From NCBI GenBank assembly GCA_030019255.1, contig JASEFK010000006.1, forward strand, positions 26,464-90,463: a stretch of 64,000 nucleotides of DNA, in the 5' to 3' direction. Below the pieces are notes generated by a model that saw nothing but the letters and a program-made list of their open reading frames with translations, was not told the origin of the DNA and ran no database searches. This DNA comes from Actinomycetota bacterium. GTDB taxonomy: Bacteria; Actinomycetota; Geothermincolia; Geothermincolales; RBG-13-55-18. The position numbers and the translations under genes were made by a program. Of the stretch, positions 1 to 64,000 are shown in pieces. Positions within the stretch are counted from its first letter, which is position 1, and every line of letters starts with the position of its first letter.

Positions 1-375
1 CTCGAAACCCTCCCCAGTGTAGCCCTCGGCGAAGAGGAAGGAGGTGGCCGGCTGGGAGAGGCCGGTCACCACGTGGCCTCCCGCCCACTTCCCCCCGTAG
101 TTGAAGTACATGGGGCGCTCCGCGGCCAGGGGGCGGTCGCTGGCGAGGAGCACGGAGACCTCCTTCCCCTCCCCTACCACGGAGTTGACGAAGACGGTGC
201 GGCGGGTGCGGGGCGGGACCTCCAGGACCTGTTTTTGGGTGCTCCCGTCGGTGAAGCAGTAGGTGATCTGGGCCTGGGCCGTCTCCTGCGCGTCGGGGTT
301 GAAGAGGCACAGCCACTCCTCGAAACCCTCCCCAGTGTAGCCCTCGGCGAAGAGGAAGGAGGTGGCCGGCTGGGG
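1..375 (-). repeat. Tandem 318-bp coding repeat (106 residues) in the surface protein
   Basis: Bases 1-56 recur exactly at 319-374, giving a period of 318 bp or 106 codons. The repeat encodes the module containing FAEGYTGEGFEEW. Identity at the DNA level points to recent duplication or gene conversion. More copies may lie beyond the left edge. Confidence 0.85.
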
Positions 376-1911
376 CGAAGGCGCGGGCTCCCCTTCCTTG
401 ATCTCCAGGAGCAGGGGGTCCTTCCCTACCCCGAGGCCCTCCAGCAGGAGCCGCCCCTCTCCATCCCGCCCGGCCCCGGTCACCGGGGTCCTCTGCCCCG
501 TCAGGTTGTCCACCCGGAAGGCGGCCAGGAGGGAGGTGTCGTTCACGGTTATGTCCACGGTGTCCGCGAGGTCGTCAGACTTCCAGACCCCCACGGCCAG
601 GCTCCCGTCGGGGCAGCGGAAGCAGTGCGCCTCCAGGCTGGAGGGTTCCCCGCAGGTCATGGAGATGGCCTCCGGTTCCTCAGCCGACGCCGACCCGAAG
701 ACCTGCTCGAAGGTGCGGAGGTAATGGAGGGAGGGCTTGGGTCGGAAGGCGTAATCCAGGAGGCCGTAACGGTCCCAGGGATTGGTGAGATCGTCGCGCA
801 GGCTGTACCAGAACACGCGGTCCACGGCGGTACCCGCGTAGTTTATTACGGTGCGCAGGAGGTAGGAGGCCTGGGTGGCCTCGTCCACCCCAGGGGGAGA
901 ATCCGCACAGGTGGTCCAGCCTACCTCGGTTATCCATATCTCCAGTTGCCGGTCGGTATGCTGGGATATTACCCAGCGGACGAAGTCCACCAGCGTCCGG
1001 CACAGCCGTTCCTTGGGACGGTAGAGGTCCTCCTCCGGCTGCCCCTCCACCCCGATGGTCTCCGCGTAGGGGTGGTAGGCTACCGCGTCCACGTAGTCCG
1101 CGGCCCCCTTTTCCAGGCACTGGTTCAGGTAATCGTAACCCAGCCCGGCCATCCCTCCCATGACTACCCTGGCCCCCGGGTCCACCGCCCTGATCTCCTG
1201 GGAGGCGGCGGCCAGGAGCTCCAGATAACGGTCCACGTCCGGCGCGGGCATCCAGAATTGGGGGATGTTCTCCTCGTTCCATATCTCCCAGGCGGGAACC
1301 AGACCCCGGTAGCGCCCGCACACCGTGCGCACGTAGTTCCGCCACGCCTCCAGGTCGGTAGGAGGGTAATTCCAGTCATTCCCACCGTTGGCCCAGGGGG
1401 GAGAGGTGCCCAGTATGCCCAGCACCTGGATGCCACGTGAACCGGCCTCCGCCACCACGGCGTCGGCGCCGGCGAAGTTCCAGCTCCCGCGCACCGGCTC
1501 AAGGTCCGCCCACGCGAAATCGCAGCGCACCCATCCCGCCCCCGTCTCCGCCAGGGCATTCAGCTCCCCCTCCATCTCCTGCTCCGGGTAGAGCTTGAGG
1601 TGGCTGGAGGCCGCCCCGAACCTGGCTCCCACGCCGGAGGGAAGACTCGCCGCCCCGAGGTCACTCCGCGCCGCCCGAGAATCCGGCAAGGGAAGAACGA
1701 CAAGGGAGATATAAAGAAGGAATGAAAGGGAGATACAAATAGAGAATAAGGGTGAGGTGGTGGAAGCGTGGCGGTAACGGATGACCTGCGGGCAGGAAAG
1801 CTTTAAGTTTCGGCGTATGGAGCAACGTAAATCCCGAAAAACCGCTGCCCCCGGTAGTCCCGATGATCTTTTTTCCACGGGACGGGACAGGTGTGAGCTT
1901 ATAGCCGGCAT
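1..1911 (-). CDS. Secreted GH39/GH5-like glycosidase with tandem surface repeats (partial, runs off left edge)
   Basis: The frame stays open from an ATG at 1911 to the left edge, so only the N-terminal 637 residues are visible. The start follows GAGGTGG. A hydrophobic stretch at about residues 55-75, ending before SRAA, looks like a late signal peptide. A TIM-barrel glycosidase-like region follows. Its motif WEIWNEEN has candidate acid/base E213, and WITEVGW has candidate nucleophile E329, the pattern of clan GH-A enzymes such as GH39 or GH5. From about residue 510 a repeat begins with FAEGYTGEGFEEWLCLFNP and later RPMYFNYGGKW; a second copy starts 106 residues on. The likely role is a cell-surface or secreted polysaccharide hydrolase, with the repeats as adhesive or wall-associated modules. 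The long n-region is odd, and a downstream non-ATG start is possible. Substrate is unknown. Confidence 0.75.
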   Translation of the reverse strand, partial: MPAISSHLSRPVEKRSSGLPGAAVFRDLRCSIRRNLKLSCPQVIRYRHASTTSPLFSICISLSFLLYISLVVLPLPDSRAARSDLGAASLPSGVGARFGAASSHLKLYPEQEMEGELNALAETGAGWVRCDFAWADLEPVRGSWNFAGADAVVAEAGSRGIQVLGILGTSPPWANGGNDWNYPPTDLEAWRNYVRTVCGRYRGLVPAWEIWNEENIPQFWMPAPDVDRYLELLAAASQEIRAVDPGARVVMGGMAGLGYDYLNQCLEKGAADYVDAVAYHPYAETIGVEGQPEEDLYRPKERLCRTLVDFVRWVISQHTDRQLEIWITEVGWTTCADSPPGVDEATQASYLLRTVINYAGTAVDRVFWYSLRDDLTNPWDRYGLLDYAFRPKPSLHYLRTFEQVFGSASAEEPEAISMTCGEPSSLEAHCFRCPDGSLAVGVWKSDDLADTVDITVNDTSLLAAFRVDNLTGQRTPVTGAGRDGEGRLLLEGLGVGKDPLLLEIKEGEPAPSPQPATSFLFAEGYTGEGFEEWLCLFNPDAQETAQAQITYCFTDGSTQKQVLEVPPRTRRTVFVNSVVGEGKEVSVLLASDRPLAAERPMYFNYGGKWAGGHVVTGLSQPATSFLFAEGYTGEGFE

Positions 1912-2103
1912 CGACCTTTCCACCTCATAATTCCTTGAAGCGTTGAGACCCCTTAAGGGGCGTGATTTCTTCTTGTATATAAGATTAGTATCGGCGAACA
2001 CCCCGGGCGGGTTTATTCGTTTTCGTAAATACTACCTCCATGGAGACCTTGGAAACGACCCGGGCCCGGGCAAGGAGAAGGTCCCTTTCCCTGTTTCTGT
2101 TTC

Positions 2104-3093
2104 TCAGGTCTCGCCGAGGGATTTTCTTACCAGCTCGATGATATGGTAATTTTCCAGGTTGGAGGCAGCGGCCACCTTCCGCAGGTTGAGGACGCAGAGG
2201 GGGCAGAGGTAGGCCATGGCCTGGGCGCCGTGTTCCACGGCATCACTCACATTGCGCTCCTTTATCTCCATGGCCTTCTCCCGGTCCCTGGGCATCATGG
2301 GGGACCCGCAGCAGAGGGCGAACCTGCGGTCGTACTTCCTGGAAACTCTTTCCATCCCGATGAGGGAAAAGAGTTCGTCCAGCCACTCGTCCTTCCATGG
2401 TGTATAGCGCGAGGCGCAGGGTTGCTGGTAGGCTACCCTAATCCCCAGGGGACTGATCTCCGAGCGGTGCTCGCGTACGTAATCCAGGAGGTACTCGATG
2501 ATGTGCACCGGCTTGAAGGGGACCTCGACCCCGTAATCCTTCACCATGGAGGCCAGCAGGGCGTAGCAGTCGTCATGGTAGAAGACGATCTCCGGGGCGC
2601 CGGTCTCGGCCAGGTTCTCCACCACTTTCCCGGCTCCCTCCCGCACCGGGGAATGGAAGCCCAGGTGCACCCATCCTACGTTGCAGAAGTATCGACCCCC
2701 CTTGAGGAAGGTACAGCCCTCGAAGAGGCGGCCCTCGAAGAGGCCGGGGACCAGGTCACCCACGCTGCACAGGGAGATAACCGGTCGGCCCGGCTCCCCC
2801 TCCACCACCTCGCTGGGGGCCTTGGGGAGGTTCCGGAAGAGCTGGATGTTCTGTTCCGGTATGTCGAGGACCCCGGTCTCCTCCTGGCGCTCCAGGATGA
2901 GGTCGAAGGGGTTGGCGCCCTTTTCGCAGAACCAGTTGCAGGCCACGCAAGTCACACACTGGTTGACGATCTCCGGCGTCTCGCCTTCCAACAGGCGGCG
3001 GAACTGCTCTATGGACTGCTCGCGGTCATAATCGACGTAGGGACAGAGGAAAACGCAGTCCCCACACAGGTCGCAAAGCTCTTTTCTGAACAT
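2104..3093 (-). CDS. HdrD-like (Fe-S)-binding oxidoreductase with two [4Fe-4S] sites and CCG-type motifs
   Basis: This 329-residue protein begins with two ferredoxin-type cysteine sets: C7/C10/C13/C17, and C46/C49/C52/C56 in CVTCVACNWFC. The C-terminal part carries YHDDC, QQPCASRY, ALCCGS and YLCPLC, cysteine patterns like the CCG domains of heterodisulfide reductase subunit D, glycolate oxidase subunit GlcF and related proteins. By family it passes electrons between an electron carrier and a membrane or disulfide partner; the partner is not visible. It stands alone, divergent from the iron-sulfur gene at 3330, and has no membrane segment. A good match to the family, with the exact reaction unknown. 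Confidence 0.8.
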   Translation of the reverse strand: MFRKELCDLCGDCVFLCPYVDYDREQSIEQFRRLLEGETPEIVNQCVTCVACNWFCEKGANPFDLILERQEETGVLDIPEQNIQLFRNLPKAPSEVVEGEPGRPVISLCSVGDLVPGLFEGRLFEGCTFLKGGRYFCNVGWVHLGFHSPVREGAGKVVENLAETGAPEIVFYHDDCYALLASMVKDYGVEVPFKPVHIIEYLLDYVREHRSEISPLGIRVAYQQPCASRYTPWKDEWLDELFSLIGMERVSRKYDRRFALCCGSPMMPRDREKAMEIKERNVSDAVEHGAQAMAYLCPLCVLNLRKVAAASNLENYHIIELVRKSLGET

Positions 3094-3329
3094 CTCTCCC
3101 TCCTTGCCTCGTTGAAACCGCCGCCTGCCGTAGCATATTCTAACTTATGCTCATAACCTGTTGTGCGCATCTATCCTAACACAACTCACCTTCTTTCGGC
3201 AGGTTCCGGCTTCCTGTACCTTATCCTTCCGGCGACCCTCGCCGCCGTTCCATTACCTCCAAGAGAGAATGTTTCCCCGCAACCCGTGGTATAATCGGAG
3301 ACCAAGAGCATGCGGCAGGGGAGGCGACG

Positions 3330-4145
3330 GTGTGCGAGTTCTGTTCCCGGCACGGGAAGGGAAATCGCTGGTACCTCAACCCGGAGAACTTCTCCGAAAG
3401 GATGCTTGAGGACCCCCAGAGGGTGAAGACCCTGGAGAAGGTGGCCGGATGGGGCATAGAGTACTACATAGATTTTACTTCCCGGGTCACCGAGTTCGTG
3501 AACTGGCCGGTCATCGGCAAGGCGGTGAAGGCCGCCGTGAACCACATGGCCCCCAACGAACACGGAGGCCAGGTCGTCTCCCTCGAGGACGCCCTGCAGC
3601 TCCTCTCCTACGCCCGCGATTTCGTGCTCCTCCCCTGTGCCTGCCGCAAGCTGGTGGGTCATCGCGAGGACCTGGTATGCCTCAACTTCGGACCGGTGAA
3701 GGAACTGCAGCGCCGCTTTCTTCCCGAGGGGCCCATGGAGGAGCTCACCCTGGAGGAGGCCCGGGAAGTGGTCCGGGAGTGCGACAAAAAAGGGTATTTC
3801 CACCAGGTGCTGTACGCCAAAGTCCCCTTCCCCATCTGCATCTGCAACTGCGACGCCCGCTACTGCACCTCGCTGAAACAGCGCCTGGCCAACGGGGTGG
3901 AGGTGGCCATCCTCAAGGGTCACGAGGTCTGCGCCGTGGACCCCGAGGACTGCCGTTTCTGCCAGGAACCCCTGTGCCTGTCCCGCTGCCGCTTCGGAGC
4001 CCTTAACTACGACCCGGAGGCGGGAAGGGTGCACGTGGACCCGTCGCGCTGTTTCGGCTGCGGCTTGTGCCGCAGCACCTGCTCCCGCGGGGCTCTCTCC
4101 CTGGTTCCCAGGGAGGAGGTGCCCGCCGCCGCAGGACTGTGGTGA
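3330..4145 (+). CDS. Iron-sulfur protein with N-terminal CxxC and C-terminal ferredoxin domain
   Basis: The GTG start at 3330 is preceded by GGGGAGG. The 271-residue product has an N-terminal CEFC, a middle part with clustered cysteines (PCACRK, CICNCDARYC), and two C-terminal ferredoxin-type sets: CRFCQEPLCLSRC, in which the spacing is irregular, and CFGCGLCRSTC. No transmembrane segment is visible. I recognise it only as a soluble poly-iron-sulfur protein of the kind found near Hdr-like or dehydrogenase complexes in anaerobes. It is followed 44 bp later by a small ferredoxin on the same strand, so the two are probably co-transcribed, and it is divergent from the HdrD-like gene. Function beyond electron transfer is not assigned. 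Confidence 0.75.
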   Translation: MCEFCSRHGKGNRWYLNPENFSERMLEDPQRVKTLEKVAGWGIEYYIDFTSRVTEFVNWPVIGKAVKAAVNHMAPNEHGGQVVSLEDALQLLSYARDFVLLPCACRKLVGHREDLVCLNFGPVKELQRRFLPEGPMEELTLEEAREVVRECDKKGYFHQVLYAKVPFPICICNCDARYCTSLKQRLANGVEVAILKGHEVCAVDPEDCRFCQEPLCLSRCRFGALNYDPEAGRVHVDPSRCFGCGLCRSTCSRGALSLVPREEVPAAAGLW

Positions 4146-4189
4146 GCACGGGAAGGAGACGGGGCGATCTCATGGTGCGGTGACCGGAA

Positions 4190-4429
4190 ATGGCTGGGAA
4201 GAGCGGCTTCAGGGTAAAGGTCGAAGATTGCGACAGCGAGGGCTGCGGGTTCCGATGCCAGGAGGTCTGCCCCCGGGGCGTGTTCCTGGCCGTCCCCCGC
4301 TCCAAGAACCGCAAGCGTCACGCCGCGCATCCCCGTTACCGCATAGTCCCCCGCTTCCGGGGGCTCTGCGACGGCTGCGGGGAGTGCGTGGCGACGTGCC
4401 CCCAGTGTGGGATAAGGGTTTCGACGTAA
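4190..4429 (+). CDS. Small ferredoxin-like protein
   Basis: The 79-residue product has a C-terminal set CDGCGECVATCPQCG, a typical [4Fe-4S] binding motif, and an N-terminal cysteine group (CDSEGCGFRCQEVCPRG) that could hold a second cluster. It lies 44 bp after the larger iron-sulfur gene and probably serves as its electron partner. The ATG at 4190 is the only sensible start; its ribosome site is weak, which fits coupling to the upstream gene. Confidence 0.75.
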   Translation: MAGKSGFRVKVEDCDSEGCGFRCQEVCPRGVFLAVPRSKNRKRHAAHPRYRIVPRFRGLCDGCGECVATCPQCGIRVST

Positions 4430-5096
4430 AAGACGTACCGGATTGGGATCCGGGCCGCCTTCCCCGGAAGCCCCCGAGGGAACGGGGGAACCTCAGCCGA
4501 TTCTCGTCATTCCTTACCCCTCGCTTACCCGCGACAGGGTGGTCGCGGCTCGAATCCGGTGGCGGGGTTCACCACTATCGCCAGATTTTATAACGCCCCC
4601 CGCCACGACCCGGACCTCGCCGCAGGTCGATCCTTACCCTGATACCCAAACATTCCGTTTAACCCGGACCCGCTTGGGGTATTTATTTATTGCATATTGT
4701 ACTTGGCTGTCACCTGAACGGGAGTGGGGGAAATCGCACCGGACTACGGCATCGAAAATACGACACGGGATTGCCCACCGAACGAGGATCCGCCACGGGG
4801 TTGGAACATTAAGGCAGCGAAAGGACAGGGGGTAGCGGCGGAAGGAACGAGGGAGAAGGTCGACGGCCACGTAATAAACAGGTGTCCACGGAAGCGCCGC
4901 GGTTCTGAGTGATGGGGCTCGACCCGAGCGGAGGCTACGGGTTTTAAAGAGGAAAGGTGAAATGCAGAATTTACCCGCGATTTATTCCGTTTTGTGTTGA
5001 ATACCTATATTATTAGGGCGATCGCTTCGGTCTGGGCGACAAATCTTTCACGTAGCGTGAAGAGGTTGCTCCGGAAAAGTAAAGGAGGGAGAAGAC
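4430..5096. other. 667-bp stretch with no recognisable gene
   Basis: All frames give short, compositionally poor peptides. The final 120 bp are AT-richer (4970-5040) and probably contain the promoter of the SCP2 gene at 5097. I see no structured RNA or repeat I can name. Confidence 0.5.
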
Positions 5097-5660
5097 ATGG
5101 CGCTGGCTTACGGCACCGAGGAGTGGGAAAAGGCGTACCAGGAGTTGCTGAAGGAAAGGCAGGCCACCCAGTCCAAGCCCTACATCATGGGCACGCCGGA
5201 GTGGGTGGCCCAGTACGAGGAACTGGTGAAAAACGACCAGGCATACAAGGAGGCGGCCAAGGACTGGGAGGGGTCAGTGGTCATCAAGATCCTGGCCAAG
5301 CCGGAGATCGGCCTGGAAAGCGACCTCTACCTGTTCATGGACCTCTGGCACGGCGACTGCCGGTCCATGCGCATCGTGCCCCCGGAGGTGGGCGAGGCCG
5401 GTGATTACGTAATCACCGGCGAGTATGATCGCTGGAAGTCCGTAATCGCCGGGGAACTGGACCCGGTGAAGGGCATGATGCAGGGGAAGCTGAAGCTCAA
5501 AGGGGACCTTCCCACCATCGTGCGGGCGGTGAAGGCAGCCAGCCGGCTGGTGGAACTGTCCGCGTCCACCCAACCCCGTTTCCCGGACGAGCTGAGCCCC
5601 GAGGAGACGGAGGAACTGCGCAAGCTGCTTCAGGAAGCCAGGGAGAAGCTGGGCGTCTGA
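5097..5660 (+). CDS. SCP2 sterol-carrier-domain protein with duplicated N-terminal helix motif
   Basis: The ATG at 5097 follows AAAGGAGGGAG at good spacing. The 187-residue product has an SCP2-like lipid-binding domain from about residue 55 to 160, including the stretch GKLKLKGDLPTIVRAVKAA typical of the last strand and helix. Before it lie two copies of a helical motif, GTEEWEKAYQELLKE (6-20) and GTPEWVAQYEELVKN (32-46), 26 residues apart. SCP2 domains bind fatty acyl-CoAs, sterols or other lipids in the cytosol. Its neighbours are an alcohol dehydrogenase, a second SCP2 protein and an AOR, so it may carry a lipid alcohol or aldehyde for them. That role is inferred. Confidence 0.75.
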   Translation: MALAYGTEEWEKAYQELLKERQATQSKPYIMGTPEWVAQYEELVKNDQAYKEAAKDWEGSVVIKILAKPEIGLESDLYLFMDLWHGDCRSMRIVPPEVGEAGDYVITGEYDRWKSVIAGELDPVKGMMQGKLKLKGDLPTIVRAVKAASRLVELSASTQPRFPDELSPEETEELRKLLQEAREKLGV

Positions 5661-5888
5661 AATCCGGTTCCACAGGATTCATGTCTCCGGTCACCCGGGA
5701 CCGGGGGCGCGGGGATGTAAAGCGGATGGAAAAAGCGGCACCTTTCCGCCCCGGCGGGAGGGTGGCCCGAATCGGACCCCCGGCGGGACCCGGGTGACGG
5801 CCGACACGCCGCCTGGGAGTCGACAGGCGTTCCGGCGGAAGAAAAGAACCGCGGTGCCAGGATAGGAAACCGGCAGGAGGTGTTGTAC

Positions 5889-7052
5889 ATGGCATACGGT
5901 CCCGACCTTTCCTTCATCTACAAGAACTACACGCGGATAGTCTTCGGCATCAACTCGGTGAGGGACGTGGGGGCGGAGGTGGATTACCTCAAGTGCTCCC
6001 GGGCCTTCATCGTCACCGACAAGGGCGTGGAGGCCGCCGGGCTGGTGGAAAAGGTACAGAAAGCCCTGGGAAATCGCTTCGTGGGCATCTACGACGAATG
6101 TCCGCAGGACTCCGGTTTCCACATCGCCAACCAGGCCGCGGAGATAGCCCGCGAGGCGGGTGCCGACTGCCTGGTGAGCGTGGGCGGGGGCAGCGTCATC
6201 GATACCGCCAAGGGAATGGCCATACTCCTCAAGGAGGGCGGCCGGCTTGAGGATTACTCCGGTTTCCAGTTGCTCACCCGGCCCCAGACGCCCCACATCG
6301 CCATTCCCACCACGGCGGGCACGGGAAGCGAGGTCACCTACGCCTTCGTGCTCAAGGATTACGAGAAGAACCAGAAGCTCCTCTACGGGGACGACTACAT
6401 CATTCCCAACACAGCCATCCTGGACCCGGTGATGACCCAGACCCTCCCCCCCATGCTCACCGCCACCACAGGGATGGACGCCCTGACCCACGCCATCGAG
6501 GCCATCCACGCCCTGCAGGCGGAACCCATCTCCGACACCATGGCCTTCGGGGCCATCCGGCTGATCATGGAATACCTGCCCCGCTGCGTGGAGAACGGCG
6601 ACGACCTGGTAGCCCGCGGCCAGCAGCAGATAGCCGCCACCATGGCCGGGGTGGCCTTCTCCAACGCCCAAGTGGGCCTGGTGCACGCCATGGCCCACAG
6701 CATAGGCGCCCTATGCGGCGTACCCCACGGTCTGGCCAACAGTATCCTCCTCCCCTACGTGATGAAGTACAACATGGACGAGTGCCCAGACCGTTACGCC
6801 TTGGTGGCCGAGGCCATGGGGGTCAAGGAGAAGGGCATGAGCGACGAGGAGGCGGCGGAGGCGGCCATCAACGCCGTCTGGGAATTGACCAGGCGCATGG
6901 GGGTCCCCCAGAAGCTGCGGGAGGTGGGGGTGACCGAGGATGTCCTCCCCCAAGCCGCGGACATGTCCCTGGGCGACGGTTCGCTGGTCTACAATCCCAA
7001 GATGATCTTCGAGGCGGATCAGGTCCTGGAGGTATACAAGGAAGCATTCTGA
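5889..7052 (+). CDS. Iron-containing (group III) alcohol dehydrogenase
   Basis: The 387-residue protein shows the family hallmarks: the NAD(P)-binding GGGSVIDTAKG, the PTTAGTGSEVT segment, and the metal ligands in the DAL-HAIEA region and H-x-MAHSIGALCGVPHGLAN. I chose the ATG at 5889, eight bases after GGAGG; an in-frame GTG at 5880 overlaps the ribosome site. The enzyme interconverts an alcohol and an aldehyde with NAD(P)H. Lying between two SCP2 genes and upstream of an AOR, it may oxidise a lipid alcohol to the aldehyde that AOR converts to the acid, or run in reverse. Substrate is not evident from sequence. Confidence 0.9.
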   Translation: MAYGPDLSFIYKNYTRIVFGINSVRDVGAEVDYLKCSRAFIVTDKGVEAAGLVEKVQKALGNRFVGIYDECPQDSGFHIANQAAEIAREAGADCLVSVGGGSVIDTAKGMAILLKEGGRLEDYSGFQLLTRPQTPHIAIPTTAGTGSEVTYAFVLKDYEKNQKLLYGDDYIIPNTAILDPVMTQTLPPMLTATTGMDALTHAIEAIHALQAEPISDTMAFGAIRLIMEYLPRCVENGDDLVARGQQQIAATMAGVAFSNAQVGLVHAMAHSIGALCGVPHGLANSILLPYVMKYNMDECPDRYALVAEAMGVKEKGMSDEEAAEAAINAVWELTRRMGVPQKLREVGVTEDVLPQAADMSLGDGSLVYNPKMIFEADQVLEVYKEAF

Positions 7053-7207
7053 GGCCGTGTGCCGGGACAACCTGTGCATGGGGACCTACGGGTCCTGAGG
7101 GGGTTGCACTTCCGTCCGAGGGTAGCCCGATCGCCCGGAACCGGGCTAGGGATGTGTCGGGGATCTGATGCTGGTTCGTACCGTTGTCGGCGTGGAAAGG
7201 AGGTAGC

Positions 7208-7624
7208 ATGGCCGAGATCAACCTGGGACCGGGAGCCGATGAGGTTCCGCTGGCAGGGATGCTCGCGGAGATGCTCAAGTCCAACCTGGAGAAACCGGAG
7301 AAGAAGCGGGATTTTGAGAAGCTGAAGGCCAAGGTGCTCATCCATGCCGTGGACGCGGAGGCCAAGATAACCATGGACTTCGACCGCGGCAGGCTGACCG
7401 TTTACGGGGGCGAGGCGGGCAAGCCGGACATCTCCATCGCCACCGATTCCACCACCCTGCTGGAGCTGGCCAATCTCAAGATCAAGTATGGGCTGCCCTG
7501 GTACTTCGACGAGACGGGCATGGGGGTGGTCAAGAAACTCCTCAAGGGAGATCTCAAGATCAAGGGTTTGATCACCAGGCTGGGGCCCCTTACCCGGCTC
7601 ACCAGGATCATGTCCCTGAACTGA
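7208..7624 (+). CDS. SCP2 sterol-carrier-domain protein
   Basis: The start at 7208 follows AAAGGAGGTAGC. The 138-residue protein has the SCP2 pattern through most of its length: a strand with FDRGRLTVYGGEA, then ISIATDSTTLLELA, and a C-terminal LKGDLKIKGLITRLGPLTRL resembling the lipid-tunnel-closing helix. It lacks the N-terminal helical duplication of the other SCP2 protein at 5097. It lies between alcohol dehydrogenase and AOR on the same strand and probably shares their transcript. It likely binds a hydrophobic acyl or sterol-like ligand. Confidence 0.8.
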   Translation: MAEINLGPGADEVPLAGMLAEMLKSNLEKPEKKRDFEKLKAKVLIHAVDAEAKITMDFDRGRLTVYGGEAGKPDISIATDSTTLLELANLKIKYGLPWYFDETGMGVVKKLLKGDLKIKGLITRLGPLTRLTRIMSLN

Positions 7625-7663
7625 ATGAAACCGGTGGCCGGCCCGAGAACCGTGACCATCCTT

Positions 7664-7699
7664 AAGATGAGCCATTCCCGCAAGGGAACGGCTCATCTT
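7664..7699 (+). promoter_or_regulatory. Strong intercistronic stem-loop upstream of AOR
   Basis: AAGATGAGCC at 7664-7673 pairs with GGCTCATCTT at 7690-7699. The inner TTCCC-GCAA-GGGAA adds five pairs and a GCAA tetraloop. No T-run follows, so a processing or stabilising hairpin between SCP2 and AOR is more likely than a simple terminator. Confidence 0.65.
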
Positions 7700-7763
7700 G
7701 AAGTGACCCATGGACGGAGTGCGGCCCGGCCGTTGTCTCGTGAGGCGGAAAGAGGTGATGCGC

Positions 7764-9626
7764 ATGACCTTCGGAAATATGGGTAAAGGCGTGGAGGTGG
7801 ACCTGAGCTCGAGAACGGTAACCGAGTTCGAGATCCCGGAGGAAATTTACCGGGACTACATAGGTGGTACCGGACTGGCGGCCAAGCTCCTCTACGACCG
7901 GGGGAACCTGGAAGCGGAGCCCCTGGACCCGGACAACCTGCTCATCTTCGCCACCGGTCCCCTCACCGGAATAGGTTTTTCGGGATCCAGCCGCCTCTCG
8001 GTGGGCTCCCGCTCCCCGCTCACCGGGATATGGGGTCAGGCCTCCTGCGGGGGAAACTTCGGCCCTGAGCTCAAGCGCTGCGGATACGACGCCCTGATCC
8101 TCAAGGGAAGGGCGGAGAGGCCGGTGTACCTCGTCCTGGGCGACGATTCCGTGGAGATAGCCTCCGCGGAGGACCTGTGGGGAAAGGATACCTACGAGAC
8201 CACGGACATCCTCAAGGAACGGCATGGAAAGCAGGCCAAGGTGCTGGCCGTGGGTCAGGCGGCGGAAAACCTCATCCCCTTCGCCAGCATCGTCAACGAT
8301 AAGGGCCACCACTTCGGGCGCGCCGGTATGGGCACGGTGATGGGGTCCAAGCGGGTCAAGGCCATCGTGGCCCAGGGGACCAAGAAGATGGAGTACAAGG
8401 ACCCGGAGAAGGTCAAGGCCATGCAGGAGGAATTCCGGGAGCTGGTCAAGGAGAGCGTCTTCTGCGGGGCGCTCTCCGCCTTCGGCACCGGGGCCAACAT
8501 GGAGGCCAAGATGATGGAGGGCGACGTTCCCACCCGCAACTGGGGACGCGGGATATGGGAGGAGGGGGCGGAGAAGCTATCCGGTATCGCCCTGGCGGAC
8601 AACTTCGTCGTGGACCACGGCAGCTGCCGCGGCTGCGCGGTGCGCTGCAAGCCGGTGGTGGAGGTCAAGGAGGGACCCTACGCCATGGGGCCGGGTCCGG
8701 GTCCGGAATACGAGACCCAGGCCTCCTTCGGGACCATGATCATGAACGACAACCTGGCCGCCCTGTGCAAGATAAACGAGTACTGCAACCGCGTGGGGAT
8801 GGACACCATCACCTGCGGGGCCACCATAGCCTGGGCCATGGACTGCTACGAGGCGGGAATCCTCAAGCCCGAGGACTACGACGGCATCAGGCTGGAATGG
8901 GGAGACGTGGACACGGTCATCGAACTCCTGCCCAGGATCGTCAACCGGGAGGGCAAGCTGGGCACCCTCCTGGCAAAGGGTTCCCGCAGGGCGGCGGAGG
9001 AGGTGGGCAATGGCGCCGACGCCTACCTCACCGACTCCAAGGGCCTGGAGGCCCCCATGCACGATCCCCGCTGCAACTGGGGCGACGGGCTGGCCTATGC
9101 CGTCTCCATCCGGGGGGCCTGCCACGTGTCCAACCTCACCTTCCTCCTGGAGTGGGGAGCCATCGAGTACCCGGAGATCGGGCTGGACAAGAACTACCAG
9201 CCCCAGTCCGCGGAGTACAAGGCCGAGGCGGTGGCCCTCACCGCCGACCTGGGTTGTATCATGAACTCCGCCTGCTGGTGCGAGTTCCCGGGGACCATCT
9301 ACTCGGTTACCCAGTGGGCGGAGCTCTTCGACGCCGTGGCCGGCTACGGGTGGGATTACCGCAAGATGATGGAGGCCGGGGCCCGGGTGTGGTTCCTGCA
9401 GCGCTGCCTGGGCCACATCTGGGGGGCCACGGGAGCCGACGACCGCATCGGGCAGAGGATCATGACCCCGGTGGAGGACGGGGGCATCGCCGGTTCCGTC
9501 CCGGACATGGATACCATGCTGCGGGAATTCTACGAGTATCGCGGCATGACCCCCGACGGGATGCCCACCCGGGAGACCCTGGAGAAGTACAGCCTGGGCT
9601 ACCTGGCCGACCGCCTGGGCCTGTGA
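7764..9626 (+). CDS. aor: Aldehyde:ferredoxin oxidoreductase (AOR family, tungsten/molybdenum bispterin)
   Basis: The 620-residue protein shows the AOR plan. The N-terminal pterin-binding domain has GGTGLAAKLLYDRG, WGQASCGGNFGPELKRCGYD and FGRAGMGTVMGSKRVKA. The [4Fe-4S] cysteines are in CRGCAVRC at 288-295, with a distant fourth cysteine expected near LGCIMNSACWCEF. I chose the ATG at 7764, eight bases after AAGAGG; the ATG at 7758 is too close. AORs oxidise aldehydes to carboxylic acids with ferredoxin in the cytosol, or reduce acids. Preceding alcohol dehydrogenase and SCP2 genes suggest a lipid-derived aldehyde. MobA and FdhD genes at 22-24 kb may serve its cofactor. Subfamily and substrate cannot be told by eye. 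Confidence 0.92.
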   Translation: MTFGNMGKGVEVDLSSRTVTEFEIPEEIYRDYIGGTGLAAKLLYDRGNLEAEPLDPDNLLIFATGPLTGIGFSGSSRLSVGSRSPLTGIWGQASCGGNFGPELKRCGYDALILKGRAERPVYLVLGDDSVEIASAEDLWGKDTYETTDILKERHGKQAKVLAVGQAAENLIPFASIVNDKGHHFGRAGMGTVMGSKRVKAIVAQGTKKMEYKDPEKVKAMQEEFRELVKESVFCGALSAFGTGANMEAKMMEGDVPTRNWGRGIWEEGAEKLSGIALADNFVVDHGSCRGCAVRCKPVVEVKEGPYAMGPGPGPEYETQASFGTMIMNDNLAALCKINEYCNRVGMDTITCGATIAWAMDCYEAGILKPEDYDGIRLEWGDVDTVIELLPRIVNREGKLGTLLAKGSRRAAEEVGNGADAYLTDSKGLEAPMHDPRCNWGDGLAYAVSIRGACHVSNLTFLLEWGAIEYPEIGLDKNYQPQSAEYKAEAVALTADLGCIMNSACWCEFPGTIYSVTQWAELFDAVAGYGWDYRKMMEAGARVWFLQRCLGHIWGATGADDRIGQRIMTPVEDGGIAGSVPDMDTMLREFYEYRGMTPDGMPTRETLEKYSLGYLADRLGL

Positions 9627-10372
9627 GGGGAAAGCGTGGTGATCCCACCTCCCCAGGCGAACCCGGTCCTTCATCCCGGAGTCCTTGCCGTCCTTTAGCC
9701 CGTTTAATAAGGATGCGGGGCTGGGACCAGATCGCGCAAGACGGTTCGTGGAGCGACCGTAAAGGCCGATGTACGATGTAAAGGCACGGAGGTGGCAATT
9801 CTTAAAAGGGGGCGGTGAAGAACCTGCCCCCGAACCCTTTTTCTCTCCTTCCGAAATGTACACCAAACAACGGGCAGGTACAAGGAAACCTCCACGCCGG
9901 GAGGGGCAACCTCCCCACTTATCCCGATGCGGATTAAAGCAAGCGGAAAAGGAAGTTTCTCTCCATCGAGAACCCAGCATAAGACGGTAGAGGAGGCGCA
10001 GGAGGGAGAGGTTGATTTCGCCCCCGGAAAAATTCCGGGTGACGCGAGGCGGCAAAAGCATTAAAATATTAACATTCGCTTAATATTATGGTCAGCGCGG
10101 ACGCTCCGCGGGCACGCTCGGAGGGACAGGATCCGCGGGCGAAAAAAGGGAAAGAAACCGGCACTTCGCTTACATGGACAGGGTGGGAGGGTCGGTGCCG
10201 CTCAAGAGCCGGTTAGCGGTCAAGGATGAGGTCAGGATCGCCATTGCTCGACTTCCGTTTTTTCACGACATCAAGCCGGGCACCAATCCAGTGTTCCTCG
10301 GAGGAGGTGATGGATGGCCGAACCAGAAACGCGCTTTAAGCCACAGCCGGGACGACCAAGGGAGGTGAGGTA
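9627..10372. other. 746-bp non-coding gap with two hairpin-forming sequences
   Basis: No frame looks coding. A hairpin CCCGGAA-AAA-TTCCGGG lies at 10023-10039, and a perfect AT-rich inverted repeat AATATTAA-N7-TTAATATT at 10065-10087. The latter could be an operator or the upstream promoter element of the DUF35/thiolase operon, whose first gene starts 285 bp later. Confidence 0.5.
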
Positions 10373-10837
10373 ATGTCCGACTGGAAGAAGGACGTGGAAG
10401 TCCTGATCCACCAGGGAAAGATAAGTGTCCCCTATTCGTGGACGGTGGGAAGCACCCTCAGCCGCTGGTACTGCGAGCTTCGGGACAACGGCAAGATATG
10501 GGCCAACCGTTGCCCCAGCTGCGGAACGGTCTTCGTGCCCCCCAAGGCCAAGTGCATCCACTGCTACCAGGAACCCCACGACTGGGTGGAGCTTCCGGGG
10601 ACCGGGACCGTGGAAACCTATACCATAGTCCGCTACGAGGAGCCCAAGCTCCACCCCCGCAAGGCCCCCTTCGTCTACGGCCTCATTAAGATGGACGGGG
10701 CCGACACCTGCCTTCTGCACTTCATCGACGAGATCGAGCCGGAGAAGGTCAAGGTGGGCATGCGCGTGGAGGCGGTGCTGGAGGAGGAGCGGGAGGGCAA
10801 CATCCTCGATATCCGACACTTCCGTCCCCTGGGCTGA
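10373..10837 (+). CDS. DUF35 zinc-ribbon/OB-fold protein, partner of thiolase-fold enzyme
   Basis: This 154-residue protein has a rubredoxin-like zinc ribbon with C47/C50 (CPSC) and C61/C64 (CIHC), followed by an OB-fold domain (GTVETYTIVRYEEPK... AVLEEEREG). This is the ChsH2 C-terminal or DUF35 layout. DUF35 proteins bind thiolase-superfamily partners, as in archaeal thiolase/HMG-CoA synthase complexes and the steroid side-chain aldolase Ltp2. The partner is most likely the gene starting 18 bp downstream. A second DUF35 gene closes the cluster. The ATG follows GGGAGGTGAGGTA. Confidence 0.88.
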   Translation: MSDWKKDVEVLIHQGKISVPYSWTVGSTLSRWYCELRDNGKIWANRCPSCGTVFVPPKAKCIHCYQEPHDWVELPGTGTVETYTIVRYEEPKLHPRKAPFVYGLIKMDGADTCLLHFIDEIEPEKVKVGMRVEAVLEEEREGNILDIRHFRPLG

Positions 10838-10855
10838 TGGAAGGTGGTGAAAGTC

Positions 10856-11998
10856 ATGGAAAAAGTTGCCATCATAGGAGTAGCCCAGAGCAAGTACGAG
10901 CAGAACAAGCCGGAGACCTTCGCCGAGATGGTCTACGACGTCACCCGGCGGGCCCTGGAGGACGCGGGCATCACCAAGGACGAGGTGGACAACGTGGTGT
11001 CGGTGTCCAGCGACTTCTGGGACGGGCGCACCATCTCCAGCATGGCCATCCAGGACAGCGCGTGCGCCTACGGGAAGGACATCACCACCGTGGAGGGCGA
11101 CGGGACCTTCGGATGCCTCTACGGCATGATGCGCATCCTCTCCGGGAGCTTCGGGGTGACCATCGTGGTGGCCCACCACAAGGGGACGGAGAGCAACATG
11201 AACGGCATCACCAACTGCGCCTTCGATCCCCTGGTGGAGAGGAAGCTGGGCATCGACGCCGTTTCCTCGGCGGCCCTGCAGGCCCGCCGCTACATGACCA
11301 AGTACGCCCTCAAGGAGGAGCAGTTCGCCCTGGTGTCGGTGAAGAACCACGGGAACGCCATGCGCAACCCGCTGGCCCTCTTCCCCATGGAGATTACCGT
11401 GGAGGACGTGATGAACTCCCGCAGGATCGCCGACCCCCTCAAGCTCCTGGATTGCTCCCCGGTGACCGACGGCGCGGCGGCCCTGGTGCTGGCCGCAGAG
11501 AGGCAGGCCAAGAAGCTCTCCACGCGGAAGAAGCGCGTGTGGCTGCTGGGCGTGGGACACTGCTCCGACGCCTACCGCCTGGGGGACCGCGACCTGGCGG
11601 ACACCCGGGCCCTCAAGGCGGCCGCCAAGCGCGCCTATGCCATGGCGGGCATCGTCGACCCCTTGAAGGAAATCGACGTGGCCGAGGTCTACGACGCCTT
11701 CTCCTACATGGAGCCCCTGTGGCTGGAGGGACTGGGGTTCTGCGAGGACGGCATGGGCTGCGAGTACCTGGAGCGCGGCTACTTCAACTTCGACGGGAAG
11801 CTCCCGGTCAACCCCTCCGGAGGACGGCTCTCCGCCAATCCCGTGCAGGTGGCCGGACTAGCGGAACTGGCGGAGTGCGTGCTGCAGATCCGCGGGGAGG
11901 CCGGCGAGCGACAGGTGGGCGAGGTGAACGTCGCCCTGGCCCACGGCATCAACGGCATGTGCGGCCAGTCCCACTGCGTTTGGATCCTGGGCAGATAG
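10856..11998 (+). CDS. Thiolase-fold protein of SCP-x/Ltp2 type, lacking the thiolase cysteine
   Basis: The 380-residue protein has the thiolase-superfamily fold signatures: MEKVAIIGVAQSKY at the start, VNPSGGRLSANP near the C-terminus and YDAFSYMEPLWLEGLGFC before it. By alignment to the SCP-x type motif C-x-x-G ahead of IxSG, the nucleophile position falls on E80 in VEGDGTFG, and the GHP histidine is replaced in SANP. A normal Claisen thiolase is therefore unlikely. Known relatives with such changes include the retro-aldolase Ltp2, which works with a DUF35 partner. Adjacent DUF35 genes fit a heteromeric complex. I chose the ATG at 10856, after GAAGGTGG, over a GTG at 10844. Confidence 0.82.
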   Translation: MEKVAIIGVAQSKYEQNKPETFAEMVYDVTRRALEDAGITKDEVDNVVSVSSDFWDGRTISSMAIQDSACAYGKDITTVEGDGTFGCLYGMMRILSGSFGVTIVVAHHKGTESNMNGITNCAFDPLVERKLGIDAVSSAALQARRYMTKYALKEEQFALVSVKNHGNAMRNPLALFPMEITVEDVMNSRRIADPLKLLDCSPVTDGAAALVLAAERQAKKLSTRKKRVWLLGVGHCSDAYRLGDRDLADTRALKAAAKRAYAMAGIVDPLKEIDVAEVYDAFSYMEPLWLEGLGFCEDGMGCEYLERGYFNFDGKLPVNPSGGRLSANPVQVAGLAELAECVLQIRGEAGERQVGEVNVALAHGINGMCGQSHCVWILGR

Positions 11999-12011
11999 GA
12001 GGTGACGCGCC

Positions 12012-13166
12012 ATGGGTAAAAGAGTCGGAATCATCGGAGTAGGACAGACCCACCACGCCGCCAAGCGCCTGGACGCCTCCGGGGTGGAGCTCATCGCCGA
12101 GGCCGTCACCCGCGCCCTGGACGATGCCGAGCTGACCATCAAGGATATCGACGCCATCGTCATCGGCAACATGGACCACTTCGAGAACATCAACTACGTG
12201 GACATGTGGGCCGTGGACGGGCTGGGAGCCTTCATGAAGCCGGTGTTCAAGGTAACCACCGGGGGGACCACGGGGACCACGGTGGGGGCTTGCGGGTACT
12301 ACCATTGCGCCAGCGGCCTCTTCGACGTGGTCATGGCCGTGGGCTGGGAGAAGAACTCGGAGTCGGACACCCAGGCGGCCATCGCCACCTGCTCCAACCC
12401 CACCCTGGAGCGTGACTTCTTCGCTGGGGCCATCGGTCCCTTGGCCACCGAGTACTCCATGTACATGAAGGCCTACGGGGCCACCGAGGAGGACGCGGCC
12501 ATCGTGGCGGCCAGGGACCGCAACAACGCCCTCAACAACCCCTACGCCCACTCCCGCCAGGCGGTGACCGTGGAGGACGTGCTCAAGTCCCCCATGCTCT
12601 CCTACCCCATCAAGTTCCTGGACATGTGCCCGCGCTCCGACGGAGCCTGCGCGGTTATCTTCGCCGTGGAGGAGAAGGCCAAGAAGCTCTGTCCCCGCCC
12701 GGCCTGGGTGCACGCCTCGGTGGTGCGCCACGACTACACCCACTTCGGGGACCTGGAGTGGACCTTCATGCCCACCCTGGAGCGGGCCTCGGCGGAGGCC
12801 TACAAGCTGGCCGGGATCACCAACCCCCTGAAGGAGTTCGACGTGGCCGAGCTCTACCTCCCGGCCTCCACCTGCGGGGTGAAGTGGATGGACTCCCTGT
12901 GGTTCTGCGACCACGGCGAAGCCCCCAAGCTGGTGCGCAAGGGCACCTTCCACATGGACGGGGAGCTCCCCATCAACCCCTCCGGGGGGGTCATCTCCAC
13001 CAACCCCATCGGGGCCACCGCCCTCATCCGCATCGGCGAGGCCGCCTGGCAGGTGATGGGCAAGGCCGGGGCGCGCCAGGTGGAAAACGTGAAGCTGGCC
13101 CTGGCCACCGGGTTCGGCGGCTGCAGCTGGTCGGACGTTATGATTCTGGGCGCCGAGCTCCCCTGA
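12012..13166 (+). CDS. Second thiolase-fold protein of SCP-x/Ltp2 type, lacking the thiolase cysteine
   Basis: The 384-residue protein begins MGKRVGIIGVGQTHH and keeps the fold signatures, including LPINPSGGVISTNPIGA and GFGGCSWSDVMILG. At the nucleophile position it reads G85-T-T-G instead of C-x-x-G, and the GHP histidine is again changed (STNP). It follows the first paralogue by 13 bp with its own GGAGGTGACGC ribosome site, and a DUF35 gene follows it by 17 bp. The set could form two thiolase-fold/DUF35 pairs or one hetero-oligomer. A retro-aldol or acyl-condensing role is inferred from family resemblance; substrate is unknown. Confidence 0.82.
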   Translation: MGKRVGIIGVGQTHHAAKRLDASGVELIAEAVTRALDDAELTIKDIDAIVIGNMDHFENINYVDMWAVDGLGAFMKPVFKVTTGGTTGTTVGACGYYHCASGLFDVVMAVGWEKNSESDTQAAIATCSNPTLERDFFAGAIGPLATEYSMYMKAYGATEEDAAIVAARDRNNALNNPYAHSRQAVTVEDVLKSPMLSYPIKFLDMCPRSDGACAVIFAVEEKAKKLCPRPAWVHASVVRHDYTHFGDLEWTFMPTLERASAEAYKLAGITNPLKEFDVAELYLPASTCGVKWMDSLWFCDHGEAPKLVRKGTFHMDGELPINPSGGVISTNPIGATALIRIGEAAWQVMGKAGARQVENVKLALATGFGGCSWSDVMILGAELP

Positions 13167-13183
13167 GGAAGGAGGTGAGAGGA

Positions 13184-13696
13184 ATGAAACCCATGGGACT
13201 CTACGAGGACAAGCGCAAGCGCACCCACACCCCGGAGGGTTACGAGCTGCTCACCCACGAGTCCGGGCACCTGGAGTACGACTTCAACTGGCACCTGGGA
13301 TACTACTGGAGCAAGTTCCTGGCCGGACTCAAGGAGAAGAAGTTCCTGGCCACCAAGTGCAGCCAGTGCGGCACGGTGTACATGCTTCCCCGCATGGTGT
13401 GCGGCCGGTGCTTCCTGGAGATGAACGACTGGGTGGAGGTGGGCCCGGAAGGAGTGCTGGAAGGCTTCACCATCGTGCGCTTCCCCTACATCGACCCCAA
13501 CACCGGCGGGATGATGAAGGTCCCCTTCACCTCCATCTGGGTCACCCTGGACGGGGCCAACACGCGCATGATGCACTACTGCAACGAGACCGACGAGAAG
13601 AACCTGGAGGTCGGAATGCGCATGCGCGCCGTGTGGTCCGAGGAGCGGACCGGGAGCATCCACGACGTGGCCTACTTCGAGGTCATCCGTGAGTAA
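13184..13696 (+). CDS. DUF35 zinc-ribbon/OB-fold protein (second copy)
   Basis: The 170-residue product has a zinc ribbon with C59/C62 (CSQC) and C73/C76 (CGRC), then an OB fold (GVLEGFTIVRFPYIDPN... MRMRAVWSEE). It has a 30-residue longer N-terminus than the DUF35 protein at 10373. The ATG at 13184 follows AAGGAGGTGAGAGG. It lies immediately after the second thiolase-fold gene and presumably binds it, giving a symmetric DUF35-thiolase-thiolase-DUF35 operon. Confidence 0.88.
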   Translation: MKPMGLYEDKRKRTHTPEGYELLTHESGHLEYDFNWHLGYYWSKFLAGLKEKKFLATKCSQCGTVYMLPRMVCGRCFLEMNDWVEVGPEGVLEGFTIVRFPYIDPNTGGMMKVPFTSIWVTLDGANTRMMHYCNETDEKNLEVGMRMRAVWSEERTGSIHDVAYFEVIRE

Positions 13697-13765
13697 GGGC
13701 GACATATTCCATAAAATGGAAACCGAATGTCGAGGCCCTTGACGCCGGAAGGCGAGGCGGTCATG

Positions 13766-13795
13766 GGGGCGGATAGAATATATCCGCCCCTTTAT
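13766..13795 (+). terminator. Rho-independent terminator of the DUF35/thiolase operon
   Basis: GGGGCGGATA (13766-13775) and TATCCGCCCC (13781-13790) form a perfect 10-bp stem with a five-base loop, followed by TTTAT. It lies 70 bp after the last gene of the operon. A weaker terminator may act on the other strand too. Confidence 0.85.
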
Positions 13796-14160
13796 CTTCC
13801 GAGTGAATCTCCTCCTGGACCTTAACCATCCAGGCGAAAGGCCGGGTCGGGCGCGCCCTTAGGGCGGGGCAGTCCCGGGTAGGCGTTAAAAGCCCTGGGA
13901 ACCACCCATCAATCAAGGTCGACGAAACACGTCCACCATCGAGGACTCCCGCCAGGGAAATCTTCCATGGACATGGCATGCAGTATGAACATGCCAAAGC
14001 ACTCCGGTCACCATCGGGGATTCCCCGCTCCTCCTTCCAACGGTTCTTCTCCCAGGAATGCCCTCGCCGCCGGCTGGACGCGACCGGATGAGAATTCCTT
14101 TTGCGGGCTTCCGCCCATGGCCGCCGTTCGTGGGTCGGCATACAGCTCCGCGGATGCCGA

Positions 14161-14874
14161 TCAACCCATGCCCCACCGCGAGGCGAGCCGGTCCGCGAGG
14201 CGACCTATCTTTTGGGACGCTCCGGGGCCGATAACCGCGCCGTGGCCCGGGTAGGCGTAGTCCAGGTTCAGTTCAGCCAGACGGCGCATGGATTCCAGGA
14301 TAGCCTGGCGGTCGTAGCTGAAGGAGAGGAAGGGCGGTCCGGGACGGTTGAAGAAGTTGGAAACCATGTCCCCGATGAAGGCCATCCTCCTTTCCCGGTT
14401 CAGGTAGGCCACGCCGCCCTCCGTGTGGCCGGGCAGCTCCAGCACCTCCAGTCCCAGCTCCTCCAGCATCTCGCCGTCCCGGAGGGGCAGGTCAACCTCG
14501 CAGGTATCGAAATGCTGGTACTTCTCCAGGACGGAGCGGGGAACGCGGCGCAGCAGGCGTCCCGCCAGGCTTATATCCCCGGGGCCGGCGGGCGGCCTCC
14601 TCCCCGCTATCACCTCCGCGTCCTTCGCCCCTGCCGCCACCCGGGCCCCGCTCTTCCGCCTCAGCTCGGCCAGGTTGCCCGTGTGGTCGTAATGATAGTG
14701 GGTGATGAGGATGTACCTGAGCTCCTCCGGCCTCAAGCCGCACTGCGAGAGGGCATCCAGCACTTTCCTCCTGCCCCCGGGTACGTTGGTGTCCACGAGA
14801 TAGGGCGGGTCGCCCCGCACCAGGTAACAGTTGGCCGTAGGCGTCCTGATGGTGATGATGTCCATACCTTTCAT
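14161..14874 (-). CDS. Metallo-beta-lactamase-fold hydrolase
   Basis: From the ATG at 14874, preceded by AAGGAGAGGGG, the product has 237 residues. It carries the MBL metal motif THYHYDH with H59, H61, D63 and H64, then LPGHTEGGV, FIGDMV and a late YPGHG, which supply the other metal ligands of a two-metal site. It resembles glyoxalase II and lactonase-type hydrolases that cleave thioesters or lactones. It is isolated between non-coding stretches, so its substrate is open. A longer in-frame start at 14931 is less likely, because the extra residues are of low complexity. Confidence 0.88.
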   Translation of the reverse strand: MKGMDIITIRTPTANCYLVRGDPPYLVDTNVPGGRRKVLDALSQCGLRPEELRYILITHYHYDHTGNLAELRRKSGARVAAGAKDAEVIAGRRPPAGPGDISLAGRLLRRVPRSVLEKYQHFDTCEVDLPLRDGEMLEELGLEVLELPGHTEGGVAYLNRERRMAFIGDMVSNFFNRPGPPFLSFSYDRQAILESMRRLAELNLDYAYPGHGAVIGPGASQKIGRLADRLASRWGMG

Positions 14875-15019
14875 CCCCTCTCCTTTCCTCTTTCCTGCAT
14901 CGGCTGCCGAGCCGTCGCTTTCTCGCCCCATGCCTTACGTGTTCACGACCTTCCCGCATCCACGTTCCGGTAAGGCATATTCTTAACCTTTCCTTTCCGT
15001 GTCCTTGCCCCGGCGTCGG

Positions 15020-16250
15020 ACATGATTCTATCCCCGGCACATGATTCTATCCCCGGCAAAGGAACGGCGAAACCTCCGCGTTCCGCCTAGGGCCCGCTTC
15101 CCCTTATCCGGCGTAGCGGAAGCTTTGGACACGCATGGGACCTGCTTTCACCCGGATCTCCGCGCACGTCGCGTAAGCCCGTTCCGCCTATCCAGTTCTC
15201 GCTGTTCTCCGTTATCCAAAAACACTCGGCTCCTTTCTCTCGGCATCGCCGGCTTAGCCATTTTCGACGATCTCGCTTTTCTCCGATCTAAAAACACTCG
15301 GCCACTACCCGTATGGCTTTCCCGGGCTCCACCAGGATCCCGTTCTCGATGTCCTTCGTTATCTGGAAAACATTATTAATACAAGGGGATTTCGTGCCGG
15401 AAACCGCCGCGGGCGATCCCGCGCAAGACCAACCGGATACTTTCCAGGAACTGCCATCCGAAGGGTGGATCGACGCGTTAGGGTATGTGGGGTAGGATGA
15501 GAACTTCTTATCATTTCCAGGAACTGCTGTCCGTTAAGTCGATCGACGCTCCTCTGCTATCCGAAGGGTGGATCGACGCTTCCGTGGATAGCGGGTGCCC
15601 AACCTGGCAACCTGGTTCGCGGTACGCGGACGCCGTCTGTCTCCTCTCGAAAGGAGGAATCACGGGAGGTTGATTCCACTCCCCGTACCCTTACTTGAAG
15701 GTGGAACGGCCTTTTCCTCGAGGATGACGGATGTCCGGGCCTTTGCAGGGGGGAGAGGGAAAGTGGCCCAACGCGGCCTCCTCTCGGGCGGTGGCGGGTT
15801 TCCTTTCTTGCTCAAGGCCGGGGTGATGCCCTCGACCGCCTCCCGGGGATATAATCTCCCTGACGGAGGGACGGAAAGCTCCCGCAAGCCCATCCGACCG
15901 TCACCGAGGCAGCGGCGCAAGCCCGTTGGGAAGTTCGGAATGAGAACCTGGTGGGCGAGACGTAGCGGGAAGCTCCGTGGAACTCGTTCGCACCTTCACC
16001 GAGGCAGCGACGCAAGCCCGTTGGGAAGTCCGGATGGAAGATATTGGTGAGAGGTACCAGGTTGGGAGCTCCATGGAACCCGGCCCCCACCGTCGCCATG
16101 GGAACGAAGCAATCCGAGAAAGACCAGATGGAAGATAATGGTGGGAGGGACATGGTGGCGTTTCCGTTGAGCTTTTCCGGCCGTTACATAAGAGTAAGGC
16201 GGTCCCAGCCGGAAGACCAAACGGAAGCTATTGGCGGCAGCAAACGGGAA
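15020..16250. repeat. Non-coding stretch built of successive degenerate direct repeats
   Basis: From 14932 to 16326 no frame looks coding. Several local direct repeats lie end to end. A 19-mer ACATGATTCTATCCCCGGC is doubled at 15020-15057. A 34-nt imperfect repeat ending AAAAACACTCGGC occurs at about 15197-15230 and 15269-15302. TTTCCAGGAACTG occurs at 15441 and 15514. A 21-mer running from ATCCGAAGG to ATCGACGC is at 15456-15476 and 15559-15579. A 39-nt unit starting TCACCGAGGCAGCG is at 15901-15939 and 15996-16034. It may be a decayed repeat locus or a relic of mobile DNA; no transposase is visible. Confidence 0.6.
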
Positions 16251-16326
16251 TTCCGCAGAGGGCCACGCGCTTCGACCGCGAAAGGGGAAACCGGTTTCAT
16301 AATCCGGATAGATAAAGGAGGGAGCC

Positions 16327-17553
16327 TTGGAGATAAGGCAGGTCTTCGTGCTCGGTGCCGGCTTCATGGGTAACGGTATCGCCCAGGTAGCCTCCTTCGC
16401 TGGCTACCCGGTGACCATGTGCGACGTGAGCGAGGAGCGCCTGGAGGCCGGGCTGCAGGCTATCAGGTCCTCGCTGGAAAAGTTCCTGGCCAAGGGGAAG
16501 ATAACCGAGGGACAGGCGGAGGCCACCCTGGCCGGCATCCACCTCACCACCCGCATGGAGGACGCCCGGGAAGCGGACCTGGTGGTGGAGGCGATTCCCG
16601 AGGACCTGGAGCTAAAGAAACACGCCTTCGCCGAGCTGGACCGCCTATGTCCTCCCCATGCCATCCTGGCCAGCAACACCTCGGCCATCCCCATCACCTC
16701 CCTGGCCTCGGCCACCTCCCGGCCGGAAAGGGTGGTGGGCCTGCATTTCTTCGGTCCCGTCCCCCTGCTGCGCCTGGTGGAGGTCATCCGCGGCCTCCTG
16801 ACCTCCGAGGAGACCATGCGTAACGCGGAGGAGTGGGCCCGCAGCCTGGGCAAGGAGACGGTGCTGGTACTTAAGGACCACGCCGGCTTCGTGGCCAACC
16901 GGGTGAACATCCCCACCAACATCGAGGCCGTGCGCATGATCGAGGAGGGCTTCGCCACCCCCGAGGAGATAGACCGCGCCACCGGGGGATACGAGGCCGG
17001 GGTGGGACCCATGCAGATCATCGACAACGCGGGGCTGGACGTGGGATATCGCGCCGCCCTGGCCATCTACGAGGACACCCGCGACCCCAGGTTCCTTCCC
17101 CCTCCCCTGCTTAAACGCATGGTGGAGGCGGGGCTTCTGGGGCGCAAGGCCGGGCGCGGGTTCTACGATTACTCCACCGGGAAACGGGTGAGTTACTTCC
17201 CCGCCGTCCGCAGCGGGGAATCGGAGGAGGAACGCAACCTCCGCATGCAAACCGTGCTCAACCACCTCCTCATTCCCGCCATCCTGGAGGCGGTGGCCGT
17301 GGTGGAGGCCGGCGTGGCCACGCCGGAGGACGTGGACCGGGCTTCCCGCCTGGGCTTCAACCTGCCCTTCGGGCAACTGGAGATGGCCGACACCATGGGG
17401 TTGGACACGGTCCTGGAGACCGCCCTCACCCTCCACCGGGAAACCGGGAACCCCAGGTTCTTCCCTCCTCCCCTCCTGCGGCGCATGGTGGCGGCGGGGA
17501 TGCTGGGGCGCAAGTCCGGGCGCGGCTTTCACTCCTACCAAACTGAACCTTAA
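16327..17553 (+). CDS. 3-hydroxyacyl-CoA dehydrogenase with duplicated C-terminal domain
   Basis: The TTG start at 16327 follows AAAGGAGGGAGCC. The Rossmann domain begins VFVLGAGFMGNGIAQVAS; SNTSAIPIT and VGLHFFGPVPLLRLVEVI are typical of the family. The first C-terminal domain, from about residue 190, has FVANRVNIP and ends LLGRKAGRGFYDY. A second copy follows, ending MLGRKSGRGFHSY, giving 408 residues instead of the usual 280-290 of the short bacterial enzymes. The enzyme oxidises 3-hydroxyacyl-CoA to 3-oxoacyl-CoA with NAD in beta-oxidation or butanoate metabolism. Two fused C-terminal domains mimic within one chain the dimer-like arrangement of longer FadB-type proteins. An acyl-CoA ligase follows. 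Confidence 0.9.
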   Translation: MEIRQVFVLGAGFMGNGIAQVASFAGYPVTMCDVSEERLEAGLQAIRSSLEKFLAKGKITEGQAEATLAGIHLTTRMEDAREADLVVEAIPEDLELKKHAFAELDRLCPPHAILASNTSAIPITSLASATSRPERVVGLHFFGPVPLLRLVEVIRGLLTSEETMRNAEEWARSLGKETVLVLKDHAGFVANRVNIPTNIEAVRMIEEGFATPEEIDRATGGYEAGVGPMQIIDNAGLDVGYRAALAIYEDTRDPRFLPPPLLKRMVEAGLLGRKAGRGFYDYSTGKRVSYFPAVRSGESEEERNLRMQTVLNHLLIPAILEAVAVVEAGVATPEDVDRASRLGFNLPFGQLEMADTMGLDTVLETALTLHRETGNPRFFPPPLLRRMVAAGMLGRKSGRGFHSYQTEP

Positions 17554-17705
17554 CCCCATTCTTGAACCAAAGCAGCCGGCGATTCGAATCCGAGCCGTAT
17601 ACCGGCTTGCCTGCATTGGTTTGACACCTTGCTCACCAGGCATATATCCTATTATTAAGTGCTGAATGGGGATGGCTGCGTTCCGCGAAAGTCAAGGCGA
17701 TGGTC

Positions 17706-17781
17706 TATAATTACACTTTTTCGAAGGAGGAACGGAGGGCTTGACCACGGGACTGAACCCGTCAAGCCCTTCTTCTTATTA
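17706..17781 (+). terminator. Leader with intrinsic terminator ahead of the acyl-CoA ligase (possible attenuator)
   Basis: A TATAAT-like -10 at 17706-17711 is followed by AGGGCTTGAC (17736-17745) pairing with GTCAAGCCCT (17761-17770); the inner ACGGG/CCCGT extends the stem. TTCTTCTTATT follows. The stem lies only about 36 bp before the ligase start at 17817. It may end the upstream transcript, or, if the -10 is real, act as an attenuator in the leader. No good -35 is visible. Confidence 0.6.
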
Positions 17782-17816
17782 AGGCACGGGCGCCGACAGA
17801 GGAGGGAGTGAGAAAC

Positions 17817-19475
17817 ATGGAAAAGGTCTGGCTCAAGCACTACGACTACTTCGTCCCCGAGAGCATCCGCTACCCACGTGTGCCCCTGTACCAGCTCTTG
17901 GAAATGACCTGCGTGAAATACGACGAGAACGTGGCCACTATCTTCTTCGATCAGAAGCTCACCTACGGCGAGCTGCGCGATCAGGTAAGACGCCTGGCCA
18001 CCGCTCTGCGAGGCATGGGGGTGCAGAAGGGAGACCGCGTGGCCATAATGCTCCCCAACTGTCCCCAGTTCATCATCTCCTACTACGGGGTCCTGGAGGC
18101 CGGGGCCACGGTGGTGAACATCAGTCCCCTGCACGTGGAGAGGGAGCTGGAGTATGAGTTCAACGACTCCGGGGCGGAGACCCTCATCTACCTGGACCTC
18201 TTCGACGCCCGCATCCAGGCGGTGAAGGACAAGAGCCCCCTCAAGCGCCTCATCGCCTCCAGCATCACCGACTACATGGAGACCCCGGCGCCACCCAACG
18301 TGGAAAAGGGCCCCGGGGTGTATTATCTGAAGGAGATAATCGCCGAGGCGGAGCCGGAGGTCCCCGAGGTGGAGATCGATCCCGAGGAGGACCTGGCCGC
18401 CCTGCAGTACACAGGAGGCACCACCGGCCTGCCCAAGGGGGTCATGCTCACTCACTTCAACCTGGTGGCCAACGCCACCCAATGCATGTTCTGGGCTAAG
18501 GAGTTCACCGAGCGGGGTAAGGACGTTTACCTAGACGTCATCCCCTTCTTCCACTCCTACGGGCAGACGGTGGGCATGAACACGGCCATCGCCAACGCAG
18601 CCACCATGATCCTCATCCCCCAATTCGAGATCAACATGATGCTCCAGGTCATCCAAAAGTACAAGCCCAACTTCTTCCCCGGGGTGCCCACTCTGTACGT
18701 GGCCATCCTCAACCACCCCGACGCCCTCTCCTACGGGGTGGACAAGATAAGGCTGTGCAACTCCGGCTCGGCCCCCATCCCCGTGGAGGTCATCCGCAAG
18801 TTCAGCCGCATCTCCGGGGGCATCTTCGCCGAGGGCTACGGGCTCTCTGAGGCCTCCCCGGTGACCCATTCCAACCCCGTCTTCGGCCTGAAGAAAGTGG
18901 GCTCCATCGGCATCCCCTTCCCGGACACGGAGGCCAAGATCGTGGACGTGGAAACCGGGAAGACGGAGCTTGGTGTGGGCGAGCCGGGGGAGCTCATCAT
19001 CCGGGGACCCCAGGTGATGAAGGGCTACTGGCAGAAACCGGAGGAGACCGCGGAGACGCTGCGCGACGGCTGGCTGTACACCGGGGACATCGCCACCATG
19101 GACGAGGACGGCTACTTCTACATCGTGGACCGCAAGAAGGACATGATCATCGCCGGCGGCTTCAATATCTACCCCCGCGAGGTGGACGAGGTCCTCTACG
19201 AGCACCCCAAGGTGCAGGAGGCGGTGACCGTGGGAGTCCCCGACGAGTACCGGGGGGAGACGGTCAAGGCCTTCATCGTGCTCAAGGAGGGGTGCGAGTG
19301 CACCGAGGAGGAGATCATCTCCTTCTGCCGGGAGCGCCTGGCCCCCTACAAGGTCCCCCGCCTGGTGGAGTTCCGCCCCGAGCTGCCCAAGACCATGGTG
19401 GGCAAGATTCTCCGCCGCGCCCTGCGCGAGGAGGAGATGGCCAAGCGCAAGGCCCAGGAGGAGAAGAAGGGCTGA
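17817..19475 (+). CDS. Long-chain acyl-CoA ligase (AMP-forming)
   Basis: The 552-residue protein has the ANL-superfamily signatures in order: P-loop YTGGTTGLPKGVMLTH, GYGLSEASPVTHSNP, YTGDIATMDEDGY, the hinge DRKKDMIIAGGFNIYPREVDE and a C-terminal catalytic lysine in KTMVGKILRR. It activates a fatty acid or related carboxylate with ATP and CoA in the cytosol. I chose the ATG at 17817, after GAGGAGGGAGTG, over a GTG at 17808. Together with the upstream 3-hydroxyacyl-CoA dehydrogenase it suggests fatty-acid beta-oxidation. The chain resembles FadD-type ligases, but the acyl length is not readable. Confidence 0.92.
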   Translation: MEKVWLKHYDYFVPESIRYPRVPLYQLLEMTCVKYDENVATIFFDQKLTYGELRDQVRRLATALRGMGVQKGDRVAIMLPNCPQFIISYYGVLEAGATVVNISPLHVERELEYEFNDSGAETLIYLDLFDARIQAVKDKSPLKRLIASSITDYMETPAPPNVEKGPGVYYLKEIIAEAEPEVPEVEIDPEEDLAALQYTGGTTGLPKGVMLTHFNLVANATQCMFWAKEFTERGKDVYLDVIPFFHSYGQTVGMNTAIANAATMILIPQFEINMMLQVIQKYKPNFFPGVPTLYVAILNHPDALSYGVDKIRLCNSGSAPIPVEVIRKFSRISGGIFAEGYGLSEASPVTHSNPVFGLKKVGSIGIPFPDTEAKIVDVETGKTELGVGEPGELIIRGPQVMKGYWQKPEETAETLRDGWLYTGDIATMDEDGYFYIVDRKKDMIIAGGFNIYPREVDEVLYEHPKVQEAVTVGVPDEYRGETVKAFIVLKEGCECTEEEIISFCRERLAPYKVPRLVEFRPELPKTMVGKILRRALREEEMAKRKAQEEKKG

Positions 19476-19524
19476 TTACCCCATCGTTCATAAACCGGAA
19501 GTACCCCTTGGGACTCGACCCTCA

Positions 19525-19552
19525 TGCCCGCCGCCACCGGCGGGCATTGTTC
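19525..19552 (+). terminator. Intrinsic terminator after the acyl-CoA ligase
   Basis: TGCCCGCCG (19525-19533) pairs with CGGCGGGCA (19538-19546) around a four-base loop, followed by TTGTTCTT. It lies 50 bp after the ligase stop and next to the stop codon of the convergent small gene at 19553. Confidence 0.8.
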
Positions 19553-19840
19553 TTAACCCTCGTTTTCGCCCTCTCCGCGGAGCACACGGCGCACGTAAAC
19601 CCGGAACATGCGCTCACCGCCCAGCAAGTAGCACTTCGCGCATCCCTCCACGTCCTCATCCCCCAGTTCCTCCAGCAGGCACTCGAAACCCATCTCCCCG
19701 TATTCGTCCAAAACCCTCTTCAGGTGTTCCCCGCCGGAGATAACCGCCTCCCTCCATCCTTCCTCGGGGGAAGGATCTGATCCGTCCAGAAGCCGGCAGT
19801 GAGGAGGAAAACTTATCCGCTCCGTATGTCGGCCTTCCAT
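19553..19840 (-). CDS. Small hypothetical protein with CxxC motif
   Basis: The 95-residue product (MEGRHTERISFPPHC...) has balanced composition, an acidic helical centre and a CAKC pair at about residues 73-76. The codon pattern favours G or C in third positions, as in its neighbours. I do not recognise a family. It is convergent with the acyl-CoA ligase and is likely a stand-alone gene, possibly metal binding. Low-moderate confidence that it is expressed. Confidence 0.5.
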   Translation of the reverse strand: MEGRHTERISFPPHCRLLDGSDPSPEEGWREAVISGGEHLKRVLDEYGEMGFECLLEELGDEDVEGCAKCYLLGGERMFRVYVRRVLRGEGENEG

Positions 19841-20493
19841 CGGCTTTTACCCCTGTTTCCCGACCTTCAGCTATTATCCTAAACCTTTAACGCGAGCTGA
19901 AAAACCACCGTTGACCGGTCTCCCAACTTCTTTCAATCCCGAAAGTCCTGCTCGAACCATATATCATCCCTGCTCAGCGAAAACCCGGTCCCGAGATCAG
20001 GCAATTGCTAGAACCCCCATGACTGAACGACCTCGTTTGAGAAGAATCCGCATACGGACCTGCCCGAGGCGCGGTTCGTGTCCGGTCTTCCACATCAGGG
20101 AAGCGCGGCGTCCTACTGCCCAGGTTCAGGAACATGATGGACACCCCCTATACTTGCTTTGTAAAGCAAGAAGAGAAGCAAGGTGAGGTACAGAAGAGAA
20201 GCAAGGTGACGTCTAAATGAAGGGTTCAATTGGGACCACTATAAGTATCTACCCCAGGCTTCCTCATCAACATAGTCTGGAAAGGATGGCAAAAGGGATA
20301 TATTAGGATCGGAATGAATAAACGATGCACGATATAACACGGCTCCGGCATCCCGGCATAGGTTGCCCGAAGTGACACGGAGCCTAGCCTAAGCGATTGA
20401 AACTGCAAGAACGGAGAGAGGATTGTCTGCGGGCTTCTTTCATGGAGGGAATATTGCCCGGTTAACTGCTCTTGGGATAAAGGAACTTGGAGG
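19841..20493. other. 653-bp gap with short direct repeat, no gene seen
   Basis: No frame looks coding. AGAAGAGAAGCAAGGTGA occurs twice, at 20169-20186 and 20192-20209. Composition is AT-richer than the surroundings, especially 20210-20340, consistent with promoters for either flanking gene or with acquired DNA. Confidence 0.45.
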
Positions 20494-21261
20494 ATGAAGG
20501 GTCTGGAGGGGCTGGCGCGGAGATTCCTGTATTATCCGGACCGCCTTCCCGCCGACCTCCCTCCCCCTCCCTGGGCGGAGGGGGCGGAGGAGGTGTGGTT
20601 GGAATGCGCGGACGGGGTGCGCATCCACGGGCTGTGGTGGAAGGAACCGGAAGGCGCCCCGGTGATCCTCTTCCTGCACGGCAATGCCCAGGAGGTCTAC
20701 AGCTGGTCGCTGGTCCACCGGGAGCTGGAGCCGCTGGGCTGCCGCATGCTGCTCATCGACTACCACGGCTACGGGAAGAGCGGGGGCAAACCCCACGAGA
20801 GAGGGCTCTACCTGGACGGGGAGGCGGCCCTGGGATGGCTGAAGAACGAGGGCGTTCCGGAGGAAGAGATAATCGTCTTCGGGAAATCCCTGGGCGGCGC
20901 GGTGGCCTGCGAGGTCGCCCGCGGGAGGCCCCTGCGGGCCCTGGTCCTGGAATCCACCTTCACCTCCCTGGCCTCCGTGGCCCGCAGGCTCTTCCCCTTC
21001 CTGCCCCGCGGCGTGCCGCTGGGGGAGAGCTATGCCAGCCTAGAGAAGATGGGGGACGTCCGCTGCCCGGTCCTGGTCATCCACGGCGACCGGGACGAGC
21101 TCATCCCCGTGGAGGAAGGACTGGAACTCTTCCGGGCAGCCCCTGAACCGAAGGAACTCTACCTGGTGCTCGGCGCCGGGCACAACGACGTCTCCCTGGT
21201 GGCGGGAGAGGAATACGCGCGCCGCATTGGCACCTTCCTGGAATCCTGTCGCGGAGGTTGA
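20494..21261 (+). CDS. Alpha/beta hydrolase (ABHD13/BEM46-like)
   Basis: The 255-residue protein has the oxyanion motif FLHGNAQ, the strand LLIDYHGYGKSGG, the nucleophile elbow GKSLGGAVA, the acid in VIHGDRDELIP and the catalytic histidine in GAGHNDV. This order is complete for a serine hydrolase. A short hydrophobic N-terminus (LARRFLYYPDRLP) resembles membrane-proximal BEM46 proteins. The substrate is probably an ester or acyl lipid but cannot be named. The ATG at 20494 follows TTGGAGGATGAAGG only loosely; coding pattern supports it. Confidence 0.85.
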   Translation: MKGLEGLARRFLYYPDRLPADLPPPPWAEGAEEVWLECADGVRIHGLWWKEPEGAPVILFLHGNAQEVYSWSLVHRELEPLGCRMLLIDYHGYGKSGGKPHERGLYLDGEAALGWLKNEGVPEEEIIVFGKSLGGAVACEVARGRPLRALVLESTFTSLASVARRLFPFLPRGVPLGESYASLEKMGDVRCPVLVIHGDRDELIPVEEGLELFRAAPEPKELYLVLGAGHNDVSLVAGEEYARRIGTFLESCRGG

Positions 21262-21543
21262 CCCCCAGCCGGGTGCACCCACCGCGGCCGACTTTTTCCT
21301 CCCCGCCCCTCGCGACCCACGCTCCCCATCACCACCCCGCTTTCCGGCTATGGATGATCTTGCCAGCAACTTATCGGGGCCACGCCCCGGCGACCCCGGG
21401 TGGCGAGGAATGGTTCAAGGACCGGCCGGCATTTCCCCGGTGAGGACCGTACCGGAAACCGAGCAGGGCGATCCCCGCCGATGCGGTGGGAAGGAAGGAG
21501 GAATCGGAGCGGCAAGGGATGGGCCACATGGTAATCTCTACCC

Positions 21544-22104
21544 ATGTGGTGGAAAGCATTTCTGGCCGCCTTCGGACTCCTGTTCGTGGCCGAGCTGGGG
21601 GACAAGACCCAGCTGGTCATCCTGACCCTGGCCGGTCGACACGGCTGGAAGATGGTCTTCGCCGGGGCGTCGACGGCCTTCGCCCTGCTCAACGCCCTGG
21701 CCGTGACCGTGGGAGCGACCCTCTACGAGTTCCTGCCGGAGAATGTCGTTCGATACGGCGCGGCCGGGCTGTTCATCCTCATCGGAACCCTCATCCTTCT
21801 GGGGCGAGAAAAGGAGGAGGGCGAAAGGGAGAGAGCCCGGGCGCGAAATCCTTTCCTCTCCGTCTTCCTGCTCGTCTCCCTCATGGAGCTGGGGGATAAA
21901 ACCCAGCTCTCCCTCCTGGCCCTGTCCGCCAGGTACTCCTACCCGCTCCTGATATTCCTGGGAGGGACGCTGGCCTTGAGCCTCACCTCCCTGATCGGGG
22001 CCCTCGTGGGCACCGGGATATCGCGGCTCGTGCCTCCCTTGTGGATGCGCCGCATCTCCGGGATCGTCTTCCTGGCCTTCGGGGTGGGTAGCCTTTTCTG
22101 GTAA
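21544..22104 (+). CDS. GDT1/TMEM165 (UPF0016) family cation transporter
   Basis: The 186-residue integral membrane protein has two homologous halves, each with the family signature ELGDKTQ: FVAELGDKTQL near residue 15 and LMELGDKTQL near residue 118. About six hydrophobic segments are visible, with a charged loop REKEEGERERARAR in the middle. Known members export Mn2+ (MneA in Vibrio) or exchange Ca2+/Mn2+ for protons. It stands alone. I looked for a manganese riboswitch upstream and could not recognise one. Confidence 0.88.
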   Translation: MWWKAFLAAFGLLFVAELGDKTQLVILTLAGRHGWKMVFAGASTAFALLNALAVTVGATLYEFLPENVVRYGAAGLFILIGTLILLGREKEEGERERARARNPFLSVFLLVSLMELGDKTQLSLLALSARYSYPLLIFLGGTLALSLTSLIGALVGTGISRLVPPLWMRRISGIVFLAFGVGSLFW

Positions 22105-22315
22105 TCCTTGCCACTGACCACCACCTGAAGCCACTGCCCTTCCGGCATCCACCATCAAGTGGCTGGAAAAGGGAGCCGCGGTACACCGCTCGCATAATAT
22201 CGCCAGGAACGGACCTCCACAGGGTATCGGTATATCGGTGGAAGGCATGTACCGCTCGCGCCCCGCTCGTCTCAGACGCTCCCGGCCAACTCTTCCATGC
22301 GAGGGCAGGCCCGTG

Positions 22316-22960
22316 TCAACCATCCGGCTCGGGACCCAGGAGGCGGCGGGCCCTCTCCAGATCCTCGGGGGTGTTGATATTGAAGAAGGAAAGGAATCCG
22401 GGATCGCGCTCCGCTATCTCCTCCTCCTCAACATAGCAAACGTCAAGATCCTCGAGGACCTCGTGGATTTTCAATCTCCCGCCTTCCAACCTCTCCCTGA
22501 CCATCTTCCGTATATCCCGGGAATAAACAGCGAAGAGCGGCTCGATGTACCGTCCGCGCCGCGGAACCACCGCTTCCCGGCCCGGGGCCCGGGAGAGCAG
22601 AAGACGGATGAGTTCCGGGCTCGGGTAAGGCATGTCGCAGGCCATCACGAACACGTATGGCTTGGTAGAATATTCCAGGGCAGTGTATATACCCCCCAGC
22701 GGGCCCTTTCTCGGTAAGAGGTCGTTCACCACCCTCACCCCATCGCCGGCAACGGCCTGCACGGCATGGTTGTCTCCCTGGACCACCACGAGGATACGGG
22801 GAAATATGTACTTGAGCACGTTGACGATGCGCCCCAGCACGCTCTTGCCGTCTATCTCCAGGGAGGTCTTGTCCATTCCCAGGCGTTTCCCCCTCCCCCC
22901 GGCCAAGACTGCGGCCGCGAAATACCCGGCCTTTGCATCGGCGGGTCCCGGGAGATTCAT
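22316..22960 (-). CDS. mobA: MobA-like molybdenum cofactor guanylyltransferase
   Basis: The 214-residue NTP-transferase has the nucleotide-binding motif AAVLAGGRGKRLGMDKTSL, then DLLPRKGPLGGIYTAL and the metal-binding VMACDMPYPSPELI. This fits MobA, which attaches GMP to molybdopterin. It lies just upstream of fdhD on the other side of a 175-bp gap, same strand, so both serve molybdenum or tungsten enzymes such as formate dehydrogenase. The C-terminal segment VCYVEEEEIAERDPG... NINTPEDLERAR is also typical of MobA. Confidence 0.88.
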   Translation of the reverse strand: MNLPGPADAKAGYFAAAVLAGGRGKRLGMDKTSLEIDGKSVLGRIVNVLKYIFPRILVVVQGDNHAVQAVAGDGVRVVNDLLPRKGPLGGIYTALEYSTKPYVFVMACDMPYPSPELIRLLLSRAPGREAVVPRRGRYIEPLFAVYSRDIRKMVRERLEGGRLKIHEVLEDLDVCYVEEEEIAERDPGFLSFFNINTPEDLERARRLLGPEPDG

Positions 22961-23135
22961 GGCCCTGGACCTCCCGGAGGGCAGATGTAACCATCGCCGA
23001 TTCCTTGGTTATACGGGTAAAAACGGGATGCTCCCCGAAGAGGAATAATCCCCATACTCAAGAAACAACATCTCATCGGGCTGGTCATCCTATTCCCCCG
23101 TCAAGTATTCCCCAGAGCCGGCGCGCCTTCACGTT

Positions 23136-23957
23136 TCATGAAAGGATCCTCCACCCGTGGGTGTATACGTTGAACCTCTTTCCATCGCAGAAGCCCACCA
23201 CGGTAAGGCCAGCCCGCTCGGCGATGCGGAGCCCCAGGGAAGTGGGCGCGGCCACGGAGACCAACACCGGTATCCTCACCCTCACCGCTTTCAAGGCCAT
23301 CTCGAAGCTGACGCGCCCGGAGAGCACGAGGATCTTGTCCTCCAGGGAAATGCCGCGCAGCGCGCACCAACCCACCGCCTTGTCCAAGGCGTTGTGCCTC
23401 CCTACGTCCTCGGCCACCACCAGTGGCTCGCCCCCGGCGTCGAAGATGCCCGCCCCGTGGGTGCCCCCGGTGGCGCGGAAGACCTCCTGCCTGGCAGTCA
23501 GTTTTTCCTCCAGCCCGTAAAGGACATGGGAGGGAACCTGTAATTCCGAGGTCACCCAGCCTTGGTGATAGTCCTCCACCGCCGAGAGGTCCGCTCCCCC
23601 ACACCCGGTACGCACCACGTAGGTGGAGGAGAACCTGTCCGTTCCCCGGGGGCTCTCCACCTCCATCTCCACCACGTTCCCGCGGTCCAGGCCGTCCCCT
23701 TCCCCTCTCCCACCCACCGCGGCCTCCGCTTCCAGGGAGCCACAGTGCCGGATGAGGTTGATGCGCCCCACGTCATCGATGATCCCCTCCGTGAGGCAGA
23801 AACCCACGGCCAGCTCCTTGTCCATGCCGGGCAAGCGCATGAGGGCCACCAGGGGCATGCCGTTGACCATAATCTCCAGGGGAAGCTCGACCACCACCCG
23901 GTCGTCGGCTTCCTCCTTTCCGGAGGGGAAGAAGCGGGTAATGCTCCAACCGATCAT
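23136..23957 (-). CDS. fdhD: FdhD, formate dehydrogenase sulfurtransferase accessory protein
   Basis: The 273-residue protein shows FdhD hallmarks: PLEIMVNGMPLVALMRLPG, DKELAVGFCLTEGII, VVRTGCGGADL, where the family's cysteine loop appears as a single Cys-Gly-Gly, and GRVSFEMALKAVR with IPVLVSVAAPTSLGLRIAERAGLTVVGF. FdhD transfers sulfur from IscS to the Mo/W bis-pterin cofactor. No formate dehydrogenase is in the window; mobA lies immediately downstream. The usual CxxC loop is reduced here, as in some homologues. Confidence 0.9.
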   Translation of the reverse strand: MIGWSITRFFPSGKEEADDRVVVELPLEIMVNGMPLVALMRLPGMDKELAVGFCLTEGIIDDVGRINLIRHCGSLEAEAAVGGRGEGDGLDRGNVVEMEVESPRGTDRFSSTYVVRTGCGGADLSAVEDYHQGWVTSELQVPSHVLYGLEEKLTARQEVFRATGGTHGAGIFDAGGEPLVVAEDVGRHNALDKAVGWCALRGISLEDKILVLSGRVSFEMALKAVRVRIPVLVSVAAPTSLGLRIAERAGLTVVGFCDGKRFNVYTHGWRILS

Positions 23958-24231
23958 GCCTCCATGATAAGGCGTAAGCTAGGCGTCCGTAAACGAAAGG
24001 GGTCATGGGTGCGTAAGACAACGAATTCCTTCCATCCCCGGAAGAAGGCAATCAATCATGTTCACGGGCGTGGAATGGACCAGGATACGGCGATCCCGGC
24101 ATGCACGGACGAGGAAAGGTCAAGCCATATCCTGCGACGTTTCCCAGTGTTTTCCGAGCGGTAAGCGAGGGCGGGAGGCACGTCCGGCATCCCAGCACGT
24201 TCCCGGACACATGGGACGTCCGGCGGCTCGC

Positions 24232-24603
24232 CTAAATGGTCCTTATGTCCAGGCTGTCGCCGGACCGGGTGCCCGTCCTTTCGATGGTTCCCTCGGGAAG
24301 CTCTAAAGCGGTGCGGGCACGCAGGACGAAGGGACTCAGCCTTCCGGGACGCAGGCGCTTCACCAGGCGGACGACCCTGAGGGCCTCGTCCACGAAGACG
24401 ACGTCGATGGGAAAGCGCATTCCGAAGGTATGTACCTGCCGGCAGGGGATGATGAGGAGTCCCCCACCTTCGAAAAGGCGGTCCCGTCCCAGAAGGCCGC
24501 GACGACGTGATGCGGAGGTTTCCGCCACCTCCGCTTCCTCCGCCAGTACCGTCCCGCGGGAAAGGTTCACGATGCTCACCCGGCGCATGGTGTAAGCATA
24601 CAC
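24232..24603 (-). CDS. DUF192 family protein
   Basis: The 123-residue product matches DUF192: RRRGLLGRDRLFEGGGLLIIP, then HTFGMRFPIDVVFVDEALRVVR, and a C-terminal ALELPEGTIERTG. Members are small beta-rich proteins, often secreted, of unknown function. No signal peptide is visible in this copy. An ATG at 24603 after GGAAGG and another at 24588 are both possible. Confidence 0.85.
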   Translation of the reverse strand: MYAYTMRRVSIVNLSRGTVLAEEAEVAETSASRRRGLLGRDRLFEGGGLLIIPCRQVHTFGMRFPIDVVFVDEALRVVRLVKRLRPGRLSPFVLRARTALELPEGTIERTGTRSGDSLDIRTI

Positions 24604-24954
24604 CGGTACCCTTCCAGGCGCACCACCCCGCGGATGGACGTCTTGCGGAATCAGCGCCTCTGCACTCCCATGGTCAAGCTTGGGGGGTATATCACCTCGC
24701 GGATCGAGTTTGTGGCGCGGGGGATGCTTCCTCCAGACCCGCCGCTCTCCACGTCACGCACGCCTGAGGGGACGTTCCGAGAAGCCGGAAATACATTGCT
24801 CCTCCCATGTTATATTTAGTAAATGTGTACTTTAAAGGGAGGCGACTTCTGTGAAGCACACAAAGGAGATGCCTTCCCCGCCTGCCGGCTCTGCTTTGAC
24901 TTCCGGCGCGGAAATGTCGATTATAATGAGGAAAAACCCGAGCAAGGAGGGAAG
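24604..24954. other. 351-bp intergenic region with promoter-like AT-rich end
   Basis: No gene is seen. TTATATT at about 24809-24815 and TTATAAT near 24931 could be -10 elements for the downstream MeaB gene. An in-frame upstream extension of MeaB from 24823 lacks conserved features. Confidence 0.4.
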
Positions 24955-25911
24955 ATGGACGACCTGCTGGCCCGTCTCCTGCAGGGGGACCGCCGTGCCG
25001 TGGCCAGGCTGATCACCCTCGTAGAAAACGGAGATCCCGCCGCACGCGAACCCATCCGCAAGCTCCACGAATATACCGGCAGGGCCCACATCGTGGGTAT
25101 TACCGGTGCCCCGGGAAGCGGCAAGAGCACCCTGGTGAACGCCCTGACCAAGGAGCTGCGCCGGCGGGGAAAGAGCGTAGGCATCATCGCCGTCGACCCC
25201 ACCAGCCCCTTCACCGGCGGCGCGGTGTTGGGAGACCGCGTGCGTATGCAGGACCTGGCCACCGATCCCGAGGTCTTCATCCGCTCCATGGGGACCCGCG
25301 GCTCCCTGGGCGGGGTGTCCGTGGCCACCAACGACGCGGTCAACATCCTAGACGCCTTCGGCAAGGACCTGGTCATCGTGGAAACGGTGGGGGCGGGCCA
25401 GGTGGAGGTGGACATCGTGCGGCTGGCCCACACCTCGGTGGTGGTCACCATGCCCGGGGGCGGGGACGAGATACAAGCCCTTAAAGCGGGGATCATGGAA
25501 ATAGGGGACATCTTCGTGGTCAACAAGGCGGACCGGGAGGACGCAGGCCGCACTTACACGGAGATAACCATGATGCTGGAGATGTCCCAGCGGGACGAGG
25601 ACCGCGTGCCTCCGGTCATCCGCACCGTGGCCACCACCGGACAGGGCGTGGACCAGCTGGCGGACGCCGTCCTGGACCATTACCGCTACCTGCAGGAGAA
25701 GGGCCTGCTGGAAAAGAAAGCAAGGGAAAGGATACTGGCCGAGCTGCAGGAGATAATAAACCGGAGGGTGGAAAGCACGGTCTCCCGCGCCCTGCGCGAG
25801 GACCCGGAGATGGTGGAGCTGGTAAGGAAGCTGGTGGAGACCCGGGAAATCGACCCCCATACGGGAGCCCAACTGGTTATCCGCCACCTGCTCAAGAAAT
25901 CCGAGGTCTGA
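24955..25911 (+). CDS. meaB: MeaB/ArgK-type GTPase chaperone of methylmalonyl-CoA mutase
   Basis: Starting at the ATG at 24955, after AAGGAGGGAAG, the 318-residue protein has the P-loop GAPGSGKSTLVNAL, then AVDPTSPFTGGAVLGDRVRM, IVETVGAGQVEVDI and NKADRED, all G3E-family signatures of MeaB. It protects and loads adenosylcobalamin into methylmalonyl-CoA mutase or related acyl-CoA mutases. No mutase gene is visible nearby, so its client is elsewhere. This suggests propionyl-CoA/methylmalonyl-CoA metabolism, consistent with odd-chain or branched acyl breakdown. Confidence 0.93.
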   Translation: MDDLLARLLQGDRRAVARLITLVENGDPAAREPIRKLHEYTGRAHIVGITGAPGSGKSTLVNALTKELRRRGKSVGIIAVDPTSPFTGGAVLGDRVRMQDLATDPEVFIRSMGTRGSLGGVSVATNDAVNILDAFGKDLVIVETVGAGQVEVDIVRLAHTSVVVTMPGGGDEIQALKAGIMEIGDIFVVNKADREDAGRTYTEITMMLEMSQRDEDRVPPVIRTVATTGQGVDQLADAVLDHYRYLQEKGLLEKKARERILAELQEIINRRVESTVSRALREDPEMVELVRKLVETREIDPHTGAQLVIRHLLKKSEV

Positions 25912-25935
25912 TCCCTCCCTCCAGCGGATTTCCGC

Positions 25936-27027
25936 TCAGTGGAAGCGGAAGAGCATGACGTCGCCGTCCTGCACCACGTAATCGCGTCCCTCCATGCGGA
26001 CCGCTCCCTTCTCCCTGGCGGCATGGAAGGAACCGTGGGCGAGGAACTCCTCCCAGCCCAACACCTCGGCGTGGATGAACCCCTTCTCCATGTCCGTGTG
26101 TATCCTGCCCGCCGCCTGCGCCGCGGTGCTTCCCCGGCGCAACGGCCAGGCGCGGCACTCGCCGGACTCGGTGGTGAAAAAGGTTATCAGGCCCAGAAGA
26201 CAGTAACAACGCTGGACGAAAAGCTCCAGTCCCGGCTTCTCGATTCCGTAGGCCTCCAGGAACTCGCGCATCTCCCCGGGCTCCAGCTCCTCGATCTCCG
26301 CCTCCAGCTTGGCGCAGAAGGCCACCACCTCCGCCCCTTCCGCCTCCGCCACCCGGCGCACCTCCTCCAGGAGGGAACCGTCCTCCCCCAGCCACTCCTC
26401 GCCCAGGTTGGCCACGTAGATGACCGGCTTGGCGGTGAGCAGGAAAAGGCCGGCCAGGGCCTCGCGCTCCTCGTCTTCCAGTTCCTGCCCGCGCACGGGA
26501 ATTCCCCGGTTCAGCCCTTCCTCCACCTTCAGCAGGACCTCCAGCTCGAGCGCCTTCTCCCGGTCCCCGCTGCGGGCAGCCTTGCCTATCCTCTCCTTGC
26601 GCCGGGCCACCGACTCCAGGTCGGCCAGGATGAGCTCGGTGTTCACCAGGGCGATGTCCGCGGCGGGATCCAGCTCAGGCCGCACGTGGGGCACGTCGGG
26701 GGCGGAGAAGCAGCGCACGGCATGGGCCACGGCGTCCACCTCCCGGATGTGGGCCAGGAAGCGGTTGCCCAGCCCTTCTCCCCGGTGGGCGCCCTTCACC
26801 AGGCCGGCTATGTCCACCACTCGCAGGTCGGCAGGCACAACGCGGGCGCAACCGGCCGCCGCGGCGACCTTCTCTAGGCGCGGATCGGGTACCGCGGCCA
26901 CCCCGTAATTGGGATCCACGGTGGTGAAGGGATATCCCGCCACCGCGGCCCCGGCCCGGGTCAGGGCGTTGAAGATGGTGGACTTCCCGGAATTGGGAAG
27001 ACCGATGATCCCCACCTGTAAGGCCAT
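25936..27027 (-). CDS. ychF: YchF/OLA1-type redox-regulated GTPase/ATPase
   Basis: Starting at the ATG at 27027 (MALQVGIIGLPNSGKST), after GGGGGAAGC, the protein has 363 residues. It has the Obg-family P-loop LPNSGKSTIFNAL, switch regions AVPDPRLEK and VVDIAGLVKGAHRGEGLGN, and the NLGEEWL position where G4 is changed, as in YchF. The C-terminal TGS domain ends VQDGDVMLFRF. It binds ribosomes and hydrolyses ATP in known members. It is convergent with MeaB, with 24 bp between stop codons. Confidence 0.95.
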   Translation of the reverse strand: MALQVGIIGLPNSGKSTIFNALTRAGAAVAGYPFTTVDPNYGVAAVPDPRLEKVAAAAGCARVVPADLRVVDIAGLVKGAHRGEGLGNRFLAHIREVDAVAHAVRCFSAPDVPHVRPELDPAADIALVNTELILADLESVARRKERIGKAARSGDREKALELEVLLKVEEGLNRGIPVRGQELEDEEREALAGLFLLTAKPVIYVANLGEEWLGEDGSLLEEVRRVAEAEGAEVVAFCAKLEAEIEELEPGEMREFLEAYGIEKPGLELFVQRCYCLLGLITFFTTESGECRAWPLRRGSTAAQAAGRIHTDMEKGFIHAEVLGWEEFLAHGSFHAAREKGAVRMEGRDYVVQDGDVMLFRFH

Positions 27028-27467
27028 GTGCTTCCCCCTTCCCCATCCATCATAGCAGGGTGGACCACCCACCGCAGCCCGCATTCATATTTTTATTCCG
27101 GGCCGCAAACGGGCTCTCGTGAAGGAAGCATGTGTCATGGGACCCGGCCCGGGAAAGGGAAGGCAGGCCTGGTTTTGCAGATCTTACACCACATCCGCAG
27201 GAAGGGAATGGTATGCCCGGCAGATTCCCGACCTCATATCGTTTTACTTGTTTCACCATTTTCGCATTCGAAAGTAAGAACGGCATGCCTGTATAATTCC
27301 CGGCCTCCTATCTTCTCCGGAAAATTACCTATCCGAAAGAAGGCTTCTCCACCTGAAAATGGAAATATTATTTCGGGCGGATTGAACTTCATCGAGAAGC
27401 GCCGTCGTTATCAGACAGGTAAAGGGCTCTCAATGAAAGGGAAACGAACAACGATATTATCTTTGTC
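27028..27467. other. 440-bp promoter region with possible 12-residue leader peptide
   Basis: No substantial gene is seen. A short frame at 27433-27471 (MKGKRTTILSLS) begins after GGTAAAGGG and its stop overlaps the kinase ATG in ATGA. The kinase start lacks its own ribosome site, so translational coupling through this leader is possible. Confidence 0.4.
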
Positions 27468-30449
27468 ATGAAGACGTCGCGCTGGTTGCCGGTGCCCCAC
27501 TGGGCGGCCTTCCTCGCGGTGGGCCTCTACCCGCTCTATGCGGGGGAGCCTCCATCCTACCCGCTGTGGGCGGCGGGGCTTTCGGTCATGGGCCTCCTGG
27601 GGCTCCTCTACCACCTGCTCCTTAGGCCCAGGTTCACACCTTCCTTCCGGAAAAGCGGGCTGCCCCTCCTGGTCGGGGACATCGCCTCCACCTGCCTCCT
27701 TATATACGGGACCGGGGGGGTTCGGAGTCCTCTCTTCCCGCTCCTTCTCCTCCTGGTAGTGGTGCTCTCCTTCTTCGACCAGTGGACCCTCACTCTCCTG
27801 GTGTCCGCTGCGGCAGGCGCACTCTACGCGCTGGTCTGCTTCCTCGAAGGAATCCGGATGGAAACCGACGGGGCGGGCCTGCTGGTGGATATCTTCGCCC
27901 TCCTCGGCATCTCCGTCTTCATCTCCTTTATCGCCGAGCTGGACAGGCGCGAGCATGCCAGGACCAGGCGCATAGAATATCTTTACCGCGTGAGTTCTCA
28001 GCTCATGGAGAAGGTGGATCTCTCGGAGACCCTGAGCTTCCTGTTGCAATCCACCGCCGAGCTCCTGGAAGCCGACCTGGGATCCGTCTGGCTCCTGGAC
28101 CGGGGGTCGGGAAAACTCAAGCTCCAGGACTTTATCCTCCCCGCTTCCGGAGAGACAACGGTAAAGGAGATCGAGGTCGGCCAGGGCATCATAGGCAGGG
28201 TGGCCAAGGAAAAGAAGCCGCTGCTCATAAAGCGGGGGGAGAGCGGATATGTTCCCGCGGTCTGCAGCCCGGTCCCGGACAAGGTGGAGGCGCTGTTGGC
28301 CGCTCCCATACTCATGGGCGGCGAACCCATGGGTGTGCTCTGTTTCGCCAGCACATCGCCGCACCACTTCTCCCGCGAGGACGTCCAGCTCCTGGTCACC
28401 ATCTCCAACTTGGCCGCCTCGGCCATAGCCCGCTCCGAGCTCTACCAGATGGTGCTCTCCAGGAGCGAGGTCATCGTGAGCAGCATGAGCAGCGGTCTCC
28501 TGGTATGCGACGCGGCCGGAAAAGTGGTCATGGCCAACCAGGCCGCCCGCGACCTCCTGGGGCTGGAGAACCTTCCGCCGCATGCCCCCCTGAAAGACAT
28601 CCTGGAGGACGCCCTGGTGGACACCGAGCCACTGTGGGAATACCTGCGTCCGGAAGGGAAAGCGGGGTCAAGAAACGGCGGGGGAAGCTTCGAGACCCGG
28701 CTGGCTGGAGCCCCGGAACGTACCTTGTCCGTGCGCGTCTCACCCATCCGGGCGGGCTACGAACCCGCCGCCGGATGGGTGATCATACTGGACGACATCA
28801 CCGAAAGGGTGAAGGTGGAGGAGATACGCGACGACTTGCTCCTCCTCATCGCCCGCCGGGTGGAGGAACAGTCCGCCCTCTACGAGCTGGGCCGCTCCCT
28901 GGCCCGGGACCTGGATACCGGGAACCTGCCCGACCTTCTCCTGCAAAAGGCAGTGGAGCTGGTCGGCGCGGAGATCGGCCTCCTCTCCCTGCGGGAGGAG
29001 GACGAATCCTTCCGAGTGAAGGCCGTCCACGGTCTCGGCGCAGAGCTGGTTGGACGGTCCTTCCGCCCTGGTGAATATTACGCCGGCAAAGCCGCCGCCT
29101 CCGGGGAACCGGTGCGCCTGGCCAGGGTGGAGCCTCACCACGCCGGAGCCTGGGGAGAAGGCATGCGGGAGCCCCTATCCTATCTCGCGGTACCCATCAC
29201 CTGGCGGGGTACGACCACGGGCGTACTGGAGGTGGCCATCCCCCCCGTGGAGCGTTCCTTCGGAGACGACGATCAGAGGCTGCTCAGCCTTTTCGCCAGC
29301 CAGGCGGCCATCGCCCTGGAGAACGCCAACCTCTACCGCATGATGGCCGAGGACCAGCGGCGCACGGAGGCCATGCTCTTCTCCATCGCCGACGGGGTGA
29401 TCGCCGTGAACAACGACGCCCGGGTAATCCTGGTCAACTCCGCCGCGGAAAGGATACTTGGCCTCCCACCCTTCTCCTACATAGAACAGCGCCACGTCAA
29501 GGAGGTCATCCGCATCCCGGCCCTGGCCAACCTCTTCCTTCGGAGCCTCAACTCCGGGCGGGAGATGGCCGAAGAAATCCGCCTGGAGGGCCCGGAGAGG
29601 AAGGTCCTGAAGGTGGAGACCTCCCTCATCGAGGACGAGCCGGGGAAGAGCCTGGGAATCATTGCCATCATCCGGGACGTCACCACCTTGCGGGAACTAG
29701 AACAGGCCAAGTCCGATTTCGTTTCCACCGTGTCCCATGAGCTGCGCACCCCCCTGACCTCCATCAAGGCCTACACGGCCACCCTGCGCCGCCGGGATGT
29801 GAGCTTCGACGAGGAAACCCGCCAGCAGTTCCTCAGGGTGATCGAGGAGGAAACCGACCGCCTCACCCGGCTTATTTCCGATCTCCTGGACATGTCACGC
29901 ATTGAATCGGGCCGCCTGGAGCTCAAGAAGCGGGAGTTTGACCTAGTCAAGCTGGCGGAGATCGTGGTGGGGAAGCTGGAGTCGCAATCCGCAAAACATA
30001 CGCTGATCCTGGCACCGGAATGCGACAACACCAAGGTCTACGCCGACCCGGACAAGATCGAACAGGTGTTGATGAACCTCCTGGACAACGCCATCAAGTA
30101 CTCCCCGCAGGGGGGCGAGGTCAGGGTGGGCATCGGGAAGCAGCGCCACATGGTCCGGTGCAGCATCACCGATCCCGGCGTGGGCATCCCCGCCGAGCAT
30201 ATCCCGCACATCTTCGAGAAGTTCCACCGCGTGGACAACCGATCCACGCGCGAGGTCTACGGAACCGGGCTGGGCTTGTACGTCAGCAAGAGCATCGTGG
30301 AAGCACACGGCGGAAACATATGGGTGGAAAGCGAACCGGGGAAGGGGAGCACCTTCCACTTCACCCTGCCCCTGCTTCAGGAGTCCGGGCATGGATCGCG
30401 GGAACCGGATTCAGAGACCCACATGGACATGGTGGAGGACCACGATTGA
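27468..30449 (+). CDS. Multi-domain membrane sensor histidine kinase (GAF-PAS-GAF-PAS-HisKA-HATPase)
   Basis: The 993-residue protein starts with about five or six membrane segments (residues 10-160), followed by a GAF domain (about 170-330), a PAS domain (about 335-450), a second GAF (about 470-620), a second PAS (about 630-735), and a kinase core. The H-box is SHELRTPLTS with H757; N-box LMNLLDNAIKYS, DPGVGIP and GTGLGLYVSKSIVEAHGG follow. It senses an unknown signal through the GAF/PAS modules and phosphorylates response regulators, most likely the two encoded just downstream. The extreme C-terminus is hydrophilic. Confidence 0.93.
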   Translation: MKTSRWLPVPHWAAFLAVGLYPLYAGEPPSYPLWAAGLSVMGLLGLLYHLLLRPRFTPSFRKSGLPLLVGDIASTCLLIYGTGGVRSPLFPLLLLLVVVLSFFDQWTLTLLVSAAAGALYALVCFLEGIRMETDGAGLLVDIFALLGISVFISFIAELDRREHARTRRIEYLYRVSSQLMEKVDLSETLSFLLQSTAELLEADLGSVWLLDRGSGKLKLQDFILPASGETTVKEIEVGQGIIGRVAKEKKPLLIKRGESGYVPAVCSPVPDKVEALLAAPILMGGEPMGVLCFASTSPHHFSREDVQLLVTISNLAASAIARSELYQMVLSRSEVIVSSMSSGLLVCDAAGKVVMANQAARDLLGLENLPPHAPLKDILEDALVDTEPLWEYLRPEGKAGSRNGGGSFETRLAGAPERTLSVRVSPIRAGYEPAAGWVIILDDITERVKVEEIRDDLLLLIARRVEEQSALYELGRSLARDLDTGNLPDLLLQKAVELVGAEIGLLSLREEDESFRVKAVHGLGAELVGRSFRPGEYYAGKAAASGEPVRLARVEPHHAGAWGEGMREPLSYLAVPITWRGTTTGVLEVAIPPVERSFGDDDQRLLSLFASQAAIALENANLYRMMAEDQRRTEAMLFSIADGVIAVNNDARVILVNSAAERILGLPPFSYIEQRHVKEVIRIPALANLFLRSLNSGREMAEEIRLEGPERKVLKVETSLIEDEPGKSLGIIAIIRDVTTLRELEQAKSDFVSTVSHELRTPLTSIKAYTATLRRRDVSFDEETRQQFLRVIEEETDRLTRLISDLLDMSRIESGRLELKKREFDLVKLAEIVVGKLESQSAKHTLILAPECDNTKVYADPDKIEQVLMNLLDNAIKYSPQGGEVRVGIGKQRHMVRCSITDPGVGIPAEHIPHIFEKFHRVDNRSTREVYGTGLGLYVSKSIVEAHGGNIWVESEPGKGSTFHFTLPLLQESGHGSREPDSETHMDMVEDHD

Positions 30450-30465
30450 GCGAGGGGGAACGCCG

Positions 30466-31410
30466 TTGGAAAGGCCCAAAAATCCCGTCAGGATACTGGT
30501 GGTGGACGACGAGAAAAACATCCTGGACATCATCCGCTTCAACCTGGAGGTGGAGGGATACGAGGTCTTCACCACTCAGGAGGGGGAGGAAGCCCTGCGC
30601 ATGGTCCACGAGGTGAAACCGGACCTCATCCTCTGCGATATCCTCATGCCGGAAATGGACGGCCTGGAAATATGTCGACGCCTCAAAGCCGACGGGAGGA
30701 CCAACCAGATACCCGTGGTCATGCTTTCCGCCAAAACCCAGGCCCAGGACAAGGTGGCCAGCATCGAGGCCGGGGCGGATGATTTCATCACCAAGCCCTT
30801 CGACTTCTCCGACCTGGTGGCGCGTATCGTCGTCAACCTCATCCGGGCCAAGCAGAAGCGCGACGTGAGTCCCCTCACCGGGATGCCCGGAAGCATATCC
30901 ATAGAAGCGGAGACCAAGCGCCGCCTGGCCAAGAACCTCAAGTTCGCCGCCCTGTACGTGGACATCGACAACTTCAAGCCTTACAACGAGATCTACGGGT
31001 TCCCGCAGGGAGACACGGTTATCCGGGAGTTGGCCTCCATCATAGACGAGACCGTCCGACGTTTCGGCAACTACGACGACTTCATCGGGCATGGCGGGGG
31101 AGACGATTTCGTGATCCTGACCACTCCGGAGAAGGCCTCCCGCATCGCCGAGGAGATAATCTCCGCCTTCGAACAGAAGGTGCCCTCCTTTTACCGGGAG
31201 GAGGACCTCAAGCGCGGGTATTCCATCCTCATGGACCGCGTGGGAAGGGAGAACTACATACCCATCATGACCCTGAGCATCGGGGTGGCCAGCAACCAGA
31301 AGAGGAGGATAACCACCCACTGGGAGGTGGGCGAGATCGCCAAGGAGACCCTTAAATACGCCAAGTCCATCCCCGGGAGCACCTATTTCATAGACCGCCG
31401 CACCAAGTGA
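30466..31410 (+). CDS. Response regulator with degenerate GGDEF domain (GGDDF)
   Basis: The TTG start at 30466 follows GAGGGGGA, 16 bp after the kinase stop. The receiver has the acidic pair DDE near residue 14-16, phospho-acceptor D58 in LCDILMPEMDG and K in ITKPFDF. The output domain contains DIDNFKPYNEIYGFPQGD and HGGGDDFV, the GGDEF motif read as GGDDF. That conservative change usually weakens or alters diguanylate cyclase activity. It may still make c-di-GMP or act as a nucleotide sensor. It is co-oriented with the kinase, suggesting they form one two-component system. Confidence 0.9.
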   Translation: MERPKNPVRILVVDDEKNILDIIRFNLEVEGYEVFTTQEGEEALRMVHEVKPDLILCDILMPEMDGLEICRRLKADGRTNQIPVVMLSAKTQAQDKVASIEAGADDFITKPFDFSDLVARIVVNLIRAKQKRDVSPLTGMPGSISIEAETKRRLAKNLKFAALYVDIDNFKPYNEIYGFPQGDTVIRELASIIDETVRRFGNYDDFIGHGGGDDFVILTTPEKASRIAEEIISAFEQKVPSFYREEDLKRGYSILMDRVGRENYIPIMTLSIGVASNQKRRITTHWEVGEIAKETLKYAKSIPGSTYFIDRRTK

Positions 31411-31502
31411 GTCGTTGATTATTAAGAAGGTCGTAAGCGCTGACGAAATTCATAATATCCTGGGTTTGAAGATTTTAAGCAGGCGGAGACCAGGGAGGGC
31501 TC

Positions 31503-32264
31503 ATGGCCGAGGAAAAGAGGTACCGGATCCTGCTCATAGAGGACGATCCGGCCATATCCAACGTGGTGGAGTTAAACCTCCGCCTGGACAATTACGAGGT
31601 CTTCCTGGCCGCGGACGGGGAGGAAGGCCTGAAGATGGTGGAGGAGGTCCACCCCGACCTCATTATCCTGGATGTCATGATGCCCAAGCTGGACGGCTGG
31701 CAGGTACTTATGCGCCTCAAGTCCGACGAGGGGACCCGGGACATCCCGGTTATCATGCTCACGGCCATCGACGATGAGAGATCCAAGGTTATCGGCCTGC
31801 GCGGGGGGGCGGATGATTACGTGCCCAAGCCCTTCAGTCCCCTGGAGCTGGCCGCCCGGGTGAAAGTTATCCTGGACCGGGTGGGGCGGGCCCGGCGCAT
31901 TTCCGCCGGCGAGGAGCGGGAAAGGGCGGTGCTGAATCAGATCCCGGTGCAGAGGGGAGAGGCCATCAAGCTCATCCCCATGGAGGACATCTACTACATA
32001 GACACCAAGCACGAATACGCCAACATCCACACCTTCGATGAATCCTACCTCACCACCTACACCCTTGCGGAACTGGAGAAGATGCTGGACAGCCGGAACT
32101 TCTTCCGTACCCACCGCAGCTACATCGTCAACCTCAGAAAGGTCAACCAGATCATCAGGCTGTCTCGCAACGCCTTGGTGGTGACCCTCAAGGACCAGGG
32201 CGAGAGCCGTATTCCGGTCTCCAGGCGCCAGGCCGCCGCCCTGAAGGACATGCTCGGGATCTGA
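31503..32264 (+). CDS. Response regulator with LytTR DNA-binding domain
   Basis: The ATG at 31503 follows GGAGACCAGGGAGG. The 253-residue protein has a receiver with EDD at 13-15, D57 in LIILDVMMPKLDG and K in VPKPF, then a LytTR output domain (about 155-250). The latter shows IYYIDTKHEYANIHT, RTHRSYIVNLRKVNQI and IPVSRRQAAALKD. LytTR regulators bind direct repeats to control surface, toxin or metabolic genes. The receiver resembles OmpR-type receivers more than LytR ones. It forms the end of the kinase and regulator group. Confidence 0.92.
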   Translation: MAEEKRYRILLIEDDPAISNVVELNLRLDNYEVFLAADGEEGLKMVEEVHPDLIILDVMMPKLDGWQVLMRLKSDEGTRDIPVIMLTAIDDERSKVIGLRGGADDYVPKPFSPLELAARVKVILDRVGRARRISAGEERERAVLNQIPVQRGEAIKLIPMEDIYYIDTKHEYANIHTFDESYLTTYTLAELEKMLDSRNFFRTHRSYIVNLRKVNQIIRLSRNALVVTLKDQGESRIPVSRRQAAALKDMLGI

Positions 32265-32420
32265 AAGCCGTATTCCCGAAGTTCATGGAGGAAACACGCG
32301 GTACAAAATGACCCTAAAGCCGCGGGGATATTTTCCGATATATGAATCGGTAGCTAGGTGTCCCCCATGAGTTTACCGGCAATTCCCTCAAAGGGCGCAA
32401 GCGAACTAGCTGCCAGACTC

Positions 32421-32456
32421 AAGACCCCGTTCCCCCCGACGGGGTCTTCCCCTTTT
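32421..32456 (+). terminator. Rho-independent terminator of the two-component operon
   Basis: AAGACCCCGT (32421-32430) pairs perfectly with ACGGGGTCTT (32439-32448), with an eight-base loop and CCCCTTTT after it. It lies 155 bp after the LytTR regulator and about 100 bp before the convergent phosphoesterase stop. Confidence 0.85.
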
Positions 32457-32559
32457 ATCGAGCTACTATCCTCCCCCTTTCCTCCAGGGATCCACCTCAT
32501 ATTTCCCTCCGCCGGAGTCTTGCCCCTATCGATAACCCGCAACAGCTTTGCTCCGGGGC

Positions 32560-33441
32560 CTAAAGCGGAATGACCTCCTCCCTCACCTGGTCGTTCTCCA
32601 CGATGACTCGCAGGAAGTGATGAAAGCCCCCGCTCTCCTCCGAGAGGTGCGGCCTGGCTCCCGCTCCCCCGGTGACCACCACCCGCGGCGGCCCGGAAGC
32701 GTAAAGCATGTAGGCGTGGATGTGCCCGCAGTAGATAACGGGGGCCCCGGCGGCGGCCAGTATATCCTTCATCTCCCGGTTGCTCTCCGACTCCCGGGCC
32801 ACGAACCCGCTCTTACCGATATCCACGGGCGCTCCCGGGGCCACGTGGGCGAAGGCGATGACCAGCTTGTCCACCGCGCCGGCCAGGTCCTCCCGCAGCC
32901 AGGAGAGCTCCCGCGGCGGACACCCTACACCCGCCACCGCGTTGTTCAGGAAAACGAGGTGTGTCTCCTGGATGTCAAGGGAATAGTAATCGGCGCCGAA
33001 TACCTCCCAGAAAGCCTTAAGGGAGCTCCCGGGCATGTCGTTGTCGCCGGGGATGACGTGGTAGGTTATCCCGCTGCCGTCCAGGAAATCCTTCATCCTG
33101 CGCATTTCCTCCACACCCTTCCCGGTGGTGATGTCTCCCAACACCACCAGGAACTCCCCCTCCCCGGCCCGGGAGATGATCTCGGCCAGGAGGTCGGTGC
33201 GGCCGTGAGGGTCGCCGCAGACCAGAAAGGAAAAATGGTTGTCATACCCAGAGGGCTCAACGGGAACGACCTCGCTTTCCCCCTCCCCCGCCTTCCCGCT
33301 CCCGCCTCCGGAAGCGCAGGACGCCAGGAATAGGGACAGTGCTATCAGGAAGGATAGCAGGATGGCCAGGCTCGGTCGGGAACTTGTGCCTCGCCTCCGG
33401 CCCCCGCGGCCGCCCCTTCCGGTCGCTCTTTCCCTCAACAT
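32560..33441 (-). CDS. Metallophosphoesterase lipoprotein
   Basis: I chose the ATG at 33441 after GGAAGAGGCGAG. The 293-residue product has an arginine-rich n-region, a hydrophobic segment and lipobox LASC, so it is probably a lipoprotein outside the membrane. The metallophosphoesterase motifs are present: VCGDPHGR, VLGDITTG, PGDND, and later FAHVAPG and YCGHIHAYM. It resembles calcineurin-like phosphoesterases with a two-metal site. Substrate unknown. A longer frame to 33528 gives an unlikely charged N-terminus. Confidence 0.85.
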   Translation of the reverse strand: MLRERATGRGGRGGRRRGTSSRPSLAILLSFLIALSLFLASCASGGGSGKAGEGESEVVPVEPSGYDNHFSFLVCGDPHGRTDLLAEIISRAGEGEFLVVLGDITTGKGVEEMRRMKDFLDGSGITYHVIPGDNDMPGSSLKAFWEVFGADYYSLDIQETHLVFLNNAVAGVGCPPRELSWLREDLAGAVDKLVIAFAHVAPGAPVDIGKSGFVARESESNREMKDILAAAGAPVIYCGHIHAYMLYASGPPRVVVTGGAGARPHLSEESGGFHHFLRVIVENDQVREEVIPL

Positions 33442-33811
33442 CTCGCCTCTTCCCGCACCGGTTTTCTTCTCCTTCTCCCTCCGCGCTTCCGGCCGTCCTT
33501 CTCGCCGCCAACCGGTCATCAGATACAAATACTATAGTCCCTGCAAGCCCTGCGGACCACTGAAGACGGACACGCCGCGACTCCGTGAGGCTTAGCTTGG
33601 GGCTCGCCCCCCGACGCGGAGAGACCGGAAGGTGGTGCGCGGGAATCCCTGTCGGCCGTGACGAGCCTGGCCTCGGAATTTCGGTGTCCGGCTTCAACAC
33701 GCACATGGATGGAAGGAAAGGCCACCATCCTTCCGGACCCCGATCAACGCCCGAGTCCTGCCCGGGGGCCATGCGTGAACCCGCGAAGTCTGTTAAAATA
33801 GTCCCTGTTCC

Positions 33812-33886
33812 GGGGCCGTAGCTCAGCGGGAGAGCGCTGCCTTCGCACGGCAGAGGTCGTGGGTTCAAATCCCATCGGCTCCACCA
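33812..33886 (+). tRNA. tRNA-Ala (anticodon CGC)
   Basis: The 75-nt sequence folds as a full cloverleaf: acceptor GGGGCCG pairing CGGCTCC (one G-U), D stem GCTC/GAGC, anticodon stem CTGCC/GGCAG with loop TTCGCAC, and T arm with GGTTCAAAT. The anticodon CGC is at 33844-33846. CCA is encoded at the 3' end. No other tRNA was seen in the window. Confidence 0.97.
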
Positions 33887-33890
33887 CCTG

Positions 33891-33930
33891 AAAGCCGGGG
33901 AAAGTCCAGCAGATTCCCGGCTTTTCTTTT
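33891..33930 (+). terminator. Terminator after tRNA-Ala
   Basis: AAAGCCGGG (33891-33899) pairs with CCCGGCTTT (33916-33924), followed by TCTTTTC. It lies immediately after the tRNA CCA end. Confidence 0.8.
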
Positions 33931-34246
33931 CTCCCCTCCTGCCTTCCTATCCGACCGCTTCCCTGCACCTGGACCGCAACTCCCGTAACGCAGGCTTCCC
34001 GGAAGATGAAAAGGGACTTTTCGGTTGATGAAGGCCAGCCGGAAGGCGCAGGAAGGGGTGGACGCATTAACTCCTATCACGACCTCTCAGCGCTTTCCCC
34101 CTTTTTCCCTAAAGGGGCGTCCAGCGACTGCCGATTTTTGTCACGGACGGTTAGAGACACGGTTATTGACGGCGGCTTATTGATTTTATCGCCGGAAGCC
34201 ATATCATTGTGCGCATGAGAAGGGCCGGAGGGGAAGGTAAGGGAGC
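33931..34246. other. 316-bp intergenic stretch, no gene seen
   Basis: No frame is convincing. The segment 34150-34220 is AT-rich and may hold the promoter of the small gene at 34247. Confidence 0.4.
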
Positions 34247-34561
34247 ATGGTGGATTTCCTGCAGGTATTGAACGATTATTACATCAGGAACCGGAACAAG
34301 CGCATCAAGCGCGAGTTCATGGAAGTCCTTTCCAAGGACGTGGAACAGTTGTCCGGGCCGCAGAGATACATCTACGAGATCTACATCGAACCCAACCTCT
34401 CCGTCCTCCAGGAGGCCCTCTACGAGGCCTTCTGCCAAGCCGACCGCCCCCTTGAAGAGTGGCGTGCGGCCGTCCTGGAAAACCCTCCCAGTATCATCAA
34501 CCACGTAGCTAAAAAGACCCTGGTGCGGGCCATCCGGGAAAGGGAAACCGGCCAGGCTTGA
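34247..34561 (+). CDS. Small helical hypothetical protein
   Basis: The 104-residue product starts at an ATG after AAGGTAAGGGA. It is charged and mainly helical (NRNKRIKREFMEVLSKDVEQL; later LVRAIRERETGQA), with no membrane segment. I do not recognise a family. Coding pattern and ribosome site support a real gene; the neighbouring lipoprotein gene on the same strand starts 70 bp later. Confidence 0.6.
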   Translation: MVDFLQVLNDYYIRNRNKRIKREFMEVLSKDVEQLSGPQRYIYEIYIEPNLSVLQEALYEAFCQADRPLEEWRAAVLENPPSIINHVAKKTLVRAIRERETGQA

Positions 34562-34631
34562 ACTCGGTTAAAGCCGTCTCCGCCGCCGGACGATTTCCGA
34601 AGAGCGGGCGAAAAAGGCCTTGGAGGTGAGC

Positions 34632-34970
34632 ATGAAAAGGAGTATGCCGGCCATTCTGGCGGCCGTCCTGCTGATCCTCGCGCTGGTTCTCGCGGGGTGC
34701 GGGGGGGAAAACAAGACCGCCGTGGATGCGGGAACGGGAGGCCCGTCCTCGGAGAATTCACCGGTGGGCCAGGCGGAATCCGCGGCCTGCGCCGCCAACC
34801 GCCGGGCCATATCCTCGGCGGCCCAACAGTACCAGGCCATGGAGGGCCGGGTTCCCACCTCCATCCAGCAGCTGGTACCAAAGTACCTGCAGAGCGTTCC
34901 CGCTTGCCCCTCCGGCGGGACCTACACCCTTTCCGGCACCCGGGTGGTGTGCTCCGTCCACGGTTCCTGA
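34632..34970 (+). CDS. Small lipoprotein with a pilin-like C-terminal segment
   Basis: From the ATG at 34632, after GGAGGTGAGC, the 112-residue protein has a lipoprotein signal: a KR pair, a hydrophobic run (ILAAVLLILALVLAGC) and lipobox LAGC. The mature part is Ser/Gly-rich, then contains ANRRAISSAAQQYQAMEG with PTSIQQLVPKYLQSVPACPSGGTY, a pattern seen at the C-terminus of type II pseudopilins and ComGC-like proteins. It may be a surface lipoprotein related to pilin subunits. Function unknown. Confidence 0.7.
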   Translation: MKRSMPAILAAVLLILALVLAGCGGENKTAVDAGTGGPSSENSPVGQAESAACAANRRAISSAAQQYQAMEGRVPTSIQQLVPKYLQSVPACPSGGTYTLSGTRVVCSVHGS

Positions 34971-35085
34971 GGGCGAGCCGGAAAAGGGCGGCCTTTCCGG
35001 ACCTCCCGCATCCTCAACCGACATGCGGGGGCGGGGCGCGGGCCTCGAGGGGCGGCGGGGTTGAAAATCCGTGCCGGGACGGCGC

Positions 35086-36285
35086 TCAACCTTCCTTGTC
35101 CTTGAGGGAACGGGCCAGCCTCCTGCCCATCTCCGCCGCCTTCTCCAGGTCCTCCCCGGTGGGAACCAGGTTGACCCGCAACGGTTCCTCCTCCACCCTG
35201 AACTTCAGACCCCGCAACCTCTCGGCGATGAGCTTGGGGGCCTCGCCGCTCCAGCCGTAGGAACCGAAGGCGGCGCCCACCTTGCCCTTGAGGTTGAGGG
35301 TGGCCAGGTGGGAGAGGAGGTACCACACCGGCTCCACGGCATCCCCGTTTATGGTGGCTGAGCCCACGGCGATACCGTCCGCCGCCTCGATGCGGTCGAT
35401 CATCAGGCCCAGCTCGGTTGCGGCCACGTCCATGACCGTGACCCTGACCCCCTCGGAGCGGGCTCCCTCGGCGATCTTCTCCGCCAGGGCGGCGGTGTTC
35501 CCGTAGGCGCTGGCATAAAATACCAACAGGCTCTTTTCTTCCCCGGGAACCGGCCGCGAGCTCCACTCCCGGTACTTCTCCATGTAGGCCCGGGGGTTGG
35601 AACGCAGCACGGGGCCGTGACTGGGGGCGATGACCCGCAGGTCAAGGTTCTCCACCTTGTCCAGGGCTTCCAGCACGTACTTCTTGAAGGGGCGGAAGAT
35701 GACCAGGTAGTAGTACTCGAAGGCGTGCGAGTAGTCGTCCACCAGGTCGTCGAAGAGACGGTCGTCGCAGTAGTGGGCTCCCAGGAAATCGCAGGTGAAC
35801 AGGATTTTCTGCTTCTCCAGGTAGGTGAACATGGTGTCCGGCCAGTGCAGGAAGGGGGCATGAATAAAGCGCATCGCCACACCCCCGCCCAGGTCCAGCG
35901 TATCACCGTCCTGGACCAGGATGGGGTCCACGTCCCGGTTGAGAATGTTCTTCACGAAGTTGCGACACTGCCGGTCGCAGACCACCCTGGCGTTGGGAGC
36001 CTCCTTCAGGAAGAGGTCCAGGGAACCGGAATGGTCGGGCTCGGTGTGGTTGATGATAACGTAGGATATGTCGCGGACGTCCACCAGGGACCTCAAGTTC
36101 TCCAGGAACTCCTCGTAGAAGGGGGCCTTCACCGTGTCCACCACGGCTAATTTCTCCCCCGCCGTCACCAAGTAGGAATTGTAAGTGGTGCCGTGGTCCG
36201 CCTTCATGATGATGTCGAAAACCCGGAGTTGCGGGTCCAGGGCTCCCACCCAGTGCACGCCCTCCGTTATCTCCACCGGTCTCAT
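35086..36285 (-). CDS. Flavodiiron protein (A-type flavoprotein, FprA-like)
   Basis: The 399-residue protein has the MBL-fold diiron domain with NHTEPDHSGSL, then a flavodoxin domain with FYASAYGNTAALAEKI that binds FMN. This layout reduces O2 to water or NO to N2O, protecting anaerobes. A rubredoxin gene lies 86 bp upstream on the same strand and supplies electrons in the usual two-gene pair. Start at 36285, near AAGGAGGTTGCC. Identification is secure; whether O2 or NO is the main substrate is not. Confidence 0.92.
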   Translation of the reverse strand: MRPVEITEGVHWVGALDPQLRVFDIIMKADHGTTYNSYLVTAGEKLAVVDTVKAPFYEEFLENLRSLVDVRDISYVIINHTEPDHSGSLDLFLKEAPNARVVCDRQCRNFVKNILNRDVDPILVQDGDTLDLGGGVAMRFIHAPFLHWPDTMFTYLEKQKILFTCDFLGAHYCDDRLFDDLVDDYSHAFEYYYLVIFRPFKKYVLEALDKVENLDLRVIAPSHGPVLRSNPRAYMEKYREWSSRPVPGEEKSLLVFYASAYGNTAALAEKIAEGARSEGVRVTVMDVAATELGLMIDRIEAADGIAVGSATINGDAVEPVWYLLSHLATLNLKGKVGAAFGSYGWSGEAPKLIAERLRGLKFRVEEEPLRVNLVPTGEDLEKAAEMGRRLARSLKDKEG

Positions 36286-36370
36286 GGCAACCTCCTTGTC
36301 ACTTCTCCCGTAAACGACAGGGCCCGACTAACGGACCCTGCACGACGGCCCGAGGAAGTCTGTCCGCAGA

Positions 36371-36529
36371 TCAGATTTTCTCGAACATGTCCTTGTCCGC
36401 TCCGCACTGGGGACAAACCCAGTCGTCCGGCAGGTCCTCGAATGGCGTTCCCGGTTCGATCCCGCCGTCGGGGTCCCCCTTCTCCGGGTCGTAAACGTAG
36501 CCGCATACCGTGCATTCGTACTTATCCAT
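36371..36529 (-). CDS. Rubredoxin
   Basis: This short gene encodes 52 residues with both rubredoxin cysteine pairs: C6/C9 in [12 protein letters not shown], and CPQCG near residues 40-43. The spacing, the aromatic residues and the length are typical. It lies upstream of the flavodiiron protein and is expected to donate electrons to it. The ATG at 36529 is preceded by GGGGGGAAGG. Confidence 0.95.
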
Positions 36530-36551
36530 CCCTTCCCCCCTTATGCCTCCC

Positions 36552-36568
36552 GCCCCGCAACGCGGGGC
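36552..36568 (-). promoter_or_regulatory. Hairpin in the 5' leader of the rubredoxin operon
   Basis: GCCCCGC (36552-36558) and GCGGGGC (36562-36568) form a 7-bp stem with a three-base loop. It lies just upstream of the ribosome site of the rubredoxin gene and may influence translation or mRNA stability. Confidence 0.5.
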
Positions 36569-36692
36569 TTCCTTCTCCTGCGCGGCACCCGCCGGTGGAG
36601 CATGAACCTCCCTGCGGGTGTACCTTCCCGCCCGTTTCCTGGGCTACGGGCTCGCTTCTCCCGCTGCCCGTCACGAGTTTGCAATTCCCGGC

Positions 36693-36724
36693 GGGCGGGT
36701 GCGACGAATATAATATACCCGCCC
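36693..36724. promoter_or_regulatory. Inverted repeat spanning a TATAAT element between divergent genes
   Basis: GGGCGGGT (36693-36700) and ACCCGCCC (36717-36724) flank 16 bp that include TATAAT at 36709-36714. The site lies between the rubredoxin/flavodiiron operon and the dehydratase-like gene at 36769. A repressor bound here would cover the -10 element. Confidence 0.5.
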
Positions 36725-36768
36725 TACGGACAAACTAACGGGCGAAGATCGAAACGAGGAGAGCGGAG

Positions 36769-37761
36769 ATGGCTGACCGGGACATGGCCTGGTTCTGCGC
36801 CTATACGCCGGTGGAGCTTATACGCGCGGCCGGCTTCCGTCCCGTGCGGCGCTTCGGCGATCCCCACGGGCTGGAAGCGGCGGATACCTACCTCCACCCG
36901 GCGCTGTGTCCCTACGTCCGGGCCTGCCTTGCCCAGGCCCTGGACCAGGCACCACCGCACCACGCCATGTTCGTGAACTGCTGCGACGGGATGCGTCGCC
37001 TGCATGACGCGTGGAAAGCGCTCTTCCCGGAATCTTTCGCCTTCCTCATGGACCTGCCCCGCAGGACGGACGAGAGGGGCAGGGAGGCACTGGGCCGCGA
37101 GTTTGCCCGCCTCCTCGGCGCCCTGGAGGAATTCGCGGGCCGGAGAGTGACCCCGGATGACCTCCTGCGGGCCTGCCGGGAGGAACGCGAACTCCAGCTA
37201 GCCTACCGGCGTACCGTGGAAGGGCTGTGGGGCGCCGCCCGGGTGGCGGCGGCCCAGGCCGCGCAGGAGGACCGTGCGCCGGCGGTGGAAGCGGCCGACC
37301 ATGTCTCCACGGGCGTTCCCGTTCTACTCTCCGGGAACCTCCTTAATCCACGGGGGCTCCTGAGCATCCTGGAACGGGCGGGGGCCCGGGTGGTGTGGGC
37401 GGACCTATGCAACGGTGACCGTCCCTTCACCGCCGAGGCGCCCGTGACCGGGGCGGATAGGCCACGCATCTTGAGGGAACTGGCCGCGCGTTACCTGGAG
37501 CGTCACCCATGCGCCAGGATGGCGGACGGGGAAAGGCGGTACCGGCTCCTGGTGGAAAGGGCCAGGGAATGCGGAGCCCTGGGGGTGATTTATGCTTCCC
37601 TCAAGTTCTGCGACTCCTACCTGTACGACTTCCCGCGCCTGCGGGAGAGGCTGCGGAGGGAGGAAATCCCCGTGCTCCGCCTGGAGAGCGATTACGCCGA
37701 CGGTCACGCCGGCCAGCTTCTCACCCGCGTGGAGGCCTTCCTGGAGATGATCGCCGGGTGA
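36769..37761 (+). CDS. 2-hydroxyacyl-CoA dehydratase/benzoyl-CoA reductase D-component-like protein (small subunit)
   Basis: The 330-residue protein resembles HgdB/BcrB-type proteins: WFCAYTPVELIRAAGFRPVRRFG at the start, AALCPYVRACLAQAL with cysteine, FVNCCDGMRRLHD, the middle GNLLNPRGLLSIL and a C-terminal ASLKFCDSYLYDFP. These cysteines normally hold a [4Fe-4S] cluster. Such subunits work as heterodimers; the gene at 37828 is the likely partner. Known members dehydrate 2-hydroxyacyl-CoAs or reduce aromatic CoA thioesters with an ATP-driven activator. No activator gene is nearby. Confidence 0.85.
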   Translation: MADRDMAWFCAYTPVELIRAAGFRPVRRFGDPHGLEAADTYLHPALCPYVRACLAQALDQAPPHHAMFVNCCDGMRRLHDAWKALFPESFAFLMDLPRRTDERGREALGREFARLLGALEEFAGRRVTPDDLLRACREERELQLAYRRTVEGLWGAARVAAAQAAQEDRAPAVEAADHVSTGVPVLLSGNLLNPRGLLSILERAGARVVWADLCNGDRPFTAEAPVTGADRPRILRELAARYLERHPCARMADGERRYRLLVERARECGALGVIYASLKFCDSYLYDFPRLRERLRREEIPVLRLESDYADGHAGQLLTRVEAFLEMIAG

Positions 37762-37827
37762 GGGATGACCCGGAAAAAGGCCGCAAGGGAGCGACATGAG
37801 CCATGAGCAAGGAGGCAGGTGCGTGAG

Positions 37828-39099
37828 ATGAGCGCGGAGAGGGAGAACGGGCTCCTGGAGGCGATAAAGGAGCGCTACCTGGAAAAGCTGTCCCCGGAGA
37901 TATTCCGTTCCCGGCTCTTCTGGAAGACGGTGGAGGGCCTGGCCCGCTCGCCCCTGAACCGGCCGCAGTGGAAGGCGGACCGCGTGTCCCTTTCCCATTT
38001 CATCCGCTCCACCCGGGACGCCTACCTGGGGAAAGCTCCCGTGGTGTGGTGCAACCTGCTGGTCCCCAGCGAGCTGGTCCACGGCCTGGGATGCCTGCCC
38101 TTCTATCCCGAGATGGCCGCCGCGGTGGTGGCTTCTGCCGGCCTGGCTCCCCGCTTCATCGACCGGGCCGTGGAGGAAGAGTTTTCCAGCGACGCCTGCT
38201 CCTACCACCGCTGCCTCCTGGGGTGCGCGGTGGAGGGATTTCTTCCCCGACCCGACCTGCTTCTCTCCGTCAATTACCCCTGTGACTCGGCGGTGCTTTC
38301 CTTTGCCTTCCTCTCCGAGCTCTACGGCGTCCCCCACCTGGTGGTGGACGTACCCCTTCCGGGACGCGAGGAGGATCTTCCCCTGCTGGCGGGGCAGCTC
38401 GAAGAGGCAGCCTCGGAGATGGCACGGCTTTCCGGCCGCGACCGGGAGGGGATGCTCAGGGGCCTGGCGGAGTCCATAGAACTCTCCAACCGGGCCCTCT
38501 CCTACCTCCGCCGGGTGGAGGAGATGCGCAAGCGCGACGATTGCACCCTGGACGGGAAGGACGCCATGGGCAACGTAAGCGTCCTTGCGGGCTGCATGGG
38601 GAGCGAGGCGGGGGTGGAGTTCTACCGCCTCCTGGCGGAAGAGCTGCGGGAGCGCGGCTGCCGCGGGCCGCGTTCCCTGCGCCTCATGTGGATGCACCTC
38701 AAGCCATGGTACGCACAGTCCATCTTCCAGTCCCTGGAAAGGCACGGTGCGCGCCTGGTTTGCGAGGAATACACCCACGCCACCTGGGAACCCATGGATC
38801 CCGGGGATCCCTTCGTTTCACTGGCCGCCAAGCTGGAGAGCCACTTCCTGGTGGGCCCGGCGGAGAGAAGGGCCGCCCACCTGGCCCGGCTGGCCGAGGA
38901 ATACCGCGTGGACGGGGCCATCCACTTCAACCACTGGGGATGCCGCCAGAGCTGTGGCGGCGCTCCCCTGGTGAAAAGGGCGCTCCAGGAAAAGGGCGTG
39001 CCCGTCTTGATCATCGACGGCGATTGCGTGGACCAGCGAGAGTACCAGGAGGGGCAGATATCCACCCGCCTGGAGGCCTTCCTCGAGTCCTTGAGGTAA
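37828..39099 (+). CDS. 2-hydroxyacyl-CoA dehydratase/benzoyl-CoA reductase D-component-like protein (large subunit)
   Basis: The 423-residue product shows WCNLLVPSELVHGLGCLPFYPEMAA, SSDACSYHRCLLG, NYPCDSAVLSF and, near the C-terminus, HFNHWGCRQSCGGAPLVKRAL, family signatures around the [4Fe-4S] cysteines. It follows the smaller subunit by 66 bp on the same strand. An ATG at 37828 and a GTG at 37819 are both possible; the GTG sits only four bases after GGAGG. With the upstream gene it probably forms an iron-sulfur heterodimer. Substrate unknown. Confidence 0.85.
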   Translation: MSAERENGLLEAIKERYLEKLSPEIFRSRLFWKTVEGLARSPLNRPQWKADRVSLSHFIRSTRDAYLGKAPVVWCNLLVPSELVHGLGCLPFYPEMAAAVVASAGLAPRFIDRAVEEEFSSDACSYHRCLLGCAVEGFLPRPDLLLSVNYPCDSAVLSFAFLSELYGVPHLVVDVPLPGREEDLPLLAGQLEEAASEMARLSGRDREGMLRGLAESIELSNRALSYLRRVEEMRKRDDCTLDGKDAMGNVSVLAGCMGSEAGVEFYRLLAEELRERGCRGPRSLRLMWMHLKPWYAQSIFQSLERHGARLVCEEYTHATWEPMDPGDPFVSLAAKLESHFLVGPAERRAAHLARLAEEYRVDGAIHFNHWGCRQSCGGAPLVKRALQEKGVPVLIIDGDCVDQREYQEGQISTRLEAFLESLR

Positions 39100-39208
39100 G
39101 AGTCTCGGCCGCCGGAGAGCGTTCGCCCGTGTCCCGAAGGCCGGTTACAATAACCTTGCCATTCGTTTTACTTCCGAAGGACGAAGCGATACCTGGAAGG
39201 AGGTTGGT

Positions 39209-39487
39209 ATGAGGCCCCTGGAACCGCCGGAGGAGATTAAGAGGATGGCCGAGACCGGGGAGGCGGCGGTGAAGACGGTCCCCGCCCGGGAGGTGGCCTA
39301 CCTGGTACACAAGGGACCCCACTCCGGCTTGCAGGACTCCTTCTTCAGGCTCATGCGCTGGATATCGGAGAACGGCTACGAGCTCATGGGACCGGGGGAG
39401 GCCGTCTTCCACAACGACACCATCACCGTGAGGTCGGAGGAAGAGTTGATCACCGAGCTGCGGTTCCCGGTTCGCAAGAAGGAGTGA
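39209..39487 (+). CDS. GyrI-like small-molecule-binding protein
   Basis: The 92-residue product matches the second half of a GyrI/effector-binding fold: VKTVPAREVAYLVHKGPHSGLQDSFFRLMRWISENGYELMGP, and the late ITELRFPV strand. Stand-alone versions bind small molecules or act as stress proteins. The ATG follows GGAAGGAGGTTGGT. It is convergent with nadE, 19 bp away. Confidence 0.8.
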   Translation: MRPLEPPEEIKRMAETGEAAVKTVPAREVAYLVHKGPHSGLQDSFFRLMRWISENGYELMGPGEAVFHNDTITVRSEEELITELRFPVRKKE

Positions 39488-39505
39488 GTCCCTCTCCTTC
39501 CCCCT

Positions 39506-41263
39506 TTACCCAGCCGTGGTCCCCTCCCCACCCCGGGGAGGACGCTTGGATATGGGAAGGCGCCAGTCGCGCCCGAAGGCCCGGGGGGTGATCTTTATGC
39601 CCACCGGCGCCTGGCGCCGCTTGTACTCATTGGCGTCCACGCGCCGGACGACCTCGGTAACCAGCGCGCGGTTGTATCCCTTCCTCACCATCTCCTCGAT
39701 GGTGAGTCCGTTCTCGATATAATCCTCCAGGATGGGGTCGAGTGCCTCGTAAGGCGGAAGGAAATCACTATCCCTCTGATCCTCACGGAGCTCTGCGGTA
39801 GGCTCCCGTGATATCACTTCCCCGGGTATCAATTCTTTGCCCTCCCGGCGGTTGACGTGGCGGCAGAGCCGGTAGACATCTTTCTTGAGGAGGTCCTTGA
39901 TCACCGCGAAACCGCCGGCCATATCCCCGTAGAGGGTGCAGTAGCCCATGGACAGCTCGCTCTTGTTGCCGGTGGCCAGAACCAGCCATCCTCGCGCATT
40001 GGAGATGCCCATGAGAATATTGCCCCGAATGCGGGCCTGGAGGTTCTCCAGGGCCAGGGACGACCACCTCCCCTGAAAGCCGGGGGCCGCGTGGGCAAGG
40101 TAGGATTCTAGTATGTTGTCTATGGGATATTCTTCCAGGTCTATGCCCAGTGAATCCACGAGCCTTTCCACGCAGGAGCGGGAGAGGCCGGAGGTAAACC
40201 GCGAAGGCATGAAGACCCCGTGCACCCGGGACCGTCCCAGGGCCATGACCGCCAGGGCGGCCACCAGGGAGGAGTCCACCCCTCCAGACAGGCCCAGCAC
40301 CACTTCCTGGAAACCGTTCTTGCGCACGTAATCCCTCAATCCCAGGAGGAGGGCTTGCAGGACCTCCTCCTCTCCGGTAATTTCCGGGGTGTCCGTGCAA
40401 GAAAGGGAAGGGCGCTCTTCCGCCGGTGGACCGCTTCGTCCACCGATATCGAGGACCCGCGTCGTCCTGCGGAGAGCGCCCTTGCGCACGTATCGCTGGA
40501 GGGGAACGACCATCCGCCTTCCCCAGATCCCCGTCGTGTCCACGTCGACGAGTAGGAGGTGCTCCCGGAAACGGGGTGCGGCGGCCACCCTGCCCCGCTC
40601 CGGATGGACGACCATGGAACCGCCGTCGAAGACCAGTTCATCCTGGCCACCCACCGCGTTGACGTAGGCCAGCAACGCCCAGCTGTCCGATGACCGGGCT
40701 CGTAGCATACCTTCCCGCAGGAGCTGCTTACCCCTCTCGAAGGGGCTGGCGGAGAGGTTTACCACCACCTCGGCGCCCCCGTAGGCCACCTCGTTCTCCA
40801 GGGATCCGCCCGGATACCATATGTCCTCGCAGATGGTGATCCCCACCCGCACATCACCGACCCTGAGGACCAGCCCTTCCTCCCCGGGGGCGAAATAGCG
40901 CGCCTCGTCGAAAACCCCGTAATTGGGAAGGAAGTTCTTGTGGTACCAGGCCCGGATCTCTCCCTCGTGGAGCACGGCGGCGGAGTTATAGAGGTCCTCG
41001 TCGAAATGCAGGGCGCCCACCACCGCGGGAACATCCCTCACCTCTTCGGCCAGCCGCCTCACGCCCCGCATGTTCTCCTCGAGGAAGTCCCGCTTGAGGA
41101 CCAGGTCCTCGGGGGGATAGCCGCAGAGGGCCAGCTCGGGAAAGCAGACCAGGTCGGCACCCGCGCCTTCCGCCTCCCTCAAGTAATGCAAGATGATCTC
41201 CGCGTTGCCTTCCAGGTCGCCCACCGTGGCGTTCACTTGGGCCAGGGCCAGCCTGATGGTCAT
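39506..41263 (-). CDS. nadE: Glutamine-dependent NAD+ synthetase
   Basis: The 585-residue protein has an N-terminal nitrilase-type amidase domain, with the catalytic cysteine in GITICEDIWYPGG and LALCGYPPEDL upstream. The C-terminal synthetase domain has the P-loop LGLSGGVDSSLVAAL and later SNARGWLVLATGNKSELSMGYCTLYGD. It makes NAD+ from nicotinate adenine dinucleotide using glutamine, linking to the glutamine synthetase gene just upstream. The same strand and close order (195 bp) suggest shared expression. The start codon overlaps no other gene. Confidence 0.95.
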   Translation of the reverse strand: MTIRLALAQVNATVGDLEGNAEIILHYLREAEGAGADLVCFPELALCGYPPEDLVLKRDFLEENMRGVRRLAEEVRDVPAVVGALHFDEDLYNSAAVLHEGEIRAWYHKNFLPNYGVFDEARYFAPGEEGLVLRVGDVRVGITICEDIWYPGGSLENEVAYGGAEVVVNLSASPFERGKQLLREGMLRARSSDSWALLAYVNAVGGQDELVFDGGSMVVHPERGRVAAAPRFREHLLLVDVDTTGIWGRRMVVPLQRYVRKGALRRTTRVLDIGGRSGPPAEERPSLSCTDTPEITGEEEVLQALLLGLRDYVRKNGFQEVVLGLSGGVDSSLVAALAVMALGRSRVHGVFMPSRFTSGLSRSCVERLVDSLGIDLEEYPIDNILESYLAHAAPGFQGRWSSLALENLQARIRGNILMGISNARGWLVLATGNKSELSMGYCTLYGDMAGGFAVIKDLLKKDVYRLCRHVNRREGKELIPGEVISREPTAELREDQRDSDFLPPYEALDPILEDYIENGLTIEEMVRKGYNRALVTEVVRRVDANEYKRRQAPVGIKITPRAFGRDWRLPISKRPPRGGEGTTAG

Positions 41264-41457
41264 CGAACCCGCCCCTCCTCAAGGACTCCGCCAGCCGGTT
41301 CGCCGCCGGGGCGCCATGTCCAGAAAACCCATCTCCATCGGTACGCTTTCGAGATAAAGGGCAGGGACCGACCCATAACCAGCCGTCCGCTCCCACCCGC
41401 CCGAGCGGCGGAACCGGTCGGGCGCCGGCCCGGCACCAGGTCCGCCGCGTCCAAGCC

Positions 41458-42789
41458 TCAGAGCACCGGAAGGTACTGGCGCATCTCCCATTCCGTCACC
41501 TGGGCGCGGTAGCGCTCCCACTCGATCTTCTTGTTTTCGATCAGGGATTCGAAGACCGCGTCCCCCAGGGTCCGGCGCAGGAGCTCGCTCTTCTCGGCGA
41601 TCTGGATGGCCTCGTAGAGGTCCTCGGGGAGCTGGCCTATACCCAGCTCCTCCCGCTCTTCCTCGCTCATCTCGTAGACATTGCGGTCCACCATGGGGGG
41701 CAGCTCGTAATCGTTGATAATCCCCTCCAGGCCGGCGGCCAGCATGCAGGCGAAGGCCAGGTAAGGATTGCAGGCCGGGTCCGGGGAACGGAACTCGATG
41801 CGGGTGGCCTTCTCCTTGCCCGGCTTGTATTCCGGCACCCGGATGAGGTCGGAGCGGTTGCGCACCGCCCAAGTAAGGTAGACCGGCGCCTCGTACCCGG
41901 GAACCAGGCGCTTGTAGGAGTTGACCCACTGGTTGCAGACCAGGGTTATTTCCGGCGCATGCTTCAAAAGGCCGGCGATGAATTTCTTGGCCACGTCGGA
42001 CAGGTGGTGTTCGTCATGGGGGTCGAAGAAGGCGTTGCGATCCCCCTGGAAAAGGGACATGTGGGTATGCATGCCGCTTCCGTTCTCCCCGAAGAGGGGC
42101 TTGGGCATGAAGGTGGCGTACACCCCGTTGAGCAGGGCTATTTCCTTGACCACCAGGCGGAAGGTCATGGCGTTGTCGGCCATGGTCAGGGCGTCGGTGT
42201 AGCGCATGTCGATCTCGTGCTGGCTGGGCCCCACCTCGTGGTGGCTGTATTCCACGCCTATTCCCAGCTCCTCCAGGGCTATGACCGTGTCCCTCCGCAG
42301 GTCGCTGGCCACGTCCAGGGGGGTGAGGTCGAAATAGCCGCCCCGGTCCAGCACCTCCGGGGACTCCGAGGACTTGAAATAGAAATATTCCAGCTCCGGG
42401 CCCACGTAGAAGGTGTAACCCATCTCCGCCGCCCGGGCCAGGTTGCGCTTCAGGATATAACGCGGGTCGCGCTCGTAGGGTTCACCTCCCGGCTTGAGAA
42501 TATCACAGAACATGCGCCCCACGGCATTGTGCTCCCGCGGCCTCCAGGGCAGGATGGCGAAGGTGCTCGGGTCGGGCATGGCGATCATGTCGCTTTCATC
42601 GATGCGGGCGTACCCCTCGATGGACGACCCGTCGAAGCCCATCCCGTCCTCCAGGGCCTCCTCGAGCTCGCCGATGGTAATGGCGAAGCTCTTGAGGAAC
42701 CCCAGGATGTCCGTAAACCACAGGCGGATGAACCGGACGTCGTTCTCCCGCGCCATCTTGAGCACGTATTCCTTGTCCTTGGTGGTCAT
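41458..42789 (-). CDS. glnA: Glutamine synthetase type I (alpha-like)
   Basis: The 443-residue protein has the GSI signatures: MGFDGSSIEGYARIDESDM, the ATP-binding HHEVGPSQHEIDMRY, and KPLFGENGSGMHTHMSL. The C-terminal NVYEMSEEEREELGIGQLP and WEMRQYLPVL match feedback-inhibited GSI-alpha of Firmicutes rather than adenylylated GSI-beta. It assimilates ammonia with ATP. Its start has an ideal site AAAGGAGGTTGACAG. It follows amt and glnK on the same strand, forming an ammonium uptake and assimilation group; NrpR encoded at 56181 may control it, but no matching operator was found in its upstream gap. Confidence 0.96.
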   Translation of the reverse strand: MTTKDKEYVLKMARENDVRFIRLWFTDILGFLKSFAITIGELEEALEDGMGFDGSSIEGYARIDESDMIAMPDPSTFAILPWRPREHNAVGRMFCDILKPGGEPYERDPRYILKRNLARAAEMGYTFYVGPELEYFYFKSSESPEVLDRGGYFDLTPLDVASDLRRDTVIALEELGIGVEYSHHEVGPSQHEIDMRYTDALTMADNAMTFRLVVKEIALLNGVYATFMPKPLFGENGSGMHTHMSLFQGDRNAFFDPHDEHHLSDVAKKFIAGLLKHAPEITLVCNQWVNSYKRLVPGYEAPVYLTWAVRNRSDLIRVPEYKPGKEKATRIEFRSPDPACNPYLAFACMLAAGLEGIINDYELPPMVDRNVYEMSEEEREELGIGQLPEDLYEAIQIAEKSELLRRTLGDAVFESLIENKKIEWERYRAQVTEWEMRQYLPVL

Positions 42790-43034
42790 CTGTCAACCTC
42801 CTTTTTCTCCTCCTTCAGGCGTGCCTTTCCTTCCCATACCTCGTTAAGCCGCGTTTCAAAGGCGAACCATGGCGGTTCCCGTGTCGCCTCTTATCAGGCT
42901 GACCTTTATAATCCTCTCCTCCTTCCGGGATCGTCCCCTTTGCCCCGATGGGCAGGGGTCGAGAGCCGTCTCTTCCTGAACATGATTTTTGCACCTTCCT
43001 GTTTCGTCTTCTTTTCCGGAATGTTACGGCTCTG

Positions 43035-43373
43035 TTAAATGACCTGGAAGCCCGACTCGCCGGTCCGGATGCGCACCGCGTCGGCCACCTCGTAGATGAA
43101 GATCTTCCCATCCCCGATGTGCCCGGTGCGTGCGGCCCGGATCATGGCGTTCACCACCCGGGGGAGGTCCTCGTCCAGCACCACCGCCTCCAGCTTGAGC
43201 TTGGGCAGGAAGTCGATCCGGTACTCCGCGCCCCTCCACACCCGGCTGATGCCTCTCTGCTTGCCGTGACCCATGACCTCGGTGATGGTCATCCCCGGGT
43301 ACCCGAGCTTCCGCAGCTCCTCCAGCACCGTTTCCAGGCGTTCGGGCCTGATGACTGCCTCGATTTTCTTCAT
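43035..43373 (-). CDS. glnK: PII signal protein GlnK
   Basis: From the ATG at 43373 the product is 112 residues with the PII fold: KKIEAVIRPERLETVLEEL, the T-loop GHGKQRGISRVWRGAEY with Tyr51 at the standard position, IDFLPKLKLE and the C-loop GDGKIFIYEVADAVRIRTGESG. It binds 2-oxoglutarate and ATP/ADP and blocks the Amt channel. An in-frame ATG at 43382 overlaps the amt stop; the ATG at 43373 is closer to the family N-terminus. The gene pair order amt-glnK is conserved across bacteria and archaea. Confidence 0.96.
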   Translation of the reverse strand: MKKIEAVIRPERLETVLEELRKLGYPGMTITEVMGHGKQRGISRVWRGAEYRIDFLPKLKLEAVVLDEDLPRVVNAMIRAARTGHIGDGKIFIYEVADAVRIRTGESGFQVI

Positions 43374-43378
43374 GTACC

Positions 43379-44944
43379 TCACCTCCCCCCTACCCGTGCC
43401 TCACCCATGTCGGCTGCCGGCACCGGGGAGATCGGGAGCACGAGGCGGCTGTCCTCCGTGTAGGCGTTGATTCCCATCTCGTGGACGTCCAGGCCGTCCA
43501 CCTCCTCCTGGGGAGAGACCCTGATGCCATGCCACCTGTCCTGCAGGCGGAAGAATAGGTAAGAGAGGCCGAAGACGAACACGGTGCAGGCCGCCGCGCC
43601 TACGAGTTGGGCGGCGAACTGTCCCGCGTCCCCGAAGAACAGCCCCTTCACCGCGCCCTCCACACCATTCAGACCATTCCCATACGTACCGTCCGCGAAT
43701 AGCCCAAGCGAGAGGACCCCCCAAATGCCGTTGAAGCCATGCACGGCCACCGCACCCACGGGATCGTCCACGCCGAATCTCTCCAGGGCGAACACCCCCG
43801 TACAGACCAGGATCCCCGCGATCGTCCCGATGACCAGGGCAGCCCAGGCGGGAACGAAGGCACAGGGGGCGGTGATGGCCACCAGGCCAGCCAGCATGCC
43901 GTTGGCGGTCATGGAGGGATCGGGCTTTCCCATTTTCTTCCACATGAAGAACATGGCGGAGAGGCAGCCCGCGCAGGCGGCGAGAAGCGTGTTGGTCGCC
44001 ACCACCGCCAGCCTGAGATCGCCGCCGTTGAGCGTGCTGCAGGCGTTAAAGCCAAACCAGCCGAAAACCAGGATGATGACCCCAATGATGGCCATGGGGA
44101 CGTTGTGGCCGGGGATGGCGCGGGGTTTACCTTCCGAATCGAACTTCCCGATGCGCGGCCCGATCACCAGGGCCCCCGCGAGTGCGCATAAACCGCCCAC
44201 TGCGTGTACCACCGAGGAGCCGGCGAAATCCACGAAACCGTGCCCGAGTCCCAGGTTGGCCCCCAACTGTGAGAGCCAACCTCCTCCCCACACCCAGTGG
44301 CCGAACACCGGATAGAGGATCATGGACATGAAAAACCCATAGACGATGAAGGCCTTGAACTTCCATCGTTCCGCCATCGCCCCGGTGACGATGGTGGCCG
44401 CCGTGTCCATGAAGACCACCTGGAAAAGGAAAAAGAGGAAGATTCCCACGTCATACACACCTCTGCCCGAGAGGGCGAATCCCTTGAGCCCGAAAAGCGA
44501 CCACCCCCTGGCCACCTCGAACTTGGCGTTGAGGATCTCTTGACCCCCCAGGGTTGCTAACGCTCCCACACCCCCGAACATGAGGGCGTATCCCGCCAGG
44601 AAATATCCCAGGGTGCCGATGGCGAAGATGGTGAAGTTGGTCATCATCACGTGGACCGCGTTGCGCTCCTGGGTGAATCCCGTCTCCACCATGGCGAACC
44701 CGGCCTGCATGAAAAAAACCAGGATGGCGCCCAGGAACACCCAAATGAAGTTAAGAGCTACCTTGTTGTGGCCCACTTCCTGGGATAGGTCGGCGCTCAG
44801 ATCCTGTCCCCTGCCCGTGCTTTCTCCGCCGGCGTCGGCGAAGGCCGGCGAGGCGGCGGAGAGAACAAAGGAGAGCACCAGGCAAAGAAGGACGGCGACC
44901 ATAAAAGGGCCGAACCTGCGAACCTGCGCCGTCAAGGCGACCAC
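43379..44944 (-). CDS. amt: Ammonium transporter (Amt family) with cleavable leader and C-terminal tail
   Basis: The 521-residue protein has a signal-like N-terminus ending SPAFADA, then eleven predicted membrane helices. Amt signatures are visible: QAGFAMVETGF, VFMDTAATIVTGAMAERW, FAGSSVVHAVGG with the first pore His, AVHGFNGIWG with the second, and the hydrophilic C-terminal tail. It conducts ammonium in a complex with GlnK, whose gene follows with overlap. The tail of about 40 residues after LFFRLQDRW is longer than in many Amts. Transcription likely begins upstream near 45000-45040. Confidence 0.95.
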   Translation of the reverse strand: MVALTAQVRRFGPFMVAVLLCLVLSFVLSAASPAFADAGGESTGRGQDLSADLSQEVGHNKVALNFIWVFLGAILVFFMQAGFAMVETGFTQERNAVHVMMTNFTIFAIGTLGYFLAGYALMFGGVGALATLGGQEILNAKFEVARGWSLFGLKGFALSGRGVYDVGIFLFFLFQVVFMDTAATIVTGAMAERWKFKAFIVYGFFMSMILYPVFGHWVWGGGWLSQLGANLGLGHGFVDFAGSSVVHAVGGLCALAGALVIGPRIGKFDSEGKPRAIPGHNVPMAIIGVIILVFGWFGFNACSTLNGGDLRLAVVATNTLLAACAGCLSAMFFMWKKMGKPDPSMTANGMLAGLVAITAPCAFVPAWAALVIGTIAGILVCTGVFALERFGVDDPVGAVAVHGFNGIWGVLSLGLFADGTYGNGLNGVEGAVKGLFFGDAGQFAAQLVGAAACTVFVFGLSYLFFRLQDRWHGIRVSPQEEVDGLDVHEMGINAYTEDSRLVLPISPVPAADMGEARVGGR

Positions 44945-45012
44945 CTCCTCTCCACTCGACCCTTTTCATGGCTCCAATGTAGAGAGGAGTTGTTTCAGGT
45001 ATTTTATCGAGG

Positions 45013-45097
45013 GGTTAAATCGCCGTTACAACATTGTTGCCGGACGGTTAAATCCATAATATTCCAGCTTTACGAGGCATATTCTAATTCCAGAATA
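45013..45097 (-). promoter_or_regulatory. amt upstream region: 6-N6-6 palindrome and direct repeats
   Basis: TATTCT-N6-AGAATA is a perfect palindrome at 45080-45097. GGTTAAATC occurs at 45013-45021 and again at 45046-45054, 33 bp or about three turns apart. On the minus strand TTGTAA, 17 bp and then a GATAAAAT-like -10 could be the promoter. These could bind a nitrogen regulator, but the palindrome does not match the GGTA-N6-TACC site near nrpR. Confidence 0.4.
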
Positions 45098-45188
45098 CAG
45101 TACCCTTTGCTTTTCTCCATACCGATACAAAATCCTGCTGAAGACCCGCCGCGATGAAGACGGAGTTTTTCAGGCCCGAATCCGCCGT

Positions 45189-45473
45189 CTACCCGTACTC
45201 GATGACCACCCCGGTCCCTCCACTAGGGTAGGAGAAGTCTATGGCCTCCTGCTCACATATCTCCCAGCAGGAGGCACATTCCAGGCACAGCTCCTGGTAC
45301 CGCGGGGCCAGCTTCGCCTTCCCTTCCCGCACCGTCCACAGCCTGAAAGGGCAGATCACGGCACAAAGGCCGCAGCCGTTGCACTTCGCTTCGTCGTAGG
45401 AAATGAAATCCCCCGTCTTGTCCGCATCTACGCGCTTCACGAGGGCCTTGAAATCGATCTTCTCCTCGCTCAT
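45189..45473 (-). CDS. FixX-like ferredoxin
   Basis: The 94-residue product has one full set CNGCGLCAVICPF and a second set CLECASCWEICEQEA, giving two [4Fe-4S] sites, and begins MSEEKIDFKALVKRVDADK like FixX-type ferredoxins. Such proteins accept electrons from ETF:quinone-oxidoreductase-like or geranylgeranyl-reductase-like flavoproteins. Its upstream neighbour, overlapping by 4 bp, is the remnant of exactly such a flavoprotein. Confidence 0.88.
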   Translation of the reverse strand: MSEEKIDFKALVKRVDADKTGDFISYDEAKCNGCGLCAVICPFRLWTVREGKAKLAPRYQELCLECASCWEICEQEAIDFSYPSGGTGVVIEYG

Positions 45474-46211
45474 CCCTTCTCACCTCCCCGCGTCACGAGG
45501 CTTCCCCTGGGCAGGGGGGCGTCCTGTTCCGCCGCTGGATCGAGTAAGGGCGCCAGCTGCTTGAACAGCCGGGCCAGGACCCGGAAATAGTTGCGGTCCG
45601 AGAGGTGCTTGAGCACGGGTATGCGGGGCTTCAACTTCAGGAGAATCATCTTCACGTTGCTGGGCCAGATGCCCCGGGCCAGGGGAGCGAAATAGGTCCT
45701 TCCAAGGTCGGAGAACTGCGGGGCCAGTTCCAGGAAATGCCTGAGGTGCTGGTTGAAGCAGTCCATGTGGGCATCCGCCCAGTCGAAGACGATGGAGAAG
45801 GGCTGGAGCATGGTGAATTCCAGCATCAGCTGAAGCTGTTCCAGGGCCTTCTCCCGGTTCATTATCGAACCCTCCCAGATGTCCACGAACTCCTCCCCGA
45901 ATTCGTGCTCTTTTCCCAGGAAGGACGCCTTCCACCTTCTCTCGTACTCCTGGAGGGCCTTCTCCGATGTGTCTCCCCGGGAGATGGCCCAGGCGGCCGT
46001 CTCCGCGGCTATCTTCCCGGAATAGCAGGCATGCCACACGCCCTCGACCTCCAGGGGACAGGGAAACCCAGCCGCGTCCCCCACCAGCATCATCCCGCCG
46101 GTGTAGGATTTCACCGGCTTCTTCAACCAGGGCAGGAGGTGGGCCTGGAACTCCCTGGGCCTGGCGTTCACCGCCTGAACCGGCTCCCACCACCACGTCC
46201 CACTTCTCCAT
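45470..46211 (-). pseudogene. FixC/geranylgeranyl-reductase-like flavoprotein with large internal deletion and frameshift
   Basis: From the ATG at 46211 the frame reads MEKWDVVVGAGSGG, the start of an FAD-binding Rossmann fold. At once the neighbouring frame continues with ARPREFQAHLLPWLKKPVKSYTGG and MLVGDAAGFPCPLEVEGVWHACYSGKIAAE, the conserved C-terminal half of the FixC family. Roughly 200-280 residues expected between these parts are missing, and the two ends are in different frames. A ribosome site GGGGGAG precedes the ATG. The junction lies near 46165-46180. It is either a decayed gene or an assembly deletion; the flanking ferredoxin is intact. Confidence 0.75.
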
Positions 46212-46446
46212 GCTTCATCCAACTCCCCCAAAGATGCCCGGGAATCAACATCCCCAACCCGTGCCCGGGGATCGTCGCCATCCGCTTCAAACCCCACGGC
46301 CGCTGCCCACGCCACTGGATACTAACACTTGTCATGGGAAACCTTTACATGGCGCCCTTTCGGCGAATCCCGCCCCGCTATATACCATATCTTTCCATCT
46401 GCCTTACACGCCGCAACGTCGTCATCCGGGGGGCTATCGACGCTCT

Positions 46447-48168
46447 TCACGCGGGAGGGCCGGATTCGGTCCACGACCTCTCGGCGATGAGCCGGTCCAG
46501 CCTGGCCTTCAGCGCGGGCTCTATCTTCGAGAAATCGAACTCCCCCTCGTCGCAGTACTCGCCGGTGTCGGCCGCGCGTCCCGGGTCCACGGCATGGGAG
46601 ATCCTCTTCTGCCACTCGTTGTAGTGTCCCATCATGGGACTGATGGTCTTCCTCAGGCGGGCGTCGCAGGAGGAGAGGGGCTCCATGCACCTCTCGATGG
46701 CCGCAATGGAGAACTCGATGAACATGGGAGCCAACGACTCGAGATGCTTGGGGTTCCCGGCGTCGTATTGCCATACCTCCTCGCAGTGGCCCCAGGTATT
46801 GTTCTCGTAGAGGGCCATGAAGGGATTGTCGCCCAGGTCGTCCAGGATACCCCCGCGGGCTATCCATTTACGCTTGATCTCCTCCCCGATCTCCGCCCAG
46901 TCCAGTTGGCTGTCCCAGGTCTCGTTGCGGTCCAGGGCGCTGCTGAAGATCCCGCCCATCCGGAAAACCATGGGAATGGCCGTCACCCGGAGGAAGTTCA
47001 TGAGCATCATGGGCCCCATGGCCGGGGTGCCCATGATCTCCAGCGAGAGGCCCTGGTGCTCGGCGATGATCTCCTTCAGCACCGCCTCCTGGAACTCGAT
47101 CTCCTCCCTGGTGTTCCCCGCCAGCATGATCACGAAGGTGCCCTTAAGGGCGTCGTTCAATATCCTCCGCAGGTGGGCGGTGGCGGTTATCCTTCTCAGG
47201 AGATGAGGTCCGATGGTGTAGATGAAGGCGGCGATGGAGGTCTTGGTGGCCAGGTACCCGATCTCCGATTCCCCGATCCTGTACACCGCGTCCGCCACCC
47301 GCCTGCGGTCCGGGAAGAGGCAAAGATGAAACCTGACGTTCTCCGGGACCTCCGACCGGGCATCGAGAAGCATCCCCTCGGTCTCCACCCTGGGAGGTCC
47401 CGGCCAGTTGTAGAGCTTGATGGCTCCCTTGGTGAAGACCCCGAGCCCGCCCAGGGCCCCCGTGGAGCCGCGCATCAGTCCCCGCAGGGAGGGACCCGGC
47501 CCGTCGCCGGAGAACCAGCCCGTCCCGGAGCCAAGGGTCCCCAACCTGAGTATCTCGCCTTCGGGGAGGACCCATTCCACCCCCAGAACGTTTCGGGCAC
47601 TGTAGCTCATGTACACGCTGTCCCATCCCACCCCCCAACCGGAGGTGGCGCTGGCCAGCGGTGAGCACACCGGTCCCGCCCCGATGATGTGGGTGTTCAG
47701 GCCCACCTTCATAGCCTCCGCTTGCAACTGTGCGCCGCAGACGCAGGGCTCCACCACCGCGTACATGTTCCTCTTGTCGAGGTCCAGTATGCGGTCCATC
47801 CTGCGCAGGTCTATCTGGACCACGTTGTCGTAGGTCACGGCGCTGAATACCCCCCACCCGGTGGCGAAGGCCTTAAACTTCAGCCCATGGCGGTTGCACA
47901 CGCGGACCACTTCCTGCACCTCCTCGGAGGAGCAGGGAAGCACCACGGCGACGGGCCTTTTCACCCACTTGGCCGGGTCCTCGTTGCCCATGGGCTGCCA
48001 GGCGTAGCCGTCGAGCACCGCTGGCTCCCGAGAGACGAACTCCTTCCCCACCGCCTCCTCCAGCTCCTCGTAGGCGGAATCCGGAATCTCCATCCCCTGG
48101 AGGCGCCCAAGCCGTCCATGATCTTCCCCCTTTCGGATAAGAAGATGGCTTAAGGTCGCACGCTTCAC
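46447..48168 (-). CDS. FAD-linked oxidase (GlcD/VAO-type)
   Basis: The FAD_binding_4 domain starts around residue 45-60: KWVKRPVAVVLPCSSEEVQEVVRVCNRHGLKFKAFATGWGVFSA, then DLRRMDRILDLDKRNMYAVVEPCV and SGWGVGWDSVYMSYSARNVLGVEWVLPEGE. A long C-terminal domain with WDSQLDWAEIGEEIKRKW follows. Relatives oxidise 2-hydroxyacids, aldonolactones or phenols and pass electrons to a partner. I chose a GTG at 48168 after GGGGAGG; no ATG has a site until residue 26. It lies upstream of the FixC-like remnant and FixX-like ferredoxin, forming a redox cluster. Substrate not known. Confidence 0.8.
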   Translation of the reverse strand: MKRATLSHLLIRKGEDHGRLGRLQGMEIPDSAYEELEEAVGKEFVSREPAVLDGYAWQPMGNEDPAKWVKRPVAVVLPCSSEEVQEVVRVCNRHGLKFKAFATGWGVFSAVTYDNVVQIDLRRMDRILDLDKRNMYAVVEPCVCGAQLQAEAMKVGLNTHIIGAGPVCSPLASATSGWGVGWDSVYMSYSARNVLGVEWVLPEGEILRLGTLGSGTGWFSGDGPGPSLRGLMRGSTGALGGLGVFTKGAIKLYNWPGPPRVETEGMLLDARSEVPENVRFHLCLFPDRRRVADAVYRIGESEIGYLATKTSIAAFIYTIGPHLLRRITATAHLRRILNDALKGTFVIMLAGNTREEIEFQEAVLKEIIAEHQGLSLEIMGTPAMGPMMLMNFLRVTAIPMVFRMGGIFSSALDRNETWDSQLDWAEIGEEIKRKWIARGGILDDLGDNPFMALYENNTWGHCEEVWQYDAGNPKHLESLAPMFIEFSIAAIERCMEPLSSCDARLRKTISPMMGHYNEWQKRISHAVDPGRAADTGEYCDEGEFDFSKIEPALKARLDRLIAERSWTESGPPA

Positions 48169-48560
48169 GGATTTGCCTCCCCGACCTGCACATGCCCTGA
48201 ACCATTCGATCCGGGGAAAGGAGGTGGTCAAGGGAACGTGGCCTAATCCCGGATGAAGGATTTCGCCGGCTGAAATTTGATGCGCCCCACCTTCAAGCGG
48301 CGCCGCTGGAGGTGCTTCTTGCGAGGCAATTACCGGTTCCGCTCCCTGGTCCCGTCTTTTTTGCGAGAGGTGCAGGTAACCTAGGCTGGTGGGTCAAATC
48401 GGAATGCTACTCCTGGTAAAATGTCTTTCCAACCCTCGACCATTCCCCTCCCTTTTCTTCATCTCTATACAAAACCCTTTGGTTTTATATTGTCAAGACA
48501 TGACCTTTCCCCCGCCCCTCGAAAACATCAGGAATGTTATGATAGGTGTGGTGGTGAAAT
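48169..48560. other. 392-bp divergent intergenic region, no gene seen
   Basis: The stretch lies between the minus-strand FAD oxidase and plus-strand HEPN gene. A TATGAT at about 48538 could be a -10 for the HEPN/MNT operon. Nothing else recognised. Confidence 0.4.
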
Positions 48561-48947
48561 ATGGGAAGGGAAAAGGATTGGCTGGAGCAGGCCGAGAGGG
48601 ATCTCTCCAAGGCCAGGGTGGACCTGGAGCATTCCTATTTCGAGTGGGCGTGCTTCACCGCGCAGCAGGCAGCGGAAAAGGCGGTAAAGGCCCTGGGTAT
48701 GCACAAGGGTCTTTCCATCTGGGGACATGCGGTGAGCGTAATCCTGCGTGCCTTACGGGAAAAAATGGAAATTCCTGAAGAACTGGTATCTTTGGCCCAG
48801 GTTCTTGACGCCTATTATATACCTTCCCGCTATCCCAACGGATTCGACACCGGCAAGCCGGCCGACTATTACAACCTGAAAATGGCCTCGGAGGCGATTG
48901 ATGCGGCAGATAAGATCATTCGGTTCTGTTGTGAGCATATGGCTTGA
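48561..48947 (+). CDS. HEPN-domain protein (toxin-like partner of MNT)
   Basis: The 128-residue protein has the four-helix HEPN pattern: WLEQAERDLSKARVDLEHSYFEWACFTAQQAAEKAVKALG, then GHAVSVILRALREK and DAYYIPSRYPNGFDTGKPADYY. It is followed, with overlap, by a minimal nucleotidyltransferase gene, the standard HEPN/MNT arrangement. In characterised pairs the HEPN protein is an RNase toxin and the MNT protein inactivates it. The RX4-6H catalytic motif of toxic HEPNs is not evident in this copy, so it may be a weak or structural form. Confidence 0.9.
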   Translation: MGREKDWLEQAERDLSKARVDLEHSYFEWACFTAQQAAEKAVKALGMHKGLSIWGHAVSVILRALREKMEIPEELVSLAQVLDAYYIPSRYPNGFDTGKPADYYNLKMASEAIDAADKIIRFCCEHMA

Positions 48948-49263
48948 CCGGGAAGCGGCCATTGAAAAACTGAAGGCAGTGGCCATGAGGCTGAAAGGTT
49001 CGTGTCCCGAGGTCAAGGAGATACGGCTGATCGGCTCCCTAGCGCGTGGTGATCACATCGGCACCAGCGATGCCGACATCCTCATAGTCCTTCACCAGAG
49101 CGAGCTTAACCCGGTCGACCGCCTTAAACGATATCTCCCCTTCTTTGATCTTGACCTGGCGGTGGATGTGTTCCCCGTGACCCAACATGAACTGGATGTT
49201 TTAAACTCCCGGCGTGTCGGGGTCGGGCAGGACCTGCTGGAGGGGAGTGTGATGCTCGCCTGA
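48931..49263 (+). CDS. MNT-type minimal nucleotidyltransferase (antitoxin)
   Basis: From the GTG at 48931 the product is 110 residues, overlapping the HEPN gene by 17 bp. It has the nucleotidyltransferase signature GSLARGDHIGTSDADILIV (GS-x-RG, SDxD) and a later DLAVDVFP with the third acid. MNT proteins inactivate HEPN toxins by AMPylation. An upstream TTG at 48898 in the same frame would deepen the overlap. This end is the last gene of the pair. Confidence 0.88.
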   Translation: MSIWLDREAAIEKLKAVAMRLKGSCPEVKEIRLIGSLARGDHIGTSDADILIVLHQSELNPVDRLKRYLPFFDLDLAVDVFPVTQHELDVLNSRRVGVGQDLLEGSVMLA

Positions 49264-49340
49264 TATACCTGAAGCTGCGGTCCTGCAGGCGTTAACGAAC
49301 TAAAAAATCGGCAAGCCGGCCGATGGATATGACCCTCTTC

Positions 49341-49988
49341 TCAAGAGGGACCCGCGTCTGACGGTTCGAAGATGTAGCCCACCCCCCGGATAGTGCGGAT
49401 ATAGGCGCGTCCCTCGCGCTCTATCTTGGAGCGGATGCGGCGGATGTGCACGTCCACGGTCCGCGTCCCCCCGAAGTAGTCGTATCCCCACACCTGCTCC
49501 AGGAGAACCTCGCGCGTGAACACCTTCCCGGGGCGGGAGGCCAGGAAACGCAGGAGCTCGAACTCCTTGAAGGTCAGCTCGACGGGCATGCCGTCAACCT
49601 TCACCTGGTAGCGGTCCTCGTCTATGACCAGTCCTACCTCCTGCGCAGTCTCCTTCCCTTCCCCGGCCAGCCTCCTCGCCCGCGCCCTTATCTCCTCCCC
49701 CGTCGAGCCGTCGAGGACGAAGTCGTCCAGCGCCACTCCCCCGCCCACGTCCCGCAGCTGGTCGAAGCGGAGCACGGCCAGCATCTTCACTCCTTCCGGA
49801 AGCGACTTCCTGAGGTTGGATATCCGGCTCCGCCAATCGCTCGCTTCCTCCACCAGGTCCAGGACCAGGACGTCGCCCGTCCCCGGTTCCTCCTCCCGTG
49901 GCCGGTAATCCATGACCTCGAATTCGCCCTCCAGGAGTTCCAAAAGGAGCTCCTTTCGAGTGCCCGGGCTGCAAAGGTAGATTTTCAC
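49341..49988 (-). CDS. Atypical response regulator with OmpR-type winged helix
   Basis: The 215-residue protein ends with a full OmpR/PhoB DNA-binding domain: VELTFKEFELLRFLASRPGKVFTREVLLEQVWGYDY, then RTVDVHIRRIRSKIE and RTIRGVGYIFEP. The N-terminal half is receiver-like but lacks the DD acidic pair (CSPGT is in the place of it) and the lysine of KPF; only D44 in LVLDLVEEA fits the acceptor. It is probably a phosphorylation-independent regulator. No kinase gene is adjacent. It is convergent with the HEPN/MNT pair. Confidence 0.85.
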   Translation of the reverse strand: MKIYLCSPGTRKELLLELLEGEFEVMDYRPREEEPGTGDVLVLDLVEEASDWRSRISNLRKSLPEGVKMLAVLRFDQLRDVGGGVALDDFVLDGSTGEEIRARARRLAGEGKETAQEVGLVIDEDRYQVKVDGMPVELTFKEFELLRFLASRPGKVFTREVLLEQVWGYDYFGGTRTVDVHIRRIRSKIEREGRAYIRTIRGVGYIFEPSDAGPS

Positions 49989-50323
49989 GACAACTCACTC
50001 CGGAACCTTCAATCAACGGACCCGGGGCTCGCCCGCCTGCGGACTTTCCCTGTCGCGATCAAAGTTTTTCAGCGTGTACGTCCCACGGGGAAACCACGCA
50101 AGAGCTTCTTTCGTGCCTCCCTGGAATTATATACCATCAAGGTGGATCACCCCGGGAACCCCCACCTTTAGTTTAGAATAAATGACGATGGAGAGAGGTT
50201 GGAAATGAAGTGATGCCTTCTCCTGATATAATCAAGATCATCGTAGTCCTCTTTCCGCAGGATGCCGAAAAGCCATCTGCCAACCTCCGCAGCCGGATTC
50301 CCCGAGATCGTAGGCAAAGTCCC
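49989..50323. other. 335-bp gap between regulator and glutamate synthase operon end
   Basis: No gene or clear terminator hairpin is seen. The stretch at 50170-50240 is AT-rich and could contain the promoter of the regulator gene, read on the minus strand. Confidence 0.4.
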
Positions 50324-51127
50324 TCAATAGGCGTAGAGGCCGCCGAAAGGCCGGTGGGAACGGGCATAGACCTTGAGGAAATCGGAGTTCATTATGCTCG
50401 CGGCGTCGACGCCGAAATATCCCGCGTATTCATCGACGAAGGGGCGGATGAGCTCCTTGTCCTCCTCCGTGGCCGGAACGGCAGCCGCCTCCTTCCCCAG
50501 CTGGTGCTCCTCTATCTCGCCGCGCAAAAAGATCAAGCCCCCGTGCATTCCGGTACCGATATGCCGGGCACCGAACCTGGCCTTTCCCCGGCCCTTTCCC
50601 TTCAGGCCCAGCACGATGACCAGCCCGCCCGCCATGTATTCGCCGAGGAAGTCCTGGGTATCGCCCCCAATCACCAGCACGGGGCGGAACTTGCGGTACT
50701 CCTTCATGTGGATGGCCGCCCGGTAGCCCACGCTGTCACGGATGAATATCCTGCCACCCCTCATACCCATGGCCACGATATCCCCGGCCCGGCCGTGGAC
50801 CACGATCAGCCCGCTGTTCATGGTGTTTCCCACCCCGTCCTGAGCGTTGCGGTCCACGGTGATGTGGGGTCCGTCCATGAAGGCTCCCAAGTCGTTCCCG
50901 GGAACCCCGTGGACCACGATGCGCACGGGGCGCCGGATGCCCGATCCTATGTAGCGCTGCCCGTAGACGTTGTCCACCACGATCTCCTCCACGCCCTCCG
51001 AGGCGGCGCCCTTGATCATGTTGTTCAGCTCCCGGTAATGCAGCTGGCGGGCATTTATCTTCACCTTGCCGTCGATGCGCACGAATACGCCCGGCAGACC
51101 GGCATGGTGATCGACGTCGATTTTCAT
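50324..51127 (-). CDS. Glutamate synthase GXGXG-domain subunit (GltB3, archaeal type)
   Basis: The 267-residue protein has the repeating GXGXG beta-helix characteristic of the C-terminal domain of GltB: ARQLHYRELNNMIKGAASEGVEEIVVDNVYGQRYIG, GPHITVDRNAQDGVGNTMNSGLIVVHG, MRGGRIFIRDSVGYRAAIH and GLVIVLG. In archaea and several anaerobes this domain is a separate protein. It completes the glutamate synthase encoded upstream on the same strand and is the last gene of the operon, with a 144-bp gap after the FMN subunit. Confidence 0.92.
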   Translation of the reverse strand: MKIDVDHHAGLPGVFVRIDGKVKINARQLHYRELNNMIKGAASEGVEEIVVDNVYGQRYIGSGIRRPVRIVVHGVPGNDLGAFMDGPHITVDRNAQDGVGNTMNSGLIVVHGRAGDIVAMGMRGGRIFIRDSVGYRAAIHMKEYRKFRPVLVIGGDTQDFLGEYMAGGLVIVLGLKGKGRGKARFGARHIGTGMHGGLIFLRGEIEEHQLGKEAAAVPATEEDKELIRPFVDEYAGYFGVDAASIMNSDFLKVYARSHRPFGGLYAY

Positions 51128-51271
51128 TCCTGCATCACCTCTTGAACTCCGCGCCCCGATCCATACCTCCCGTTCAACTCATATTTCTTCGTAAAGCTTC
51201 TCCTTCCTCCAGCCGCGCAGCCGAACCCCGCACAAGGAGAGACAGGACCGGGATTCGAAAGGTTCCCGCCC

Positions 51272-52804
51272 TCAGGCCCCGGCGTGCTTGATGCCCAGTA
51301 TATCCAGCTCCTCCTGGGTGAGACCCACGCCCCGCAGGCGGAGGCGGTTGCCGCGCAGGCTCTCGATGGCGTTTATCCCCATCCCTCCCAGCATCTCCAT
51401 GATCTCGTGGGACCAGGCGCGGAGGAGGTTGACCAGCCGGCGGGCCCCCACCTCCGGGTTGAGGCGCTTGGAAAGGTAGGGATCCTGGGTGGCGATGCCC
51501 CAGTTGCACTTCCCGGTATAGCACTTCTGGCACACGTGGCAACCGAGGGCCACCAGCGCCGCCGTCCCGATATACACCGCGTCCGCCCCCAGGGCTATGG
51601 CCTTGATCACGTCGGCGGAGGAGCGAATGCCGCCCGCCACCACGATGCTGGCCCGGTTGCGGATGCCCTCCTGGCGCAGGCGGTCGTCCACCGCCGCCAG
51701 GGCCAGCTCGATGGGGATGCCCACGTTGTCCCTTATCATGGTGGGTGCCGCCCCGGTCCCGCCCCGGATACCGTCAAGAACTATGATGTCCGCTCCGGCG
51801 CGCACCATCCCCGAGGCAATGGCCGCGGAGTTGTGTACCGCGGCGATCTTCACCGACACCGGCTTCTCCCAGTGGGTGGCCTCCTTCAGGGCGTATATGA
51901 GCTGGGCCAGGTCCTCGATGGAATAGATGTCATGATGGGGGGCGGGTGAAAGGGCGTCGGTGCCCTTGGGAATCATGCGTGTCCTGGAGATCTCGGCGCT
52001 CACCTTCTCTCCCGGAAGGTGGCCGCCGATGCCGGGCTTGGCCCCCTGTCCTATCTTGATCTCCAGTGCCGCTGCCACCTCCAGGTAATCGGCATGGACC
52101 CCAAAACGGCCCGACGCCACCTGGCATATGGTGTGATCCCCGTATTTATAGAGGTTGCGATGCAGGCCTCCTTCCCCGGTGTTGTAGTAGGTGCCCGCCT
52201 CGGCGGCGGCGCGGGCCAGGGACTCGCAGGCGTTGTAGCTGATGGCCCCGTAGGAGATGGCCGAGAACATGATGGGGGTCTCCAGCTTCAGCTGGGGAGT
52301 GATCCTGGTCTCCAGGGAGGGCTTGCCACCCTTCCTTCCCACCTTGAGGGCGTCGGGCTTGGCCCCCAGGTAGGTGCGGAGCTCCATGGGCTCCCGCAGG
52401 GGGTCGATGGAGGGGTTGGTCACCTGGCTGGCGTCCAGGACGATGCGGTCCCAGTAGATGGGGTATGGCTTATCACACCCCATGCCGGTCAAGAGGACCC
52501 CGCCCGTCTCCGCCTGCTTGTAGATGTTCTGAAGGACTTCCCTGGTCCAGTTGGCGTTGGGAGGGTGCTGGGTAGGGTTATGCCGCACCACCAGCGCATT
52601 GGTGGGGCACAGGGTGGCACAGCGCAGACAGCCCACGCACTTGCTCTCGTCGGCGAAGACGGCGTCTTCCTCCTCATCGTACCAGTGCACGTCGAAGGCG
52701 CACTGCCGGGCGCAGACCTCGCAACGGATGCACCGGTAGTCGTCCCGGTCGATCAGGAACTGCGGCAACAGGTAGCTCTTCAAGTCCTCCAGCCTCCGTT
52801 TCAA
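51272..52804 (-). CDS. Glutamate synthase FMN/ferredoxin subunit (archaeal type)
   Basis: The start is a TTG at 52804 that overlaps the stop of the preceding gene (TTGA); the frame extends further upstream but only as antisense-like sequence. The 510-residue protein opens with two ferredoxin sets, CIRCEVCARQC and CVGCLRCATLC, and then a GltB FMN-binding barrel with NTGEGGLHRNLYKYGD, GQGAKPGIGGHLPGEKV, LDGIRGGTGAAPTMIRDNVG and IVVAGGIRSSADVIKAIALGADAVYIGT. The [3Fe-4S] region CHVCQKCYTGKCNWGIATQDP is complete. It makes glutamate from 2-oxoglutarate and ammonia channelled from the glutaminase subunit. Confidence 0.94.
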   Translation of the reverse strand: MKRRLEDLKSYLLPQFLIDRDDYRCIRCEVCARQCAFDVHWYDEEEDAVFADESKCVGCLRCATLCPTNALVVRHNPTQHPPNANWTREVLQNIYKQAETGGVLLTGMGCDKPYPIYWDRIVLDASQVTNPSIDPLREPMELRTYLGAKPDALKVGRKGGKPSLETRITPQLKLETPIMFSAISYGAISYNACESLARAAAEAGTYYNTGEGGLHRNLYKYGDHTICQVASGRFGVHADYLEVAAALEIKIGQGAKPGIGGHLPGEKVSAEISRTRMIPKGTDALSPAPHHDIYSIEDLAQLIYALKEATHWEKPVSVKIAAVHNSAAIASGMVRAGADIIVLDGIRGGTGAAPTMIRDNVGIPIELALAAVDDRLRQEGIRNRASIVVAGGIRSSADVIKAIALGADAVYIGTAALVALGCHVCQKCYTGKCNWGIATQDPYLSKRLNPEVGARRLVNLLRAWSHEIMEMLGGMGINAIESLRGNRLRLRGVGLTQEELDILGIKHAGA

Positions 52805-53952
52805 GCCGAATCCGTCGCGGGAAGGGAGATGACCTCGGCTCCAGCCTCCTCGTGCTCCTCCGCCGCCTCCAGGAGTTCGGCCACGATGGGTTCCCCTCCC
52901 TGCGGGATCCAAGTCTCCCGGAGGGTATCGTCCACCAGGTGGATGGGGGCCTCCTCCGAGGAGATGTACATGAAATCGCCGTTGCGCCCGGCCACCAGGG
53001 GCCGCAGCCTTATGCGGTCCGTGAGGCCGATCATCTGGCTGCGGTTGGAGATGATGATGCTGAAGGGGCCGTTGAGGAGCAGGGAACCGTAGGTCTGGCG
53101 CAGGGCGGTGTGCACCTCCCGCTCCCGCGGGGGCATGCGGTCTATCTCCGTCCACAGCGGCGCGGCGAAGACCCTGGCCATGTCCTGGATGGTAAGTCCG
53201 TGCCTCCTCAGCAGCAAATCGACGCCGTAGGCGATGACCTCGGTATCCGTGTGCAGGGTGCAGATGTAACCGAACATCTCCAGGTAGCGGCGGTTGATGC
53301 CGTAGGAGGAGATCTCGCCGTTGTGCACCACCGACCAGTCCAGGATGTTGAAGGGGTGGGCCCCTCCCCACCATCCCTGGGTGTTGGTGGGGAACCTGCC
53401 GTGGGCCACCCACGTATAACCCTCGTATTCCTCGAGGCGGAAGAAACGGCCGATGTCCTCCGGGAAACCCACCCCCTTGAAGACGCCCATGTTCTTCCCG
53501 CTGGAGAAGACGAAGGCCCCATCTATCCTTACGTTTATGTGCATCACCGCCTGGACAACGAAATCGTCGGCATCCAGCTCCGAGCAGACCAGGTTCTCCC
53601 TGGGTCGCAGGAAGTACCTCCAGAGCAGCGGCGGGTCATCCACTCCCTCGCAGGCGCGGGTAGGAATGACCTCGGCGCCTTCCACCTCGAACCGGGTCTT
53701 GAAGAATTCCTCCGTCTCCTTCCTGGCCGCCTGGTCATCGTACATCATGTGAAAGCAGTACAGCTCGGCGTATTGTGGGTAGATACCGTAAGCGGCGAAG
53801 CCGCCGCCCAGACCGTTGCTCCTCTCCTTCATGTTGGCGATAGCCACTATCATGGGTTCGCCGTTGAACCTCTCCCCTCGGACGTTCATCATCCCGAATA
53901 TGGAACACCCGGAGAAATCCTTATCGTCCCGAAAGCGCGCTTCCCTGAGCAT
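52801..53952 (-). CDS. Glutamate synthase glutaminase subunit (class II amidotransferase)
   Basis: The 383-residue protein has an early CSIFGMMN, whose cysteine (C16) would be the N-terminal nucleophile after processing. It also has WVAHGRFPTNTQGWWGGAHPFN, VVHNGEISSYGINRRYLE and HTDTEVIAYGVDLLL, as in GlxB/PurF-like class II amidotransferase domains. It releases ammonia from glutamine for the FMN subunit, whose start codon overlaps its stop. The first 15 residues are probably removed. The start overlaps the FAD reductase gene by 32 bp, another sign of a tight operon. Confidence 0.92.
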   Translation of the reverse strand: MLREARFRDDKDFSGCSIFGMMNVRGERFNGEPMIVAIANMKERSNGLGGGFAAYGIYPQYAELYCFHMMYDDQAARKETEEFFKTRFEVEGAEVIPTRACEGVDDPPLLWRYFLRPRENLVCSELDADDFVVQAVMHINVRIDGAFVFSSGKNMGVFKGVGFPEDIGRFFRLEEYEGYTWVAHGRFPTNTQGWWGGAHPFNILDWSVVHNGEISSYGINRRYLEMFGYICTLHTDTEVIAYGVDLLLRRHGLTIQDMARVFAAPLWTEIDRMPPREREVHTALRQTYGSLLLNGPFSIIISNRSQMIGLTDRIRLRPLVAGRNGDFMYISSEEAPIHLVDDTLRETWIPQGGEPIVAELLEAAEEHEEAGAEVISLPATDSA

Positions 53953-55267
53953 GGCTGACTATCCTTTTCTCCTCTCCCTTTCCTGCCCTGGCCAGACCCG
54001 CCACCGCCTCCACGATGCGTTCCTCCCTCATGGAGCGCGGGAAGTGTATGTGCCCGAAACCCTCCTCGAGGAGGAAATTCCTTATCCTTCGCACATTGGC
54101 CCTCTCTTGGATGAGTGAAGTGAGGATGCCCGCCCTCTCTATCTTGCCCGCCACCAGCATCCCCACCAGGAGGTCTCCCTGGATGACCACCTTCCGATAA
54201 TCGCCGTCCTCTCCCCGTCGGACGATTACCTCGTAGGAATCATCGGGCGGGTTCACCACGCCTGCGGAAAGGACGGGCAGCCCGAAGAACTCCACCGCGT
54301 TCATGGAATTGCCACCCGGATAGGGGACCTCCCTCCCGGCCATGTTCAGGCCCGCGTATTTCCCCTGCAGGGCCGCTATAGGCCACAGGGCATTCACCGC
54401 GGGCTCCCCGCGCACCAGGTCGAAGGCCGCAGCGACATCGCCGGCAGCGAAGACATTCGGGCAGGAGGTCCGCTGGTGCTCATCAACCAAGATTCCTCTA
54501 TCGCAGTGAAGACCGGCCTCCTCGGCCAGCTCCATGCGCGGCCTCACGCCCACCGCCACCACCAGGAGGTCGAAATCCAGCTCCGCCCCGTCGTCGAGGA
54601 CCGCCGTCCCCCGGTATCCTCCACGGGTTTCGACCCGCGAGACGCTGCGGCCCGTGGTTACCTCTATGCCCGCTTCCCGGCAGCGCGCAGCCACCATCTC
54701 CGAGGCCACCTCGTCCAACGCCAGCGGAAGAATCCGGTCCATCTTCTCCACCACCACCACCTCGCAACCCCGGGAATGCAGGGCCTCCGCCGCCTTCATG
54801 CCGATCAGGCCGGCCCCCATCACCAACGACCTAAGGGGGCGAGCGGTGAGGCGGAGCATGGTCCGGGCATCATCCCACGAAACGAAGGTGAGATACCTCA
54901 TCTCCGCGAGCCCCTCGACAGGGGGGATGAAAGGCTGGAATCCGGTAGCCAGGAGCAGCTTCTTCCACTTGAACCTCTCACCGCTGGAGGTCTCCAGGAA
55001 GTGCCGCTCCAGGTCCACCACCTCTACCCTGCTTCCGGGATGGAAGTCTATCCTTCGCTTGCGGTAGTAGTCGGTGGGCCGGTAATACATCCCCTTCTCG
55101 TCGATATACCCCATCACCAGGTAGGAGATCAGGGGGCGGGAATAGCAACGGCGCTTCTCCTCCCCGAACACGGCCAGGCTCCCATCCTGGTCCAGGCTGC
55201 GGATGGCGTCGCAGGCGTTAATGGCCGCCGCCGAGTTGCCCACCACCACGTAGTCGTAAGTCAGCAT
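53921..55267 (-). CDS. NAD(P)H/FAD oxidoreductase of the glutamate synthase operon
   Basis: The 448-residue protein has two dinucleotide-binding motifs, VVVGNSAAAINAC near the start for FAD and VMGAGLIGMKAAEAL for NAD(P)H, and TSCPNVFAAGDVAAA with the FAD motif. It resembles small-subunit-like pyridine-nucleotide:disulfide-fold reductases (NorW or NirB-like). It probably transfers electrons between NAD(P)H and the ferredoxin encoded upstream, supplying the glutamate synthase. No redox-active disulfide is visible at the usual position. It overlaps the next gene by 32 bp. Confidence 0.88.
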   Translation of the reverse strand: MLTYDYVVVGNSAAAINACDAIRSLDQDGSLAVFGEEKRRCYSRPLISYLVMGYIDEKGMYYRPTDYYRKRRIDFHPGSRVEVVDLERHFLETSSGERFKWKKLLLATGFQPFIPPVEGLAEMRYLTFVSWDDARTMLRLTARPLRSLVMGAGLIGMKAAEALHSRGCEVVVVEKMDRILPLALDEVASEMVAARCREAGIEVTTGRSVSRVETRGGYRGTAVLDDGAELDFDLLVVAVGVRPRMELAEEAGLHCDRGILVDEHQRTSCPNVFAAGDVAAAFDLVRGEPAVNALWPIAALQGKYAGLNMAGREVPYPGGNSMNAVEFFGLPVLSAGVVNPPDDSYEVIVRRGEDGDYRKVVIQGDLLVGMLVAGKIERAGILTSLIQERANVRRIRNFLLEEGFGHIHFPRSMREERIVEAVAGLARAGKGEEKRIVSHAQGSALSGR

Positions 55268-55380
55268 ATCGGTTCCTCTTCCTCCTTCAACGGCCGTCGC
55301 CCATTCCCGCCCTTCCCCGGCGTTTCCTCACCCGATCCTGCTTTCTAAGTCCCCGAGCCGCCAGCTCCGATTCCATCTGT

Positions 55381-55818
55381 TCATTCCTCCACCAGGACCA
55401 GGGCCTCGTTGGGACAGTTGGCCACGCAGGCCGGCACCTCGAGGTCCGGGCACAGGTCGCACTTGCCCACCACCTTCTTTTCCGCAGCGTCCCGGCGCAC
55501 CGCTCCGTAGGGACAGACAAGGATGCAGGTCCAGCATCCCACGCACCTCTGGGGGTCGTGGACCACCGCTCCCGACGCGGCATCCCTCTGCATGGCCCCG
55601 GAAAGGCAGGCGGTGATGCATGGCGCTTCGTCGCAATGGCGGCACTGCAGGGCGAAGGATACGTGACCGCGCTCCTCGACCTCCACCCTCTTGGCCGGCC
55701 TTTTCTCCTTCTTGAAGGCCTTAATGATGTTCCGGCTTTTCGAGTGCTGGACCATGCAGTGGATCTCGCACAGCCGGCATCCTATGCAGTATTCCTCGCG
55801 GGGAATGATGCGTTTCAA
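55381..55818 (-). CDS. Four-cluster ferredoxin (HycB/DMSO reductase electron-transfer type), first gene of glutamate synthase operon
   Basis: The 145-residue protein has the HycB-like pattern of four cysteine groups: CIGCRLCEIHC near the start, CRHCDEAPCITAC, CVGCWTCILVCPYG and CDLCPDLEVPACVANCPNEAL. It is predicted to hold up to four [4Fe-4S] clusters and to shuttle electrons between the FAD reductase and glutamate synthase. It is the first gene of the five-gene minus-strand operon, divergent from nrpR. A plausible promoter and operator lie within 100 bp upstream. Confidence 0.9.
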   Translation of the reverse strand: MKRIIPREEYCIGCRLCEIHCMVQHSKSRNIIKAFKKEKRPAKRVEVEERGHVSFALQCRHCDEAPCITACLSGAMQRDAASGAVVHDPQRCVGCWTCILVCPYGAVRRDAAEKKVVGKCDLCPDLEVPACVANCPNEALVLVEE

Positions 55819-55883
55819 TTCACAACCGCCTTTCGTGACCGTGACCTGCAGCGGGTTTCCCGGGCACCCGTCGTGTCAGCAGT

Positions 55884-55912
55884 TTATGATGGTTCATAAC
55901 CGCCCCGGACAA
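55884..55912 (-). promoter_or_regulatory. Promoter with overlapping palindrome for the glutamate synthase operon
   Basis: On the minus strand, TTGTCC at 55912-55907 and TCATAA at 55889-55884 lie 17 bp apart, a fair -35/-10 pair. TTATGA-TGGT-TCATAA (55884-55899) is an inverted repeat covering the -10. The spacing and half-sites differ from the nrpR operator, so binding by NrpR is uncertain. Confidence 0.5.
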
Positions 55913-56070
55913 CAGTAAGCGTCCCTGCTGGCGGTCAACCCATCCGGTTGCGGGTCCCGGACTACGGATGTACCCTTCCTCCCTCAGTCCGAAACTCCGA
56001 ACAGAATATATAAACTTCCGGCGACCAGAATCAGTATAAACCCCGCCGGTGACCGTAACCCAGCCGGGGG

Positions 56071-56099
56071 TTTACACCGGGCCGGGAAAAGCTTATAAT
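56071..56099 (+). promoter_or_regulatory. Sigma-70-like promoter of nrpR
   Basis: TTTACA at 56071-56076 and a perfect TATAAT at 56094-56099 are 17 bp apart. Transcription would begin near 56106, about 75 bp before the nrpR ATG. Confidence 0.8.
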
Positions 56100-56107
56100 T
56101 ACCGGCA

Positions 56108-56127
56108 ATAGGTAACCTATTACCTAT
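56108..56127 (+). promoter_or_regulatory. NrpR-type operator GGTA-N6-TACC in the nrpR leader
   Basis: ATAGGTA-N6-TACCTAT is a perfect 7-6-7 inverted repeat. Its core GGTA-N6-TACC matches the operator I recall for NrpR in Methanosarcina. It sits just downstream of the predicted transcription start, fitting autorepression. An additional perfect palindrome AAGCTTAT-AA-ATAAGCTT lies at 56131-56148. Confidence 0.75.
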
Positions 56128-56180
56128 ATTAAGCTTATAAATAAGCTTGTCAAGGCTTTAAACGGAAAAAATTTACCTAA

Positions 56181-57176
56181 ATGAGCAACGATAGGATTTT
56201 GGAGCGCAAGGCCCTGGCCATCCTGGAAATACTCCAGGAGGCCGGGAAACCCCTTGGAGCACGGGCCATCGCCCGGGAACTCTCCCGGAAGGGCCTGGAC
56301 CTCAACGAGAGGACGGTTCGCTACCACCTGCTCCATCTTGACGCAAGAGGATTCACCCGCCTGGTGGGGAGAAGCGGCAGGGTGCTCACCGAAAAGGGGG
56401 CACAGGAAGTGGAGGGCGCCCTGGCTGTGGAACGCCTGGGCTTCGTCAACGCGCGCATAGACGACCTCGCCTGGCGGGCCGATTACGACCCCCGAACCGG
56501 GAAGGGCCGCGTGGTGGTGAACCTCACCTTCCTCCCCCGGGAACAGGAACCGAGGGCCGTGGAGGCCATGCGCAGCGCTTTCCGTGCCGGCTTCTGTCTA
56601 TCCGACCTGGTGCTGCGAGCCGGGCCTGGGGAACGCATCGGCCAGGTGGAGGTGCCTTCCGGCATGGTAGGTTGGGGCACCCTGTGCAGCGTAACCCTGA
56701 ACGCCATCTTTCTGCGCCACGGTATACCCGTGGAATCCAGTTTCGGAGGGCTTCTGGAGATCCAGGAGGGAAAACCCCGCCGCTTCACTGAGATCATCAG
56801 CTACTCCGGGTCCACCCTGGACCCCATCGAGATCTTTATCAAGGGAAAGATGACCGGCGTCCATGCCGCGGCGGAGACCGGGAACGGCAGGATTTGTGCC
56901 TCCTTCCGCCAGATACCGGCCAGTGCCCGCGGACGGGCTTCCGAGATACTGGAGGAGATGCGCTCCGTCCGCCTGGGAGGGCTGGTGGTGCTGGGCAAGC
57001 CGGGGCAGCCCTGTCTGGAGATACCCTGCGCCAAGGAACGGGTAGGCCTGGTGGTGGCGGGAGGACTCAACCCCCCTGCGGCGGCCGAAGAACTGGGGGT
57101 GGATACCTATTCCCGGGCCATGGCCGAGCTGGTGGACTACTCCCAGCTGGTGCCCTTCTCCACGGTCAGGCCCTGA
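56181..57176 (+). CDS. nrpR: NrpR-like nitrogen repressor (winged helix plus NrpR/DUF128 domain)
   Basis: The 331-residue protein has an N-terminal winged-helix domain (KALAILEILQEAGKPLGARAIARELSRKGLDLNERTVRYHLLHLDARG, about residues 11-60) followed by one NrpR/DUF128 domain from about 80 to 325. That domain has YNLTFLP-like strands, GTLCSVTLNAIFLRHGIP, DPIEIFIKGKMTGV and a repeated glycine-rich region. In methanogens NrpR binds 2-oxoglutarate and represses nif and glnA genes. Archaeal NrpR often has two DUF128 domains; this one has one. It is divergent from the glutamate synthase operon. The ribosome site is weak (ACGGAAAAAATTTACCTAA). Confidence 0.9.
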   Translation: MSNDRILERKALAILEILQEAGKPLGARAIARELSRKGLDLNERTVRYHLLHLDARGFTRLVGRSGRVLTEKGAQEVEGALAVERLGFVNARIDDLAWRADYDPRTGKGRVVVNLTFLPREQEPRAVEAMRSAFRAGFCLSDLVLRAGPGERIGQVEVPSGMVGWGTLCSVTLNAIFLRHGIPVESSFGGLLEIQEGKPRRFTEIISYSGSTLDPIEIFIKGKMTGVHAAAETGNGRICASFRQIPASARGRASEILEEMRSVRLGGLVVLGKPGQPCLEIPCAKERVGLVVAGGLNPPAAAEELGVDTYSRAMAELVDYSQLVPFSTVRP

Positions 57177-57496
57177 AGTGGCCGGACTGCGGGGCGCTTT
57201 GCCTCGTGGAGCGGGACTACACGACCTGCGCGGGGGGATCGCCGTTCTGGCAATTATTACCATGTCGCTATTTTCCCTCAGCCTGGACCTTTTCCGCCTG
57301 GCCGTGAACCGGGCCCACGAAACGGGAGCCCTCTCCAAGTACTGGGAAGATAACAAGGTTCGGGACCGCGCCCGGAAAGACAGGTATAATAAAGCCGGCA
57401 ACCATGTGGTGCGAAGGGGTCAGCAGGCTCTCCGTAAGCTTGTCGCGGCGACCCTTCGCGACGGGCGTGAGCACCCCGGGGATGGAAGGAGGTAAC
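57177..57496. other. 320-bp gap between nrpR and the ADC-like gene
   Basis: No convincing gene is seen; a frame at 57178-57495 gives a basic, poorly patterned peptide. TATAAT at 57385-57390 may be a -10 for the ADC-like gene. Confidence 0.4.
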
Positions 57497-58261
57497 ATGG
57501 AGGGGCTCTTCTTCGAGGACGTGGAGCAGAGGGAAGTGGAGATAACCGGCGGGTCCTGCGCCGTGCCGGTGCTCTACCGGGAGGTCTTCGCCGTGGCGGG
57601 CATTTTCCTGGCCCCCACCCTGAAACTCCGCGACCTTCTGCCCACCTCCAAGCTGGTTCCCGCGGAGGTGATGCCCGGAAAAGGGCTCCTGGCCATCATG
57701 GCCTTCGACTACCGGGACACCAGCATAGGCCCCTATCGGGAGCTGGGAATAGCCGTCCCGGCCCGTTACCGCCCCCGCCTTAACCCCATGCTCATCCCGC
57801 CCCTGCGCATGGCCGCCTCCCTATCCTTCGAGGCCTTCGTCTGGCAGCTCCCGGTGACCACGGATATAGCGCTGCACGCCGGGATCGACATCTGGGGTTA
57901 CCCCAAGTTCCTGGGGGAGATCGAGTTCGCGGAGGACGAGAAGACGGTAACCTGCACCCTCACGGAGCAGGGCCGACACATCCTCACCCTGGAGGTGAAG
58001 AAGTCGCTCCCCCGCATGAAAACCTACTTCGACATCAATACCTACACGGTGAAGGACCGGGAGCTCCTCTTCACCCCCATCCGGGGAGTCTCCACTTCCC
58101 TGGGCCGCAGCTTCCTCCCCGGAACCGCCCGCATCACCCTCGGCGAGCACGAACTCTCGAGGAAAATCCGCGAGATAGCGCCGGGGAAAAGCATCCACTC
58201 CCTCTACATCCCCCGCGCCCGGATGCTCCTTCCGGAAGCGGAGCAGCACCTCAGCCTCTAA
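57497..58261 (+). CDS. Acetoacetate decarboxylase-fold protein
   Basis: From the ATG at 57497, after AAGGAGGTAAC, the 254-residue protein has the ADC fold: SKLVPAEVMPGKGLLAIMAFDYRDTSIGPYRELGIAVP, and IDIWGYPKFLGEIEF with the candidate Schiff-base lysine K137. The neighbouring residue that usually is a second lysine (YPKK) is Phe here, which would raise doubt about a decarboxylase-type pKa shift. Other ADC-superfamily members are aldolase-dehydratases, so the reaction is open. It is convergent with the RuBisCO-like protein operon, separated by a REP-like element. Confidence 0.82.
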   Translation: MEGLFFEDVEQREVEITGGSCAVPVLYREVFAVAGIFLAPTLKLRDLLPTSKLVPAEVMPGKGLLAIMAFDYRDTSIGPYRELGIAVPARYRPRLNPMLIPPLRMAASLSFEAFVWQLPVTTDIALHAGIDIWGYPKFLGEIEFAEDEKTVTCTLTEQGRHILTLEVKKSLPRMKTYFDINTYTVKDRELLFTPIRGVSTSLGRSFLPGTARITLGEHELSRKIREIAPGKSIHSLYIPRARMLLPEAEQHLSL

Positions 58262-58330
58262 AGGGGTCAGGTCTTGAATTTTGATACCCCTGGGGGTATC
58301 CACAGACCGCCGACTGCCTGACTGACCCCT
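58262..58330. repeat. REP/MITE-like palindromic element between convergent genes
   Basis: AGGGGTCAG (58262-58270) and CTGACCCCT (58322-58330) are inverted ends of a 69-bp element starting AGGGGTCAGGTCTTGAAT. Inside it, GATACCCC-TG-GGGGTATC (58283-58300) forms a hairpin. It begins right after the ADC-like stop and its right end supplies part of the TAG stop of the RuBisCO-like gene. It resembles REP-type elements of RAYT transposases; no transposase is nearby. It may also act as a bidirectional terminator. Confidence 0.75.
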
Positions 58331-59672
58331 AATCGCCCAGGTGTTCGGTCTTGGCCTCGATGCCCGTATCCGCGGTGGTCTCCTTGAAGAAGCCCTCCCA
58401 GAGCCCCAGGGCCACGGCCAGCTCCTGGTGGTCCCTGGCATACTCGTGGAGGGGGATGCCCTGCATGGTGGCGTCGATGGCCTGCCGGAAGGCCCGCGCC
58501 CCCGCCGTAGGCCCCATGGGATGGGCGTGGATCCCCCCGCCGGACCCGATCATGATCTCCTTCCCGAGATCCGCCACGCAGGTGGGGACCATTTCCGGGG
58601 TGATGCCCCCGGAGGGCATGGGCATGGAGGGCTTGATGTTGTGCAGCGGGTAGTGCATGACGTCCGCCGTGTACACGAAGCGGTCCTTGAGGTAGGGGGC
58701 CTTCCCGTAGGGCGCCGGGAAGACGATGGCGTCCGCCCCCGCCAGGCGGGGAAGCTTGGCCAGGACCAGGTGGGAGGCGATGCCCGAGATGGGCGATTCG
58801 TACAGGGCCCCGGCGCAGTCCATGTGGGCCAGGATGGGCACGTTGATGTCCGGGTCCTCGGCCAGGGCCTGCAGGGCGGGCAGCCCCACCGCCAGGTAGT
58901 TGACCATGATGGCGTTGGCCCCGGCGTCCACGGCGCGCTTGGCCGTCTCGAACATCTTGGGGATGCTGTCCGAGACGTTGACCGTGTACAGCGTATGTTC
59001 ACCGGTCTCCTCGTAGACCCTCTTCTCCATGGCCATGTAGGCCCGGACGCGGTCCTCCACCCGGTTGAAAGCCATGTCCGCGATGAGTTCGTCGTCCTTG
59101 ATCACGTCGCAACCACCCAGGGCCGCCTCGTAGAAGAGCCTCTCCCCCACCTCGCAGGAATACCCCGTGCAGGGCTTGATCATGTTGTTGAGCAGGGGGC
59201 GCCTCTCCTTTATCCCCAGGACCTCGTAGATGCCGTCGATGCCGAACTTAGGCCCCTGGAAACCCTCGGTGTATTTCTTCGGGAAGTAGAGGTCCAGGAG
59301 CTTGATCTTTCCCCCCATGGAAATATTTCCCACCACGGCGGTGAGCAGCATGGGTATCTGGTGCTCGATGTTGCGGAAGGGGAAGGCGATCTGCACCACG
59401 TAAGTGCGCTCCTCCACCCCCTTGGGCACCTCGAACTCGTAGAAGGGCACCTCGTGGATGCCGATGACCTTGGCCACGTGCTTGGCCCTCACCTCTGGCG
59501 TCTCCCCGGGCACCGGCGTCCAGGTCCCCGTGGACTGCTCTATGGCCAGGAAGGGGGCCAGGTAGTACATGATGGCCTCCCGGGGCAGGGCGGCGTAGTA
59601 GGTGGCCACAATGAAGTCGTCGTAGTCGATTCCCTCCGGCAGGGCCTTGGGCTGGGCTTCGTAGTAGAGCAT
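58329..59672 (-). CDS. RuBisCO-like protein (form IV type)
   Basis: The 447-residue protein has the RuBisCO fold signatures. Residues aligned by eye to spinach numbering: E45 (E60, in EQSTGTW), N116 (N123), K166 (K175, in MIKPCTG), K192/D194/E195 (K201/D203/E204, in IKDDE) and H283 (H294). K324 (K334, in PYGK), S354 (S379) and the GSGGG near 376-380 (G403/G404) are also kept. Changes: C168 for K177, M284 for R295, and the H327 position is not His. The carbamylated lysine and Mg ligands are kept, so an enolase- or isomerase-like reaction, or a transcarboxylation, is more likely than CO2 fixation. It is the last gene after an FGGY kinase and a reductase. Confidence 0.95.
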   Translation of the reverse strand: MLYYEAQPKALPEGIDYDDFIVATYYAALPREAIMYYLAPFLAIEQSTGTWTPVPGETPEVRAKHVAKVIGIHEVPFYEFEVPKGVEERTYVVQIAFPFRNIEHQIPMLLTAVVGNISMGGKIKLLDLYFPKKYTEGFQGPKFGIDGIYEVLGIKERRPLLNNMIKPCTGYSCEVGERLFYEAALGGCDVIKDDELIADMAFNRVEDRVRAYMAMEKRVYEETGEHTLYTVNVSDSIPKMFETAKRAVDAGANAIMVNYLAVGLPALQALAEDPDINVPILAHMDCAGALYESPISGIASHLVLAKLPRLAGADAIVFPAPYGKAPYLKDRFVYTADVMHYPLHNIKPSMPMPSGGITPEMVPTCVADLGKEIMIGSGGGIHAHPMGPTAGARAFRQAIDATMQGIPLHEYARDHQELAVALGLWEGFFKETTADTGIEAKTEHLGD

Positions 59673-59684
59673 CTTCCTCCCTCC

Positions 59685-61247
59685 TTACACTGCTTCGCAG
59701 GCCTCTTCGGCCTGGTTCAGGCGTCGGCACAGTCCGCACAGGTTACCGTAGAGCCGGCGGAAGACCTGGTAGAGCTCGTCGTACTCCGTGCAGCAGCCGG
59801 GATCGGGCTCGAAGGTCCGGCGCACCCGCACCACCCTCTTCAGGTCGCGGTAACCGTTGTATTCCCCCAGGGCCACCGCCACCGCCAGGGCGCAGCCGAT
59901 GGCCCCCGCCTCCTGGGGGTCAGCCACCGCCTCGATGCTCCTGCGGGTCACGTCGGCCATGATCTGCATCCACACGTCGCTCCGCGCCCCTCCCCCGATG
60001 GCCCTGAGAGTGCGACAGGGGAAGCCGGCGCCGGCGACGGTGTCCACCAGCCAGCGGAAGTTGTAGGCCACCCCTTCGTAGATGGAGCGCAGGACGTGTT
60101 CCCGGCGGTGGTTGAGGGAGAGGTTGACGAAGGCGGAGCGGATGGTGGTGTCGGTTATGGGGGCCCGCTCCCCGAAGAGCCAGGGAGTGAAGAGCAGCCG
60201 TGCGGACCCCGGCTCCACCCCCTCCACCACCTCGTCAAGCACGGCGAAGATGGCCATCTCGTCCCCCCGGCGTTCCGCCTCCTTCCTCTCCTCGGCGGTG
60301 GCGAAATTGTCGGCGAACCACTTCAGGCAGGCCCCGGCGGTCTCCGTTTCCCCGATCATGAGGAACATCTCCGGGTCCGCCGAGGCCACGGACACGATGC
60401 CGTTCTTCCCCAGGTTCTTGGGTTTCCTCACCGAGACCACCAGCCACCCCGAGGTCCCCAGGTAGATGTGGGCATCCCCGTGTTCCAGGGCCCCGGAACC
60501 GGTGGCCGCGGCGGGCACGTCCCCCATGCCCCCTATCACCGGGGTGCCCGGCTGAAGGCCCATCTCCTCGGCCGCCTCGCGGGTGAGGAGCCCCACCACC
60601 TCCACCGAGCTCTTTATGTCCGGCATCTTTTCCAGGGGTATGCCCAGGATACGCGCGAACATCTGGTCCCATTCCCGGGTCTTGTTCTTCAGTATCCCGG
60701 TGACTCCCGCCCCGGTGTGGTCGATGATCATGTTGCCGGTGGCCCGGAAGACCAGGTAGCCGTTGACGTCCAGGACCTTGTGGGTGGCGGAGAACACCTC
60801 CGGCTCCTTCTCCTTTATCCACAGTATCTTGCAGATGACGTCCTTTCCCGAGGGCACCGCCCCGGCCACGGCCATGACCACCCGGGGGCCGCCGAATCTC
60901 CTCACCAGCCTGGCGGCCTGCTCGTCGGCCCGGCTGTCTATCCAGATGATGGCCGGGCGCAGGGGAACGCCCTTCTCGTCCACCGGAAGGACCCCCAGCA
61001 TCTGGGCGGCGAAGCCCATGCCCACCACCTGGCGGGGATTGACGCGGCTTTCCTTGAGGACCTTCCTGGTACTCCCAGTCACCGCCCTCCACCAGTCCCG
61101 GGGGTCCTGCTCCGCCCAGTGGGGCTGTGGGTAGGAGGTGGGATAGGGCTCGAAGCAGGAGGCCAGTATGTTCCCTCCCAGGTCGGTCAGCACCGCCTTG
61201 CTGCCGCCCGTCCCCACGTCATGGGAGATGATGAATTTCTCGCTCAT
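59685..61247 (-). CDS. FGGY-family carbohydrate kinase
   Basis: I chose the ATG at 61247 (MSEKFIISHDVGTGGSKAVL), after AGGTGGTGAGCGCGGA. The 520-residue protein has the sugar-kinase N-terminal domain DVGTGGSKAV, ILWIKEKEPEVFS and later IGGMGDVPAAATGSGALE, then the C-terminal LRAIGGGARSDVWMQIMADVTRRS with VADPQEAGAIGCALAVAVALG. This is the FGGY plan of xylulokinases and related kinases. It phosphorylates an unknown sugar, polyol or sugar acid. It ends 13 bp before the RuBisCO-like gene, so the two are almost certainly co-transcribed. Confidence 0.92.
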   Translation of the reverse strand: MSEKFIISHDVGTGGSKAVLTDLGGNILASCFEPYPTSYPQPHWAEQDPRDWWRAVTGSTRKVLKESRVNPRQVVGMGFAAQMLGVLPVDEKGVPLRPAIIWIDSRADEQAARLVRRFGGPRVVMAVAGAVPSGKDVICKILWIKEKEPEVFSATHKVLDVNGYLVFRATGNMIIDHTGAGVTGILKNKTREWDQMFARILGIPLEKMPDIKSSVEVVGLLTREAAEEMGLQPGTPVIGGMGDVPAAATGSGALEHGDAHIYLGTSGWLVVSVRKPKNLGKNGIVSVASADPEMFLMIGETETAGACLKWFADNFATAEERKEAERRGDEMAIFAVLDEVVEGVEPGSARLLFTPWLFGERAPITDTTIRSAFVNLSLNHRREHVLRSIYEGVAYNFRWLVDTVAGAGFPCRTLRAIGGGARSDVWMQIMADVTRRSIEAVADPQEAGAIGCALAVAVALGEYNGYRDLKRVVRVRRTFEPDPGCCTEYDELYQVFRRLYGNLCGLCRRLNQAEEACEAV

Positions 61248-61374
61248 TCCGCGCTCACCACCTGATTCGCTTGTATGCTCCACATGGATCCGTGCGGACC
61301 CATGTGGGCCGCCTTGCACGCTGGTTCATGCGGACCACGCCTCCGCTTCAGGCCCGGCCTTCCACACCGACCCC

Positions 61375-62595
61375 TCAGAACTTGAGGTCCAGGGTCTCCA
61401 CCCTGCCGTCCTTGTCCACGTGCTCTATATAGATCGGGGCACGGTCCCCCTTGCCGCTGGACTTGATGACCTCTCCGGCCAGCTTGATCATGTCCATGGG
61501 ATCCACGGCCGCCTCGGGCGGGAAGACCCCTTTCAGGGTGATCTTCCCCTGACCCATGACGATGGCTCCCAGGGCGGCGGGGATTCCCGTACCCTCGCCC
61601 ATCCCCATCCCACTGGAAGACATCTGGAAGATATAGGTATGAGGCTCGCCCTCCTTGCTCCCCTTGACCACGATCTTCAAGCAACCCCGCGGGGTGGTGA
61701 TGCCCGCCTCCTTGAGCAGGGCGTCGCGCTTGGAGAGCACGAAAGCCACGGCGAACTCGCGCGGTATCACCTTCTCCCCCTGCACCTCCAGGGGTTCGTC
61801 GGAGGTGAGTCCCAGGCGCACCATGTCCTTGATCAGTTCGGCGTAGGAGACGGGGATGACCAGCCCCAGGTTGGTGACCCTCTTCACACCCTTGATGTAT
61901 TTGGGGAGGGTGATGGTCTCGGGGTGCGGGTAGGCGTAGACGGGGTAGGTCCCCACGTCGCGGAAGTCGGTCACTTCCTCCAGGGCCTTCCCGCTCTCAT
62001 CGAAGAGGCGCACCGTTTTATACTCCCCGTCCAGGAACATGGGGATGTCTATTTCCATGGAATGGAAGCGGTGCTTGATCACCGCCGGACCCTCCACGGG
62101 CTCCCCGCCATGGGCGTGGTAGATGTCCACCGAGTCCACCTGGTCGAGCAGGTTCTGGGCGGTGAACTTCACCAGCAGGTTGGCCATCCCCGGGGAGCTT
62201 CCCATCCCCACCAGGGCGGAAACCCCCGCCGCCCTGGCCTCCTCGTCCATGGCCAGCATCTCCTGGGTGGCATCCATGTCGTCGCAGATATCCACGTAGT
62301 TTACGCCCACCTCGATGGCCGCCCGAAGGATGGGCGGACCGAAGCGGTAGAAGGGACCGATGCAGTTGAGTACCACGTCGGAGCCGGCCATGACCTCCTT
62401 GAGAGCCTGCGGATCGTCGGCATCCACGCCCACCGCGGAAACCCTGCCTCCTCCCAGCTCCGCTGCCAGCCGCCGCGCGGCCTCCCCTTCCCGGTCGGCG
62501 ATGACCAGCTCCGAGAAATAGTCGCCGGCGGCCAGCGCCCGCGCCGCGGTGCTCCCCACCGCTCCGCATCCGCCAAGAATGGTCAACCTGGACAT
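61375..62595 (-). CDS. Saccharopine dehydrogenase-like NAD(P)-dependent oxidoreductase
   Basis: The 406-residue protein begins MSRLTILGGCGAVGSTAARAL, a Rossmann motif, with VIADREGEAARRLAAEL at the second strand end. The middle has LNCIGPFYRFGPPILRAAIEVGVNYVDICDDMDAT, as in saccharopine dehydrogenase/LYS9-like proteins, and a C-terminal ALGAIVMGQGKITLKGVFPPEAAVDP. The true lysine-pathway function is unlikely in this context. It is the first metabolic gene of the operon, before the kinase, and probably oxidises or reduces the substrate. The overlap between the genes is 127 bp apart. Confidence 0.88.
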   Translation of the reverse strand: MSRLTILGGCGAVGSTAARALAAGDYFSELVIADREGEAARRLAAELGGGRVSAVGVDADDPQALKEVMAGSDVVLNCIGPFYRFGPPILRAAIEVGVNYVDICDDMDATQEMLAMDEEARAAGVSALVGMGSSPGMANLLVKFTAQNLLDQVDSVDIYHAHGGEPVEGPAVIKHRFHSMEIDIPMFLDGEYKTVRLFDESGKALEEVTDFRDVGTYPVYAYPHPETITLPKYIKGVKRVTNLGLVIPVSYAELIKDMVRLGLTSDEPLEVQGEKVIPREFAVAFVLSKRDALLKEAGITTPRGCLKIVVKGSKEGEPHTYIFQMSSSGMGMGEGTGIPAALGAIVMGQGKITLKGVFPPEAAVDPMDMIKLAGEVIKSSGKGDRAPIYIEHVDKDGRVETLDLKF

Positions 62596-62775
62596 CTCCT
62601 ACCTCCTTCTCGTGCTTCCCGCGTTTTCCGGTCGATGGTCGAAAATTCCTGCCACCAAGCCGGGTCTTGCAATCGTCTCCATCTCGCGCCTTACATGGTG
62701 TCCAATCGAGGCCCTGCAATCGAGGTTTTGGTCAAATCCCTCCCCGGGCGAAAGCCGTGCCGCTCCCCTCACGGA

Positions 62776-63543
62776 TCATGACCGCTTACCCTTCATCCTC
62801 GTGCTTTGCCTGGCCGCAATTTCCCTTTGTTCTCGCGCTACATCCCCGGACCGCGAACCGGCGATCTTCTTTCCCGCAGGCTCCTTCCGGGAAGGTTCCG
62901 CCGCCGCGTTCAACTCCTTCCCGGCCGTGAGGGCGGAAAGGAGATCCATGGCCATGCCCATGGCGCGGCGCAGGTCGAAGGACTTGGAGTCCTCCAGCCA
63001 CTGGATCTCCATGCCCTCCACCAGGCCCATGAGCATACAGGCCAGGTAATAGGGGTCGTAAGGGGGGAACACGCCCTCCGCCACGCCCTGGGCCATGATC
63101 TCCTGCAGCTTCTCCTTGGTGCGGTTGATGTAGGAGTAAAGACGGTCCACGTGCTCGGGCGAAAAGGTCTCCAGCTCCTCGGCGCGCATCTTCCAGGAGA
63201 GCTTGCAATAGTCGCGGTCCCGGTAATAGAGGTCGGTTATCTCCTCTCCCAGCCAGCGCAGCTTTTCCCAGGCGCTGCCCTCCCTCTCCGCCGCCCGTTC
63301 CACCAGGTCCAGGAACTCGCGGTGCATGTCCTCGATGAGGGAAAAATATAGGTCTTCCTTGGACTTCCAGTACCAGTAAAGGGTCCCCTTGCCGAACCCA
63401 GCCTCCAGGGCTATCTCGGACATGGTGGTGCGGTGATATCCCTTGGCGGAGAAGAACTTCAGGGCAGCCCGCTTGAAAGCCTGCTCCCGCTCGTCCTTCA
63501 CCGGGTTTTTCCTGAGACCCAGCGTCCTGGCTTTCCCAGCCAT
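62776..63543 (-). CDS. TetR-family regulator of the RuBisCO-like operon
   Basis: The 255-residue protein has the TetR DNA-binding domain at residues 15-65: EREQAFKRAALKFFSAKGYHRTTMSEIALEAGFGKGTLYWYWKSKEDLY. The ligand domain follows, with DYCKLSWKMRAEELETFSPEH. A 45-residue basic tail is unusual. It lies upstream of the reductase, on the same strand, so it is the likely regulator of that operon. A palindromic site AGACCAACCGGTCAGTCT at its own promoter fits autoregulation. An inducing ligand is unknown. Confidence 0.92.
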   Translation of the reverse strand: MAGKARTLGLRKNPVKDEREQAFKRAALKFFSAKGYHRTTMSEIALEAGFGKGTLYWYWKSKEDLYFSLIEDMHREFLDLVERAAEREGSAWEKLRWLGEEITDLYYRDRDYCKLSWKMRAEELETFSPEHVDRLYSYINRTKEKLQEIMAQGVAEGVFPPYDPYYLACMLMGLVEGMEIQWLEDSKSFDLRRAMGMAMDLLSALTAGKELNAAAEPSRKEPAGKKIAGSRSGDVAREQREIAARQSTRMKGKRS

Positions 63544-63693
63544 GCCTCTCTTGCCCTTCCCCCACCCTTTTCAGAACGCCTGTAACCTTCGGATGTCCGG
63601 TCCTCCGGGCCATCGTGGCGTGATCGTTACTTTCCCGCCCCGATAAATCCTCCGAACCTGGTTCCTTCGGCCTGAGCTGCCGTTCTGATTATT

Positions 63694-63711
63694 AGACCAA
63701 CCGGTCAGTCT
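63694..63711 (-). promoter_or_regulatory. Probable TetR operator overlapping the transcription start
   Basis: AGACCAACCGGTCAGTCT contains GACC-N4-GGTC with AGAC/GTCT ends, an 18-bp near-palindrome typical of TetR-family sites. It lies right after the -10 element, 150 bp upstream of the tetR start. Confidence 0.7.
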
Positions 63712-63712
63712 T

Positions 63713-63741
63713 ATTATCTACTCCTGCACAAGTTCTGTCAA
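63713..63741 (-). promoter_or_regulatory. Strong sigma-70 promoter of tetR and the RuBisCO-like operon
   Basis: On the minus strand a perfect TTGACA (63741-63736) is followed after 17 bp by GATAAT (63718-63713). Spacing and sequence are near consensus. It lies directly upstream of the TetR operator. Confidence 0.85.
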
Positions 63742-64000
63742 CTGGGCCGCCTCGCACCCCCGCGAGGATGGCGACTTTCCGTCCACTCTGCTTCAAGGTA
63801 CGCACCGCCTACCGTAAGGGGTTTACGCTCCGCTTGCCCTGTACCGTGCGGTTGGTGTAACCTGAGTCTGGTCGACTTGCCCGATGCGCCCGGCTTGCGA
63901 GGCGCTCGTCGGAGTTTGCGAATCCTACCAGCCTCGTCGTGGGGCCGGAAATGGAATCGTCCCGGCGGGACGGTCGGCAAAAGGTCATGTATCGGGCAAG
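63742..64000. other. Right-end intergenic DNA with 10-bp inverted repeat, no gene seen
   Basis: CTTGCCCGAT at about 63876-63885 recurs inverted as ATCGGGCAAG ending at 64000, 115 bp away. No frame looks coding. The sequence could be part of a structured RNA or of a mobile element continuing past the edge. Confidence 0.35.

Follow-up and report, generated by a model that had tools for sequence, protein, structure and literature searches.

Paired thiolase-fold proteins without the nucleophilic cysteine, encoded with two DUF35 proteins: a candidate hetero-oligomeric retro-aldolase

What reaction can be assigned to two adjacent thiolase-fold proteins that have no cysteine at the nucleophile position and are encoded between two DUF35 proteins? 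The question is raised by a locus in the window, a stretch of 64,000 nucleotides from a contig of an uncultured, anaerobic Actinomycetota bacterium, in which positions 10373-13696 hold four co-directional open reading frames in the order DUF35, thiolase-fold A, thiolase-fold B and DUF35. All features described here are on the + strand. DUF35a (154 aa, 10373-10837) is a Zn-ribbon and OB-fold protein of the "up/d2" type, assigned by Pfam (OB_ChsH2_C, 63 bits; zf-ChsH2, 35 bits), by the DUF35 tree and by its best solved relatives, ChsH2(DUF35) (6ok1_B) and SSO2064 (3irb_A). DUF35b (170 aa, 13184-13696) is of the "dn/d1" type, by Pfam (OB_ChsH2_C, 46 bits; zf-ChsH2, 34 bits) and by its DUF35 clade, and both proteins keep the motif CxxC-x10-CxxC. 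ThlA (10856-11998) is 380 aa long when read from the ATG at 10856; the alternative GTG at 10844 has no Shine-Dalgarno sequence. ThlB (12012-13166) is 384 aa long. Thiolase_N and Thiolase_C_1 of Pfam are above cut-off in both, and AF2 models (pLDDT 86 for ThlA and 85 for ThlB) have the thiolase fold, with Z scores of 44-54 to SCP2-type thiolases; membership of the A clade and the invariant residues support the assignments of ThlA and ThlB, respectively. The open reading frames and Pfam matches thus bear out the four-gene set with flanking DUF35s proposed in the initial annotation.

The genes are separated by gaps of 13-18 bases, with AGGAGGTGA-type ribosome sites 5' of ThlB and DUF35b. Two overlapping promoter-like matches lie about 300 bases 5' of DUF35a (10039-10089) and a terminator-like hairpin of 11 pairs lies 3' of DUF35b (13765-13791), each identified as a consensus match only. 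Across the class the four genes keep their order, with ThlB identities of 82-97%, and the arrangement is therefore more than chance.

Active-site columns were defined by alignment with four true thiolases (BbsB, the SCP2-thiolase and two archaeal enzymes), Ltp2, Sal and 4u4e, and residues were counted over 80 ThlA and 94 ThlB proteins. The nucleophile column is Cys in all four true thiolases and Gly in Ltp2, Sal and 4u4e. It is Gly in 94/94 ThlB proteins and Gly (67), Ser (9) or Ala (4) in the ThlA proteins, such that none of the 174 relatives has Cys at this site. In the window, the residues are Gly83 of ThlA (codon 11102-11104) and Gly85 of ThlB (codon 12264-12266). The claim that both thiolase-fold proteins lack the nucleophilic Cys is therefore upheld, as is the placement of the ThlB motif at G85-T-T-G88, although the motif first given for ThlA, E80-G-D-G, lies three residues upstream of the true one, G83-T-F-G86. 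The GHP motif had been read as SANP or STNP, and correctly so; the alignment adds a one-residue deletion in this segment, (S)ANP or (S)TNP, by which the His column aligns to Asn in both window proteins. In ThlB this residue is Asn331 (codon 13002-13004), which is Asn in 94/94. The ThlA and ThlB alignments have no likely active-site Cys in a shifted position. Cys87 of ThlA, beside the motif, is specific to the window, with Ala or Val in the relatives, and Cys206 is the sole invariant Cys of ThlB but is common to Ltp2 and the true thiolases.

At the column of the HDCF histidine, thiolases have His, whereas Ltp2, Sal and 4u4e have Tyr, as do 94/94 ThlB proteins. Tyr282 of ThlB (codon 12855-12857) corresponds to the catalytic Tyr294 of Ltp2 and Tyr302 of Sal; this Tyr was identified by mutagenesis as the catalytic base of both enzymes, and the Cys site of Sal is a Gly (PMC12329534). 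The ThlA of the window also has the Tyr, in a YDAF motif, and Gly at the Cys site. Among all ThlA proteins, however, Tyr is found at the aldolase-base site in only 39/80, and the other 41 have Ser, His, Thr, Phe, Cys or other residues. Three residues just after the nucleophile motif are deleted in 80/80 ThlA and 0/94 ThlB proteins. Mean identity is similar within B (49%) and within A (47%), so the loss of Tyr and the deletion, both confined to ThlA, point to asymmetric subunits.

The doubled arrangement had been thought unusual, and this view cannot be kept: A lies directly 5' of B in 70/80 loci from many phyla, and the source genome holds two further modules besides that of the window, for a total of three. 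Bacteria and archaea from ten or more phyla carry this four-part set, unstudied in all of them; Desulfobacterota, Chloroflexi, Spirochaetes, Acidobacteria and Asgard archaea are among those with the pair. The Sal/Shy papers were all that a literature search on such a paired heteromer from anaerobes brought up. In the tree, A and B are two separate clades, old sister lineages, and distances within A and within B are correlated with r = 0.89, as compared to a permuted maximum of 0.18. The DUF35 tree places the 36 DUF35s that lie directly 3' of ThlB in one clade (95/99), across both gene orders, with the other DUF35 outside of it. Given that the DUF35s are of two distinct lineages with fixed places, the set has four fixed components, drawn from two pairs of lineages.

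On the best reading of the sequences, the closest known relatives would be the genetically defined pair Ltp3/Ltp4 rather than Ltp2. Ltp3 and Ltp4 of Rhodococcus and mycobacteria, with a DUF35 partner, are essential for degradation of C24-branched sterol side chains (Wilbrink 2012, as cited in PMC10398937 and PMC4761994); they are proposed aldol lyases. In actinomycete pairs, the protein that matches the NCBIfam model PRK07937 groups within the A clade and the one that matches PRK08313 within the B clade; these models are equated with Ltp4 and Ltp3 on the basis of length, gene order and context. Both systems have an A-type thiolase-fold gene next to a B-type one, and two DUF35 domains with the pair, which are DUF35a and DUF35b in the window and a tandem fusion in actinomycete locus L076. 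A second actinomycete locus, L075, has the same pair beside a ChsH1-ChsH2-Ltp2 steroid side-chain cluster. In contrast to the Ltp3/Ltp4 families, the window proteins do not reach the NCBIfam cut-offs (181 of 419 bits for ThlA with PRK07937; 372 of 514 bits for ThlB with PRK08313), the window DUF35s are separate genes, and the host is an anaerobe. The source genome has no Ltp2 hit above the family cut-off, and no ChsH1-ChsH2 genes were found by the module of the window, so a steroid substrate is unsupported.

The parallel to Ltp2-DUF35 drawn in the initial annotation is sound in part, in that ThlB shares the exchanges of Cys to Gly and His to Tyr. As in Ltp2-ChsH2(DUF35) (6ok1) and Sal-Shy(DUF35) (9myr), a thiolase fold with Gly at the nucleophile site is combined with a DUF35 partner, and the catalytic Tyr lies in a YDxF/Y motif. 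The parallel does not extend to ancestry: the tree groups Ltp2, Sal and 4u4e in a clade (100/97) apart from A and B. Ltp2 and Sal are also homodimers of a single thiolase-fold protein, with the DUF35 fused to a hydratase, and Sal-DUF35 is an alpha-beta-beta-alpha heterotetramer (PMC12329534). The second catalytic residue, Tyr344 of Ltp2 or Cys304 of Sal, is absent in ThlB, which has Pro284 in the column of Cys304 and a Gly aligned to Tyr344 in a part of the Ltp2 alignment that is gapped and uncertain. The tree and this second residue rule out direct membership in the Ltp2/Sal group. The benzoylsuccinyl-CoA thiolase BbsAB (7pxp) is another anaerobe enzyme in which a DUF35-type subunit accompanies a thiolase fold; it gives weak matches, but it keeps the Cys nucleophile and the GHP His. 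Membership is ruled out by the missing Cys and by NCBIfam equivalog cut-offs, which were missed at 21 of 250 bits and about 120-151 of 750 bits.

The four genes probably encode one enzyme complex that carries out retro-aldol C-C cleavage instead of the thiolase reaction, with B as the catalytic subunit and A as its partner. The complex would be a Cys-independent hetero-oligomer, DUF35a-ThlA-ThlB-DUF35b, with one DUF35 for each thiolase-fold subunit, DUF35a presumably binding ThlA and DUF35b binding ThlB. ThlA may be a degenerate, non-catalytic partner that completes the dimer with ThlB. An enoyl-CoA hydratase would supply the 3-hydroxyacyl-CoA, which would enter a DUF35-lined pocket of ThlB, where Tyr282 could take the proton of the 3-hydroxyl as the C2-C3 bond breaks. 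Main-chain amides close to Gly85 and Asn331 would hold the resulting thioester enolate, and the products would be acetyl-CoA (or propionyl-CoA) and an aldehyde or ketone. A retro-aldol, non-thiolase role had already been suggested for this locus, and it gains from the lost nucleophile and from the two exchanges that ThlB shares with Ltp2 and Sal. The genes that neighbour the pair in the 80 loci, with frequent acyl-CoA dehydrogenases and hydratases and few 3-hydroxyacyl-CoA dehydrogenases, also favour it. The known aldolases, however, have a second catalytic residue that ThlB does not conserve, and the chemistry is therefore one that we infer.

The neighbourhood in the family of the window suggests an aldehyde product, given that a tungsten aldehyde:ferredoxin oxidoreductase (AOR; 7764-9626; 7 loci; AFOR_N, 268 bits; AFOR_C, 370 bits; start picked by its ribosome site) and an acyl-CoA ligase (17817-19475) adjoin the module. 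The AOR would oxidize the aldehyde to the acid, and the ligase would reactivate the released acid. Under anoxic conditions the module could then correspond to the Shy-Sal-Sad steps in bile-acid degradation, in which the aldehyde of Sal is oxidized by the dedicated enzyme Sad (PMC8399759). Two other neighbours, each in 6 loci of this family, were assigned by Pfam: an Fe-type alcohol dehydrogenase (5889-7052) and an SCP2-domain protein, sterol/lipid carrier-like (7208-7624; 33 bits). The AOR link is restricted to the family of the window, with a 746-base gap between AOR and DUF35a; a search of positions 5000-20000 with Rfam, which included this gap, found no RNA element. As a general rule the link fails, since beyond this family it is seen only in two Lokiarchaeota loci, with the AOR on the opposite strand. 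A 3-hydroxyacyl-CoA dehydrogenase gene (16327-17553), assigned like the ligase by Pfam, NCBIfam and neighbourhoods, lies about 2.6 kb 3' of the module in the family of the window and is usable by a thiolase route.

This dehydrogenase bears on the possibility that the proteins act as a Cys-less thiolase or a decarboxylase, with 3-ketoacyl- or malonyl-type CoA esters as substrates and no covalent intermediate. The closest fold (Z 50-54) and sequence matches are to archaeal acetoacetyl-CoA thiolases, among them the furiosus thiolase (7yvy), which is Cys-dependent, homomeric and without a paired Cys-less subunit. TbSLP, in which the thiolase cysteines are missing, shows very slow decarboxylation of malonyl-CoA (PMC12329534). 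Such a role is nonetheless unlikely: 94/94 ThlB proteins have lost both the nucleophile Cys and the GHP His while the aldolase-base Tyr is fixed, elsewhere the module seldom has a 3-hydroxyacyl-CoA dehydrogenase nearby (4/80 loci), and Sal does not decarboxylate malonyl-CoA (PMC12329534). The lyase could also run in reverse, the AOR reducing an acid to an aldehyde that the complex condenses with acetyl-CoA to a 3-hydroxyacyl-CoA for chain building. AOR and Fe-type alcohol dehydrogenase do work on aldehydes in both directions, and the dehydrogenase lies downstream, but most relatives have a degradation context, with acyl-CoA dehydrogenases (30 of the 80 loci), crotonases (24), MaoC hydratases (13-16), ligases (20) and TetR regulators as neighbours, and in the literature the relatives Ltp3/Ltp4, Ltp2 and Sal each have a catabolic role, which makes chain building improbable.

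Catalysis by ThlA in place of ThlB, or by both at two half-sites with different substrates, is similarly improbable. The ThlA of the window has the Tyr and, at the Cys site, the Gly, and some cysteines are conserved within ThlA itself (Cys373 in 56/80 and Cys378 in 48/80, in the numbering of P0002), so ThlA may take part in catalysis; the replaced Tyr in about half of its relatives and the deletion in all of them speak against it. Very little probability attaches to a non-catalytic, acyl-CoA-binding scaffold, in which both thiolase-fold proteins are dead and the DUF35s serve to tether other enzymes, their role with HMG-CoA synthase or PhlA. The thiolase residues are missing from both subunits, and the HMG-CoA-synthase and Phl complexes have DUF35 proteins as scaffolds (PMC12329534), yet the active-site residues of ThlB are invariant, the protein is strongly conserved across the class, and it is exactly at active-site positions that ThlA and ThlB show asymmetric divergence.

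The preferred reading, a retro-aldolase in which one subunit is catalytic and the other a pseudo-subunit, can tentatively be widened. The A-B-DUF35-DUF35 set might be a general, largely anaerobic substitute for the last two steps of beta-oxidation, cutting 3-hydroxyacyl-CoAs in which carbon 3 is branched or not to be oxidized, with lineage-specific handling of the products, by AOR in the family of the window, where the electrons from aldehyde oxidation would be saved as reduced ferredoxin, and by a beta-keto acid cleavage enzyme (BKACE), found in 23/80 loci, in many others. If the lyase reading is true, the label "acetyl-CoA acetyltransferase/thiolase" conceals, in many anaerobes and in Asgard archaea, a C-C lyase with another chemistry, and reconstructions that score the module genes as beta-oxidation thiolases are wrong. 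It would also offer a testable route for the anoxic breakdown of branched or isoprenoid chains, and would explain the need for both ltp3 and ltp4, as the two would form one heteromer. A plasmid locus of Tsukamurella has the order tandem-DUF35/thiolase/thiolase.

The four genes at 10373-13696 lie on one strand, 13-18 bases apart, and encode DUF35a (154 aa), ThlA (380 aa with the ATG at 10856 as start; an alternative GTG at 10844 lacks a ribosome site), ThlB (384 aa) and DUF35b (170 aa). The thiolase-fold proteins ThlA and ThlB match Pfam Thiolase_N and Thiolase_C_1, and the DUF35 proteins match zf-ChsH2 and OB_ChsH2_C. By consensus match only, promoter-like sequences lie about 300 bases 5' of the set and a terminator-like hairpin of 11 pairs follows DUF35b (13765-13791).

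Active-site columns were compared in an alignment of 80 ThlA and 94 ThlB sequences with seven solved relatives. The nucleophile column holds Cys in all four true thiolases (BbsB 7pxp, archaeal 7yvy and 6esq, SCP2-thiolase 6hsj) and Gly in Ltp2 (6ok1), Sal (9myr) and 4u4e. All 94 ThlB sequences have Gly, and ThlA has Gly in 67, Ser in nine, Ala in four and Cys in none of 80. The initial annotation was right that both proteins lack the catalytic Cys, each having Gly in this column, but its ThlA site, E80-G-D-G, was off by three residues, the aligned position being Gly83. As a positive control, Cys was seen in the same alignment in four other Thiolase_C_1 proteins of this genome. The HDCF His of the true thiolases is Tyr in Ltp2, Sal, 4u4e and all 94 ThlB sequences (Tyr282 in the window), and Tyr in 39 of 80 ThlA sequences, the rest having Ser, His, Thr, Phe, Cys and others. 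The GHP His is Asn throughout ThlB (94/94; Asn331 in the window), and Asn (44) or His (32) in most of the 80 ThlA sequences. A three-residue gap directly after the nucleophile motif occurs in 80 of 80 ThlA and 0 of 94 ThlB sequences. Divergence is similar in the two sets (mean identity 47% for ThlA, 49% for ThlB), so sampling is unlikely to explain this contrast.

In Sal, where Gly replaces the thiolase Cys, Tyr302 is the base and Cys304 the acid, and the catalytic residues of Ltp2 are Tyr294 and Tyr344 (PMC12329534). ThlB shares the Gly at the Cys site and the Tyr at the HDCF-His site with both, but has Pro284 at the position of Cys304 and no clear counterpart of Tyr344 in the alignment; the base is thus conserved, but the second catalytic residue is not. 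The Ltp2 parallel drawn previously holds for chemistry, by the Gly and Tyr exchanges, but not for kinship, as Ltp2, Sal and 4u4e stand apart in the tree. The accompanying retro-aldol proposal is well supported, although not proven.

AlphaFold2 models of ThlA (pLDDT 86) and ThlB (pLDDT 85) have the thiolase fold. The structural comparison that had been suggested ranks archaeal and SCP2-type thiolases first (Z about 50-54), followed by Ltp2 and Sal (Z 44-45); thiolase and aldolase cannot be separated by fold alone. In both models confidence drops in a loop at about 118-138, which may resemble the pocket loop that is flexible in Ltp2, Sal and BbsB (PMC12329534), a weak sign given the shallow alignment.

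In a maximum-likelihood tree, a supported branch (99/96) separates the ThlA and ThlB lineages (A and B), both of which lie apart from the Cys thiolases and from Ltp2/Sal/4u4e, which form their own clade (100/97). On this sequence evidence, A and B are two old lineages rather than a recent duplication. Distances within A and within B, matched by locus, correlate (r = 0.89 over 60 loci; permutation maximum 0.18). Actinomycete pairs fall within them, PRK07937 members in A (515-561 bits; NCBIfam cut-off 419) and PRK08313 members in B (672-711 bits; cut-off 514). One such pair (L075) adjoins a ChsH1-ChsH2-Ltp2 type cluster, another (L076) comes with a tandem DUF35 fusion, and a Tsukamurella plasmid carries a tandem OB-fold/thiolase/thiolase set beside enoyl-CoA hydratase and ligase genes. 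By length, order and context, we infer that these pairs are Ltp4 and Ltp3, which would be the nearest kin of ThlA/ThlB. According to Wilbrink 2012 (cited by PMC10398937 and PMC4761994), neither ltp3 nor ltp4 is dispensable for C24-branched sterol side chains, and their products were proposed as aldol lyases. What is new here is that A and B form an asymmetric pair, that there are two DUF35 lineages, and that the arrangement extends across anaerobes and Asgard archaea. Separately, a lone thiolase-fold protein lacking the Cys, accompanied by a DUF35 gene (L042:4900-6084; C4:224.9 kb of this genome), groups on a long branch with the Ltp2/Sal/4u4e clade and is possibly a separate homomeric aldolase.

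Sal and its DUF35 form an alpha-beta-beta-alpha tetramer (PMC12329534). In the DUF35 tree, whose bootstrap was not fully settled, copies immediately after ThlB form one clade in either gene order (18 from D-A-B-D and 18 from A-B-D-D, D being DUF35; support 95/99), with three exceptions among 39. The remaining copy, which either precedes A or is the second gene behind B, falls outside it. For the most part, then, the two orders rearrange the same four components, which supports one DUF35 for each thiolase-fold subunit; adjacency suggests which binds which.

The genome (43 contigs, 2.93 Mb) has close relatives labelled Actinomycetota, one being Candidatus Geohydrothermomicrobium (Anoxymicrobiaceae). 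Across the class Geothermincolia, identity among ThlB orthologues is 82-97%, and almost all loci of sufficient length retain the four-gene order. Many of these genomes have a second, paralogous DUF35-A-B-DUF35 operon, with a B 55-60% identical, that carries TetR, acyl-CoA dehydrogenase and enoyl-CoA hydratase genes. At some loci (L104, L105, L070, L071, L078-L081) it is followed by an approximately 880-aa flavoprotein (amine-oxidase-like, ferredoxin reductase-like and 2Fe-2S) and often a nitronate-monooxygenase-like gene. The window's genome has two more four-component modules (L043, C6:115-119 kb; L044, C1:9.4-12.8 kb), which read DUF35-A-B-DUF35 and thiolase-thiolase-DUF35-DUF35, respectively; in the tree, the pair of L044 belongs to neither of the well-supported A and B clades. 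Scanning species genomes outside the class confirmed at least 577 relatives, the best 80 of which belong to Actinomycetota, Myxococcota/Desulfobacterota, Pseudomonadota, Chloroflexota, Spirochaetota, Acidobacteriota, Bacillota and Hydrogenedentota, and to Euryarchaeota, Nitrososphaerota and Asgard archaea. Among these 80, A lies immediately 5' of B in 70, and the order is D-A-B-D in 20 and A-B-D-D in 23; the doubled arrangement, earlier considered unusual, is widespread.

Neighbors at the same best 80 loci include acyl-CoA dehydrogenase (30), crotonase (24), acyl-CoA ligase (20), MaoC hydratase (13-16 by method) and TetR (11), but 3-hydroxyacyl-CoA dehydrogenase at only four. Common hydratases with a rare dehydrogenase fit a lyase that would act directly on what the hydratase makes. 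Beta-keto acid cleavage enzyme (BKACE, PF05853) occurs at 23 of these 80 loci, in most cases linked to ThlB by same-strand genes without interruption, though the family is present in only one of 14 control genomes. A conserved A-B-DUF35-DUF35-ECH-ECH-BKACE order, mostly with acyl-CoA dehydrogenase in front, occurs in Pseudomonadota, Acidimicrobiia, Desulfarculaceae and Myxococcota (L130, L134, L135, L136, L139, L140). A putative beta-keto acid product, as from 3-hydroxy-3-alkylglutaryl-CoA, would explain the BKACE.

In the window's family, the module adjoins aldehyde:ferredoxin oxidoreductase (AOR), an SCP2-domain protein and Fe-alcohol dehydrogenase, with hydroxyacyl-CoA dehydrogenase and ligase downstream. 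Sad oxidizes the aldehyde that Sal releases in Pseudomonas, and the product passes to a CoA ligase (PMC8399759). From the neighborhood at seven loci of one family, we hypothesize that AOR and the ligase would be a ferredoxin-linked equivalent. Small SCP2-domain (lipid/sterol-carrier-like) proteins (5097-5660 and 7208-7624) flank the Fe-alcohol dehydrogenase and are kept in this family. In other families of the class (L058, L059, L060-L065), a PHP-domain gene (PF02811 and PHP_C) directly 5' of the module stands in place of AOR/SCP2/ADH. Upstream in the window, 2104-4429 encodes a CCG-domain (HdrB/GlpC-like) iron-sulfur protein and two 4Fe-4S proteins, in an order kept in some relatives.

What the first reader, a model, noticed from the sequence alone, without database searches (positions are those of the whole stretch)
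58329..63543. RuBisCO-like protein operon with FGGY kinase, saccharopine-dehydrogenase-like reductase and TetR: a candidate unknown pathway
Four same-strand genes in the order TetR, reductase, kinase, RuBisCO-like protein are packed with short gaps (13 bp between kinase and RuBisCO-like gene). Known RuBisCO-like pathways serve methionine salvage or apionate-type sugar-acid breakdown. I do not know this FGGY plus saccharopine-dehydrogenase-like combination from either. The order suggests oxidation or reduction of a polyol or sugar acid, phosphorylation, then enolisation, isomerisation or C-C cleavage. The convergent ADC-fold protein could add a further carbonyl step.
Basis: partly seen in the sequence, partly recalled or inferred. 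Interest (0 to 1): 0.85.

Follow-up and report, generated by a model that had tools for sequence, protein, structure and literature searches.

The report
Unassigned RuBisCO-like operon handling amines
Next to each other in a hot-spring actinobacterium, and in many other oxygen-avoiding bacteria and archaea, sit a RuBisCO relative that has lost part of its substrate pocket, a sugar-type kinase and an enzyme that probably strips an amino group, so they most likely form a small unrecognised pathway rather than CO2 fixation or the known methionine recycling.

Summary
In detail: TetR, saccharopine-dehydrogenase-like (SDH), FGGY kinase and RuBisCO-like protein (RLP) genes are real, same-strand and closely packed. 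The RLP is the only RuBisCO-fold gene in a 2.9 Mb genome close to Candidatus Solincola. It falls in a well-supported clade, found in more than ten bacterial and archaeal phyla, that is separate from MtnW, OiaX/acid-sugar RLPs, form IV-Photo and forms I/III. Sampled members keep the metal/carbamate lysine set and the C1-phosphate site, but the C5-phosphate site is replaced by apolar residues (K177C, R295M/L, H327V), and the catalytic base recalled for MtnW is absent. FGGY and RLP travel together. The third gene is either SDH or a class III PLP aminotransferase. Among 44 informative loci 22 have SDH, 16 the aminotransferase, none both, and the two swap at least eight times on the RLP tree. The SDH model resembles C-N oxidoreductases. 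Best model: deaminate a hydroxylated amine, phosphorylate, then RLP enolises or isomerises a 2-keto-1-phosphate with an apolar tail. The substrate is unknown. The convergent ADC-fold gene is probably unrelated.

The parts
62776..63543 (-). TetR-family regulator, first gene of the unit; found with the operon only in the window's order
   Evidence: Pfam PF00440 2.1e-17; best NCBIfam hits are MtrR (67.8 bits) and Bacillus-type FadR (63.9), both far below cut-off; this TetR family occurs in 13 loci of the window's order
61375..62595 (-). Saccharopine-dehydrogenase-like oxidoreductase, proposed NAD-dependent amine-to-carbonyl step
   Evidence: PF03435 2.6e-23, PF16653; 26-sequence family alignment with many invariant positions; AF2 pLDDT 91.7; Foldseek top hits carboxyspermidine DH, L-lysine DH, saccharopine reductase
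59685..61247 (-). FGGY-family kinase, nearest to xylulokinase but below its cut-off
   Evidence: PF00370/PF02782; TIGR01312 332 of 380 bits; catalytic Asp kept, XylB Met-His signature is mostly Met-Leu in RLP-linked members
58329..59672 (-). RuBisCO-like protein (form IV) of an unassigned clade; metal site and C1-phosphate site kept, C5-phosphate site lost
   Evidence: PF00016 3e-47; below MtnW, form III and OiaX cut-offs; tree; active-site table; AF2 pLDDT 88.6; Foldseek nearest MtnW 2oej/2oem

Best explanation
The operon encodes a three-step module. An amino group on a hydroxylated substrate is converted to a carbonyl, by the NAD-dependent SDH-like enzyme here and by a class III PLP aminotransferase in other lineages. 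A hydroxyl is phosphorylated by the FGGY kinase; the order of these two steps is open. The resulting 2-keto-1-phosphate, whose far end carries no phosphate or carboxylate and sits in an apolar pocket, is enolised by the RLP with Mg2+ and a carbamylated lysine, giving an isomer (carbonyl shift or epimerisation). In some lineages a class II aldolase could then cleave it. TetR would sense the substrate or an intermediate. SHOWN: gene families, clade, residue pattern, conserved linkage and the SDH/aminotransferase swap. INFERRED: direction, order, the chemistry of each step and the nature of the substrate. A 2-amino-1-alkanol or 2-amino-1,3-diol would fit but is not demonstrated.
For: Linkage: FGGY within 7 kb in 44 of 51 informative loci; of these SDH in 22, class III aminotransferase in 16, both in 0, neither in 6 (Fisher p 3.6e-7, not corrected for kinship; L030, one of the six, carries an SDH match by tblastn). 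The partner changes at least 8 times on starred branches of the RLP tree. Two distinct aminotransferase groups were recruited and keep the PLP lysine region. Among 30 relatives, the only two without the RLP (G018, G028) also lack both orthologues, and all 28 with it have at least one. The SDH model matches C-N oxidoreductases; an acidic residue ends strand 2, which favours NAD and so oxidation. RLP: E60, T65, W66, N123, K175, K201, D203, E204, H294, K334, G381, G403 and G404 equivalents are kept; K177C, R295M/L and H327V are replaced. Amino-acid permeases adjoin the cluster in L027 and L076, HisC in L055/L056, a class II aldolase in L004/L007, with an 82% orthologue elsewhere in this genome.
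Against: In class relatives the SDH is paired with a second FGGY at another locus while aminotransferase-FGGY-RLP is separate, and eight genomes have both, so SDH and aminotransferase may serve different substrates. Class III folds also include racemases, mutases and lyases: AT-B is nearest to HemL and AT-A scores with racemases. Some clade members (Theionarchaeal and Hermodarchaeal loci) have no kinase or SDH nearby. The substrate is unknown and no activity was measured. The phosphate-site assignments rest on recalled spinach RuBisCO structures.
Confidence: 0.45

Rival explanations
1. The RLP is a 5-methylthioribulose-1-phosphate (or 5-deoxyribulose-1-phosphate) isomerase, like the R. rubrum RLP, fed by MtnA, possibly with a class II aldolase downstream. 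Kinase and SDH would be co-located for another reason.
For: MtnA is present in the window genome and all 20 relatives searched. The apolar far end of the RLP site would suit a methylthio or deoxy tail. A class II aldolase adjoins the operon in L004/L007. Known RLP activity of this kind: PMC5893883.
Against: MtnA lies on another contig. An FGGY kinase and SDH/aminotransferase are the conserved partners across phyla and have no place in that pathway. No R. rubrum-type (DeepYkr) reference could be placed in the tree, so this is not excluded.
Confidence: 0.2
2. A sugar-acid pathway analogous to apionate or tetronate degradation: the dehydrogenase oxidises an alcohol, the kinase makes a 3-oxo-acid phosphate and the RLP decarboxylates or isomerises it.
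For: The analogous layout dehydrogenase + kinase + RLP exists with DUF1537 kinases. The RLP keeps E60 and K334 equivalents as those enzymes do.
Against: Acid-sugar RLPs keep R295 and H327; this clade has M/L and V there. It is a separate clade and scores 187 against OiaX's cut-off of 700. The SDH fold and the aminotransferase swap point to C-N chemistry.
Confidence: 0.12
3. The RLP is the DK-MTP-1-P enolase MtnW of aerobic methionine salvage.
For: Closest solved structures and best NCBIfam hits are MtnW; about 37% identity.
Against: Below both MtnW cut-offs (363 of 409; 313.5 of 513.6). Separate clade. Asn replaces the MtnW base Lys98 (role of Lys98 recalled). No acireductone dioxygenase in the genome. 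No mtn gene among the scanned neighbours.
Confidence: 0.03
4. A carboxylating or decarboxylating enzyme: the retained E60/K334 pair and N123 would allow RuBisCO-type C-C chemistry on a monophosphorylated substrate.
For: E60, N123 and K334 equivalents, missing in MtnW, are present in every sampled clade member.
Against: K177, R295, H327 and H298 equivalents are replaced; it scores 272 of 497 bits against form III. Several archaeal hosts also carry a separate, much stronger RuBisCO match that groups with form III, so the RLP is not their RuBisCO.
Confidence: 0.06
5. No single pathway: RLP-FGGY and SDH-FGGY are two separate modules sharing a kinase type, joined only by chance or common regulation in the window's family.
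For: In class relatives SDH sits with its own FGGY away from RLP, and both modules coexist in eight genomes.
Against: SDH-FGGY-RLP or SDH-RLP units recur with different gene orders in Chloroflexota, Caldisericota, Acidobacteriota, Bathyarchaeota and Archaeoglobus.
Confidence: 0.14

Closest known systems
MtnW / YkrW, 2,3-diketo-5-methylthiopentyl-1-phosphate enolase
   Same: Fold (TM 0.83-0.84 to 2oej/2oem); about 37% identity; KDDE metal motif and C1-phosphate glycines; apolar far-end pocket
   Different: Separate clade; below family cut-offs; Asn instead of the Lys98 base; has E60 and K334 equivalents that MtnW lacks; FGGY and SDH/aminotransferase partners instead of Mtn genes
R. rubrum / R. 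palustris RLP1 (IV-DeepYkr), MTRu-1-P 1,3-isomerase
   Same: Form IV RLP; plausible ketose-1-phosphate isomerisation with an apolar tail
   Different: No cupin methylsulfurylase or MtnA/MtnP among the identified neighbours; clade relation not testable here (no reference sequence held)
OiaX and DUF1537-linked acid-sugar RLPs
   Same: Layout oxidoreductase + kinase + RLP; E60 (Asp in OiaX), K175, K201 and K334 equivalents
   Different: They keep R295 (and H327 in the DUF1537 group) and use a four-carbon acid sugar kinase; separate clade
Carboxyspermidine / saccharopine / L-lysine dehydrogenases
   Same: Predicted fold of the SDH-like protein (Foldseek E 1e-29 to 4e-22)
   Different: About 20-23% identity; far below the carboxynorspermidine synthase cut-off (49.6 of 800); its own invariant motifs
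XylB xylulokinase
   Same: FGGY fold, catalytic Asp, W-x-D-x-R motif
   Different: 332 of 380 bits; Met-His signature is Met-Leu (signature in PMC3245297)

Membership tests
MtnW (DK-MTP-1-P enolase) | Score above curated equivalog cut-offs | tested here: not met
   NF007095 363 of 409 bits; TIGR03332 313.5 of 513.6
MtnW (DK-MTP-1-P enolase) | General base Lys98 (Geobacillus numbering; role recalled from Imker 2007, paper not held) | tested here: not met
   Window Asn116 in that column; Asn in every sampled clade member
MtnW (DK-MTP-1-P enolase) | Places inside the MtnW clade | tested here: not met
   MtnW rows form a 100* clade apart from the window clade
MtnW (DK-MTP-1-P enolase) | Downstream acireductone dioxygenase in the genome | tested here: not met
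   No PF03079 match in the own genome
OiaX / acid-sugar RLP | Equivalog score; R295/H327 kept; DUF1537 kinase neighbour | tested here: not met
   187 of 700 bits; Met and Val at those columns; the kinase is FGGY
IV-DeepYkr (R. rubrum RLP1) | Same clade as R. rubrum RLP1 | not testable with these tools
   No reference sequence could be obtained; Tabita 2007, Imker 2008 and Erb 2012 are not held
IV-DeepYkr (R. rubrum RLP1) | Turnover of MTRu-1-P | not tested
   Needs purified enzyme
Bona fide RuBisCO | All 19 active-site residues | tested here: not met
   15 of 19 kept; K177C, R295M, H298A, H327V
Form IV RLP (broad) | RuBisCO fold with substituted catalytic residues | tested here: met
   Pfam PF00016/PF02788; fold match; substitutions
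Xylulokinase XylB | Equivalog cut-off and Met-His signature | tested here: not met
   332 of 380 bits; Met-Leu
Saccharopine-dehydrogenase-like C-N oxidoreductases | Rossmann plus PF16653 C-terminal domain and matching fold | tested here: met
   PF03435 83 bits, PF16653 38.9 against cut-off 31; Foldseek
Saccharopine-dehydrogenase-like C-N oxidoreductases | Amine/imine redox activity | not tested
   Needs an assay

The most novel reading that the evidence does not exclude
A previously unrecognised pathway, shared by anaerobic bacteria and archaea of more than ten phyla, in which the amino group of a hydroxylated amine is removed, the product is phosphorylated by a dedicated FGGY kinase and a RuBisCO-like enzyme isomerises or cleaves the resulting 2-keto-1-phosphate. 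That would be a third metabolic setting for RLPs, beside sulfur salvage and acid-sugar breakdown.
Probability: 0.4. Interest if true: 0.8.

Novelty: new variant of a known kind. Interest (0 to 1): 0.6.

Why it matters
At least one survey assigns form IV RuBisCO genes in archaeal and other dark-matter MAGs to methionine salvage by default (PMC7495880). For this clade that assignment fails the tests made here. The clade spans many bacterial and archaeal phyla, including Asgard lineages, Archaeoglobus, Dehalococcoidia and Anaerolineae, and keeps more RuBisCO residues than MtnW does, so its reaction bears on how RuBisCO chemistry diversified. The SDH/aminotransferase swap turns 'unknown sugar pathway' into a testable statement about amine chemistry with three small soluble enzymes, some from thermophiles.

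Tried and rejected
MtnW membership: rejected. OiaX/acid-sugar membership: rejected. Role of the ADC-fold gene: rejected as part of the unit, since it travels with NrpR and lies 3-6 kb away in relatives. Enrichment of beta-oxidation genes near the RLP (acyl-CoA dehydrogenases in 8 loci): set aside as roughly what a rough estimate gives for these genomes. Corrinoid/URO-D/DUF1638 genes near the second SDH-FGGY module: noted, not used. Sphingoid-base and Amadori-compound degradation were considered as substrates; nothing decisive. The sign test is tautological because the labels were defined as exclusive, so only the count of partner changes is used. Literature: nine searches and several readings found no paper describing this gene set; PMC7325909 treats an actinobacterial RLP with a different neighbourhood.
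Full report
OBSERVATION. The four genes exist as described: TetR 62776-63543, SDH-like 61375-62595, FGGY kinase 59685-61247 and RLP 58329-59672, all on the minus strand, with gaps of 180, 127 and 12 bp. The window lies in a 2.93 Mb genome (98.8% complete), which holds no other RuBisCO-fold gene. Its closest hits are Candidatus Solincola and other Geothermincolaceae-type Actinomycetota.

CONSERVATION. A protein-pattern scan of one genome per species found 198 relatives and kept the best 80, at 54-97% identity. They come from Actinomycetota, Chloroflexota, Caldisericota/Cryosericota, Acidobacteriota, Bacillota, Archaeoglobus, Methanolliviera, Theionarchaea, Bathyarchaeota, Baldrarchaeota, Hermod-, Loki- and Helarchaeota. 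The FGGY kinase adjoins the RLP in most of them, with different orders: TetR>SDH>FGGY>RLP, FGGY>RLP>SDH, RLP>SDH>FGGY, SDH>FGGY>RLP, SDH>RLP>FGGY and SDH>RLP. Reshuffled order with a retained gene set is strong evidence of functional linkage.

PARTNER SWAP. Where SDH is missing, a class III PLP aminotransferase usually takes its place. One orthologous group (AT-A, 47-93% identity) covers Anaerolineae/Thermoflexia, Baldrarchaeota, Scotarchaeum and a Euryarchaeote, mostly in the order AT>FGGY>RLP. A second, HemL-like group (AT-B) covers Clostridia, Cryosericum, a Dehalococcoidian and a Lokiarchaeote. AT-B also sits beside FGGY-RLP in class relatives of the window. Of 44 informative loci with FGGY, 22 have SDH, 16 have the aminotransferase, none has both and 6 have neither (Fisher p 3.6e-7, not corrected for shared ancestry). 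One of the six, L030, does show an SDH match by tblastn that was missed as an ORF. The partner label changes at least eight times on starred branches of the RLP tree. In 30 relatives the only two lacking the RLP also lack both orthologues, and all 28 with it have SDH (16), AT-B (4) or both (8). In the genomes with both, SDH is at another locus with its own second FGGY, so the swap is not a strict either-or at genome level.

SDH CHEMISTRY. The AF2 model (pLDDT 91.7) matches, in order, carboxyspermidine dehydrogenases, L-lysine dehydrogenase and saccharopine reductases; in general knowledge these are C-N oxidoreductases. Sequence is only about 20-23% identical and below the carboxynorspermidine synthase cut-off, so this is a fold-level inference. 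An acidic residue at the end of strand 2 favours NAD and hence oxidation; that is inference.

KINASE. FGGY, below every NCBIfam equivalog cut-off, nearest XylB (332 of 380 bits). The catalytic Asp is kept, but the Met-His pair shared by XylB-I, AraB-III and GntK (PMC3245297) is mostly Met-Leu in RLP-linked members, so the substrate is probably not D-xylulose or gluconate.

RLP SITE. With spinach numbering mapped through a form I sequence, the clade keeps E60, T65, W66, N123, K175, K201, D203, E204, H294, K334, G381, G403 and G404 in all sampled core members (the one divergent Syntrophaceae row, L071, has Phe for W66), and S379 in most. It replaces K177 by Cys, R295 by Met (Leu in the Clostridial sister), H298 by Ala/Ser/Thr and H327 by Val. 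From general knowledge of RuBisCO structures, the C1-phosphate site and the metal/carbamate site are kept and the C5-phosphate site is lost to apolar residues. MtnW also lost the C5 site but lacks E60, N123 and K334; its base Lys98 (recalled) is the N123 column. Acid-sugar RLPs keep R295 and H327.

PHYLOGENY. The window clade (98*) is sister to Clostridial RLPs that sit with GlpP, PEP-hydrolase-like, ComB-like and UPF0261 genes (93), and separate from MtnW (100*), from acid-sugar/OiaX/IV-Photo RLPs, and from forms I and III. Several archaeal hosts carry this RLP plus a second RuBisCO that groups with form III. No R. rubrum-type reference could be included; this is the main gap.

OTHER NEIGHBOURS. 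An amino-acid permease adjoins the cluster in a Dehalococcoidian and a Euryarchaeote, HisC in a Baldrarchaeota locus and its near copy, and a class II aldolase upstream of TetR in L004/L007, whose 82% orthologue lies elsewhere in the window genome. An amino-acid permease and a transaminase acting on a 2-amino-alkyl phosphate agree with amine chemistry but are few. Most flanking genes scanned look like housekeeping or unrelated genes, so the module is small.

MECHANISM AND RIVALS. Best model: amine to carbonyl, phosphorylation, RLP enolisation/isomerisation of a 2-keto-1-phosphate with an apolar tail (0.45). The main rival is a methylthio- or deoxy-pentulose phosphate isomerase (0.2; MtnA is present). 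Two unrelated modules 0.14; sugar-acid pathway 0.12; C-C chemistry 0.06; MtnW 0.03.

VERDICT. A real, widely conserved, unassigned RLP system. No searched paper describes the gene set, but most subscription journals were not searchable, so prior notice cannot be excluded.

Noticed in passing
window 57404-58261 (+): ADC-fold (acetoacetate decarboxylase-like) protein convergent with the RLP; in relatives it stays with NrpR and an ABC transporter and lies several kb from the RLP.
   Followed up: partly
window 56181-57176 (+): NrpR-type regulator (PF01995 plus HTH_12), best known as the nitrogen regulator of methanogenic archaea, here in an actinobacterium; conserved in relatives L002, L003 and L005-L007, next to glutamate-synthase-like genes.
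   Followed up: no
L070, L073, L075, L079, L081; also L146, L147: Sister RLP groups sit with PEP-hydrolase-like TIM barrels, UPF0261 (Tm-1-like) and, in the Clostridia, a ComB-like phosphatase and a GlpP antiterminator: probably a second unassigned RLP pathway.
   Followed up: partly
L187-L194: Second SDH-FGGY modules without RLP in class relatives, some beside URO-D methyltransferases, B12-binding proteins and DUF1638, one preceded by a D-aminoacylase-like amidohydrolase.
   Followed up: partly
L116-L121 against L063, L077, L057, L055, L069, L068: Several archaeal genomes carry both this RLP and a separate RuBisCO that groups with form III; the Baldrarchaeota copy (L119) branches at the base of the form I/III group.
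   Followed up: no
L063:7806-11243 and L065: In Methanolliviera the SDH-RLP pair is followed by a GlpA-like gene, a second flavin oxidoreductase-like gene and a small third gene, hinting at glycerol-phosphate-type redox metabolism beside the RLP.
   Followed up: no
window 62776-63543; L052, L054, L071: TetR regulators of different families sit beside the RLP module in unrelated lineages.
   Followed up: no
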